From contig CAJWPG010000007.1 in assembly GCA_913045275.1 (NCBI GenBank), forward strand, positions 1 to 39,230: DNA of 39,230 bases. Reading direction: 5' to 3'. The notes beneath the pieces were generated by a model. The model did no database searches, had not been told where the DNA came from, and saw only the letters and a list, made by a program, of their open reading frames with translations. A program made the translations under genes and the position numbers. Position 1 is the stretch's first letter; every line of letters starts with the position of its first letter. Positions 1 to 39,230 of this stretch are shown piece by piece. The stretch comes from an uncultured Pelagibacteraceae bacterium (GTDB lineage Bacteria; Pseudomonadota; Alphaproteobacteria; Pelagibacterales; Pelagibacteraceae).

Positions 1-410
1 CTGACTATGTTGGTAAAGCAGCTTTAGAAAAAATGGGTGCTGAAATTAAAGCAGGGAAAAAACCATACAAACTTCAATTAGTTGGTCTTGAATTAGGAGG
101 AAAACCTATTGAAGAATATGCGCCTGACTTTTGGTTAATTTCAAATGCTGATGGCGGAGATCCTATCGGATTTATTACATCACCTTGGTATCACCCAGAG
201 AAAAAACAAAATATAGCAATGGGTTATGTTCCGTATGATGGAACTTTAAATGCTAATGGATTTCCCAAAGGTAAAGTAGGAACTAAATACAAAGTTCATC
301 TACCTGAAAAATATTCTGATACTTCAGGTCAACCAGTTGATGCTGTAGTAGTAGATATTCCATTTAAAGAATCTTACAACGCAAATACTAGAGAAGTTGT
401 AAAAGGATAA
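1..410 (+). CDS. GcvT/DmdA-family aminomethyltransferase, C-terminal part
   Basis: Partial gene: the frame is open from base 3 to the TAA at 408-410 and the start lies left of the window. The visible 135 or so residues look like the C-terminal barrel domain (GCV_T_C) of the glycine-cleavage T-protein family. They open with DYVGKAALEK and later have GDPIGFITSPWYHP and NIAMGYVP, the usual 'G.vtS..ysP....iAlgyv' pattern. The family moves methyl or aminomethyl groups to tetrahydrofolate. In SAR11-like genomes relatives include the DMSP demethylase DmdA and several paralogues, and the N-terminal folate domain needed to choose between them is missing. The folate C1 theme recurs with soxBDAG and fhs further right. 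Family call confident, substrate unknown. Confidence 0.75.
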   Translation, partial: DYVGKAALEKMGAEIKAGKKPYKLQLVGLELGGKPIEEYAPDFWLISNADGGDPIGFITSPWYHPEKKQNIAMGYVPYDGTLNANGFPKGKVGTKYKVHLPEKYSDTSGQPVDAVVVDIPFKESYNANTREVVKG

Positions 411-416
411 ATAATT

Positions 417-446
417 TTTAGGGGGAATTTAATTATTCCCCCTAAA
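417..446. terminator. Hairpin after the GcvT-like gene, possible terminator
   Basis: A perfect 11-bp stem (417-427 with 436-446, five G facing five C) closes an 8-nt loop, 7 bases after the stop codon. The sequence is nearly symmetric, so it could act on both strands, but no T run follows on the plus strand. It is one of only two strong GC hairpins I found in the window. It is likely a terminator or a 3'-end stabilising stem. Confidence 0.6.
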
Positions 447-550
447 TTATGACCAAAACTTTCATAACAATAAATTTTTCAATCATATCTGTTGATTTAA
501 TACTTTTTCCACTTATTGTTCTCATAAAGCTCAAAAAAAGATAACAAATA

Positions 551-1096
551 ATGTTTGCTCAATTTTTAGATATAATTTTTAAATCCATCAAGTTGGATAA
601 AAGCTTATATAAAAATCAAAAATACTTTGGTGAAGCCGCAATATACTTTGCTGGTTTAATTATGATTCTAGATGGTGTTGCGGGAGCTGTTGCTGCAAAC
701 ACTATAATAAAAACTTCAATTGGTGTTTCTGGATTAACAGCAATTTTAACTTGGTTAGTTTGGGCAATCTTTATTTATGTAATTGGAGTAAAAATATTTC
801 CTGATAAAGAAAGCAAGATTCCATTTAAAAAAGTATTGATTGCAGTTGGGTATGCTCATTCCCCTGGGTTATTAAGATTTTTTGCAGTAACTCCTGATCT
901 TGTATTGTTAATTGTTTTTCTAACTCAGTTTTGGATTTTTGCTTCTTTAATAATTTCCACCAAACAGATTTTGAATATAAAATCTAGCTTTAAAGCATCT
1001 GGAATTGTATTTTTATCTTTTTTAATTATTGCTTTTCTTTCTGTTTCATTCATTATGAGTAGAATGAACGCTTTGCCAGTTAGCAATATTAGTTAA
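551..1096 (+). CDS. Yip1-domain-like integral membrane protein
   Basis: A 181-aa protein with about five hydrophobic segments: roughly residues 28-55, 60-80, 88-110, 115-137 and 148-170. A soluble N-terminal stretch (MFAQFLDIIF...) comes first. The arrangement, length and the motif AVGYAHSPGLLRFF between helices resemble bacterial Yip1-family proteins, whose biochemical role is not settled. It stands alone on the plus strand, about 100 bases after the hairpin, and its last 4 bases overlap the end of the small minus-strand gene at 1093-1260. There is no signal peptide or catalytic motif. Family assignment is moderate; function unknown. Confidence 0.6.
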   Translation: MFAQFLDIIFKSIKLDKSLYKNQKYFGEAAIYFAGLIMILDGVAGAVAANTIIKTSIGVSGLTAILTWLVWAIFIYVIGVKIFPDKESKIPFKKVLIAVGYAHSPGLLRFFAVTPDLVLLIVFLTQFWIFASLIISTKQILNIKSSFKASGIVFLSFLIIAFLSVSFIMSRMNALPVSNIS

Positions 1097-1260
1097 ACTG
1101 GAAATATTGTTTTTGAAGTTCTGCATGATTTGCAAAGTTTAAAACCAGTAAGTATTAAGTTTTGACTCACACTTTCATCTTCTTTTTTACACTCTTCACA
1201 TTTATTATTAAATTCATCTAAATCTTTTTGATTTAAATTTTCTGAAAAATCATCAATCAT
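1093..1260 (-). CDS. 55-aa four-cysteine (zinc-ribbon-like) protein
   Basis: The reverse strand reads ATG at 1260-1258 through TAA at 1095-1093, giving 55 residues. An acidic N-terminal half (MIDDFSENLNQ) is followed by two CxxC knuckles, CEEC at 21-24 and CKSC at 43-46, a spacing typical of a small zinc ribbon. The ATG overlaps the end of the DUF3726 gene by 8 bases, so translation is probably coupled and this is the fourth gene of the operon running from 4490. I do not recognise a family. The cysteine pattern and its position at the operon end make it more than a chance ORF, though this needs conservation to confirm. Confidence 0.55.
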   Translation of the reverse strand: MIDDFSENLNQKDLDEFNNKCEECKKEDESVSQNLILTGFKLCKSCRTSKTIFPV

Positions 1261-1861
1261 TATCAATTAAACCAGCTCCGGCTGTTTTTTGTTTTAATTC
1301 TTCGCTTTCTTCAACAAAAGTATTCTCTGAAATTTTATAAAGCTCTGACCATTCTTGTTCTGAAAATGAATTTTTGTTTTCTAAAAACTGTAAACTTATT
1401 TTATCAGATTTTTTTATAATATCTCCACTTAGATAATTTGAATAAATAGATTGGTTAAAATTGAATAAAAATTCTTTATTGTCCATTTTTAAAAAAATTC
1501 TTTTTCCTACAATTTCAGATGTTCTGCTAACAAAAGGAATAAGTAATAATGGAAAAGCTAAATTTTCTATCTCCAATTGGTTAAAATCGGAAATGTCTGA
1601 TGATTGATCAAAAAAGTTAACTCCTAACATTATTGGACAATAATTTTTCTTAGAAATATTTGATTTTGAAAAAACACTAATATCTTCAAAATTTTCAGCA
1701 TTATAAACTTTAAAATATTGATTAATATTTTTAACTCCGGGAAGGCCAAACATTTCGAGTAATCTAATATTTTTACCAACTTCTTCTGAAATACCCCATG
1801 AAAAACCTACAGATCTAGTCGCTCTTTTTGCCGTTGTTTCTATTTCACTAAAACTGATCAT
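1253..1861 (-). CDS. DUF3726 family protein
   Basis: A 202-aa protein. Its N-terminus, with SEIETTAKRATRSVGFSWGI followed closely by LEMFGLPG, matches the pattern I know for DUF3726 (an amphipathic helix with 'EiealA.KAaRGaG..WGlAeEa', then 'hGlpG'). A central segment around residues 100-125 (AFPLLLIPFVSRTSEIVGK) is hydrophobic. No catalytic motif or signal peptide is evident, and DUF3726 has no established function. It starts at an ATG sharing one base with the stop codon of the 553-aa gene (TAATG), so the two are probably translated in a coupled way. The family call is good; what it does is unknown. Confidence 0.7.
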   Translation of the reverse strand: MISFSEIETTAKRATRSVGFSWGISEEVGKNIRLLEMFGLPGVKNINQYFKVYNAENFEDISVFSKSNISKKNYCPIMLGVNFFDQSSDISDFNQLEIENLAFPLLLIPFVSRTSEIVGKRIFLKMDNKEFLFNFNQSIYSNYLSGDIIKKSDKISLQFLENKNSFSEQEWSELYKISENTFVEESEELKQKTAGAGLIDND

Positions 1862-3522
1862 TAATTTAATGAATTATATATCCAATGATTGTCAAATGGT
1901 TCTGGGTCTGCTGGAAGTGGTGCGCCTTGAAACATACAAATTCTTATCCATTTGTCAGATCTTGGATCGAATTTATCCGCTCCAAAAAAAGATAATTTTA
2001 ATCGCAGCATGTCAATTGGCATTAGCTGAGAGCCAATTGTATTGTCTTGGATTTCTGCATATGGGAATTTTTCTGTTATAAAAGCTCTTCTTACAACATG
2101 TCTCAAATGATTATTATTTGTTAAAAATTTTCCAATTTTCAAACTATTTTTTTGAGTATAAATTGCTTCATAGAGTTTTTTAATATCTCTTGCTATCGCT
2201 AATGGTTGTTCCAAATTTGATCCTTCCATATCATGCCTGCTAGCTAATCTTGGTTCTTCTTTATTTCTAGAAATAAACCAAAAATTTTGATTATTTTCAT
2301 CTTTGCTAAAGTCGATTTTTAATATTTCAGAATATCTTTTTTCTAAAATATTTCTTAACTCTTCAATTGTTCTATTTACCGGTATATTAAAATGCTCATC
2401 TTCTTCTGAGCTCATTTTGTCAATCAAAGGATTTACTATTTCATCATAAGGCTCCATCATAATAGAAACAATATATTCAATACATTCATCGCTTAGATTT
2501 TCTTCGGCCCATATATAAATTCGGTTAAAAGGAAAAGCGGTTTCAAAACTAAAATCTTCATTAAGAAATTTAATAAATTTTTCTAAATCTTCTGTTAATT
2601 GCTTATTTTTTCTATTTTGAAAGTCACTTTCTGTATGCCAATTTGTTACATTTTTTAAAGATCTAACCAAACACTTTTTAAAAATATTTACCTCTTCCTT
2701 AGATGTTTTCTCTATTTCTCTTATTCTTTTTAAAACAGTTTCTCTTGCTAATATCCAATTATTTAAAAGTATTGGATGATTGACAATAAATGGAGCCATG
2801 CCCAAACCTGTGGAATTGCCTATCCCAAGATTTCTACAAATATTCAAATCTAATTCTACAGATGTATTTGGATTTTTATGTTTTGCTAAATGATTTACTT
2901 GATCAAAAGTAAATTGTCTTACTAAGTAAACTAACATCATTTCCAATCTAAATGGTCCATAAATTTCTTTCCTATTTTTAATCCTAAATCTATCTGCTAA
3001 TCCAAATTTTCCAGACCCATAAACTGCTGTTGTTCTATATAAATATCCAACTTTTGATAAAAGATCAGTATCTGGTTGTTTGCCTTGTGATAAATTTTCA
3101 ACAACATGATCAAATATTCTTACTGATTTATTGGCTCTTGAAAGCGTCAATTCTTTATATGACAACCTGCCCGCTTCCTGCTTTGGAACATTAAAAGCTA
3201 ATCTTTCTAAATCTTCTTTAGAAGGAATTCCATCATACAATGCAAAAGAAGCATCCCATTTTGTTGCTATTACCCTATCGGATCTTTCTTCATCGCTAAT
3301 TTCATTTGCAAAACAAACAAGTGAATATGTTTTATTTTTTTTTGAAAATGAATAAATAGCTCTACCGTATCCTTTGTCATTTAACTCAAATAAATCTCTT
3401 CTATATTGCCAATCTTTAAATTCGCTTAAGAAAGATCTTAAAAAAGATAGTTTTGATTGATGAAAAGAACCAAGTTTTGGCAATTTCATTAAGTATTTTG
3501 GATCTCTAAGCGGTATGTTCAT
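1861..3522 (-). CDS. Conserved protein of unknown function, 553 aa
   Basis: I do not recognise this protein. It is soluble: no signal peptide and no membrane span. The N-terminal third is rich in basic and aromatic residues. The middle has a conserved-looking stretch around residues 230-262 (GIGNSTGLGMAPFIVNHP) followed by a helical, charged region of about 260-400. The C-terminal region has SRHDMEGSNLEQPLA near 425-440 and FFGADKFDPRSDKWIRICMF near 515-540, which look like structured core motifs rather than low-complexity sequence. It sits between the M19-like gene and the DUF3726 gene with TAATG junctions on both sides, so the products are probably made together in similar amounts. The strict linkage suggests a multi-protein enzyme or a shared pathway step; that is inference. 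Confidence 0.7.
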   Translation of the reverse strand: MNIPLRDPKYLMKLPKLGSFHQSKLSFLRSFLSEFKDWQYRRDLFELNDKGYGRAIYSFSKKNKTYSLVCFANEISDEERSDRVIATKWDASFALYDGIPSKEDLERLAFNVPKQEAGRLSYKELTLSRANKSVRIFDHVVENLSQGKQPDTDLLSKVGYLYRTTAVYGSGKFGLADRFRIKNRKEIYGPFRLEMMLVYLVRQFTFDQVNHLAKHKNPNTSVELDLNICRNLGIGNSTGLGMAPFIVNHPILLNNWILARETVLKRIREIEKTSKEEVNIFKKCLVRSLKNVTNWHTESDFQNRKNKQLTEDLEKFIKFLNEDFSFETAFPFNRIYIWAEENLSDECIEYIVSIMMEPYDEIVNPLIDKMSSEEDEHFNIPVNRTIEELRNILEKRYSEILKIDFSKDENNQNFWFISRNKEEPRLASRHDMEGSNLEQPLAIARDIKKLYEAIYTQKNSLKIGKFLTNNNHLRHVVRRAFITEKFPYAEIQDNTIGSQLMPIDMLRLKLSFFGADKFDPRSDKWIRICMFQGAPLPADPEPFDNHWIYNSLN

Positions 3523-4490
3523 TAATTAATTCCTTTATAAAAGTTAAACCAATTATTTCCCAATATATCATTTACTTCATCAATACTAAATCCAATATTT
3601 TTTAAACCCTTCTCTAAAGAATCAAATCCTCTCGCATCAACAAACCAGTCCGGTTGTTTTGGAAAACCAGACTTATCTTTGCTTCCTTCACCATAATTTA
3701 TTGCTGTAGTCCAAGTTCCATTTCTCATCCATTCAACAACGCTATCTGGTTGGTTTAGACATAAATCAGATCCAATTCCAATATTTTTTACTCCCATTAA
3801 ATCTGCTGTCTTTGCTACCATTCCACAAAAATTTTCTAATTTACAATTTGAACTATCTTTTAAATGGTGTGCATATAAGGACAAACCAAGCATCCCTCCG
3901 CTATCAGATAAATTTTTTAAAAGTGTGTCTGACTTATTTCTTTTTGCGCTATGCCAAAAAAATGGATTGGCATGAGTAATTGCTATTGGCTTTTCGCTCA
4001 ATTCTATTGCATCTAAAGTGCTTTTCTCTGCTGAATGTGACATATCAATAACTATACCAATTCTGTTCATTTCTTTAATTACTTCTTTACCAAAATTTGT
4101 AACACCACTATCAACATTCTCATAACAACCTGTGGCTAGTAATGACTGGTTATTATATGTAAGCTGCATAAATCTACAACCAAGCTCATGTACTTTTTCA
4201 ACAAGATTAATATCATCCTCAATTGGTGAACAATTTTGAAAACCAAAAAATATTGCCGTTTTATTTTCAGATTTTGCTTTTTCAATATCCTTATAGTCTT
4301 TCCCTAAAAAAATTAAATCTGAGTTTTTTTTAAATAATTCATTCCATTCAGAAACTCTTGCTAAAAACTCATCATAATCTTCATGATAAACAACTGTAAC
4401 ATGAACCGCATTAAGTCCTGCCTCTCGATTTATTTCAAAAATCTCTCTAGACCAGTTACAATATTGAAGATTATCTATTCGGTAGTTCAT
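3522..4490 (-). CDS. M19 (membrane/renal dipeptidase) family protein with altered metal site
   Basis: A 322-aa TIM-barrel amidohydrolase-type protein of peptidase family M19. Family landmarks are present: IDMSHSAEKST (second-site His), ITHANP (next His), AKRNKSD (substrate Arg) and GIGSDLC (catalytic Asp). Three others are replaced. The N-terminal HxD ligand pair reads IDNLQ, the bridging Glu of the 'GVEGG' loop is Gln in FGFQNCSPI, and the substrate His of 'LTH' is Asn in QLTYNN. The binuclear zinc centre of renal dipeptidase therefore cannot form as usual. From memory, relatives with the same FGFQNC loop occur in other proteobacteria, some near N-methyl amine catabolism genes. It is first in a four-gene operon. 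Calling it a dipeptidase would be unsafe. Confidence 0.75.
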   Translation of the reverse strand: MNYRIDNLQYCNWSREIFEINREAGLNAVHVTVVYHEDYDEFLARVSEWNELFKKNSDLIFLGKDYKDIEKAKSENKTAIFFGFQNCSPIEDDINLVEKVHELGCRFMQLTYNNQSLLATGCYENVDSGVTNFGKEVIKEMNRIGIVIDMSHSAEKSTLDAIELSEKPIAITHANPFFWHSAKRNKSDTLLKNLSDSGGMLGLSLYAHHLKDSSNCKLENFCGMVAKTADLMGVKNIGIGSDLCLNQPDSVVEWMRNGTWTTAINYGEGSKDKSGFPKQPDWFVDARGFDSLEKGLKNIGFSIDEVNDILGNNWFNFYKGIN

Positions 4491-4650
4491 ACACTTATAA
4501 AATATAATTATTATAATATTTGTCGATAATTTAATATGTCTTTAAGTTAAATTTATATGTACATTAAAATGTAAATTATTATTAATTATATTGAAATTTG
4601 GCACCATTTTGTATTAATTATTCAAATGATAACTCTTCAAAAATCGTAAA
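4491..4650. promoter_or_regulatory. Divergent promoter region, M19-like operon / purEK
   Basis: 160 bp of about 80% AT between two divergent operons, so it must hold both promoters. Many TATAAT-like hexamers are present and none can be singled out. A short 6-bp inverted repeat (4560-4565 with 4568-4573, 2-nt spacer) is visible, but such repeats are expected by chance in sequence this AT-rich. Confidence 0.5.
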
Positions 4651-5145
4651 ATGAAAAAGAATAATAATAATCATAAAGTTTCAATTATTATGGGTAGTCA
4701 GTCGGACTATTCAACTATGCAATATTCTGAAAAAGTATTTAAAATTTTAAAAGTTAAGTTTGAAACAAAGATTATTTCTGCACATAGAACGCCTAAAAGA
4801 ATGTTTGAATATGCCAGAACTGCAGAAAAAAATAATATTTCTGTAATTATAGCGGGCGCTGGAGGATCTGCTCATTTACCCGGAATGGTTGCGGCTATAA
4901 CTAGAATTCCAGTAATTGGAGTTCCAATAGAAAGTAAAAAATTAAAAGGATTGGATAGTCTTTTATCCATTGCACAAATGCCCAAAGGTATTCCGGTTGG
5001 TACTGTCGCTATTGGAAAAGATGGCGCTATTAACGCGGGTTTATTTGCTGCATCAATAATTTCTAATTTTGATAAAAAAATTAAAAAAAATTTAGAAAAT
5101 TGGCGATCAAAACAAACAAAATCTGTAAAAAAAATACCAAAATAA
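4651..5145 (+). CDS. purE: N5-carboxyaminoimidazole ribonucleotide mutase (PurE)
   Basis: A 164-aa class I PurE, which converts N5-CAIR to CAIR in de novo purine synthesis in the cytoplasm. The signature loops are present: MGSQSDYSTM near residue 14 (phosphate/substrate binding), SAHRTP near 44 with the catalytic His, and AGAGGSAHLPGMVAA near 70. The C-terminal tail is short and lysine-rich. The stop codon is followed immediately by the purK start, so PurE and PurK are made from one message, which fits PurK supplying the unstable N5-CAIR directly. Confidence 0.95.
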   Translation: MKKNNNNHKVSIIMGSQSDYSTMQYSEKVFKILKVKFETKIISAHRTPKRMFEYARTAEKNNISVIIAGAGGSAHLPGMVAAITRIPVIGVPIESKKLKGLDSLLSIAQMPKGIPVGTVAIGKDGAINAGLFAASIISNFDKKIKKNLENWRSKQTKSVKKIPK

Positions 5146-6189
5146 ATGTCTAATCCAATACTTGGAATAATTGGTGGGGGTCAATTAGGTAGTTTACTAG
5201 CAGAAGCTGCAAAAAAATTAGACATAGAAACTGTAATACTTAGTGATGATACTAATGCGCCAGCAAAAAATTTTACTAATAATTTTATTTGTGGAAACTA
5301 TGAAGATGAAAAAATAATAAACGAATTTATTAACAAAGTTGATTTAATTACATTTGAATTTGAAAATATCCCTTACAAAGTTTTAAATAATATTAACGAA
5401 CAAAAGACTGTACTACCAAATCCCAAGATAAATAAATTAATTCAAAATAGATACTCTGAAAAAGATTTCTTAAATAAAAATGATATAAGAACTGCTAGAT
5501 ACGTATTAATCAAGGATGAAGATGATATTAAATTTAATCAAAATTTACTTCCTGGAATATTAAAGACTTGCACTCTCGGGTATGATGGCAAAGGACAACA
5601 TAAAATTAACTCAATAAAAGATATTAATAAAGATATTGATTTCAGCAAAGAACATATATTGGAAAAAGTGGTAAACTTAAAAAAAGAAATATCAGTTATT
5701 ATTACTAGGTTTGGACATCAAAGATATGAAATATACGAACCAATCGAAAATGTTCATGAAGATCAAATATTAAAACATTCAAAAATTCCTGCTGATATTT
5801 CAGATTCTATTAAAAATAAATCTATAGATTGGGCTACAAAAATTGTTGAAGATCTAGATTATATAGGAACACTTTGTGTAGAATATTTTGTAGACAAAAA
5901 TAATAACTTGTATGCTAATGAAATTGCTCCAAGAGTTCATAATTCAGGACACATAACCATTAACACTCATAACATCAGTCAGTTTGAAAATCATATTAGA
6001 GCTGTTTGTGGCCTTGAAAAAATTGAAACAAAAAAAATACATAACGGTAAAATGCTTAATCTTATAGGTAGCGAAATATCAAATTTTAGAAATAAAACTT
6101 TTGCAGATAATGAATTTTTCTATGATTATCTTAAAACTGAAATTAGAAACAAAAGAAAGATGGGGCACCTAACAATTATTGAAAAATAA
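5146..6189 (+). CDS. purK: N5-carboxyaminoimidazole ribonucleotide synthase (PurK)
   Basis: A 347-aa ATP-grasp enzyme making N5-CAIR from AIR, bicarbonate and ATP. Seen in the sequence: N-terminal GIIGGGQLGSLLA (residues 7-19), FEFENIPYKVL (preATP-grasp), KTCTLGYDGKGQ (glycine-rich ATP loop near 140), and NEIAPRVHNSGHITINTH (metal and substrate binding near 258-275). The C-terminal domain is the usual small barrel ending with GHLTII. It starts on the base after the purE stop, with no ribosome-binding site of its own. Its stop codon abuts the convergent SRAP gene with no gap. Confidence 0.95.
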   Translation: MSNPILGIIGGGQLGSLLAEAAKKLDIETVILSDDTNAPAKNFTNNFICGNYEDEKIINEFINKVDLITFEFENIPYKVLNNINEQKTVLPNPKINKLIQNRYSEKDFLNKNDIRTARYVLIKDEDDIKFNQNLLPGILKTCTLGYDGKGQHKINSIKDINKDIDFSKEHILEKVVNLKKEISVIITRFGHQRYEIYEPIENVHEDQILKHSKIPADISDSIKNKSIDWATKIVEDLDYIGTLCVEYFVDKNNNLYANEIAPRVHNSGHITINTHNISQFENHIRAVCGLEKIETKKIHNGKMLNLIGSEISNFRNKTFADNEFFYDYLKTEIRNKRKMGHLTIIEK

Positions 6190-6810
6190 TTATATTTTTT
6201 GAATTAATGAAATACTATTGTTAGTTGGTTTATTTACTTCCTTAGATACTTCGTAAAAACTAAGCTTTGTTTTTTTACATTCATTTAAAAAATTAGATCC
6301 TGATAATTCTAAATTTAAATATCTATTAACATCACTTTCATTCAAAATTACCGGTTGTCTATGGTGAATAATATTAACATTTTCGTTTGCATTTTCTGTT
6401 ATTAAGCAAAATTCATCATTTTCATATATGCCAGCCATATACATATTTTTTTTATCTTCTCTTAAAAAATAATGTGGTGTTTTATTTTTTTCCTCCCTTT
6501 TCCACTCATAAAAACCGTCAGCTACTGCCACACAACGATGGAGTTTAATTAGTTTTTTAAAAGAAATTTTTTCATCTATGGTTTCTAATCTTGCATTAAT
6601 AAGGGCTTTAAAATCTTTCTTTTTTGACCAACTTGGTACTATCCCCCACTTTAAATTTTCTAAAGTATTTCCGTTTTTATATTTCTTTATAACTGGAAGC
6701 TTCTGATATGGATGCGCATTATAATTCTCATTATCCTCTACTTGTATAGCGGATTTAACTAATTTATTTGTCTTTGCTACTGCATTTGTGACTACATATC
6801 TTCCACACAT
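6190..6810 (-). CDS. SRAP (YedK/HMCES) abasic-site DNA-protein crosslink protein
   Basis: A 206-aa protein of the SOS-response-associated peptidase family, which covalently caps abasic sites in single-stranded DNA. The start is fixed because Cys2, the crosslinking residue, must follow the initiator Met: it begins MCGRYVV. Other landmarks are WGIVPSW (55-61), NARLET (72-77), VADGFYEWKR with the active-site Glu near 102, and HHRQPVIL with the active-site His near 149. Length fits the family. It is a single gene, divergent from the GNAT gene 55 bp away and convergent with purK. I see no LexA-type box upstream. Confidence 0.92.
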   Translation of the reverse strand: MCGRYVVTNAVAKTNKLVKSAIQVEDNENYNAHPYQKLPVIKKYKNGNTLENLKWGIVPSWSKKKDFKALINARLETIDEKISFKKLIKLHRCVAVADGFYEWKREEKNKTPHYFLREDKKNMYMAGIYENDEFCLITENANENVNIIHHRQPVILNESDVNRYLNLELSGSNFLNECKKTKLSFYEVSKEVNKPTNNSISLIQKI

Positions 6811-6865
6811 AATCTTAATTAGTTGTTGGCTTAATTTTATTTTAGATTATATGTTTTTCAGAATA

Positions 6866-7321
6866 ATGAAATCAATAGAAAATAACTTTGATGAAGCTCA
6901 AGTAAATGAGTTATTAACAAAACATTTTATTGAATTAAGATCGGTTTCCCCTGAAGGTAGTACGCATGTTTTAGATATTCCTGGTTTAAAAGATCCAAGT
7001 ATGAGATTTTGGAGCTTGTGGGATGGAGAAGAATTAATTGGTTGTGGAGCATTGAAATTATTAGAAAAAGAACATGGTGAATTTAAATCCATAAGAGTTG
7101 CTGACAAATATAGAAAAAGAGGAATGGGAGAAAAAATAATCTCTCACTTAATAGATCAAGCTAAACAAATCGGCATAAATAAACTTAGTACCGAAACTGG
7201 TGCAGGAGAGTTTTTTGCTCCAGCTAGAAAATTATTTAAAAAATTTGGATTTGAAGAATGCAAACCTTTTGCACATTATAAAGAAGATCCAAATTCATGT
7301 TATTACACTTTAAATATTTAA
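6866..7321 (+). CDS. GNAT-family N-acetyltransferase (YsnE-like)
   Basis: A 151-aa acetyltransferase. An open frame extends back to 6788, but that would overlap the start of the SRAP gene; I choose the ATG at 6866, which gives MKSIENNF, because homology-like sequence begins there. The acetyl-CoA loop is RKRGMGEKII (the R-x-x-G-x-G/A motif), preceded by EFKSIRVADKYR and followed by LSTETGAGEFFAPARKLFKKFGFEEC, shown here for the PARKLFKKFGF pattern. The 'SPEGSTHVLDI' and 'FWSLWDGEELIGCGALK' elements match the YsnE-type subgroup of GNATs. Acceptor substrate unknown. It ends one base before the soxG stop on the other strand. Confidence 0.85.
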   Translation: MKSIENNFDEAQVNELLTKHFIELRSVSPEGSTHVLDIPGLKDPSMRFWSLWDGEELIGCGALKLLEKEHGEFKSIRVADKYRKRGMGEKIISHLIDQAKQIGINKLSTETGAGEFFAPARKLFKKFGFEECKPFAHYKEDPNSCYYTLNI

Positions 7322-7909
7322 TTATAACGATTTAAAACCAAACTCTAAAGATGCGTCTGTAATTGAGTGATATAAAGACTCGCCAAAACTTCTAAGAGCA
7401 AATAACCTTATTTTATCTGGATTATTATCAATCATATCCACTGTAAATGCTATACCATTGTATGTAGAGTTTATTGAATTATTTTTTTCCAAAATATTAA
7501 AATTAAAAGGGCATCCTTTTTTCAAAACTTCTTTAGCATCTTGCCCTTCTAGTTCAATTATAGCTCGTGAATGAGATAAGTCAGTTACAGCAAAGTCTGT
7601 TTCTTTAAAAGCTTCTATAATATTTTTTAGTAAATCTTTTTTTGTTGATACTAAAAGCCAATTTTTTGGACCGTTCCATAAAATTCTTGTATCATTGTTG
7701 CTAACTACACTTAGTGGTTCATTATTTAACTTTAAACTATCAATATCAAGATTTTCAAATAAAACTGTAGAATTTTTATACTGAACTATTTGAACGATAA
7801 GTAAATTTTTAATTTCTGAAACTTTTAATAAATTTTCTTCATTTTTATTTTCATGATTTCCAAAAAGACCTGTTTTATGAATATGATTTAAAGCTGATAT
7901 CAATGTCAT
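7322..7909 (-). CDS. soxG: Sarcosine oxidase gamma subunit
   Basis: A 195-aa protein, the last gene of soxBDAG and overlapping soxA by 4 bases. The GcvT-like fold of SoxG shows in LSVVSNNDTRILWNGPKNWLL (family pattern 'L.lgPdeWLl'), AVTDLSHSRAIIELEGQDAKEVLKKGCPFN (family pattern 'vtDqSdGr..l.l.Gp.a..vLakgc..DL') and RLFALRSFGESLYHSI near the C-terminus, cited piecewise. SoxG is a structural subunit of the heterotetramer that demethylates sarcosine to glycine. Sequence divergence in this subunit is high, so the identification leans partly on synteny. Confidence 0.88.
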   Translation of the reverse strand: MTLISALNHIHKTGLFGNHENKNEENLLKVSEIKNLLIVQIVQYKNSTVLFENLDIDSLKLNNEPLSVVSNNDTRILWNGPKNWLLVSTKKDLLKNIIEAFKETDFAVTDLSHSRAIIELEGQDAKEVLKKGCPFNFNILEKNNSINSTYNGIAFTVDMIDNNPDKIRLFALRSFGESLYHSITDASLEFGFKSL

Positions 7910-10902
7910 GATCTAACTCTTTCTCCTTTAGGGTCAACATAATGAGATGATACTATTTCAACTGGTATTGATATATTTTTTACAGGAGATAATGCAAAAA
8001 GTTTTTTCCCAATCATATTTTTTCCATCTTTAAGAATAGCAAGTGAAAAAGGATTATCGTATTCAACACTCCAGCAAGATGCAGAAACATGACCTAATTT
8101 AGGGTTTGGAAGTTTTGCATTAGCATCTTTAACTAAATATGATCCCTCTGGAATACTAGTTTTTTTGTCTAAAGGAACTACTCCTACAACTTTTTGTCTA
8201 TCTTGAGCAATATAAGCTGTTTTGTTTAAAGATCTTTTCCCAATAAAATCTTTCTTTTTACTAACCAACCCTTCTAGTGAATTATCATATGGAATTGTAC
8301 GTCCATCTAGTTCTGATCCTGCAACGTGTCCCATTTCAATTCTTAATGTTGATAATGCTTCTGTTCCATAAGGTTGAATATTAAACTCTTTTCCAACTTC
8401 CATTATTTTTTCCCACATAAAATTACCGTTATCTGATTCTACATTTACCTCATAAGCAAGTTCACCGGAAAATGAAATTCTGTAAATTCTTGCATTAACT
8501 CCAAATAAATTACCTTTTATATATCCCATGAATGGCAAGCCTTCGCTTGAAACATTTAAATCTGGAAATAGTTTTTGCAATACATCTCGAGATTTTGGTC
8601 CAGCTATAGCAGCTCCTGCCCATTGCTCTGTAGTTGAAACTACATTTACATTCAATTCTGGCCATACCAGTTGTAAATAATATTCTAGATGAGATAAAAC
8701 ATTTGCTGCTTGAGCAGTAGTTGTTGTCATATGATAATGGTTTTCTGAAATTCTAGTTGTTGTTCCATCATCCATTACAATTCCATCTTCTCTTAACATT
8801 GCACCGTATCTTGCTTTACCAACTGGTAGCTTAAGCCACGCATTAGTGTAAACTCTGTTTAACAATTCAGCTGCATCAGGTCCTTTTATGTCAATTTTAC
8901 CTAATGTAGTCACATCGCATACGCCTACATTTTGTCTGACATTTTTGGCTTCTCTTTTTGAACCTTCAAATAAATTTTCATTTCCTTGTTTGTAATATCT
9001 TGGACGCAACCAAACTCCCGCATCAACAAATACAGCATTATTTTTTTCATGCCAAGAATGCATTGGTGATTTTCTTGTTGGTTTAGAATGTTTTCCAATT
9101 TCTCTACCAACAATAGCTCCTATTGAAACTGGAGTGTAAGGAGGTCTAAAAGTAGTATGACCCACTTGTGGCACCACTTTATTTTCAACATCTGATACTA
9201 GTTGTAATCCATTAAGATTACTTGTTTTACCCTGGTCTGTTGCCATACCTAATGTGGTATATCTTTTTACATGCTCAATAGATCTATAACCTTCTCTTAA
9301 AGCAAGCTCTACATCTGTTACAGCAACATCATTTTGAAAATCTAAAAATCTTTTATAATTTTTACCTTCAGGTAATGGTACACACCAAAATTTATCATGA
9401 TTTGTATATTTTTTTTCTACAACAGATGGTAATGAAATTTTATTTTCTTTATTTGTTATTTTTTTAGATAACTCATTTCCTTTTTCAAATGAATTTTTTA
9501 AAGTTTCTTCTAATGTGAAAATTCCTTTAGCAGATCCTAATACAGTTTCATTTTGTTTTGATTGACCAGGAATAAATGCATCAATATCTTCATTAAATTT
9601 AGTTTTATTGCCTGATTGTGAAGCTAAATGAATTGTTGGTGTCCAAAATCCTGAAACACAAATACAATCACAGTTAATATTTTCAATTTGGCTCAATTGT
9701 TTTTTATCATCTGAAATTTTAGCAATATCAGCTGATTTTACTTTTTTGTATCCCTTGGCAGCTACAACAACATAAGAAAACTTTATATCTATGTTTAAAC
9801 TTTTCGCTTCATTAACAATCTCAGAACTAGGGTCTTTTCTGGTATCTAGAATAACAGGATCAATTCCATTTTTTTTAAACTCTATAGCAGTTTCATAGCC
9901 ACTATCGTTGTTGGTAAACACCAAAGGTTTTTTACCAGCTAAAACTCCATAAATCTTTAAATACTCTTTTGCTGCAGAAGAAAGCATTACTCCAGGAGTA
10001 TCATTGTTTCCAAAAACTAAAGGTCTTTCAATTGATCCTGAAGAAATAAGAGCTTCTTTTGCTCTTATATACCAAAGTCTTTGCTTTGGAGTATATTTTT
10101 TTGTTTTTGGTAAGTGGTCACTTATTCTTTCTGACATTACAAGCATATTGTGATCATAGTAACCAAAAACTTGTGATCTATTTTTTACAGTTACATTTGG
10201 CATTGATTTAAGTTCTGATATTATATTTTTTACCCACTCTTGACCGCTTTGATTTCCTATACTTACCTCGCTTGTTAATAAACTTCCTCCAAATCTTGGT
10301 TTGTCTTCTGCTAAAATTACCCTAGCTCCATTTTGTGCTGCAGCATATGCACTAGCAAGTCCTGAAGGGCCCGAGCCAGCTACTAAAAGATCACAATATT
10401 CATACTTATGTTCATATCTTTCTTGATCATGGTTAGTAGATACCACGCCAAATCCTGCTGTTTTTCTTATAATTGGTTCATAAACCTTGTACCAAAAACT
10501 CCTCGGCCACATAAAAGTTTTATAATAAAAACCTGCTGGGAAAAATTTGTTTAAAAAATTATTTATTGCACCAATATCAAAATTTACATTTGGCCAGCAA
10601 TTTACGCTTTTTGCCTCTAAACCTTCAAATAGTTCTTGTTCTGTAGCTCTTACGTTAGGTATTGATTCATTATTTCTAATTAACTGAACCATTGCATAAG
10701 GCTCGTCTACACCTGCCCCAAAAAATCCTCTAGGTCTATGATATTTAAAACTTCTTCCAACTAAATGAATTCCATTAGCAATTAACGCTGAAGCTAGCGT
10801 ATCCCCTTCATAACCAAAATAATTTTTTCCATTAAATTTAAAAGAAATTTTTTTATCTCTATTAATCAATCCGTTATTATCTAATCTATAATTTTGAGAC
10901 AT
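7906..10902 (-). CDS. soxA: Sarcosine oxidase alpha subunit
   Basis: The 998-aa large subunit of heterotetrameric sarcosine oxidase (sarcosine + THF + O2 to glycine + 5,10-methylene-THF + H2O2). Domains in order: an N-terminal SoxA plug domain (about 20-110, with SFKYHRPRGFFGAGVDEP), an NAD(P)-binding FAD/NAD domain with GSGPSG at 176-181, and a C-terminal GcvT-like folate domain from about 600, with GVCDVTTLGKIDIKGPDA, FSGELAYEVNV and GTEALSTLRIEMGHV. The usual length is about 970-1000, so it is complete. It starts 2 bases after the soxD stop and overlaps soxG by 4 bases. The methylene-THF made here can feed C1 metabolism, alongside the divergent fhs. Confidence 0.97.
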   Translation of the reverse strand: MSQNYRLDNNGLINRDKKISFKFNGKNYFGYEGDTLASALIANGIHLVGRSFKYHRPRGFFGAGVDEPYAMVQLIRNNESIPNVRATEQELFEGLEAKSVNCWPNVNFDIGAINNFLNKFFPAGFYYKTFMWPRSFWYKVYEPIIRKTAGFGVVSTNHDQERYEHKYEYCDLLVAGSGPSGLASAYAAAQNGARVILAEDKPRFGGSLLTSEVSIGNQSGQEWVKNIISELKSMPNVTVKNRSQVFGYYDHNMLVMSERISDHLPKTKKYTPKQRLWYIRAKEALISSGSIERPLVFGNNDTPGVMLSSAAKEYLKIYGVLAGKKPLVFTNNDSGYETAIEFKKNGIDPVILDTRKDPSSEIVNEAKSLNIDIKFSYVVVAAKGYKKVKSADIAKISDDKKQLSQIENINCDCICVSGFWTPTIHLASQSGNKTKFNEDIDAFIPGQSKQNETVLGSAKGIFTLEETLKNSFEKGNELSKKITNKENKISLPSVVEKKYTNHDKFWCVPLPEGKNYKRFLDFQNDVAVTDVELALREGYRSIEHVKRYTTLGMATDQGKTSNLNGLQLVSDVENKVVPQVGHTTFRPPYTPVSIGAIVGREIGKHSKPTRKSPMHSWHEKNNAVFVDAGVWLRPRYYKQGNENLFEGSKREAKNVRQNVGVCDVTTLGKIDIKGPDAAELLNRVYTNAWLKLPVGKARYGAMLREDGIVMDDGTTTRISENHYHMTTTTAQAANVLSHLEYYLQLVWPELNVNVVSTTEQWAGAAIAGPKSRDVLQKLFPDLNVSSEGLPFMGYIKGNLFGVNARIYRISFSGELAYEVNVESDNGNFMWEKIMEVGKEFNIQPYGTEALSTLRIEMGHVAGSELDGRTIPYDNSLEGLVSKKKDFIGKRSLNKTAYIAQDRQKVVGVVPLDKKTSIPEGSYLVKDANAKLPNPKLGHVSASCWSVEYDNPFSLAILKDGKNMIGKKLFALSPVKNISIPVEIVSSHYVDPKGERVRS

Positions 10903-10904
10903 TT

Positions 10905-11171
10905 TTATATTTCTTCGTTTGCTTTTAATGTTTTAAATATTTCGTGAGTTAAAGTATCTCTTTCAACTTTAATCCACTGCCTACATCCTGAAATATGTTG
11001 CCATAATTCTAAATGTTTTCCTCTTGGGCTTTTTCTTAAATAAACAAAATTATCCCAATCCTGATCTGAAACTTCTTTATTTAATTCCGGCCTCTTAACT
11101 GTAGCATCGCCACCATATGAAAACTCATTTTGTGATCTTAATCCGCAGTGTGGACATTTAATATGTAACAT
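10905..11171 (-). CDS. soxD: Sarcosine oxidase delta subunit
   Basis: An 88-aa zinc-binding subunit. The family's ligands are visible: CPHC at 6-9, then His59 and Cys63 in WQHISGCRQW. The internal YLRKSPRGKHLELWQH is the most conserved block of SoxD proteins. It lies between soxB and soxA with almost no spacing: its ATG directly follows the soxB stop (TAAATG), and it ends 2 bases before soxA. Subunit stoichiometry of the complex favours such coupled translation. Confidence 0.97.
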   Translation of the reverse strand: MLHIKCPHCGLRSQNEFSYGGDATVKRPELNKEVSDQDWDNFVYLRKSPRGKHLELWQHISGCRQWIKVERDTLTHEIFKTLKANEEI

Positions 11172-12428
11172 TTATGAAATCCAAGTTTTTGTTCCAAGAC
11201 CTTTTTCATCAAGTAAATGTCCAGTACTAAATCTGTTTAAACTATATCCTGCATTTAATTCATGAGGTCTGTCTTGTGCTATTGTATGGGCAAAAGTCCA
11301 TCCTGATGCAGGAGTTGCTTTAAAACCTCCGTAACACCAACCACAATTCAAATATAATCCTTCAATATGTGTTTTGTCTATAATGGGAGATCCATCCATA
11401 GACATGTCCATTATTCCTCCCCATGTTCTAAGCATTTTTAATTTGCTAAGAAATGGTAACATTGCAATTCCTTCTGTTAAAACATGTTGAAGAGTTGGTA
11501 AGTTTCCTCTTTGAGCATAACTATTGTACCCATCAAGATCTCCTCCCATAACCATTTCACCTTTATCTGATTGACTACAATAAAAATGTCCTGCTCCAAA
11601 AGTAACAACATGATCCAATATTGGCTTAATTGGTTCAGAAACGCACGCTTGCAATAAGTGAGTTTCTACAGGTAATCTCATGTTTAACATTTCAGCAAGA
11701 ATGTTTGTGCTTCCAGCAACACAAAGTCCTATTTTTTTTGCTTTAATATTTCCTTTTGATGTTTGAATTCCTTTTATTTTTCCATTATCAACATCAAAAC
11801 CTGTTACTTCACAGTGTTGAATTATATCTACGCCCATTGAATCTGCTTGTCGCGCATAGCCCCAGGCTACACCGTCATGTCTAGCTGTTCCCGCACTTGG
11901 TTGCATCAAACCACCAAAAATTGGAAATCTTACATTCTCAGAAAAATCTGCCATTGGAATAAATTTTTTTACTTCTTCTCTGCTTAAAAGAACTGCATCT
12001 ATTCCATTTAATCTCATCGAATTACCTCTTCTAGAGAAAACGTTCATTTGTGCATCGGAGTGAGCAAGATTAATTATTCCTCTTGGAGAAAACATTACGT
12101 TAAAGTTTAATTCCTGACTCATGTTTCTCCATAAGTCCATTCCAAATTCACTAAACAGACCATTTTCATCATGCATATAATTAGATCTAACAATTGTAGT
12201 ATTTCTTCCAACATTGCCTCCTCCTATCCATCCTTTTTCTACAATGGCAACGTTTGTAATATTGTGTTCTTTGGCTAAATAATATGCCGTAGCTAAACCA
12301 TGTCCTCCTCCTCCAATAATTATAACGTCATATTCAGCTTTAGGAGTTGGATTCTTCCATGCTACTTCCCAATCTTTATGACCCTTAAGCGCATTTTTAA
12401 TTAGATTAAAGACTGAGTATTTTTGCAT
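11172..12428 (-). CDS. soxB: Sarcosine oxidase beta subunit
   Basis: A 418-aa flavoprotein carrying the sarcosine-oxidising site. The frame is open back to 12671, but that would run through the whole divergent promoter and into fhs; the ATG at 12428 (MQKYSVFNL) starts a normal-length SoxB. Landmarks are IIIGGGGHGLATAYYLA (36-52, FAD dinucleotide fold), EKGWIGGGNVGRNTT (64-78), and TARHDGVAWG with His184 in the position of the covalent FMN-linked His173 of Corynebacterium SoxB. The C-terminus has LRTWGGIMDMSMDGSPII and NCGWCYGGFKATP. First gene of soxBDAG, reading away from fhs. Confidence 0.97.
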   Translation of the reverse strand: MQKYSVFNLIKNALKGHKDWEVAWKNPTPKAEYDVIIIGGGGHGLATAYYLAKEHNITNVAIVEKGWIGGGNVGRNTTIVRSNYMHDENGLFSEFGMDLWRNMSQELNFNVMFSPRGIINLAHSDAQMNVFSRRGNSMRLNGIDAVLLSREEVKKFIPMADFSENVRFPIFGGLMQPSAGTARHDGVAWGYARQADSMGVDIIQHCEVTGFDVDNGKIKGIQTSKGNIKAKKIGLCVAGSTNILAEMLNMRLPVETHLLQACVSEPIKPILDHVVTFGAGHFYCSQSDKGEMVMGGDLDGYNSYAQRGNLPTLQHVLTEGIAMLPFLSKLKMLRTWGGIMDMSMDGSPIIDKTHIEGLYLNCGWCYGGFKATPASGWTFAHTIAQDRPHELNAGYSLNRFSTGHLLDEKGLGTKTWIS

Positions 12429-12554
12429 ATATATTTTTAATATTAATAATGGCAAATTTTTATAGTTTTTTTTATATATATTTTTTAGATGTTTAAAAAA
12501 TTGACAAAAAAGTATAGAAATTCTGCAAATTAACTTTACAGAATTTATAATTAT
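12429..12554. promoter_or_regulatory. Divergent promoter region, soxBDAG / fhs
   Basis: 126 bp separate the two start codons. A perfect TTGACA hexamer lies at 12501-12506 on the plus strand, but the sequence 16-18 bases further on is a poor -10 box. An 8-bp perfect inverted repeat (12518-12525 with 12539-12546, 13-nt spacer) lies just before fhs. It could be an operator or an mRNA leader stem. I do not see the conserved pairing core of a glycine or THF riboswitch. Confidence 0.45.
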
Positions 12555-14234
12555 ATGTCCAAAAGTGATATTCAAATAGCAAGAGAAGCTAAAATGAAAC
12601 CTATTGTTGAAGTGTTGAACAAAATAAATGTTCCTGACAAACCTCAGGCTTTTAGTCCGATGGGACGCCACATTGCAAAAATAAATTTAGAATATTTAGA
12701 TACTATTAAAGATAAAAAAGATGGCAAACTTATATTGATAACTGCTATAACTCCTACTCCAGCAGGAGAAGGAAAAACAACTACATCTGTAGGATTAAGC
12801 GATGCATTAAGTAAAATTGGAAAAAAATCTATCGTATGTCTTCGTGAACCTAGTTTAGGTCCATCTTTTGGAATGAAAGGTGGTGCTGCAGGAGGAGGTT
12901 ATGCTCAAGTTGTACCAATGGAACAAATTAATTTACATTTCACTGGAGATTTTCACGCAATAACATCTGCTCATAATTTATTATCTGCATTAATCGATAA
13001 TCATATTTATTGGGGAAACAAATTGAATATAGACGTTAGAAGAGTTGTTTGGAAAAGAGTGATGGATATGAATGATAGAGCTCTAAGATCTATAAACATA
13101 AGTTTAGGAGGTGTTGCAAACGGTTATCCACGAGAAGACGGTTTTGATATTACTGTTGCTTCAGAAATAATGGCAATATTTTGCTTAGCTAACAACTTGA
13201 GAGACTTAGAAAAAAGAATAGGAAATATTACAGTTGCTTATACAAGAGATAAAAAACCAATTTTTGCAAAAGATTTGAAAGCTCAAGGTCCTATGTCTGT
13301 TTTATTAAAAGATGCAATTAGACCAAATGTAACTCAAACTTTAGAAAATAATCCAGCAATAATTCATGGTGGACCTTTTGCAAATATTGCTCATGGATGT
13401 AATTCAGTTATTGCAACAAAAGCAGGATTAAAACTTGCTGATTATGTTGTTACAGAAGCTGGGTTTGGTGCAGATTTAGGTGCTGAAAAATTCTTAGATA
13501 TAAAATGTAGAAAATCAAATTTAAAACCAAATTGTGTAGTTATAGTTGCAACAATTCGTGCTTTAAAAATGCATGGAGGTTTAGCTAAAAACGAATTAAA
13601 AAACGAAAATGTTGCAGCTTTAAAAAAGGGTTTTGTAAATTTACAAAGACACATTGAAAATGTTAAAAAATTTGGACTACCAGTTGCTGTAGCAGTTAAT
13701 CATTTTGTAGATGATACCGATAATGAAGTAAAAGAATTGATAAATGCTTGTAAAAAAATGGGAGTTAAAGCTAGTTTATGTATGCACTGGGCTAATGGAG
13801 GAGATGGGACAAAAGAATTAGCTTCTCATGTGGTAGAATTAATTGATAAAAATGAAGCTAATTTCAAGTTTTTATATAAAGACTCTACACCTTTATTTAA
13901 AAAAATAGAAACTGTAGCCAAAGAAATATATAGAGCAAGCGAAGTTATTGCTGATACAAAAGTTAGAGATCAATTAAAAAATTTTGAAGAACAAGGTTAC
14001 GAAAATCTACCAATATGCATTGCTAAAACACAGTATAGTTTTTCAACCGATCCAAATCTAAAGGGAGCTCCAAATGGGCATGTTTTGCCCATAAGAGAAG
14101 TTAGACTTTCTTCTGGAGCAGAATTTATTGTAGTTATATGCGGGGCAATCATGACTATGCCTGGTTTACCTCGTGTCCCCTCTGCCGACTCAATTAAATT
14201 AAATAAAAAAGGTGAAATTGAAGGATTATTTTAA
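12555..14234 (+). CDS. fhs: Formate-tetrahydrofolate ligase
   Basis: A 559-aa 10-formyl-THF synthetase (formate + ATP + THF to 10-formyl-THF), full family length. The P-loop [13 protein letters not shown] is at about 66-78. The family signatures [20 protein letters not shown] and [17 protein letters not shown] follow at about 97-135, and the C-terminus has [13 protein letters not shown]. Cytoplasmic. In methyl-oxidising marine bacteria it also runs in reverse to recover ATP from formyl-THF. It is divergent from soxBDAG, which supplies methylene-THF. It overlaps the convergent gshB by 9 bases with no terminator in between. Confidence 0.98.
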
Positions 14235-15164
14235 TTTTTCAGCTTCTTTCCAAAAATTTTTTGCTAAATTTATTCCACTTAAATCTTTATACTGTGGCAA
14301 ACCTGTTGGAGAAGTAACATTTATATCTCCTATTAAATAATTTGAAATTAAATCAATACCAGCAAAAAAAATATTTTTTTGCTTTAATTTTTTTGCAACA
14401 ATATTAGCTAAATGGTATTCTTTTTTAGTTAATTTAGTTTTAACTGCTGTTCCTCCCTGAGAAATATTAGATAAAATAGAACCTTTTTTTGGAACTCTTC
14501 TAATGGCTCCCTTAACATTTCCATTTAAAATAAAAATTCTTTTATCACCGTATTTTATCTTTGGAAGAAATTTTTGAGCCATTACATGACCAATTTTATT
14601 AATATATCTTTTAATTTTACCAGCATTAAAATTTCTATTTACAAATAAAATATTTTTTCCTGCATAACCATGTATAGGCTTAATAATTATTTTTTTATTT
14701 TTTTTTATAAAATTCAATATTACTTCTGTATCTTTTGTAAAAATAGTTGGAGGCATAAATTTAAAAAAATTAGCCGAATAAAATTTTTCTGAAATATTTC
14801 TTACTGCTATTGGATTATTTATTATTTTAACATTTTTAGATAAAAATTCTAAATACAAAGTAGAAGTTATATAATCCATATTAAATGGCGGATTTTGTCT
14901 TATTAATATGAATTTAGCTGTAGAAAGATTTAATTTTTTTTTTTTTACTATTTTATAATATTTTTTTTTGTTTTCGAAAAAAACAACCTCTTTAGCTTTT
15001 GCATAAACTTTACCTTGAACAAAACTTAAGTCTTTTGTTTGGTACCAAAATATTTTGTAAAGTTTTCTTTGTGCCTCTAAAGCTAGTAAAAATGTTGTAT
15101 CAGTTCTTGTATTTATAGAATTTAATGGATCTGCTTGAATTGCTATAATTTTTTTTTTTGACAT
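14226..15164 (-). CDS. gshB: Glutathione synthetase
   Basis: A 312-aa ATP-grasp enzyme adding glycine to gamma-glutamylcysteine. Landmarks: [19 protein letters not shown] at the N-terminus (family pattern 'D....i....DsT'), [14 protein letters not shown] (family 'R.dPPfD..Yi'), [14 protein letters not shown] (ATP-binding, near 160-173), [19 protein letters not shown] (ATP-grasp glycine loop) and [14 protein letters not shown] (metal binding, 'EiNvtSPtG'), where Asp stands in place of the usual Glu. It starts 6 bases after the gshA stop and is last in a four-gene minus-strand operon. Lysine content is extreme, as expected from the base composition. Confidence 0.95.
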
Positions 15165-15170
15165 ATTAAT

Positions 15171-16433
15171 TTATTTTAAGTCTTCCAGAGTTTCTTCTGC
15201 TTTGGTTTTGTTTTTTTTTATTATATTTTCTACATTTTTTAAAAATATTGTTTCATTATTTCCTTTAGAATTTAAATAATTACGTGATATTAAACCTTCT
15301 TTTGATAAATTTAAAAAAATTTTTCCCCAATATGAAATAGATTTGCCACCAATTTCTGTTTTTAATCCTTTAGACGGTGCTTCGAGGTAGGCATTTAAAA
15401 CATCATCTATTTTCCAGTTTTTTATCACATCCAAAGCTTCATTTAATTTTCCATATACTAAACCAGTAAAAAAAGCCGGACCTGCACAATCACAGTCCCA
15501 TTCGCATGCATCTAAAGATCTAATTTCTAAATAATTTTTTAATCTTACTTCTGTAAATATTGTGCTTAGATGAATTTCTAAATCTCTTAAAGTTGGTAAA
15601 TTGCCGTTCACTTCTTGAATTTTTGCGTTCATAAAATCTTTAAAAGTTTTTTTTTTGGAAAAAATATGTTGATCATCTTTAAGTATAAATAATAAAGGCA
15701 AGTTAATTACATAATCTGCGTATTTTTCAAAATCCATATTTTCTAAAAAAATTTTAGGTAAACCACCTCTAGAAGTTTTCTGCCATACTTTTGCTCTATA
15801 AGACAAATATCCACTTGGTTTGTTTTCTATAATTGGAGAATTTGCAAAAACTGCAATTGATAAAGGAGTTAAATAAGAGATTAATTTAAATTTTTTTTTA
15901 AAATCATCTTCAGACAAATAATCTAAATTAATTTGAGTTCCAGAAGTTTGATACATCATATTTAAACTAAGCTCTCCATCTTTAGGCATCTCAACTGTCA
16001 TTACTTTATACCTTTGTTTAGGGTTATTTGGGACATCATCAATATTTGAGAATGGATCATATCCCACAGACAAAGTTTTAAGGCCAATCTCTTTACAGAT
16101 TTTTTCTAATTGATTCTGAAAAGTGTATGACTCTGAACACACTTGATGAATATTTTCTAATTTATCTCCAGCTAGTTCAATTTGATTTCCTGGTTCAAGA
16201 CTTATTGATTTTCCGCCTAATTTAAGTCCTATTAGATTTTCATCTTCTTTAACCTCTTTCCAATTAAAATTCTTCTTTAATATTTCTAAAGTTTGTCTAA
16301 CTTTATTATAACTTGCTCTCTTATTTGATTTTTCTTCAAATAAAAATTTTTCGTTTTCAACTCCAATGAATAGATTTTTTTTTATACCCTTGTTAAAATG
16401 ATCTATAATATTTTTTTTTGATTTAATTTGCAC
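15171..16433 (-). CDS. gshA: Glutamate-cysteine ligase, plant/proteobacterial GCS2 type
   Basis: A 420-aa enzyme making gamma-glutamylcysteine. The motifs are those of the alphaproteobacterial/plant GshA group: IGVENEKFLF near 22-31, KLGGKSISLEPGNQIELAG near 70-88, MYQTSGTQINLDY near 160-172, PLSIAVFANSPIIENKPSGY near 190-210 and LEIRSLDACEWD near 300. It is a little shorter than typical members of about 450 aa, consistent with genome streamlining. It overlaps the amidotransferase-like gene by 11 bases and precedes gshB by 6, so gamma-Glu-Cys is handed on within one operon. Confidence 0.93.
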   Translation of the reverse strand: MQIKSKKNIIDHFNKGIKKNLFIGVENEKFLFEEKSNKRASYNKVRQTLEILKKNFNWKEVKEDENLIGLKLGGKSISLEPGNQIELAGDKLENIHQVCSESYTFQNQLEKICKEIGLKTLSVGYDPFSNIDDVPNNPKQRYKVMTVEMPKDGELSLNMMYQTSGTQINLDYLSEDDFKKKFKLISYLTPLSIAVFANSPIIENKPSGYLSYRAKVWQKTSRGGLPKIFLENMDFEKYADYVINLPLLFILKDDQHIFSKKKTFKDFMNAKIQEVNGNLPTLRDLEIHLSTIFTEVRLKNYLEIRSLDACEWDCDCAGPAFFTGLVYGKLNEALDVIKNWKIDDVLNAYLEAPSKGLKTEIGGKSISYWGKIFLNLSKEGLISRNYLNSKGNNETIFLKNVENIIKKNKTKAEETLEDLK

Positions 16434-17217
16434 TTATATAATCAAGCCAATTTTGCAACTCTCGCAATCTTGAACTTTTTTCTGTAATTTTATTTTCCTC
16501 TTCAATTAAATTTATATGTTCTTCTATCTCATTTTCATTAATAAAAACTTTTCTAACATTAATTAATCTATCTTTTCTAAATTTAATTAATCTAATCATT
16601 TTATCATAGGTTATTTCGGGATGATATTGGAGTCCCCATATTTCACTAGTACCTGTTTTAAAATTTAAACTTTGAACTTTATTTACTTTATTAGATGCTA
16701 AAATTGTTGAATCTTTGGGGGTTGTAGCAACTTCATCAAAATTAAAAGCTGGAGAATTAAAAATATTTTTTTTATTTTTATATAATGGAAATTTAATTCC
16801 ATTTTCGTTTACTGAAATATTTTGTGCAATTCCAATATGTGCACCATTATTAGATTTTTTTACTTCACCACCAGCCGCTGTTACAGCAACTTGCATTCCC
16901 CAGCATATTGCCAAAATACTTTTTATATTTTTAAAGCATTCTTTCATAAATTCAATTTGCCTTCTAATTTCAATTGTATCATTATAAATACTCAAAGCGC
17001 TTCCACCCCAAATCAGGCCATCATATTTTTTTATATTTTTAATAATTGAACTTATATTTGTATCAGAACTTGGATTAACAACATCTAAATCTAAACTGTT
17101 AGTAAAAAAGAATAAACTTTCTTTTAAACTTTCTGTATGAGTGGGGATTCCGTTTTTAGAAAAATTATTATTTTCTTCTTTTAGGTTTCCTTCGACTATT
17201 AATATTTTTTTATTCAT
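16423..17217 (-). CDS. Class I glutamine-amidotransferase-like protein
   Basis: A 264-aa stand-alone class I GATase-fold protein. The triad is intact: Cys105 in AICWGMQ and His199/Glu201 in QYHPE. GGSALSIYND (71-80) is the oxyanion/loop region and GAHIGIAQ the following strand. Unlike GuaA or PabA it has no visible synthetase partner; the C-terminal 50 residues are a charged helix (NENEIEEHINLIEEEN). Stand-alone relatives include gamma-glutamyl peptidases such as plant GGP1, which trims glutathione conjugates. Its position directly ahead of gshA and gshB makes a gamma-glutamyl substrate attractive, but that is inference. It starts 2 bases after the stop of the alcohol dehydrogenase gene. Confidence 0.8.
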   Translation of the reverse strand: MNKKILIVEGNLKEENNNFSKNGIPTHTESLKESLFFFTNSLDLDVVNPSSDTNISSIIKNIKKYDGLIWGGSALSIYNDTIEIRRQIEFMKECFKNIKSILAICWGMQVAVTAAGGEVKKSNNGAHIGIAQNISVNENGIKFPLYKNKKNIFNSPAFNFDEVATTPKDSTILASNKVNKVQSLNFKTGTSEIWGLQYHPEITYDKMIRLIKFRKDRLINVRKVFINENEIEEHINLIEEENKITEKSSRLRELQNWLDYISAN

Positions 17218-17219
17218 AA

Positions 17220-18380
17220 TTAAAATAATTCACCAGAAATACTATGTTTGTATAATGTTTTCATATCATCAACGGTCATTTGTTTTGGATTAGTTGCTGT
17301 AGAAGGATCTTCTACTGCCATTTTTGATAGTTGTTCTAAATTCATTTTATTCACTTCAATAACTTCTGAAAGTTTATGGGGAATTTTAAGTTCTTTTCTT
17401 AATTCTAAAATCCAATTTAAAAAACTATCAAAATTTTTATCTAAATTAAGATAATCACAAATAGAAACAATCCTACTTTCAATTAAATTTTTATTAAATG
17501 TTAAAACATATGGCATAAAAATTGCATTTGATAATCCATGATGAATATTAAATTGTGCGTTTACTGGATGACTTAAAGAATGAATAGCTCCTAAACCTTT
17601 CTGAAAAGCGGTAGAACCCATACTTGCTGCCGCCAAAAGATCTGCTCTTGCATTTAAGTCTTTTCCATTATTTACAGCTTTTAACAATGATTTTTTTATT
17701 AACTTCATCCCTTCAATTGCAATTCCATCTGCCATTGGATGAAAACCTGGAGCACAAAATGCCTCAAAATTATGAGCTAGAGCATCCATTCCGGTTGCTG
17801 CAGTCAGTCTTGGAGATAAATCAGCTGTCAAAACTGGATCTAAGATAACTATAGAAGGTAAAAACTTTGGATGAAAAATAATTTTTTTTACTCCTGTATG
17901 TTTATTAATTATAGCAGATGCTCTTCCAGTTTCAGATCCGGTGCCCGCCGTTGTAGGAACAGCTATTATTGGTGCAATATTCTTTTCATCAGCTCTTTTC
18001 CAATAATCTCCTATATCCTCAAAATCCCATATGGGTCTTTTCTGACCAGACATAAATGCAATAGCTTTTCCAACATCTAATCCGCTGCCGCCACCGAAAG
18101 CAATTACTCCATCACATTTATTTTTTTTAAAAACTTCTACTCCTTCACCTACATTTTCTCCTATTGGATTACCTGAAAAATTTGAAAAAATATTTATTTT
18201 ATTAAAATTTTTATTTAATTGAGAAACAATATTTTTAACAAATGGTAGATTTATAAGATCTTTATCAGTTACAAATAAAGGATTGATTATCTTTAGATTG
18301 TTGCAAGCTGAAGACAGATCCTTTACTCTATTCTCACCTACCCATAATGTTGTTGGATAATTCCAGTTATAATTAGTCAT
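17220..18380 (-). CDS. Iron-type (group III) alcohol dehydrogenase
   Basis: A 386-aa NAD(P)-dependent dehydrogenase of the Fe-ADH family. NAD-binding GGGSGLDVGKAIA at 96-108 and PTTAGTGSETGRASAI at 142-157 are typical. The metal ligands align with those of FucO: Asp199 and His203 (GMDALAH), His267 (GAIHSLSH) and His281 (IHHGLSN). The substrate is not predictable from sequence. It could oxidise a short alcohol or reduce an aldehyde, and because sulfonate genes follow to the right, a sulfonated alcohol is conceivable. It is the first gene of the operon leading to gshA and gshB, with 280 bp of mostly non-coding DNA upstream. Confidence 0.9.
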   Translation of the reverse strand: MTNYNWNYPTTLWVGENRVKDLSSACNNLKIINPLFVTDKDLINLPFVKNIVSQLNKNFNKINIFSNFSGNPIGENVGEGVEVFKKNKCDGVIAFGGGSGLDVGKAIAFMSGQKRPIWDFEDIGDYWKRADEKNIAPIIAVPTTAGTGSETGRASAIINKHTGVKKIIFHPKFLPSIVILDPVLTADLSPRLTAATGMDALAHNFEAFCAPGFHPMADGIAIEGMKLIKKSLLKAVNNGKDLNARADLLAAASMGSTAFQKGLGAIHSLSHPVNAQFNIHHGLSNAIFMPYVLTFNKNLIESRIVSICDYLNLDKNFDSFLNWILELRKELKIPHKLSEVIEVNKMNLEQLSKMAVEDPSTATNPKQMTVDDMKTLYKHSISGELF

Positions 18381-18608
18381 CTTTAAATTTGTTTTATTGA
18401 GGATTTTTAATATGGTAAATGAAATTAATCTAGTCTAATCTCATTTTTTTTATGATCCAGACAATTACCCCTATAATAATACAATTTATGTAAAAAGAAT
18501 GAGAAATATTAATTAATATTGTTTCACTCTAAATAATAAGTCTTTTATTTTTTAATATTGCTCTAAGCAAATTAATCATCAAAGGAATTCTTTTTTCATT
18601 AATTTTTT
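18381..18608. other. Intergenic stretch upstream of the alcohol dehydrogenase
   Basis: 228 bp, AT-rich, with no convincing ORF on either strand. Read on the minus strand it follows the 17-codon relic at 18609-18662 and precedes the alcohol dehydrogenase start, so it should hold that operon's promoter. In the frame shifted from the relic, about 30 codons stay open (ending near 18537, with a lysine/isoleucine-rich translation). This may be residual coding sequence of the lost gene. Confidence 0.4.
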
Positions 18609-18662
18609 TTATATAAATGCCGAACCCATTAGACCCTCGCCAATGACCAAAATTTTTTTCAT
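18609..18662 (-). pseudogene. Relic of a Rossmann-fold dehydrogenase gene (first 17 codons)
   Basis: Directly after the TAA of the FAD oxidoreductase (no gap) an ATG opens a 17-codon frame, MKKILVIGEGLMGSAFI, then a TAA. The peptide is a textbook N-terminal NAD(P)-binding beta strand and turn (VIGxGLMGSAF, GxGxxGS), as in 6-phosphogluconate / glycerol-3-phosphate dehydrogenase-type proteins, yet there is no room for the rest: the next gene begins about 230 bp on. I read it as the remains of a gene that was once third in the xsc operon and lost its body by deletion. A functional micropeptide is possible but less likely. Confidence 0.55.
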
Positions 18663-19976
18663 TTAAGTTTCGGATCTAGCTTTAATTCTTTCATAAGTTA
18701 GTCTAGTGTATATTCCAATATTTAATAAGGGTTGGGGAAGTAACCAATTAGGTTTTTTTCTTTCTTCTATTACTGAAATCTCATCTGTTTGTTGATTGAA
18801 GACCTTAAGTGCAATTTGTTCACCAAAAAATGTACCAACACCGATTCCTGATCCATTATAACAACCTGCGGCATATATATTCTTGTCTATTTTTTCAAAA
18901 ATTTGAGAACCGTTTCCGCTTCTACAAACAATACCTGACCAACTATTCTCAATTAAATTATCTGGTAAATTTGGAAATCTTTTTTTGATCCCTAGTGTAT
19001 GTAATTTAACTCTTTCTTTTAAATCTTCTTCGTTCATTAAGTTTGGATTTCTAACTTCCGCAGTATTTCTTATTAATATTCTTTTATCTTTCGTTAACCT
19101 TATAGTTGCTCCCATTGGTCTTATAGGTAAAACTCCCCACTCTTGAGGAGAACCTATAGAATGGAACTCTTTATCATTTAGTGGTCTTGTCATGCTTGCT
19201 GTTAAAGTAATTGGAAAACTATAATTTTTTCTAACATTTAATGATCCCAAAAATCCATTGGTACAAAAAATTATATTATTAGTAATTATTTTATTTTTTG
19301 AAAACTGACATTCAATTTTATTATTTATCTTTTTCCAGTTTAACAATTGTGTATTTTCATATAACTCGACATTTTCCGATAAAGTATCAACCATTGACCT
19401 TGCTAATTTTGCCGGGTTAAGAAGTATCCCTCCATTTGTATAAACAGCAATATTATAGAATGAAGTACCTAATTTTTTTTTCAATTCATCTTTGTATAAA
19501 ATTTTATTTTTAAAATTTAAATTTGTTAATAAATTAGCAAATGACTTTGCTCTATTTTTATCTTCTAATTTAGAAGAGGCAAAATATTTTCCACTATCAT
19601 TCCAATCACAATCTACTTGATATTCTTTGACATACCTTCTGACAGCTTTTATTCCTAAATCATAAATTTTAACTTTATTATTATAATTTTGAAGATCTTT
19701 ATTAGAAGTAAAACCATCATTTAAAGTTGTATCAACTAGATATCCAGAATTTCTACTGCTAGCGCCTTCTCCGGCTAATTGAGCATCAATTATTATTATT
19801 TTTTTACTACTATCAATTTCTGATAACTTTCTTGCGGCAGATAGGCCTGTATAACCAGCTCCTACTATTAAATAATCAGAGATTAAATCTTTATTTAAAA
19901 TTTTAATATTTATTCTTTTAGGAAGCTGATTAAGCCAACCACATCCATTATCGTTTACTAAATTAAATTTAGACAC
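18663..19976 (-). CDS. DadA/DAO-family FAD-dependent amine oxidoreductase (TauY-like candidate)
   Basis: A 437-aa D-amino-acid-oxidase-type flavoprotein. The dinucleotide motif is VGAGYTGLSAARKL (38-51), followed by DAQLAGEGASSRNSGYL (77-94 region), which is the GAS.RN.G motif of the DadA / gamma-glutamylputrescine oxidase group. The C-terminus has AAGCYNGSGIGVGTFFGE, the usual FAD-closing segment. It lies 25 bases downstream of xsc. A natural reading is oxidative deamination of an aminosulfonate to sulfoacetaldehyde, the reaction of taurine dehydrogenase (large subunit TauY is in this family), although no TauX-like small subunit is present. Family certain, substrate inferred from position. 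Confidence 0.8.
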   Translation of the reverse strand: MSKFNLVNDNGCGWLNQLPKRINIKILNKDLISDYLIVGAGYTGLSAARKLSEIDSSKKIIIIDAQLAGEGASSRNSGYLVDTTLNDGFTSNKDLQNYNNKVKIYDLGIKAVRRYVKEYQVDCDWNDSGKYFASSKLEDKNRAKSFANLLTNLNFKNKILYKDELKKKLGTSFYNIAVYTNGGILLNPAKLARSMVDTLSENVELYENTQLLNWKKINNKIECQFSKNKIITNNIIFCTNGFLGSLNVRKNYSFPITLTASMTRPLNDKEFHSIGSPQEWGVLPIRPMGATIRLTKDKRILIRNTAEVRNPNLMNEEDLKERVKLHTLGIKKRFPNLPDNLIENSWSGIVCRSGNGSQIFEKIDKNIYAAGCYNGSGIGVGTFFGEQIALKVFNQQTDEISVIEERKKPNWLLPQPLLNIGIYTRLTYERIKARSET

Positions 19977-20001
19977 AATTTAAAAAAAAACTAAATATAG
20001 T

Positions 20002-21786
20002 TTAATTTATAAGAGATTTTTGAGGTTTCATATCGCCTTTGTCTATACCGGCAACTTTGACTGGTTTTTTCATTGCATCTCTTCTGAATGGTTCACCTAG
20101 TTCTTGATTTAAAATAACCTCAATAAAAGTTGTTATTCCATTTTTTTGATCTTCACAGGATTGTTTAATTGCTTTTGTTGTTTCATCCATTGTTTTAACG
20201 GAAACACCTTTTAAACCACATGCTGTTGCAACTTTTGCATAACTTAATTCTGGATCAAGTTCTGTACCAACAAAATTGTCATCAAACCAAAGAATAGAGT
20301 TTCTTTTTTCTGCTCCCCATTGGTAGTTTCTAAAAATAACCATTGTAATTGCTGGCCAGTCTTCTCTTGCACAAGAACTCATTTCATTCATACTTATTCC
20401 AAATGCTCCATCTCCCGCAAACCCTATTACTGGTGTATCAGGACAACCAATTTTAGCTCCTAATATTGATGGAAATCCATATCCACAAGGACCAAATAGT
20501 CCTGGTGCTAAATATTTTCTTCCTTTTTCAAAAGTTGGATAAGCATTACCAATCGCACAATTATTTCCAATATCGCTTGAAATAATAACGTCATCTGGCA
20601 TTCCAGCTTGAATAGCTCTCCATGCTTGTCTTGGTGACATTCTATCTTTATCTCTTTCTCTTGCTTCTTTATTCCAAACTGTTCCCGGGTCATCATCTTC
20701 ATGGTCTAAGCTTGTTAAAGTTTGTAACCATGAAGATTTTGTTTGATGAATAAGATTTTTTCTATCTTCTCTTCCGCTATCATCCGCTTTAAGTGAAAGT
20801 TTTTCTAATAATTGTTGAGAGACCATTTTTGCATCACCACAAATACCAACTGTAACCTTTTTGGTTAATCCAATCCTATCAGGGTTCATATCTACTTGGA
20901 TAATAGTTGCATTTTTTGGCCAATAATCAATTCCATAGCCAGGCAAAGTTGAAAAAGGATTCAATCTTGTTCCAAGTGCTAAGACAACATCAGCTTTAGC
21001 AATTAATTCCATTGCTGCTTTTGATCCATTATAACCTAGAGGTCCTACAGCTAAAGGATGACTGCCTGGAAAACTGTCATTATGTTGATACCCATTACAT
21101 ACTGGAGCATCTAATTTTTCAGCAAGTTTTTTACAGTCTTCTATTGCATTACCAATAACAACCCCTGCTCCTGATAAAATCACAGGAAACTTTGCATCTG
21201 ATAAAATTTTGGCAGCTTGGTCTATGGCAGTTTTTCCTCCACCTTGTTTTTCAAATCTTACAATTGGTGGTATTTCTATATCTACAACTTGAGTCCAATA
21301 ATCTCTTGGTACGTTTATTTGTGCTGGCGCTGATCCTCTAAATGCTTTTTCTATAACCCTATTTAAAACTTCTGCCATTCTTGAAGGATCTCTTACTTCT
21401 TCTTGGTAACAAACCATATCTTTAAACAAATTCATTTGTTCTACTTCTTGGAAACCACCTTGGCCCATTGTTTTATTTGCAGCTTGAGGTGTTACTAAAA
21501 GTAAAGGTGTGTGATTCCAGTATGCTGTTTTAATTGGAGTAACTAGTCCTGTTATTCCAGGTCCGTTTTGAGCAATGACCATTGACATTTTTCCAGTTGC
21601 TCTTGTGTATCCATCGGCAATTAATCCACCATTTGTTTCGTGTGCAACATCCCAAAAAGTAATTCCTGCTTTTGGAAACAAATCTGAAATTGGCATAAAT
21701 GCAGAACCAATAATTCCAAAAGCATGTTCTATACCATGCGTTTGTAGAACTTTTATAAACGCTTCTTCTGTTGTCATTTTTGTCAT
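20002..21786 (-). CDS. xsc: Sulfoacetaldehyde acetyltransferase
   Basis: A 594-aa thiamine-diphosphate enzyme that splits sulfoacetaldehyde with phosphate into acetyl phosphate and sulfite. The N-terminal domain has FGIIGSAFMPISDLFPKAGI and the catalytic Glu in WDVAHETNGGLIADGY; the ThDP/Mg2+ site is GFAGDGAFGISMNEM near 455-470, and NYQWGAEKRNSILWFDDNF continues it (quoted here in part as QWGAEKRN). These are Xsc-specific rather than acetolactate synthase features: no FAD-type insert motif and no small subunit gene. Sulfite and acetyl phosphate are the products; no pta gene is in the window. It is divergent from suyAB and followed by the FAD oxidoreductase. Confidence 0.93.
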   Translation of the reverse strand: MTKMTTEEAFIKVLQTHGIEHAFGIIGSAFMPISDLFPKAGITFWDVAHETNGGLIADGYTRATGKMSMVIAQNGPGITGLVTPIKTAYWNHTPLLLVTPQAANKTMGQGGFQEVEQMNLFKDMVCYQEEVRDPSRMAEVLNRVIEKAFRGSAPAQINVPRDYWTQVVDIEIPPIVRFEKQGGGKTAIDQAAKILSDAKFPVILSGAGVVIGNAIEDCKKLAEKLDAPVCNGYQHNDSFPGSHPLAVGPLGYNGSKAAMELIAKADVVLALGTRLNPFSTLPGYGIDYWPKNATIIQVDMNPDRIGLTKKVTVGICGDAKMVSQQLLEKLSLKADDSGREDRKNLIHQTKSSWLQTLTSLDHEDDDPGTVWNKEARERDKDRMSPRQAWRAIQAGMPDDVIISSDIGNNCAIGNAYPTFEKGRKYLAPGLFGPCGYGFPSILGAKIGCPDTPVIGFAGDGAFGISMNEMSSCAREDWPAITMVIFRNYQWGAEKRNSILWFDDNFVGTELDPELSYAKVATACGLKGVSVKTMDETTKAIKQSCEDQKNGITTFIEVILNQELGEPFRRDAMKKPVKVAGIDKGDMKPQKSLIN

Positions 21787-21879
21787 AACAAGACCTTAAT
21801 AAATTTTATTTTTTTAATTGTCAAAGTGGACGATTCATATATAAATTGCTCAAAATTTCAAACAAAGAAATCGTCACTT
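21787..21879. promoter_or_regulatory. Divergent promoter region, xsc / suyAB
   Basis: 93 bp between the two sulfonate-lyase transcription units. A 7-bp inverted repeat (21829-21835 with 21869-21875, 33-nt spacer) flanks most of the suyA leader and ends 4 bases before the suyA ATG. It could be paired half-sites for a shared regulator or a leader stem. No regulator gene lies nearby. Confidence 0.4.
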
Positions 21880-22167
21880 ATGGCAAATACAGATATTATA
21901 ATTCATGATGAAAAAGACAACGTAGGTGTTGTTGTTATTGAAAAAATTATACCAAATCAAGATTGCAACTGTTGGGTTATGGAAAATGACAGTTCAGTAC
22001 AAATTCAATCAAAAAATGAAATCTCGTTGGGTCACAAAATAGCTATGATTGACTTCAAAGAAGGAGATACAATTATTAAATATGGCCATGATATTGGTAA
22101 AGTAGTTAAATCAATCAAAAAAGGTGAGCATGTTCATGTTCACAATGTAAAAACTAAGAAGTGGTAA
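21880..22167 (+). CDS. suyA: (2R)-sulfolactate sulfo-lyase, small subunit
   Basis: A 95-aa SAF-domain protein, the small subunit of SuyAB, which cleaves 3-sulfolactate to pyruvate and sulfite. The frame is open back to 21826, but I start at the ATG at 21880 ([19 protein letters not shown]), where the family's 'hdegDnVGVa' opening begins. The middle has [22 protein letters not shown] and [18 protein letters not shown], the UxaA/SAF core with the terminal 'G..VHvHN' motif. suyB follows after 4 bases. A relative of altronate dehydratase N-domains; pairing with the SuyB large subunit and the sulfonate context favours SuyA. Confidence 0.88.
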
Positions 22168-22171
22168 TTTT

Positions 22172-23338
22172 ATGGAAATCCCAAAAAGTTTTTTAGGTTA
22201 TAAAAGAGAAAACAGAAGAGTTGGAACTAGAAATCACGTAGTAATTCTTCCTGTTGATGACATTTCTAATGCTTGTGCAGAAGCAGTTGCAAATAATATA
22301 AAAGAAACTTTTGCTATACCTCATGCTTATGGAAGACTTCAATTTGGTGCCGACTTAGAATTATTTTTTGACACAATGATTGGAACAGGAAAAAATCCAA
22401 ATGTGGCCGCATGTATCGTTATTGGTATAGAACCAAAATGGACTAAAAAAATTGTTGATGCAATAGCAACTACAGGAAAACCTGTTGAAGGTTTTAGCAT
22501 TGAAGGAGCTGGCGATATTGAAACTATAATGAAAGCTTCTAGAAAAGCTCAAGAATTTTCACAGTGGGCTTCTGAAAAACAAAGAGAAGAATGTCCACTA
22601 AGTGATTTATGGATTTCTGTTAAATGTGGAGAGTCTGATACGACTTCGGGTATGGCCGCAAATCCAGCAGTTGGTAATTTAATGGATAAATTAGAACCTT
22701 TAGGAGTTCATCTTTGCTTTGGAGAAACATCTGAGTTGACTGGAGCTGAAAAAGTGTGTGCTACTAGAGGCGCCACTTCAGAAACTTCTGATAAATTTAT
22801 GAAAACTTGGAGTGATTACAACGATTTTATACTTAAAGAAGCTACTAATGACCTTTCTGAAAGCCAGCCAACAGCAGGTAATATTGCTGGTGGTCTTACT
22901 ACAATTGAAGAAAAAGCTTTTGGAAATTTTCAAAAAATTGGATCAAGAAAATTTATCGATGTATTAACTCCAGCTGAAGAGCCAAAAAAAGGTCCTGGAC
23001 TATATTTTATGGACACTTCTTCTGCAGCAGGAGAATGTTTAACTTTACAAGCTGCCGCTGGTTTTAATATTCATTTATTTCCAACTGGACAAGGTAATAT
23101 CATTGGAAATGCTATTGAACCTGTGGTGAAATTAACAGGTAACCCTAGTACTGCCATTAATATGAAAGAACATATTGATTTAGACGTTTCAAAAATCTTA
23201 AAAAGAGAAATGAATATGGATCAAGCGGGTGATGAATTAATAAAGACTACTATTCGCGCTGCTAATGGACGTTTAACATGTGCTGAAGTACTTGGTCATA
23301 AAGAATTTATTATGACAAAACTTTTCAGAAGTGCTTAA
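22172..23338 (+). CDS. suyB: (2R)-sulfolactate sulfo-lyase, large subunit
   Basis: A 388-aa protein of the altronate/galactarate dehydratase C-domain family. [20 protein letters not shown] at the start and [20 protein letters not shown] near 150-170 are the family's metal-site regions. [13 protein letters not shown] replaces the histidine-rich 'hGCGq' segment of sugar-acid dehydratases, which supports a sulfo-lyase rather than a dehydratase. C-terminal: [19 protein letters not shown] and [12 protein letters not shown]. Releases sulfite from 3-sulfolactate in the cytoplasm. It ends 1 base before the stop of the convergent TauE-type permease gene. Altronate dehydratase is the main alternative and is unlikely here. 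Confidence 0.88.
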
Positions 23339-23339
23339 A

Positions 23340-24422
23340 TTAAGAAGCTTTTTTAGCTTGTTTTATAAGATTTGAAAATACTTTTCTAATTATCGCCGCA
23401 CCTACTCCAAGTATAAGTGCCAAAGCAATTGAAAATATACCATAAAGAATTGGAACATTTATTGAGATTTCTTTAATAAATTTTGCAAATGGACTTAATG
23501 CTTTTACTCCATTGGTTTCAGATATAATTCTAATAGACTTTTCTGTAAAAAATGCATCATAAGCAATTGCAATACCAACTAGTAATAACAGAAATGCTAA
23601 AATAGCTTTAAATTGTGAGCTGTCAACTTTTTCACCAAGCTTCTGGCCTATCTGTACACCTAAAATAGAACCTAAAATTAATACCATAACTAACATAAGA
23701 TCAATTGAACCATAATGAAATGCATGAAGAACTGTAACTATGGCACTAATAAAAATTGTTACAAATAACGATGTTCCTGGAATTAATTTAGTTGGCATGC
23801 CTATAATGTAAATCATTGCGGGAACTAAAATAAAGGCACCTCCTACACCCATTATTGCAGCAAGGTATCCTACTAAAAGACCAATAATAATTGGTGTGAA
23901 TATGCTTTCGTACAATTTTGATTTTTTAAATCTCATTCTAAATGGAAGACCGTGTATCCAATAATGAGAATGAAGTTTGTTTTTTATTATTACTTTTTTT
24001 CTAGCCCTATCTATTTCGCTAACTCCTTGAACTAACATTATTGTTCCAATAATTGCTAAAATGTACATATAAGCTAATGAAATGACGATATTAATTTTTC
24101 CAATATCTTTAAAATAAGAAAAAGTAATAATTCCTAATATTGTTCCAGCAACACCTCCTACTACAATCATTAAACCCATTTTATAATCTAAAGTACCTTT
24201 TAGATAATGAGTTGTAGAACCAGATATAGATGTTCCTAAAATATTATTTGCTTCATTAGGAACTGCATAAGCAGGTGGAATACCTAAAAAAATTAAAAAT
24301 GGAGTCATTAAAAATCCACCACCAACGCCAAATAAACCTGAAAGAACTCCAACTACTAAGCTAAGAATAAAAATTAAAGGAATGTTTACATAAACTTCTG
24401 CTATTGGAAGGAAATATTCCAT
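23340..24422 (-). CDS. TauE/SafE-family permease, probable sulfite exporter
   Basis: A 360-aa membrane protein with about eight to nine hydrophobic segments arranged as two related halves. Each half opens with the family's glycine-rich signature: GVLSGLFGVGGGFLMTPFLI (20-39) and VGYLAAIMGVGGAFILVPAM (about 190-210). The cytoplasmic loop between the halves (130-175) is basic. Members move sulfite, sulfoacetate or other anions. With two sulfite-releasing lyases on the neighbouring strand and AprMBA upstream in the same direction, sulfite export is the simplest role, but direction and substrate are inferred. It is probably the last gene of the apr-side transcription unit. Confidence 0.85.
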   Translation of the reverse strand: MEYFLPIAEVYVNIPLIFILSLVVGVLSGLFGVGGGFLMTPFLIFLGIPPAYAVPNEANNILGTSISGSTTHYLKGTLDYKMGLMIVVGGVAGTILGIITFSYFKDIGKINIVISLAYMYILAIIGTIMLVQGVSEIDRARKKVIIKNKLHSHYWIHGLPFRMRFKKSKLYESIFTPIIIGLLVGYLAAIMGVGGAFILVPAMIYIIGMPTKLIPGTSLFVTIFISAIVTVLHAFHYGSIDLMLVMVLILGSILGVQIGQKLGEKVDSSQFKAILAFLLLLVGIAIAYDAFFTEKSIRIISETNGVKALSPFAKFIKEISINVPILYGIFSIALALILGVGAAIIRKVFSNLIKQAKKAS

Positions 24423-24465
24423 ATGTCGTAACTATTCTTCTAATATATTAATGTCAACTAATTGA

Positions 24466-24612
24466 TTAGATATTGGAAAATGTGCCAAATAAAATAACTA
24501 ACCAGTAAGTAGCTAAACCAAAATATATAGCTGTTTTGGTATTAACTATTGTTTGAAAATTTTGAAACTGCTTAAACAATGATTTTATATTTTTTTGAAA
24601 ATTATTAAGCAT
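24466..24612 (-). CDS. 48-aa single-span membrane protein
   Basis: The reverse strand has ATG at 24612-24610 and TAA at 24468-24466. Residues 1-27 are polar and basic/glutamine-rich (MLNNFQKNIKSLFKQF), and 28-46 form one hydrophobic helix (IYFGLATYWLVILFGTF). The positive-inside rule puts the N-terminus in the cytoplasm. It lies between the 116-aa gene (62 bp upstream) and the TauE-type permease (43 bp downstream), all on the same strand, so it is likely cotranscribed. It may be an accessory of the permease or of AprM; no family recognised. Confidence 0.5.
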   Translation of the reverse strand: MLNNFQKNIKSLFKQFQNFQTIVNTKTAIYFGLATYWLVILFGTFSNI

Positions 24613-24674
24613 ACATGGCAAGTACACCTGGATTATAAATTTTGCAAGAATTTTCTTAAAAAATTTAAAAAAAA

Positions 24675-25025
24675 TTAAAAGATAGTAGCTCCAAAAACTT
24701 TAACCAAACCATCCTCCTCACCCAAAACGAGTCGTCCTAGAAAGTCCCCTGGAAGTTTGGTGCTAGTTTGTTTATATAATATCGTGACGTAGAGTCCTCT
24801 CCTAAGGCAACCAAATGCTTTACAATTATCTGATAGAGTAGATATAAGCTCGTTACTTGCCCACTGCTTGCCTAGTTCAACTTCATTGGCGCCGTATAGC
24901 ATTTGAGAGGAAAAATCTTTAGTAAAACCTCCATAATCTTTAATATTTGAAGATTTCACCAAGTTAGACCATATTGGCTCTGCAATTTTGATTATCTCTT
25001 CATCGGACTTATCTATTATACCCAT
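24675..25025 (-). CDS. Conserved-looking 116-aa protein downstream of aprA
   Basis: A soluble 116-aa protein starting 17 bases after the aprA stop. N-terminal helices (DEEIIKIAEPIWSNLVKSSN) are followed by a beta-rich C-terminal half with CLRRGLYVTILYK and FLGRLVLGEEDGLVKVFGATIF (quoted in part), a helix-then-sheet order compatible with an NTF2/SnoaL-like fold. I do not recognise a named family. Within 24721-24900 I count about 43% G+C, well above most surrounding genes, and the codons include CTC, GTC, ACG, GGG and CGA, rare in this window. This suits a gene that travelled with aprA or one under different constraint. A role in APS reductase assembly or protection is a guess from position. 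Confidence 0.65.
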   Translation of the reverse strand: MGIIDKSDEEIIKIAEPIWSNLVKSSNIKDYGGFTKDFSSQMLYGANEVELGKQWASNELISTLSDNCKAFGCLRRGLYVTILYKQTSTKLPGDFLGRLVLGEEDGLVKVFGATIF

Positions 25026-25042
25026 TAACTCTGTGTTGTGAT

Positions 25043-26899
25043 TTAAGAAGCTTCCTTTTTCTCTTTTTCATCAACTATGTGATAGACGGGAGCTTTCTCC
25101 ATAGTGAATTTACCAGTCTTAGGGTCACGTCTAGATAAAGTCAAACAATGCCAATTTTCATCATCTAACTTCATATAATCTCCTCTATAATAATACCCTG
25201 GCCAACGTGTTTCTTGTCTAAAAAGCGTATGTTCAGTTACGCATTGAGATGTTAAAGTTCTATGTTTCAATTCCCATGCTCTCATAAGCTGATGATAATC
25301 TTCCGCACCAACATTTTCCAGATCTTCTTGTAACCAATCTAGAAGTTCCAACCCTCTTTTTAGAGTATTTTCATTGGTCATGTAATTATATGAAATGCCA
25401 CCTACATACTCATCCATTATTTTCTGTAGACGTTGAAGTCCTTGTATTGGAGATATATAACTTGGGGAAACAGTTCCTCCGGTAATCTCATTTCTTCCTA
25501 CAGTATAGTTTTCTAAAGGTTTAAATATGATTTCTTTAAAATCTTCACATTGATTATCGCTTACCTTGATATCTTTTGCTTTTTCTTCTTCAATATATTT
25601 AACAGCTGCTTTTGCTGCTAAACGTCCTTCGGTAAATGATCCTGATGAAAATTTATGGGCACTTCCACCTACAGTGTCACCTGCTCCAAATAAACCTTCT
25701 ACTGTTGTCATTCTATTATATCCCCAAAAATATTCGGGTGGAGCTATATCTTCAGGTCCGCTAACCCAAGCACCTGAGCAAGTTGCGTGAGAACCCATAA
25801 CATAAGGTTCAGATGTTGTTAGTTCTGGGTTTGTATATTTTGGATCAATATTTTGTGATGCCCAGACCACAGCTTGGCCAACTGTCATTCCTAGGAAATT
25901 TTCCCATCCCACTGTTTCTAAATGAGGGTCTTGAAATGCTTCTTTAGTAACCATATGAATTGGTCCGCCGCCTGCCATTGTTTCTTGTATAAAAGCATGA
26001 TTACGTAAACATGTAGGTGTTGGATGATGGTCGATATATTCACCAACTAATTCTTTGGTTTTTTCGTACCATTTTTTTTCATAATTTTCGCCATTTGCAT
26101 TTTGCGTGTAAGTTTTTAAATGAAGGAAATATGCGCCAACTGGACCATATCCATCTTTAAATCTACATAACACAATTCTGTTTTCCATTTGTGTCATTTT
26201 GGCCCCTACTGCAATTGGAAGAGCATAAGCTGAACCATTGCTCCAAGGAGCATACCACGTTCTTCCCATTCCTTCTCCTACAGCTCTAGGTTTGAAAATA
26301 TGAGATGCACCACCTGCAGCAACTATAACTGTCTTTGCTCTAAAAACATGATAATCACCAGTTCGCATATTAAATCCTACTGCACCTCCTACTCTATTTT
26401 CTTTTTCTTCATCCATAAGTAGATGGGTAATCATTATTCTATTGTAAATCTTATCAGCTGATTTTTTTGCTGCTTCTGCAACAATTGGTTTGTAACTTTC
26501 TCCGTGGATCATGATTTGCCATTTACCTTCACGTTGATAACGTCCTGTTTCCTTATTACGCATCATAGGTAAACCCCACTCTTCGAACATGTGAACAGCT
26601 GAATCTACGTGACGGGCCATATCATAACCCAAGTCTTCTCTAACCAAGCCCATTAAGTCATTTCGAGCATAACGTACATGATCTTCAGGCTGGTTTTCTC
26701 CCCATTGCATTCCCATATAACAATTTATCGCGTAAAGTCCTTGAGCAACCGCTCCACTTCTGTCTATATTTGCTTTTTCAACACAAATTATTTTTAAATC
26801 TCTACCCCAGTGTCTAGCTTCAAAAGCTGCACCAGTTCCAGCCATTCCTCCGCCTACTACCAAAACATCACAATCTTCTAATACTGTTTTTCTAGCCAT
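25043..26899 (-). CDS. aprA: Adenylylsulfate (APS) reductase alpha subunit
   Basis: A 618-aa FAD flavoprotein of the dissimilatory APS reductase, interconverting APS and AMP + sulfite. FAD-binding VLVVGGGMAGTGAAFEARHW lies at 13-32, ANIDRSGAVAQGLYAINCY follows, and AGDTVGGSAHKFSSGSFTEG closes the flavin site. The RNHAFIQETMAGGGPIHM segment lines the substrate channel. With AprM beside it and no DsrAB or QmoABC nearby, it most likely runs in the sulfite-oxidising direction, producing APS for ATP sulfurylase (not in this window). It starts on the last base of the aprB stop (TAATG), with a good AAAGGAG about 10 bases upstream (complement of 26910-26916). G+C is high for this window. Confidence 0.97.
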   Translation of the reverse strand: MARKTVLEDCDVLVVGGGMAGTGAAFEARHWGRDLKIICVEKANIDRSGAVAQGLYAINCYMGMQWGENQPEDHVRYARNDLMGLVREDLGYDMARHVDSAVHMFEEWGLPMMRNKETGRYQREGKWQIMIHGESYKPIVAEAAKKSADKIYNRIMITHLLMDEEKENRVGGAVGFNMRTGDYHVFRAKTVIVAAGGASHIFKPRAVGEGMGRTWYAPWSNGSAYALPIAVGAKMTQMENRIVLCRFKDGYGPVGAYFLHLKTYTQNANGENYEKKWYEKTKELVGEYIDHHPTPTCLRNHAFIQETMAGGGPIHMVTKEAFQDPHLETVGWENFLGMTVGQAVVWASQNIDPKYTNPELTTSEPYVMGSHATCSGAWVSGPEDIAPPEYFWGYNRMTTVEGLFGAGDTVGGSAHKFSSGSFTEGRLAAKAAVKYIEEEKAKDIKVSDNQCEDFKEIIFKPLENYTVGRNEITGGTVSPSYISPIQGLQRLQKIMDEYVGGISYNYMTNENTLKRGLELLDWLQEDLENVGAEDYHQLMRAWELKHRTLTSQCVTEHTLFRQETRWPGYYYRGDYMKLDDENWHCLTLSRRDPKTGKFTMEKAPVYHIVDEKEKKEAS

Positions 26900-27369
26900 T
26901 AATAATAAACTCCTTTTTTAAATGCACTTTTTTCTACTTTAGGTAATTCTTTCTTTGTATTTAAACCTTCTGGTTCTAAATAAAGAATTTGAGAGTTTAT
27001 TTCTCCTTGGTTTGGTTTGGCACCTTCGGCAAGTTTTGGAATAAATTTACCCCAAGGTTTTGTTGTAATGGGAGATACAAAATCTTTTTCAGTTCCGTTT
27101 CTAAATTTTATTTTCCAAGAGATTGTTCCTTTTTCTTCTTCTCTTCTAACTCTTACACTATGACCCATTGGAGCAAAATCAGCATAACCTCGAACATCAA
27201 TAGCATGGTTAGGACATGCTTTAACGCATGAATAACATTCCCAACAAAAATTTGGTTCTATATTTTTTGCCCGTCTAATTGTTTCATCTATATGCATAAT
27301 ATCGGAAGGGCAAATATCTACACAATGTCCACATCCATCACAACGTGTCATGTATACAAAAGTTGACAT
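26899..27369 (-). CDS. aprB: Adenylylsulfate reductase beta subunit
   Basis: The 156-aa iron-sulfur subunit that passes electrons between AprA and the membrane. Two [4Fe-4S] motifs are complete: Cys10, 13, 16 and 20 (CDGCGHCVDIC), and Cys42, 45, 48 and 52 (CWECYSCVKAC). GYADFAPMGHSVRVRREEEK then marks the AprB beta-sheet domain, and the C-terminal tail (about 115-156) would wrap round AprA as in known structures. It lies 29 bases after the aprM stop, with an AAAGGAAA-like ribosome site before the ATG, and overlaps aprA by one base. Confidence 0.97.
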   Translation of the reverse strand: MSTFVYMTRCDGCGHCVDICPSDIMHIDETIRRAKNIEPNFCWECYSCVKACPNHAIDVRGYADFAPMGHSVRVRREEEKGTISWKIKFRNGTEKDFVSPITTKPWGKFIPKLAEGAKPNQGEINSQILYLEPEGLNTKKELPKVEKSAFKKGVYY

Positions 27370-27398
27370 AATTTTATTTTTTTCCTTTCGATATCATT

Positions 27399-28199
27399 TT
27401 AATAATGTTTTGGCTCTTCTCTTTTTATACCTGAACCAAATTGCTCTGGTGCATCTGCCTCAGGTGGAAGATTGTCTCTGGATCCATCAGCTTCTGCTAA
27501 ATTTTTTTGTATTGCTGCTCCAGGTTTATAAAACATGTGTGCAAATTTTGACCAATACACTCCACCAAAAAGAACAAGGTTAGATACAATAAACAAAACC
27601 AAAAATACCTTATCATCCCATCTGTCATTTAAATTTAATGATTGTAAATACGACCAAACTAATCCAAATAAAGAAGTTGCAACAAGTGCAAGCACAAATA
27701 AATCTGCTTTAATAATTCTGTACCAAGGTTGAGCTTCTGAATAAACATCTACTCTTAAAAAAAACCAAAACCAAGATCCTCCTAAAACTGTCATTATAGC
27801 TCCTACGTGCCAAATAATAGGCCATGCTGAAGGAGTTTCTGAAGTTGGATTTGAATAACAAAAAATCATTATTACAGAAGTGATCCAAAATAATATAGTT
27901 CCATACATTCCTAAAAGATGAGCCGTTCTTCTTTTTCCCGCTCCTAATTCAGAAGTAGTTGCTATATCGCTAACAATTGTTTTTGAAATTACAGATATTT
28001 TCTCAGATGAACTTAAAGTTTTTTTAGCTGATAGTTTTGCTTTTTTTGCATTTTCAAAAAAATATTTAACATTCTTCTTGTGAATTATGTCCAATAAAGT
28101 TCCAACGACTACTAGTATTGCCATAACAATTACAAACCATTGCATATAGATTGGTGAAATAGTTTCTGACAATATCACAAATGGATTTATTAATAACAC
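27399..28199 (-). CDS. aprM: AprM, membrane partner of APS reductase
   Basis: A 266-aa integral membrane protein with about five spans (roughly 10-33, 85-108, 118-140, 155-175 and 185-205). It is the type found with aprBA in SAR11 and several sulfur oxidisers in place of QmoABC, presumably giving electrons to the quinone pool or respiratory chain. Histidines such as those in RTAHLLGMYG and WPIIWHVGAI sit near helix ends and could bind haem. The start codon is GTG at 28199: an in-frame TAA lies just upstream and a strong AGAAGGGAG (complement of 28210-28218) is about 10 bases before it. A later Met (residue 19) would remove most of the first helix. Confidence 0.85.
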   Translation of the reverse strand: MLLINPFVILSETISPIYMQWFVIVMAILVVVGTLLDIIHKKNVKYFFENAKKAKLSAKKTLSSSEKISVISKTIVSDIATTSELGAGKRRTAHLLGMYGTILFWITSVIMIFCYSNPTSETPSAWPIIWHVGAIMTVLGGSWFWFFLRVDVYSEAQPWYRIIKADLFVLALVATSLFGLVWSYLQSLNLNDRWDDKVFLVLFIVSNLVLFGGVYWSKFAHMFYKPGAAIQKNLAEADGSRDNLPPEADAPEQFGSGIKREEPKHY

Positions 28200-28296
28200 A
28201 GTGAATTATCTCCCTTCTAGATCTGAGATTTTTAGTATACTTATAATAATAGATCAACCACGTTATATTGACATTTCAACAGAAAATATGCCAAGT
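28200..28296 (-). promoter_or_regulatory. Promoter and ribosome-binding region of aprMBA
   Basis: 97 bp between the HIT gene stop and the aprM GTG, the largest gap in the minus-strand run from 33575. On the minus strand it holds AT-rich -10-like hexamers (TATTAT, TATACT) without an unambiguous -35 partner, then the purine-rich ribosome site AGAAGGGAG (28218-28210). Strong Shine-Dalgarno sequences are uncommon in this window, yet aprM, aprB and aprA all have a recognisable one. Confidence 0.5.
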
Positions 28297-28698
28297 TTAT
28301 TTGGATTTTTTTATATAATGTTGCATCAAAGGAATAACTCCTCTTACACCACCTTTGGGATTCTCAACATCTCCTGCTCTTCTTGGAATCAAGTGAATAT
28401 GACAATGATTAATAGATTGACCGGCAACTTTTCCAGAATTGGACCCAATATTAAAACCTTTAATAGTTTGATCGTCTTGTTCTATTTTATTTTTGCTTAA
28501 CATAATAATTTTATTGCAAGCAACAAACTCATCATTTGATAGCTCAAAATAATTACTTACATGTCTTTTCGGAATAACTAATACGTGAAATTTTGATACA
28601 GGATAAGAATCAAAAGTTGAATAAGCTAGTTCATTTTCAAATAAATATTCTTTTTTAGTAGTATTACAAAACAAGCATGGATTATTAGGATCTCTCAT
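28297..28698 (-). CDS. HIT-family nucleotide hydrolase/transferase
   Basis: A 133-aa histidine-triad protein with an intact active site, HCHIHLIP: His98, His100 and His102. An N-terminal CLFC (residues 8-11) and the strand HVLVIPKRHVSNY are as in Hint/Fhit-type bacterial HIT proteins, which cleave or transfer nucleotides from dinucleoside polyphosphates or phosphoramidates. It overlaps the pabC stop by 4 bases, so it is the last member of the metC-MFS-pab chain. Its nearness to apr is intriguing, since HIT enzymes can act on adenylylsulfate, but the gene is structurally part of the folate-side operon. Confidence 0.92.
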   Translation of the reverse strand: MRDPNNPCLFCNTTKKEYLFENELAYSTFDSYPVSKFHVLVIPKRHVSNYFELSNDEFVACNKIIMLSKNKIEQDDQTIKGFNIGSNSGKVAGQSINHCHIHLIPRRAGDVENPKGGVRGVIPLMQHYIKKSK

Positions 28699-29471
28699 AA
28701 AAATTTATTAATATTTTTTTGTTTTTTTATTTCTCTTTTATAAATTAAAGAAAGTTTTTTAAAGAATTTATAACTTTTTCTCTTCCATTTTATTTCATCA
28801 ATATCTTTGACTGTTGTTACACCTTTGCCAGAACCAATTAATATTATTTCATCATAATTTTTTAATTGTTTTAAAATAATATCTTTTTTTATAATTTTTA
28901 TTTTTTTTTCAAAAAATTTAAGATTTGTGCCTCTGTAAAAACTTTCTATTGGAGAAAAAAATTTATTGTTAGAAATAAAAAGCAAGTTTGATGTACCGGT
29001 TTCTAATATTTTACCACCAACGCATAAAGCTATATCTGATGTAGCAGTATTTAATTTTGATAAATGCTTCAATATTGTTTTATATTTTAAATTTTTATAC
29101 TCAGGTCTTACTCTTTTATAATTAATTAATTTTAGATTAAAGTTTCTATTAACTTTTACTTTATTTCTTAGAGATATAGTTATCAATTTTTTATTAATAG
29201 CAACTCTAAGTAAGTGATTATATTTTTTGTTTTTTTTTATATTTATATTAATTAACTTTAATATTTGTGTCTTAATATTCTTTTTATAAATTTTATAAAC
29301 CTTTAAAGATTTAATTAAATTATCTATATGTAATTTAAAAAATATAATTTTTGCTGGCCTTCCATATATCCACATTGTTGTGAATACGCCATTGTCATTC
29401 CAAAGATCATTAAAACTTACTTGTTTTAGATCTTTACGTAGATAGGATTTTTTTAATAAGTATTTTACCAT
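28695..29471 (-). CDS. pabC: Aminodeoxychorismate lyase (class IV aminotransferase fold)
   Basis: A 258-aa PLP enzyme of fold type IV, converting aminodeoxychorismate to p-aminobenzoate and pyruvate. NDNGVFTTMWIYGRPAKI near 25-42 matches the family 'fGdGvFeT.rv..G.p'. The PLP lysine is probably Lys131 (LKYKTILKHLS), and GKILETGTSNLLFIS (Glu157) is the cofactor phosphate/pyridine-nitrogen region. It is unusually rich in Lys/Ile. Its start lies 38 bases inside pabA, so expression is tightly coupled. A branched-chain aminotransferase is the alternative, but the pabAB neighbours decide it. Confidence 0.85.
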   Translation of the reverse strand: MVKYLLKKSYLRKDLKQVSFNDLWNDNGVFTTMWIYGRPAKIIFFKLHIDNLIKSLKVYKIYKKNIKTQILKLININIKKNKKYNHLLRVAINKKLITISLRNKVKVNRNFNLKLINYKRVRPEYKNLKYKTILKHLSKLNTATSDIALCVGGKILETGTSNLLFISNNKFFSPIESFYRGTNLKFFEKKIKIIKKDIILKQLKNYDEIILIGSGKGVTTVKDIDEIKWKRKSYKFFKKLSLIYKREIKKQKNINKFL

Positions 29472-29991
29472 TTATTGTTAAAAAAGATTCTGGATGAAAC
29501 TGAAAACCATATACATCATCTATTTTATTTTCAAAAGCCATTGCTATATTGGTTTTGCTACATCTCATAGTTATTTCAAAATTCTTTGAAAAAAAAGGCT
29601 CCTTAAGCTTTAAAGAATGATACCTACCTACTTTAAATTTAAATTTTTTTGGAAAAATTGATTTGTTATTAGTTATTTTCACTTCTGATTGATATCCATG
29701 AAAAATTTTTTTTTGTTGAACAATCTTTCCTTTTTCACAATAAAGAATTTGTTGATAACCTAAGCAAATACCTATTATTTTTTTCTTTCCTTTATATTTT
29801 TTATACAATTTTGAAGTGTCGGGATAATCTTTTGGACATCCTGGTCCTGGTGATAAAACTATAGTATCTGCTTTATCAAGTAATTTATTATTAATATCAA
29901 AATAATTTGAACAATATACGTTATTGAACTCTGAAAATTGGTGAACAACATTCCATGTAAATGAATCTTGATGATCAATTATATAAATCAT
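29434..29991 (-). CDS. pabA: Aminodeoxychorismate synthase, glutamine amidotransferase subunit
   Basis: A 185-aa class I amidotransferase feeding ammonia to PabB for folate synthesis. IIDHQDSFTWNVV at the start and VLSPGPGCPKD (45-55) are typical of PabA/TrpG. The triad is Cys76 (GICLGYQ), His166 and Glu168 (FQFHPES). It overlaps pabB by 4 bases and pabC by 38. Many bacteria share one amidotransferase between PabB and TrpE; this one is linked only to pabB and pabC. Confidence 0.9.
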   Translation of the reverse strand: MIYIIDHQDSFTWNVVHQFSEFNNVYCSNYFDINNKLLDKADTIVLSPGPGCPKDYPDTSKLYKKYKGKKKIIGICLGYQQILYCEKGKIVQQKKIFHGYQSEVKITNNKSIFPKKFKFKVGRYHSLKLKEPFFSKNFEITMRCSKTNIAMAFENKIDDVYGFQFHPESFLTINGKILIKKILST

Positions 29992-31202
29992 TTGTATAAC
30001 TCTAATAAAGATTTTGCTTTTATAAAGTTTTCATTAAATTCTTTTTTTGCTGCACTATCCAAAACAACACCTGATGCAGCAGAAATTTCAGAAAAATTTT
30101 TATAATTTAATATTGACCTAATTATAATATTAAATCTCATATCTGAATTAAATTTTATATAACCAAAACTTCCTGTGAAAATATTTCTATCTTCTTTTTC
30201 TTGTTGATTTAAAAGTTCTAAAGTTCTTATTTTTGGACATCCAATAACAGATCCTCCTGGCATCATTGATTTAATAATATCTTCTACAGTAGATTGATCT
30301 AATAAATTTCCAGAAATACTTGTTACATAATGATATAAATGTTTATATTCCTCAACATATTTTTCTTTTTTAATTTTTACAGACCCTGGTTTACAAACTT
30401 TAGATAAATCGCTTCTCTCCATATCAACAATCATATTATGTTCTTTGGTTTCTTTAGAATTGTTTTTAAAATATTTTAATGCAATCGACTTATTGGTATT
30501 CTTTTTTTTTCTTAATGTTCCTGCGATTGGCTTGGTAATTATGTTTCTTCCTTTTTTTGAAATCAAAGTTTCTGGAGAACAGCTCACAATAGAGTAATTT
30601 TTGTCTCTTATCAAAAAAGATTCTGGAGATGCATTTGTCTTCATTAGTCTCCAGAAAAAATTCATAGGATTAATTTGTGATTTGTTTTTATATTTGGTGC
30701 ATATTTTTATTTGATAAGTTTCTCCCTCTCTAATTTTCTTAGAGAAAATATTAAATATTCTTTTATATTTCTTGTAATTAATATTTAATTTAAATGGGCT
30801 AAGAATTTTTGTTGATTGGAAGAAATTTTTAAACTTCTGAGATTTAATACTTGATGAGATATAAATTTTTTTTCTAATCTTAATTATGGTCTCAGGTTTA
30901 TAAAATACACCTTTGTGAAAATTTATTTTTTTTTGTTTTTGTAATTTCAGACCTAATAAATTATTAAGTATCTCATACCCAAAGAAACCAATGTATAAAT
31001 CTGTTTCTTTTCTATATTTTCGTTTTTCAAAAGAATTTAAAAAATTAACTATATTTTTATTATTCAAAATAATCTTTTTCGAAAAATCAGTATAAATATC
31101 ATACCCATCATCAACTTTATAAATAATTAATGTCTTATTTGATTGATAAAGCTTTTCTAAGTAGGGATTAAATTTAAATTTATGCAGGTTGAGCTCTTTC
31201 AA
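29988..31202 (-). CDS. pabB: Aminodeoxychorismate synthase component I (chorismate-binding)
   Basis: A 404-aa member of the TrpE/PabB/MenF chorismate-binding family. The C-terminal catalytic domain starts near 140, with SCSPETLISKKG, EHNMIVDMERSDLSKVC, YVTSISGNL, MPGGSVIGCPKIRTLELL (Mg2+ and chorismate site) and FTGSFGYI. Residues 225-229 read PIAGT; classical PabB has PIKGT, whose lysine takes part in catalysis, whereas TrpE has Ala there. The N-terminal domain is short. The pabA and pabC neighbours argue for p-aminobenzoate rather than anthranilate synthesis. Its 5' end overlaps the MFS gene by 23 bases. Confidence 0.85.
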   Translation of the reverse strand: MKELNLHKFKFNPYLEKLYQSNKTLIIYKVDDGYDIYTDFSKKIILNNKNIVNFLNSFEKRKYRKETDLYIGFFGYEILNNLLGLKLQKQKKINFHKGVFYKPETIIKIRKKIYISSSIKSQKFKNFFQSTKILSPFKLNINYKKYKRIFNIFSKKIREGETYQIKICTKYKNKSQINPMNFFWRLMKTNASPESFLIRDKNYSIVSCSPETLISKKGRNIITKPIAGTLRKKKNTNKSIALKYFKNNSKETKEHNMIVDMERSDLSKVCKPGSVKIKKEKYVEEYKHLYHYVTSISGNLLDQSTVEDIIKSMMPGGSVIGCPKIRTLELLNQQEKEDRNIFTGSFGYIKFNSDMRFNIIIRSILNYKNFSEISAASGVVLDSAAKKEFNENFIKAKSLLELYK

Positions 31203-32403
31203 TTGCTTTCTCTTTTATTGGCAAATGTATCAAACCTGCAAAAATAGATAAAGCGATAGAAATGTACCATGCATAATCAAATGACCCATAAAGTTCATAA
31301 AAAACCCCACCTAAATATGCTCCTAAAAATGATCCAACTTGATGGCTTAAAAAAACAAATCCATACAATAAACCAATGTATTTTGTTCCAAATATATGAG
31401 CTACCAATCCATTAGTAGGTGGCACTGTTGCTAGCCATAAAAAACCAAATGTTACACCGAAAACCATGGCATTGAACACGCTTGGAGGTAAAAATATAAA
31501 GTAAATAATAGAAACACCTCTTAATAAATAAATTGCACTTAATATAATTTTCTTACTGTATCTTGTTGAAAGATAACCTGAAGTTAGAGTGCCAATCATA
31601 TTAAATACACCTATAAGAGCTAATATTGCTGCAGCACACCACTCTGGAAGACCTCTGTCATTTATGTAAGTTGGTATGTGAGTTGCTACTAGGGCTATAT
31701 GCCATCCACATACAAAAAAACCTAATGTTAAATATATGTAACTTTTATTTGAGAAAGCTTCTTTAATTGCTTGTGTTGCCGTTTGTTTATTTTCGCTAGC
31801 TGTTGAACCTACTGGTATTTTTGGAGTTGTTATAAACAAAGCTACAACAAGCCCTAAAGTAAGGAAAAATACAAAATATAATAAAGTAGTTTCCCAACCA
31901 GTTTCTATTAAAGAATACCTGACAATTAGAGGTGAAACAAAATAGCCAAATGAACCTGCCGATGTAACTATTCCTGTTGCTATAGTTCTATTTGATATTG
32001 GAAAGTGTTTTGCTACAATAGCCACGGGTATGCTTATTGCAGTAGATCCAAGTCCCACTCCAATTAAAACACCTATAGTTAAAGTAAAGTAAAAACCTGT
32101 ATTAAATCCTAAATAAAAAAGAAAAACTCCAGCCAAATAAAAAAGAAATCCTATAAAAATTGCAACATTTCCTCCGTACTTATCTGTTACAATTCCAAAC
32201 CATGGACCAAAAAGACCCCACAAAAATAATTGTAAGCCCATTGCAAATCCAAATTGTGTAATTGAAATATCTAAGTCAGTTGAAAAATCAAAATAGAAAA
32301 GACCAAATGTTTGTCTAATTCCTAAAGAAATTACTACTACTAAACTTGCGGCTATTAATGTTATTAAAGCAGTTTTGTTTTGAATAAATTTTTCTGAACT
32401 CAT
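31180..32403 (-). CDS. Major facilitator superfamily transporter
   Basis: A 407-aa, 12-span MFS permease. After TM1, with SLGIRQTFGLFYFDF, comes GFAMGLQLFLWGLFGPWFGIVTDKYGG (quoted for the MFS signature 'G...D+.G' after TM2). A second, weaker repeat, GYLSTRYSKK, occurs in the C-terminal half. A hydrophilic loop of about 20 residues (SENKQTATQA) separates the halves. The type resembles oxalate/monocarboxylate-like carriers, but the substrate cannot be read from sequence. It overlaps metC by 4 bases and pabB by 23, so it is cotranscribed; a link to methionine or folate precursors is only a guess. Confidence 0.85.
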   Translation of the reverse strand: MSSEKFIQNKTALITLIAASLVVVISLGIRQTFGLFYFDFSTDLDISITQFGFAMGLQLFLWGLFGPWFGIVTDKYGGNVAIFIGFLFYLAGVFLFYLGFNTGFYFTLTIGVLIGVGLGSTAISIPVAIVAKHFPISNRTIATGIVTSAGSFGYFVSPLIVRYSLIETGWETTLLYFVFFLTLGLVVALFITTPKIPVGSTASENKQTATQAIKEAFSNKSYIYLTLGFFVCGWHIALVATHIPTYINDRGLPEWCAAAILALIGVFNMIGTLTSGYLSTRYSKKIILSAIYLLRGVSIIYFIFLPPSVFNAMVFGVTFGFLWLATVPPTNGLVAHIFGTKYIGLLYGFVFLSHQVGSFLGAYLGGVFYELYGSFDYAWYISIALSIFAGLIHLPIKEKAIERAQPA

Positions 32404-33575
32404 TTAACATGTTTTAAGGCGGCCCTTAAATCTTTAATTAAATCATTTGGATCTTCGAGGCCTATATGAAGTCTAACTAAATGTTCGTTTTTAGATAAGC
32501 CTAGATAATTTCTATTACCCAATTCTCTAAGGTCCTGTTGTAACGCAAGACTTTCAAAGCCGCCCCAACTATATCCGTAGCCAAATAACTTTAATGAGTT
32601 AACAAATTTAAGAACAGATTTTTTATTTTTTGCTTTAATTTTTAATCCCATTAAACCGGATGCACCAGAATAATATTTATTCCACATTTTATAATTATAA
32701 GTTCCTTTTTTATAAGGGTATAAAAGTTTTACTTTTTTATGTTTATATAAAAAGCTTGCTACTTTTTTTGCGTTTTCTTGATGTTTGTCTAAACGTATAT
32801 CTAATGTTCTTAAACCTCTAATTATAAGATAAGCATCATCGGGTCCTAACCTTAAGCCTGTAACTTTATTTGCTTTTTCTACATATTTAAAAACTCTTTT
32901 ATTAACTGCTAAACTACCACCCATAACATCAGAGTGACCAGAATAATATTTGGTTGCGGCTACTATAGACATATCAAATCCTAATTTAATTGGTTTAATA
33001 AAATAAGGAGTTCCCCAAGTGTTATCCATTGCAGTAAAAATATTATTTTTTTTTGCTAATGAGAGAATTTTAGATAAATCTTGAAACTCAAATGTATTAC
33101 TTCCTGGGTTTTCAACGAAAATAAGTTTTGTTTTTTTTGATATTTTGTTTTTTAAATCGTTAATATTGTTTGGATCATAAAAAACTGTTTTTATATTAAA
33201 TTCTTCTAAAAAATTTTCTGTGAATGCTCTTGTTGGTGAATAAACTGGATCTGAAACAATAATTTCATCTCCAGGTCTAACTACACTAAAAATTGCTAAA
33301 AATACCGATCCAAAACCTGTTGGTGTTAAAAAAACTTGGTAACTTTCTTCCAAAGTTCTCAAAATTTTCTGTAAAGCAAATATTGTTGAACTGCCTTCTC
33401 TACCATAAGTAAAATGCCCTCCAATAGGATCCTTTTTTGCTTTATTTTTCATTTTTTTTATTTCGTCAATGGACTTAAAAATGAGAGTTGAAGCTCGAAC
33501 CACAGGCGGATTCACTGATCGATTATAATAATCTTTACCCGCATGTTTTAAGAATGTCCTAAAAGATTTCGTCAT
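32400..33575 (-). CDS. metC: Cystathionine beta-lyase
   Basis: A 391-aa PLP enzyme of the Cys/Met metabolism family, splitting cystathionine to homocysteine, pyruvate and ammonia. Seen: VNPPVVRASTLIF (21-33), YGREGSSTIFALQ (57-69; Tyr and Arg for PLP phosphate), VFLTPTGFGSV (81-91), MDNTWGTPYF with Asp184, and the Schiff-base lysine Lys209 in ATKYYSGHSDVMGG. The SWGGFESL motif is the substrate carboxylate site and fits MetC better than MetB/MetZ. Cystathionine gamma-synthase remains a weaker alternative. First gene of the minus-strand chain that ends with the HIT gene. Confidence 0.88.
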   Translation of the reverse strand: MTKSFRTFLKHAGKDYYNRSVNPPVVRASTLIFKSIDEIKKMKNKAKKDPIGGHFTYGREGSSTIFALQKILRTLEESYQVFLTPTGFGSVFLAIFSVVRPGDEIIVSDPVYSPTRAFTENFLEEFNIKTVFYDPNNINDLKNKISKKTKLIFVENPGSNTFEFQDLSKILSLAKKNNIFTAMDNTWGTPYFIKPIKLGFDMSIVAATKYYSGHSDVMGGSLAVNKRVFKYVEKANKVTGLRLGPDDAYLIIRGLRTLDIRLDKHQENAKKVASFLYKHKKVKLLYPYKKGTYNYKMWNKYYSGASGLMGLKIKAKNKKSVLKFVNSLKLFGYGYSWGGFESLALQQDLRELGNRNYLGLSKNEHLVRLHIGLEDPNDLIKDLRAALKHVK

Positions 33576-33647
33576 AATAAATTTGATAAGATATTAAGAC
33601 AATGCTATATCCACCGAATATGTCAACAAAAAGAAACAAAGGAGATT

Positions 33648-33731
33648 ATGGGATACCCAAAGAAGCATAGAGGTCGAAGAAAAATGGGCTCTAAAAAAAG
33701 AAGAGCAAGAAAAAAAAATAAGAAAAAATAA
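33648..33731 (+). CDS. 27-aa extremely basic protein, possible small ribosomal protein
   Basis: ATG at 33648 to TAA at 33731. The 27 residues contain 11 Lys and 7 Arg (MGYPKKHRGRRKMGSKKRR then RARKKNKKK-type tail). A near-perfect Shine-Dalgarno, AAAGGAG (33638-33644), stands just before the ATG, which is notable because most genes in this window have none. It lies in the gap between metC (minus) and the membrane protein at 33746, which begins 14 bases after its stop. Size and composition recall tiny ribosomal proteins such as bTHX or the bS22/mS38 (AURKAIP1/COX24-like) group; I cannot claim homology. Confidence 0.55.
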   Translation: MGYPKKHRGRRKMGSKKRRARKKNKKK

Positions 33732-33745
33732 ATTTCTATAAATCA

Positions 33746-34399
33746 ATGCGGACAAATTTAAGAGTAATTGCGCTTATTTGTTTCATTTTACCAATATTAA
33801 CAGTCATAATTTCTTACATAGCATCAGTAAAATTAAATTTAGTGCCTGCTTGCATACCTAATTTTGAAGGTTGTACATCGATATCAAGGGCAGGAAGAAA
33901 TGTTCCAGTAAAATATTTTTTTAAGCCAATGATGTATTTGTATTCGTTTATTTTATTTTTATATTGGTATAAATTTCTAGAAATTCTCAATAAGTTTAAA
34001 ATTTCAGAAAAAAAATTTTCATTTTTTTCTTTTTTTTCGGTTTTATTTTTAATTTTATATATTATTTTTTTGGGTGAGGGAAAAATTTACGAATTTTTTA
34101 GAAGAATAGGAATTTATATTTATATTTTTTTTACTGTAATTACTCAATTTTTAATAAGTAAAAAATTATTTTTTATACAAAAAAAAATAAAAAGATTTTT
34201 TAAAATTAAATTTATTAAATTAAATTTTTTTTTAACATTATTCTTGGTTGCTAGTGGAATAATTATCTTGCCTATTTTAATAATAAAAATAGATAATTTT
34301 CCTGAAATTAAAAACATAATTTCATGGAATTATTTTATTTTAATTCAATTATATTTTATTTTTTCTCTATTTAGTTTTAAGATTAGATATTTTAAATAA
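33746..34399 (+). CDS. Six-span membrane protein, Frag1/DRAM/Sfk1-like
   Basis: A 217-aa hydrophobic protein with about six spans (roughly 6-28, 62-80, 92-110, 122-142, 160-180 and 195-212). After TM1 an outside loop has paired cysteines and [20 protein letters not shown], which resembles the 'IS..G..pP...F...M' signature of Frag1/DRAM/Sfk1-type proteins. No enzymatic motif is present; the eukaryotic relatives relate to lipid handling. The loops are nearly pure lysine/phenylalanine, reflecting base composition. The 3' end overlaps the convergent mnmA by 8 bases. Family assignment tentative. Confidence 0.55.
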
Positions 34400-35507
34400 T
34401 CCATCCCCCTCCTAGAACTTTATGACCAAATTGATCTTTATTGTAAAAAACACAAGCTTGACCAGGAGAAATACCATCTTCGGATTCTACTAGATTTACC
34501 TCAGCTGTATTCTGATCCATTATATTTACTTTTGCCTCAAGAAGTTTGCCAGTTGATCTTACTTTAACAAAAATGTTTTGATCAAATTCTTTTTTTTCAC
34601 TCAATAAATTTAAATCTTTTAATAAAATATTTTTCTTGCCAAGTTTTTTCTTTGGACCAACAATAATTTCATTATTTTCAGAGTCTATTTTTATAACGTA
34701 AAGTGGTTCTTTATCAGAAACTTTTATTCCTTTTCTCTGTCCAATTGTAAAATTGACTATTCCACCGTGCACACCAACTACTTTGCCGTCTAAATTTTTA
34801 ATATTTCCTTTTTTGAATAAATCTGGTTTATATTTTTGAATTACAGAAGCATAATCACCATTGGGTACAAAGCATATATCTTGGCTATCAGGTTTGTCTG
34901 CTACGTTTAAATCAAGATCTTTTGCTATTTCTCTGGTTTTATCTTTTAAAATTCTACCTAATGGAAATCTTAAATAATTTAATTGCTCCTTTGTAGTATT
35001 AAATAAAAAATAACTTTGATCTCTATTTTCATCAATAGCTCTATACATGCTTGTTGAATTGTTATTTGTTATACTTTTTACATAATGGCCCGTTACTAAT
35101 GCATCAGCATTAAGATCTTTTGAAACTTCTAGTAAATCTTTAAATTTTACCGTTTGATTACATTGAACACATGGAATTGGAGTTTCTCCTCTAAGATAGC
35201 TATCTACAAAATTATCAATAACTCCTTGTTTAAACCTGTCCTGATAATATAAAATTTTGTGTTCTATGTCTAATTTGTTAGCTACCCTTTTTGCATCCAT
35301 TATATCTTGTCCTGAACAACATTGTTTAGATTTAGCTATTTCTTTACTATCATCATAAAGTTTTAAAGTTATTCCTATTACATTATAACCTTCTTTTTTC
35401 ATCATTCCTGCTACAGTAGAAGAGTCAACACCTCCGGACATGGCTACAACGATAGTTGTGTCTGATGGTTTTTTTTGAATTCCAATCGAATTTAATTCTG
35501 CATTCAT
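34392..35507 (-). CDS. mnmA: tRNA-uridine 2-sulfurtransferase
   Basis: A 371-aa enzyme thiolating U34 of tRNA-Lys, -Glu and -Gln. The PP-loop [13 protein letters not shown] lies at 23-35. The catalytic cysteines are Cys116 ([10 protein letters not shown]) and Cys212 (QDICFVPNG). TGHYV near 139 and FTIGQRKGI near 255, followed by the C-terminal barrel with SPGQACVFY, complete the pattern. Full length. It is a single gene, divergent from the DUF3553 gene across 41 bp. Confidence 0.97.
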
Positions 35508-35548
35508 TTGATGGTATTTATACTTATTTCTAATATAAATTAAATTAA

Positions 35549-35725
35549 ATGATTATAGATTTTGAACCTGGAGATAAAGTTATCAATCCAGTTAATAAAA
35601 ACTGGGGAATTGGTCAAGTTCAATCTATTATTAATGAAAAAGTAACTGTCAATTTTGAAAATGTTGGTAAAAAAGTAATTAATTCAAAAAATATTGAATT
35701 AAAAAAATTTGAAACTAATGAATGA
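35549..35725 (+). CDS. DUF3553 family small protein
   Basis: 58 residues from ATG at 35549 to TGA at 35725. [25 protein letters not shown] and [13 protein letters not shown] match the compact beta-barrel DUF3553 pattern ('f.pG..V.hP..pdWGlGqVqS..g.+vTVnFe.aGKkvI'), reminiscent of CarD/KOW-like small barrels. Function unknown in the family. It overlaps the cysQ start by 8 bases, forming a short operon with it. Confidence 0.8.
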
Positions 35726-36491
35726 AGTTAATTTAAAAAATATTGTTGAAGCGCAAATTGATACTTTTCTTTATGCAGGTAATGTTGCTATAGAATTAAG
35801 AAATAAAGGTCTAACCAAAGAAATTAAATCTGACGGTACTCCTGTAAGTAATGGAGATTTAGCAATAAACAAAATTATTACAAAAAAAATATTAGAATTA
35901 ACTCCAGATTTACCTATTGTATCAGAAGAAACATCTCATAATAAATCAGCTAAAGATCTTGCAAACTTTTGGTTGGTTGACCCAATTGATGGTACTTATG
36001 ATTACATAAATAATTTAGATGAATTTACAATTAATGCAGGTTTAATAATAAATAAAAAACCTGTGGCTGGATTAATTTATGCTCCAGCAAAAAAAAGAAT
36101 GTTTTATTCACATGGAAAAGATATGGCTTATGAATTAACAGATGGAAAATTAATAAATTTAAAATGTAATAACAAGAATAGAGAAGATTCAATTAAATTT
36201 GTTTCTTATTCAAATAAAATAAAACCTGAAATTGAAAAAATTTATAAACAAATTGGAGTAACAGATTTTGTAAGAATGAAGAGTTCATTAAAATTTTGTG
36301 TAATAGCTTCTGGAGAGTTTGATGGTTATGTAGCTGAAGCTAGAGCCTATGAATGGGATATTGCTGCCGGCCATGCAATCATTGTAGGTGCAGGTGGAGT
36401 AATTACAGATTTTGGTGGTAATGAAATTTTATATGGAAAAGAAGATTTCAAAAACCCAAGTTTAATTTTAAAAAGAAGTAACAATCTATAG
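35718..36491 (+). CDS. cysQ: 3'(2'),5'-bisphosphate nucleotidase, CysQ/inositol monophosphatase family
   Basis: A 257-aa Mg2+-dependent phosphatase, probably removing the 3'-phosphate of PAP/PAPS. A TTG 9 bases earlier is possible, but the ATG at 35718 is the natural start. Metal ligands: Glu70/Glu71 (VSEETS), Asp88, Asp91 (VDPIDGTYDYI) and Asp214 (YEWDIAAGHAI). Length and the 'SDGTPVSNGDLAIN' opening fit CysQ better than plain inositol monophosphatase. Overlaps DUF3553 upstream and shares a base with the next small gene (TAGTG). Confidence 0.88.
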   Translation: MNEVNLKNIVEAQIDTFLYAGNVAIELRNKGLTKEIKSDGTPVSNGDLAINKIITKKILELTPDLPIVSEETSHNKSAKDLANFWLVDPIDGTYDYINNLDEFTINAGLIINKKPVAGLIYAPAKKRMFYSHGKDMAYELTDGKLINLKCNNKNREDSIKFVSYSNKIKPEIEKIYKQIGVTDFVRMKSSLKFCVIASGEFDGYVAEARAYEWDIAAGHAIIVGAGGVITDFGGNEILYGKEDFKNPSLILKRSNNL

Positions 36492-36637
36492 TGAGCGAAC
36501 AGTTAAGAATAATATTAATTATAATAGTTTCTATATCAATATTTGGTTTATTATTATTTGTCTTTGTAAAAAATTATATCAGAAGTAAAATTCTATATTA
36601 TCTTGAAGAAAAAAACAAAAAATCTAAAGGAGATTAA
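36491..36637 (+). CDS. 48-aa single-span membrane protein
   Basis: GTG at 36491 overlaps the cysQ stop by one base (TAGTG) and the frame runs to TAA at 36637. Residues 6-26 are one strongly hydrophobic helix (RIILIIIVSISIFGLLLFVF); the tail (KNYIRSKILYYLEEKNKKSK) is basic and cytoplasmic by the positive-inside rule. The last 14 bases overlap the convergent recX. No family recognised. Coupling to cysQ and a clean helix make it a credible gene. Confidence 0.5.
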   Translation: MSEQLRIILIIIVSISIFGLLLFVFVKNYIRSKILYYLEEKNKKSKGD

Positions 36638-37187
36638 TTATTTTTAAATATTCATCTTTTTCAAGCTCCATAACTCTTCTTGATACTTCAAAATCAAAAC
36701 CTGATCTTGCCAAAACCCCTATATCTTTTTTATAAAAAAGTGGTCTATTTGCCTCATCTCTACTAGGTCCAATTCTTTTTTTTTTACATATTTTTATTGC
36801 TGAAAAAAAATCCTGATCCTCGTTATTTGTATGAATTTTTTCAATAGTGTTTCTAATATATTTTTCACCAACACCTTTGTTAAATAAATAATTTCTAATT
36901 TTGTTAATTGATGAACCTCGTTGAATTAAACTTTTAGCTTTAGATTCTGAATAGAACTTATCATTGATAAATTTTGATTTTTTCAAATCTTCAGTAACTA
37001 TATCGATTAAATCAGTAATATTACTTTTTTTGATGCTTGGTATTTTAGATTTTAAGTATTTTTTTAATAAATAAGTTTTTAGCTGTTGTTTGGATGGTGC
37101 AAATTTTTCAATATAATTAAACGCAAAATTACGCATCTCATCAACAGTCACCTCTAAAGATTTTTTTTTATTTTTAATAGGAATCAT
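36624..37187 (-). CDS. recX: RecX, regulator of RecA
   Basis: A 187-aa protein made of repeated three-helix modules that modulates RecA filaments. The pattern is AFNYIEKFAPSKQQLKTYLLKKY (first module, quoted to show 'al.yl..r..s..eL...L..K'), KFINDKFYSESKAKSLIQRG (second module) and RNYLFNKGVGEKYI (third). Length is typical for alphaproteobacterial RecX. It stands alone and not next to recA. It is divergent from the ABA4-like gene by 28 bp. Confidence 0.85.
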   Translation of the reverse strand: MIPIKNKKKSLEVTVDEMRNFAFNYIEKFAPSKQQLKTYLLKKYLKSKIPSIKKSNITDLIDIVTEDLKKSKFINDKFYSESKAKSLIQRGSSINKIRNYLFNKGVGEKYIRNTIEKIHTNNEDQDFFSAIKICKKKRIGPSRDEANRPLFYKKDIGVLARSGFDFEVSRRVMELEKDEYLKIINLL

Positions 37188-37215
37188 CGGTTTTTTTAAT
37201 ATATTATAAAATAAT

Positions 37216-37689
37216 ATGTTTGAGCAAATATCAGCTTTTTTTACGATAGAAATGATCTATTTGTGGTTGAGTTTTGGGGTTATGCCTTTCTGGTTTGTAT
37301 TAATATTTTTTCCTAAATCTAAAGTTTGTGGACTTTTTGCAACATCAATTTTTCCATTTCTAATTTTAGGATCTGTTTATATTTATTTGGTCTACTACTT
37401 TTTTCATACCGAATATGATTTTCTTGAAAACTTTGAGTTATATTTAGGAATTTATAATTTAGCTAATTTATTTGAAAATGAAGCTTTTTTAATATTAATT
37501 TGGACACATTTTCTGGCAATCAATTTATTTTGTGCAGCATGGATAGTACGTGATAGCCAAAAATATTTTATCCCAAAATATTTTAACATTATACCTTTAA
37601 TAATTACATATTTTGTTGGACCTGTAGGTATCGTTATATATTGGATTATTAGAATTTTCTTTGCAAAAAAAATAAGTTTGTTTGATTAA
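37216..37689 (+). CDS. ABA4-like (DUF4281) membrane protein
   Basis: A 157-aa protein with four hydrophobic spans (about 10-32, 40-63, 90-112 and 125-150). The pattern WTHFLAINLFCAAWIVRDSQ before the last span and YFVGPVGIVIYWIIR in it match the ABA4/DUF4281 family ('W.H.lafDlf.g.wi..d' and 'GP.Gll.y'). ABA4 is needed for neoxanthin formation in plants; the bacterial role is unknown, though carotenoid or retinal metabolism of proteorhodopsin bacteria is worth considering. It ends 4 bases before the convergent rhodanese. Confidence 0.7.
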   Translation: MFEQISAFFTIEMIYLWLSFGVMPFWFVLIFFPKSKVCGLFATSIFPFLILGSVYIYLVYYFFHTEYDFLENFELYLGIYNLANLFENEAFLILIWTHFLAINLFCAAWIVRDSQKYFIPKYFNIIPLIITYFVGPVGIVIYWIIRIFFAKKISLFD

Positions 37690-37693
37690 GTAA

Positions 37694-38080
37694 TTATTTA
37701 ATTACTTTAAAACCTGAGTTTGACATATTTTCAAAACCACCTTCGATATGTGAAACTTTCTCAAATCCCATTTCTTTTAATGTTTTAGCCGCTAGAGCCG
37801 ATCTTCCTCCGGCCGCACAAAACAATACTATTTCTTTATTTATATCTAAATTATTATTTTGAACATAAGCGCTTTCAGGATGAATTGAAAATTCTAACAA
37901 GCCTCTTGAAATATGAAAAGAATTTTCTATTCTGCCTAATTTTTGTAACTCAACTGTATCTCTAATATCAATTAAATTACATTCATTATTATTCGACATT
38001 TCCAAAGCCTGTGATGGAGAAATTGTAGTAATTTCAATTAAAGCTTCCTTTACAAGAGTTTGGGATGATTTAATATTCAT
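37694..38080 (-). CDS. Single-domain rhodanese (sulfurtransferase)
   Basis: A 128-aa rhodanese domain. The frame runs back to 38134, but that would overlap the divergent gene; the ATG at 38080 (MNIKSSQTLV) leaves a 20-bp gap and fits the family. NLIDIRDTVELQKLGRI is the CH2A-type N-terminal motif, and the active-site loop is LFCAAGGRSALAA with Cys88. Transfers sulfane sulfur to an unknown acceptor. It is a single gene; despite the sulfur theme it is 9 kb from the sulfonate block. Confidence 0.9.
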   Translation of the reverse strand: MNIKSSQTLVKEALIEITTISPSQALEMSNNNECNLIDIRDTVELQKLGRIENSFHISRGLLEFSIHPESAYVQNNNLDINKEIVLFCAAGGRSALAAKTLKEMGFEKVSHIEGGFENMSNSGFKVIK

Positions 38081-38100
38081 TTTAAAATATAATATATATT

Positions 38101-39126
38101 GTGAAAGAAATAAAAATAAAGAAAAAAAAATCAATCGTAAAAAAATTATTAATTAAATTAAATCGTTTTTTTGGATTTGAAATAATTGATCAAAGCAATT
38201 ACTCAATTGATTCACTTGATAAATATGGGTATGAAAATTTATCAAAAGAGGGTGTTCACTCAATTACTTTGCCCTTGGGAAAACTTGAAATTAATAGACC
38301 AGTAAAGTCTCTACATATTATCTTGAGAAGTTGTGCTTCTGTAAAAATGTTAACTCAATCTAAAGATAGAATATTTAGTAAAGAAAAATATGAATATTCT
38401 ATAAGAACACTAAACTCTTTGGTTAAATCATTAAATTATTCAAAAAAAATATTTAACAATATTGGTATAAAACTAACAATTATAGATCATAATTCTGAAA
38501 AAAATGTTATTCAAAAATATAAACAAATTTTAAATAACCAATTTTTTGATTATGAAATTGTTAATCTTGAGTTTGAAAAATACAAATCATCAATAGATAA
38601 TATTAATCAACAAAATAAAACTGTAACTGAAAATCAAAAATCTAATATGGCTAATATTAAACAGTCATTAAATTTAGCCAAAAACTCTGATGATTTAATA
38701 TATTTTGTTGAAGATGATTACCTTCACAAAGATAATTCTATTGAAGAAATGATTTATACTTATGAAAAACTTTCAACATTATTTAATGATGAATTATTTT
38801 TATGTCCAATTGATTACCCTTATCTTTACATGGAGCCAAACAAAACAAATATTTTAATTGGAAATTCTCATCATTGGAGAAGAATAGATCAAACATTATG
38901 TACTTTTTTAACAAGTAGCCAGATGATTAATAAACATTTTAACCAACTAGTAAGCATGTGTGAAAAAGAACACTACCCATTTGAAAAACCTTTGCATGAA
39001 ATTTATAAAAAAGAATATTGTTTTAGTCCTATTCCTTCCTTGGCGGTACATTTTACTAATATAAACTCGATTTACGGTATTTCTCCAAATGTAAATTTAG
39101 ATAAATTATGGAAAGAAAATGAATAA
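38101..39126 (+). CDS. Glycosyltransferase-like (GT-A-like) protein
   Basis: A 341-aa protein starting with GTG at 38101. After a basic leader (KEIKIKKKKSIVKKLL) comes a Rossmann-like domain beginning LHIILRSCASVKM near 72-84, with alternating strands and helices and, near 203-210, LIYFVEDDYLH: an acidic EDD that would serve as the DxD-type metal/nucleotide-sugar motif. SHHWRRIDQTLCTFLTS and HEIYKKEYCFSPIPSLAVH form the C-terminal part. There is no signal peptide or span. A surface-polysaccharide role is plausible but no other such gene is nearby. It ends right before a strong terminator. Confidence 0.6.
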   Translation: MKEIKIKKKKSIVKKLLIKLNRFFGFEIIDQSNYSIDSLDKYGYENLSKEGVHSITLPLGKLEINRPVKSLHIILRSCASVKMLTQSKDRIFSKEKYEYSIRTLNSLVKSLNYSKKIFNNIGIKLTIIDHNSEKNVIQKYKQILNNQFFDYEIVNLEFEKYKSSIDNINQQNKTVTENQKSNMANIKQSLNLAKNSDDLIYFVEDDYLHKDNSIEEMIYTYEKLSTLFNDELFLCPIDYPYLYMEPNKTNILIGNSHHWRRIDQTLCTFLTSSQMINKHFNQLVSMCEKEHYPFEKPLHEIYKKEYCFSPIPSLAVHFTNINSIYGISPNVNLDKLWKENE

Positions 39127-39128
39127 AA

Positions 39129-39152
39129 AAAGGCCCCAAAAGAGGGGCCTTT
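39129..39152. terminator. Bidirectional rho-independent terminator
   Basis: A perfect 9-bp stem (39129-39137 with 39144-39152; AAAGGCCCC facing GGGGCCTTT) around a 6-nt loop, 2 bases after the glycosyltransferase stop. It is flanked by an A run on the left, so it would terminate the minus-strand gene on the right as well. This is the best terminator in the window. Confidence 0.92.
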
Positions 39153-39175
39153 AATTCATTAATTATTCGGTGAAG

Positions 39176-39230
39176 CTAATCTCTTATAGAGTAAGCAACC
39201 ACTCCAACTTCTGCTTTATCTGTTCCAAGT
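39176..39230 (-). CDS. C-terminal end of a gene entering from the right
   Basis: On the minus strand the frame is open from the window edge to TAG at 39178-39176, giving LGTDKAEVGVVAYSIRD as the last 17 residues. The position just beyond a bidirectional terminator is what one expects of a convergent gene end. Too short to name. Confidence 0.5.
   Translation of the reverse strand, partial: LGTDKAEVGVVAYSIRD

Follow-up and report, generated by a model that had tools for sequence, protein, structure and literature searches.

The locus analyzed here raises the question of whether two different sulfonate lyases, a candidate sulfite exporter, and an APS reductase belong to one catabolic unit and where the sulfite released by the lyases would end up. 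These genes lie within positions 18663 to 28199 of the window, a 39,230-nucleotide stretch of DNA from an uncultured Pelagibacteraceae bacterium. SAR11 bacteria rank among the most numerous cells of the ocean, and plankton produce DHPS and related sulfonates in abundance.

Genes and protein families of the island

Profile HMM searches, sequence comparisons, and gene order showed xsc, suyA, suyB, the TauE-type permease gene, aprA, aprB, and aprM to be genuine and correctly read. These results and the recurrence of the genes in relatives bear out the preliminary description of Xsc and SuyAB beside a TauE/SafE permease and aprMBA. The genes that it named in this interval are real, but it left unmentioned the first gene, encoding a protein of an FAD amine-oxidase family, and a gene for a 116-amino-acid protein, X116.

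The xsc gene (20002-21786, minus strand) encodes a sulfoacetaldehyde acetyltransferase that passes the curated equivalog cut-off of TIGR03457 (967 versus 676 bits), shares 76% identity with Xsc of Cereibacter sphaeroides, and shows 60 to 80% identity in 159 of 172 plasmid records. On the plus strand lie suyA (21880-22167) and suyB (22172-23338) for the small and large subunits of sulfolactate sulfo-lyase. We probably locate the suyA start correctly at the ATG at 21880, which gives 95 amino acids as in relatives (94 to 106 amino acids for the suyA ORFs listed there), rather than at the listed GTG at 21826. SuyB matched PF20629 of the GD_AH superfamily (281 bits) and PF04295. SuyA and SuyB were 48% and 62% identical, respectively, to a UxaA-family pair, the SuyA- and SuyB-position proteins, adjoining annotated hpsN and hpsO in Cupriavidus pinatubonensis, and SuyB was 66% identical to the SuyB-position protein of Paracoccus versutus. 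Among the 30 of 316 plasmid records listed for SuyB, 13 fell at 58 to 67% identity and the next at 38.5%; both of the two closest-group records that we inspected adjoin hps-type genes. By sequence comparison, SuyB is closer to proteins of sulfolactate loci than to dehydratases of the altronate/galactarate type and is assigned to the former group.

The TauE/SafE-family permease gene (23340-24422, minus strand; PF01925, 155 bits) encodes a candidate sulfite exporter. Upstream on the same strand, aprM (27399-28199), aprB (26899-27369), and aprA (25043-26899) encode a membrane anchor and the beta and alpha subunits of APS reductase, with AprA and AprB exceeding their cut-offs (TIGR02061, 996 versus 642 bits; TIGR02060, 188 versus 136 bits). 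AprM had no Pfam match, and its match to QmoC was below threshold (27 bits versus a cut-off of 300); its position before aprB is consistent with the aprM gene of Apr lineage I. AprA residues N59, W215, R246, and H371 align with the active-site residues N74, W234, R265, and H398 of Archaeoglobus fulgidus, and alignment to A. fulgidus AprB revealed no loop within the first cysteines and a two-residue acidic insertion in the beta-sheet segment. The consulted part of PMC2211403 gives as lineage I traits the presence of aprM, the lack of a long loop between the first AprB cysteines, and the acidic insertion, and it places AprBA of "Candidatus Pelagibacter ubique" in this lineage. Gene order, lack of the AprB loop, and acidic insertion thus point to a lineage I AprBA of the sulfur-oxidizer type, and the check for AprA/AprB of the sulfate-reducer type did not count against the preliminary description. 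The window shares aprM before aprBA and the loop features with lineage I as described in that part of the paper and differs in that its aprMBA is linked to sulfonate lyases, without Sat.

X116 (24675-25025, minus strand) lies between aprA and tauE, directly after aprA. No Pfam or NCBIfam profile matched it at an E value of ≤0.001, and a sequence comparison with the PDB gave nothing at an E value of ≤1. A structure model had a pLDDT of 74.5, with residues 29 to 45 below 50; in fold searches, the best Foldseek E value was 0.028, many rows were NTF2- or cystatin-like, and the best structural match had a Z score of 8.5 and an rmsd of 3.1 over 92 aligned residues. X116 possibly adopts an NTF2-like fold.

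The FAD oxidoreductase gene of the DAO family (18663-19976, minus strand; PF01266, 129 bits; amine-oxidase-like) begins 25 nt after xsc and is a candidate amino-sulfonate oxidase gene. Of the AprA-selected loci (set A) with enough flank, 8 of 32 carry a DAO gene no more than 4 kb from xsc and on its strand, as does the single such locus of set B, which was selected by X116. A taurine-type cluster of C. sphaeroides runs from a TRAP system through an NTF2 protein, an FAD oxidoreductase, xsc, and an exporter to pta; the names tauX and tauY belong to this cluster. It resembles the window in Xsc and in the DAO-like gene beside xsc. In contrast, the window DAO is just 20% identical to the TauY-position protein (55.8 bits) and matches another DAO of the same C. 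sphaeroides locus better (175 bits), X116 and the NTF2 protein are not similar in sequence, and the window neighborhood examined contains no pta. We accordingly rejected the window DAO as the taurine dehydrogenase TauY and X116 as a TauX homologue. Also rejected was an iron alcohol dehydrogenase (17220-18380) as the sulfoacetaldehyde reductase SarD, since it scored only 160 bits where the cut-off is 700. The window contained no RNA element at gathering score and no tRNA.

Conservation of the island across SAR11

The order xsc/suyAB/X116/aprABM was kept in 35 of 38 aprA loci of relatives in set A and in all 67 named Pelagibacterales loci showing both lyases, and in 29 of the 35 and all of the 67, tauE lies in the interval from suyB to aprA. 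The island is not a chance arrangement, since other members of the family carry this block too. The joining of these genes had been presented as striking; it is a conserved island common to many SAR11 bacteria and not peculiar to this genome. A SAR11 origin is likewise upheld, as all 80 named loci kept for X116 were from Pelagibacterales. X116 adjoins aprA in 38 of 38 loci of set A; since the 80 loci of set B were chosen by X116 itself, its count there is no test.

We compared gene presence in 45 genomes at least 90% complete (28 with and 17 without aprA), using a table compiled by hand from separate genome searches. Four genes followed aprA: xsc (27 of 28 genomes with aprA versus 1 of 17 without), stand-alone pta (27 of 28 versus 2 of 17), hpsN (26 of 28 versus 1 of 17), and X116 (27 of 28 versus 0 of 17); these are related genomes, so Fisher values from this co-occurrence are not independent tests. 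Stand-alone pta was scored as at least two PF01515 matches, with G095 and G099 dropped (split fused protein) and G068 and G096 added (single low match), and positions for PF01515 and PF01230 were taken among the matches listed. HpsN was scored as present in all 18 same-genus genomes, including G105 with two partial matches and G097 with a single match beside pta. Among individual genomes, the contig of G109 (aprA positive, without xsc) ends at suyB. G023 and G048 lack aprA yet retain suyB, and G023 retains xsc as well; G100 (64% complete) carries aprA but neither xsc nor suyB.

Published work already covers the core co-occurrence, the enzymology of DHPS, and the absence of Sat. The part of PMC12636525 consulted describes a Pelagibacteraceae core organosulfur set that shares suyAB, xsc, aprAB, and a proposed AprAB disposal of sulfite with the island; it reports presence and selection of this set, not gene order, X116, or a linked HIT gene. 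We did not find the island gene order in the literature searched, including the consulted portions of PMC12636525, PMC2211403, PMC11131964, and PMC5069961.

Proposed pathway and its companion genes

Sequence evidence directly establishes which genes are present, the families to which they belong, and that their linkage is conserved, and it bears out the earlier view of two C-S lyases adjoined by a candidate sulfite exporter and sulfite oxidation. We consider it likely that the island is catabolic, serving the use of C2 and C3 sulfonates from plankton with sulfite exported or oxidized to APS. Family knowledge suggests which substrates this strain uses, in which direction AprBA works, that TauE exports sulfite, and how the electrons travel. 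On this basis, DHPS would be converted to sulfolactate by HpsN-type dehydrogenases, which relatives encode either elsewhere or beside the island, and SuyAB would cleave sulfolactate to pyruvate and sulfite. Xsc would convert sulfoacetaldehyde to acetyl phosphate and sulfite, with a stand-alone Pta encoded outside the window forming acetyl-CoA. Sulfite would then leave via TauE or be oxidized with AMP to APS by AprBA, whose electrons may pass through AprM to the membrane quinone pool. The consulted parts of PMC12636525 and PMC11131964 lend literature support. Activity of SAR11 HpsN, HpsO, and HpsP on DHPS has been shown in print. In those parts of PMC11131964, DHPS catabolism in Roseobacteraceae proceeds by HpsN/HpsO/HpsP/SuyAB, as it does in C. 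pinatubonensis, with which the window shares the SuyAB pair. A 17-kb stretch of C. pinatubonensis contains no annotated aprBA or xsc, whereas SAR11 joins SuyAB to Xsc and AprMBA.

Several parts called missing in the preliminary description, namely Pta, HpsN, a sulfolactate-dehydrogenase-like protein, and a TRAP system, were found in relatives, but Sat was not found in the source genome. In genus g4, the genes for these four parts lie close beside the island. An 18.2-kb stretch of one genome (G004) carries TRAP DctPQM, HpsN (57% identical to annotated C. pinatubonensis HpsN), a zinc alcohol dehydrogenase, Ldh_2, Pta, GMC, xsc, suyAB, and a partial tauE. In the nearest relative, a TRAP system is encoded roughly 10 kb away from xsc. 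None of the 118 family genomes yielded a binding protein of the TauA type at an E value of ≤1e-40. In the source genome (83% complete), the sole HisD-family match was of the HisD type (27% identity to HpsN), GMC had no match at 1e-60, and pta was absent from the window neighborhood examined.

An alternative to this catabolic role is that the main task of AprBA is to detoxify low levels of sulfite of diverse origin, with Xsc and SuyAB as only loosely functional neighbors. Detoxification is the published view for "Candidatus Pelagibacter ubique" in the part of PMC5069961 consulted, and in G074 and G008, xsc-suyAB lies 15 to 23 kb away from aprA. Linkage in 35 of 38 loci together with joint presence and absence points instead to a shared role, and we regard the detoxification reading as rather unlikely.

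Sat, CysN, and the fate of APS

The island links sulfonate breakdown to one sulfite outlet, which in most genomes examined ends at APS. Neither Sat (PF01747) nor CysN was found in the source genome (83% complete). Sat also went undetected in 17 of 18 genomes of the genus, in 113 of 118 of the family (the other 5 have it), and in 27 of 28 near-complete genomes that carry aprA. CysN, found in 7 of the 118 family genomes, was missing from all 18 same-genus genomes at an E value of ≤1e-60, which rules out CysN as a replacement for Sat in the genus at this threshold. Just 1 of the 28 near-complete genomes with aprA had either protein. With Sat not found in the source genome or in 17 of 18 same-genus genomes, and CysN in none of the 18, the energy-yielding ending earlier proposed for sulfite, through ATP formation, is unsupported, and the sulfite branch stops at APS without a known sink. 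The enzyme that consumes APS and the role of X116 bear on whether SAR11 gains ATP from sulfite or merely disposes of it.

One outlet would be conversion of APS to PAPS by APS kinase (CysC), such that the island also serves sulfation and not only disposal. In Table 3 of PMC5069961, cysC is entered for five of seven strains, precisely those with aprA, but the text consulted names cysC as one of the missing genes. In a set of 195 sequences, mostly of island neighborhoods, the only matches to E. coli CysC were the query and a single locus next to a Sat, and the flux during growth on sulfonates is probably much larger than PAPS synthesis would require. We consider this outlet quite improbable.

We tentatively entertain a Sat-independent SAR11 route in which AprMBA makes APS from sulfonate sulfite and an undescribed step in or near the island resolves it, with X116 or a linked HIT protein as a dedicated component. 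That one of these island proteins itself splits APS to sulfate and ADP or AMP in place of Sat is possible, with the odds against it. HIT/GalT-type enzymes that split APS are known; the literature that we searched held nothing useful on APS-splitting HIT enzymes. The absence of Sat and CysN favors such a step, as does the way X116 follows aprA, but X116 has only a possible NTF2-like fold, held with moderate confidence, and no known catalytic signature.

The HIT-domain gene (28297-28698, minus strand; PF01230, 66 bits) is an optional companion. Counting blocks with sequence on either side, it occurs in 23 of 35 and 41 of 60. Its absence from the remaining 12 and 19 blocks, including that of the nearest relative (G083), means that about a third of the blocks do without it, which weakens HIT as a general APS-splitting solution. 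The window HIT gene overlaps pabC by 4 nt and could serve folate synthesis, and a second HIT gene also occurs in some genera without aprA (g5, g9, and g12). With the cluster HIT, blastp at 1e-6 found no match in stretches of seven genomes without aprA (L077-L082 and L096) or in one short contig (L083). In a tree that left out the second HIT genes of genera without aprA (motif filter), the HIT group stood apart from three housekeeping HIT rows. In genus g1, genes of this group are found on the far side of aprM; they follow suyB in eight g3 and g4 loci, where pabABC is not in the mapped neighborhood, and two HIT genes were present in 6 of 12 g4 genomes with aprA versus 0 of 8 without (P = 0.04).

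The sulfonate island and its conserved order

All genes named in the preliminary description were present in the window, and an HMM search of the window placed the scores of Xsc, AprA, and AprB over curated cut-offs, confirming the island itself. suyA and suyB lie on the plus strand, with xsc divergent from suyA on the minus strand and followed, 25 bases beyond, by a gene of the DAO family. suyB ends one base from tauE, the last gene of a minus-strand run comprising aprM (27399-28199), aprB, aprA, X116 (24675-25025), and tauE, in which X116 encodes a 116-aa protein between aprA and tauE. The source assembly (G000) is Pelagibacteraceae-like and 83% complete, with 1,046,579 bases in 60 contigs.

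Of 40 mapped stretches from relatives, 38 carry aprA. X116 adjoins aprA in all 38, and the order aprA-aprB-aprM was found in 37, the remaining one ending at a contig edge. xsc and suyB occur in the window's order in 35 of the 38; L051 is cut at a contig end, and L044 and L060 have the lyases at a distance from aprA. Of the 35 loci with the window's order, 29 have tauE placed between suyB and aprA. A second set of 80 named loci, kept from 404 X116 relatives and all titled Pelagibacteraceae or Pelagibacterales, displayed the lyase order in every locus showing both lyases (67/67). Several same-genus genomes have a YeiH-type exporter 3' of suyB, which is absent from the window.

According to PMC12636525, suyAB, xsc, and aprAB belong to the core gene set of Pelagibacteraceae or come close to it, and AprAB likely removes sulfite. 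Thus, the main idea of a sulfonate-to-sulfite-to-APS module with two C-S lyases is already in print, and the island belongs with an already known kind of module. The conserved gene order, X116, and a fuller cluster of genus g4 were not found described in the portions of the literature surveyed. The interest of the island lies in X116 and in the open end of the pathway at APS, the product of AprBA.

SuyAB identity and pathway parts outside the window

Sequence comparison sets the predicted SuyAB apart from generic sugar-acid dehydratases. Among the best 30 of 316 SuyB matches, 13 plasmid records were 58-67% identical, and the next match was 38.5% identical. The neighborhood is known for two of these 13: the C. 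pinatubonensis relative adjoins genes annotated hpsN and hpsO, and the Paracoccus versutus gene lies directly 5' of a putative sulfate exporter gene, with an SDR, an alcohol dehydrogenase, and a HisD-family gene within a few kilobases. A PDB search with SuyB (E ≤ 0.001) returned galactarate dehydratase as the sole relative. We also observed suyAB with Ldh_2-type genes in two g12 genomes without aprA (G023, L089; G048, L073), indicating that a genome may hold the lyase but no APS branch.

Several parts that had been called missing were found in relatives, namely, Pta, HpsN, TRAP, and a sulfolactate-dehydrogenase-like protein, but no HpsN was seen in the 83% complete G000. Every one of the 45 genomes with a completeness of 90% or more gave one or more PTA-domain matches, usually within a protein about 760 aa long, and three such matches were counted in G000. 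A second, stand-alone PTA protein, about 305 aa long, mainly accompanies xsc: it is present in 27 of 28 xsc-positive genomes (not G105) versus 2 of 17 xsc-negative genomes (G044 and G109, the latter with a contig that stops short of xsc). In same-genus genomes (e.g., G083, G093, G003, G078, and G051), this Pta adjoins a second HisD-family protein, identified by similarity as the predicted HpsN; the G004 copy shares 57% identity with the annotated HpsN of C. pinatubonensis, compared with only 27% for the G000 HisD match.

In G004 (genus g4), 18.2 kb hold a partial tauE, HIT (a HIT-domain gene), suyAB, xsc, SDRs, an Ldh_2 protein, Pta, a zinc alcohol dehydrogenase, HpsN, TRAP DctMQP, and a GMC oxidoreductase. 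The top NCBIfam match of the Ldh_2 protein is L-sulfolactate dehydrogenase, at 221 bits under a cut-off of 500. The TRAP-HpsN-dehydrogenase-Pta set recurs in g4 stretches L188, L189, and L190, which, like the G004 stretch (L095), have the sulfolactate-dehydrogenase-like gene clustered with it near xsc and suyAB. SAR11 HpsN, HpsO, and HpsP are active on DHPS, and the hps genes are not in a single operon, according to PMC11131964; in contrast, the g4 stretches place HpsN directly beside the zinc dehydrogenase, in the vicinity of suyAB and xsc. In the nearest relative (G083; AprA 97% identical), xsc is separated from the TRAP and GMC genes by about 7-12 kb, and HpsN adjoins Pta away from the island. 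A GMC search of G000 gave no match reaching 1e-60.

Proposed sulfite oxidation and the Sat question

The window AprA keeps the four active-site residues, and AprB is without the sulfate-reducer-type loop and has a two-residue acidic insertion. Loop absence and acidic insertion in AprB are lineage I features in PMC2211403, and aprM is in place. The second refuting condition, AprA residues typical of sulfate reducers, therefore did not go against the proposed module.

The proposal that sulfite disposal is energy-yielding fared less well, leaving the overall interpretation partly supported. Searches for Sat found none in G000, and 113 of the 118 family genomes and 17 of the 18 from the same genus likewise gave no match; for CysN (E ≤ 1e-60), 111 of the 118 and all same-genus genomes were without a match. 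Substrate-level ATP via Sat cannot be claimed, and quinone reduction by electrons via AprM could still give energy. The Sat gap was already noted for Ca. Pelagibacter ubique, with detoxification favored, by Smith et al. 2016 (PMC5069961). Sat is rare in SAR11, and of the five genes found, one (L033, G002) adjoins a CysC-like gene, with aprA on a different contig. The window also encodes a CysQ-like bisphosphate nucleotidase (35709-36491, plus strand; 193 bits, cut-off 229), with aprM about 7.5 kb away.

Candidate APS partners and neighboring genes

HIT (28297-28698) lies directly beyond aprM in 16 of 37 AprA-selected and 44 of 66 X116-selected loci. Eight g3/g4 loci have a related HIT gene 3' of suyB instead, and in a tree the HIT copies of g3/g4 loci and g1 separate from three housekeeping HIT sequences. 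Together, these results suggest that HIT travels with the sulfonate island and not with the pab genes. Because 12 of 35 and 19 of 60 blocks with coverage on both flanks lack HIT, it is not a general answer for APS. X116 is the more constant aprA partner, found in 27 of 28 aprA-positive (not G042) versus 0 of 17 aprA-negative near-complete genomes. The fold predicted for X116 may be NTF2-like, on a model of moderate confidence and weak structural matches. We infer that HIT or X116 may be linked to APS.

Among 32 loci of relatives with sufficient flanking sequence, eight, all from the window's genus, have the DAO gene, of the FAD amine-oxidase family (18663-19976 in the window), no more than 4 kb beyond xsc and in the same orientation. 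Its assignment as a TauY orthologue was rejected. Elsewhere in the window, sarcosine-oxidase-like genes (DAO and large alpha subunit; 7322-12671, minus strand, and 12555-14234, plus strand) lie beside formate-tetrahydrofolate ligase. Genes for glutathione synthase, a plant-type glutamate-cysteine ligase, and a class I amidotransferase form a single minus-strand run (14226-17217) that adjoins an iron alcohol dehydrogenase gene (17220-18380) and the xsc-DAO pair.
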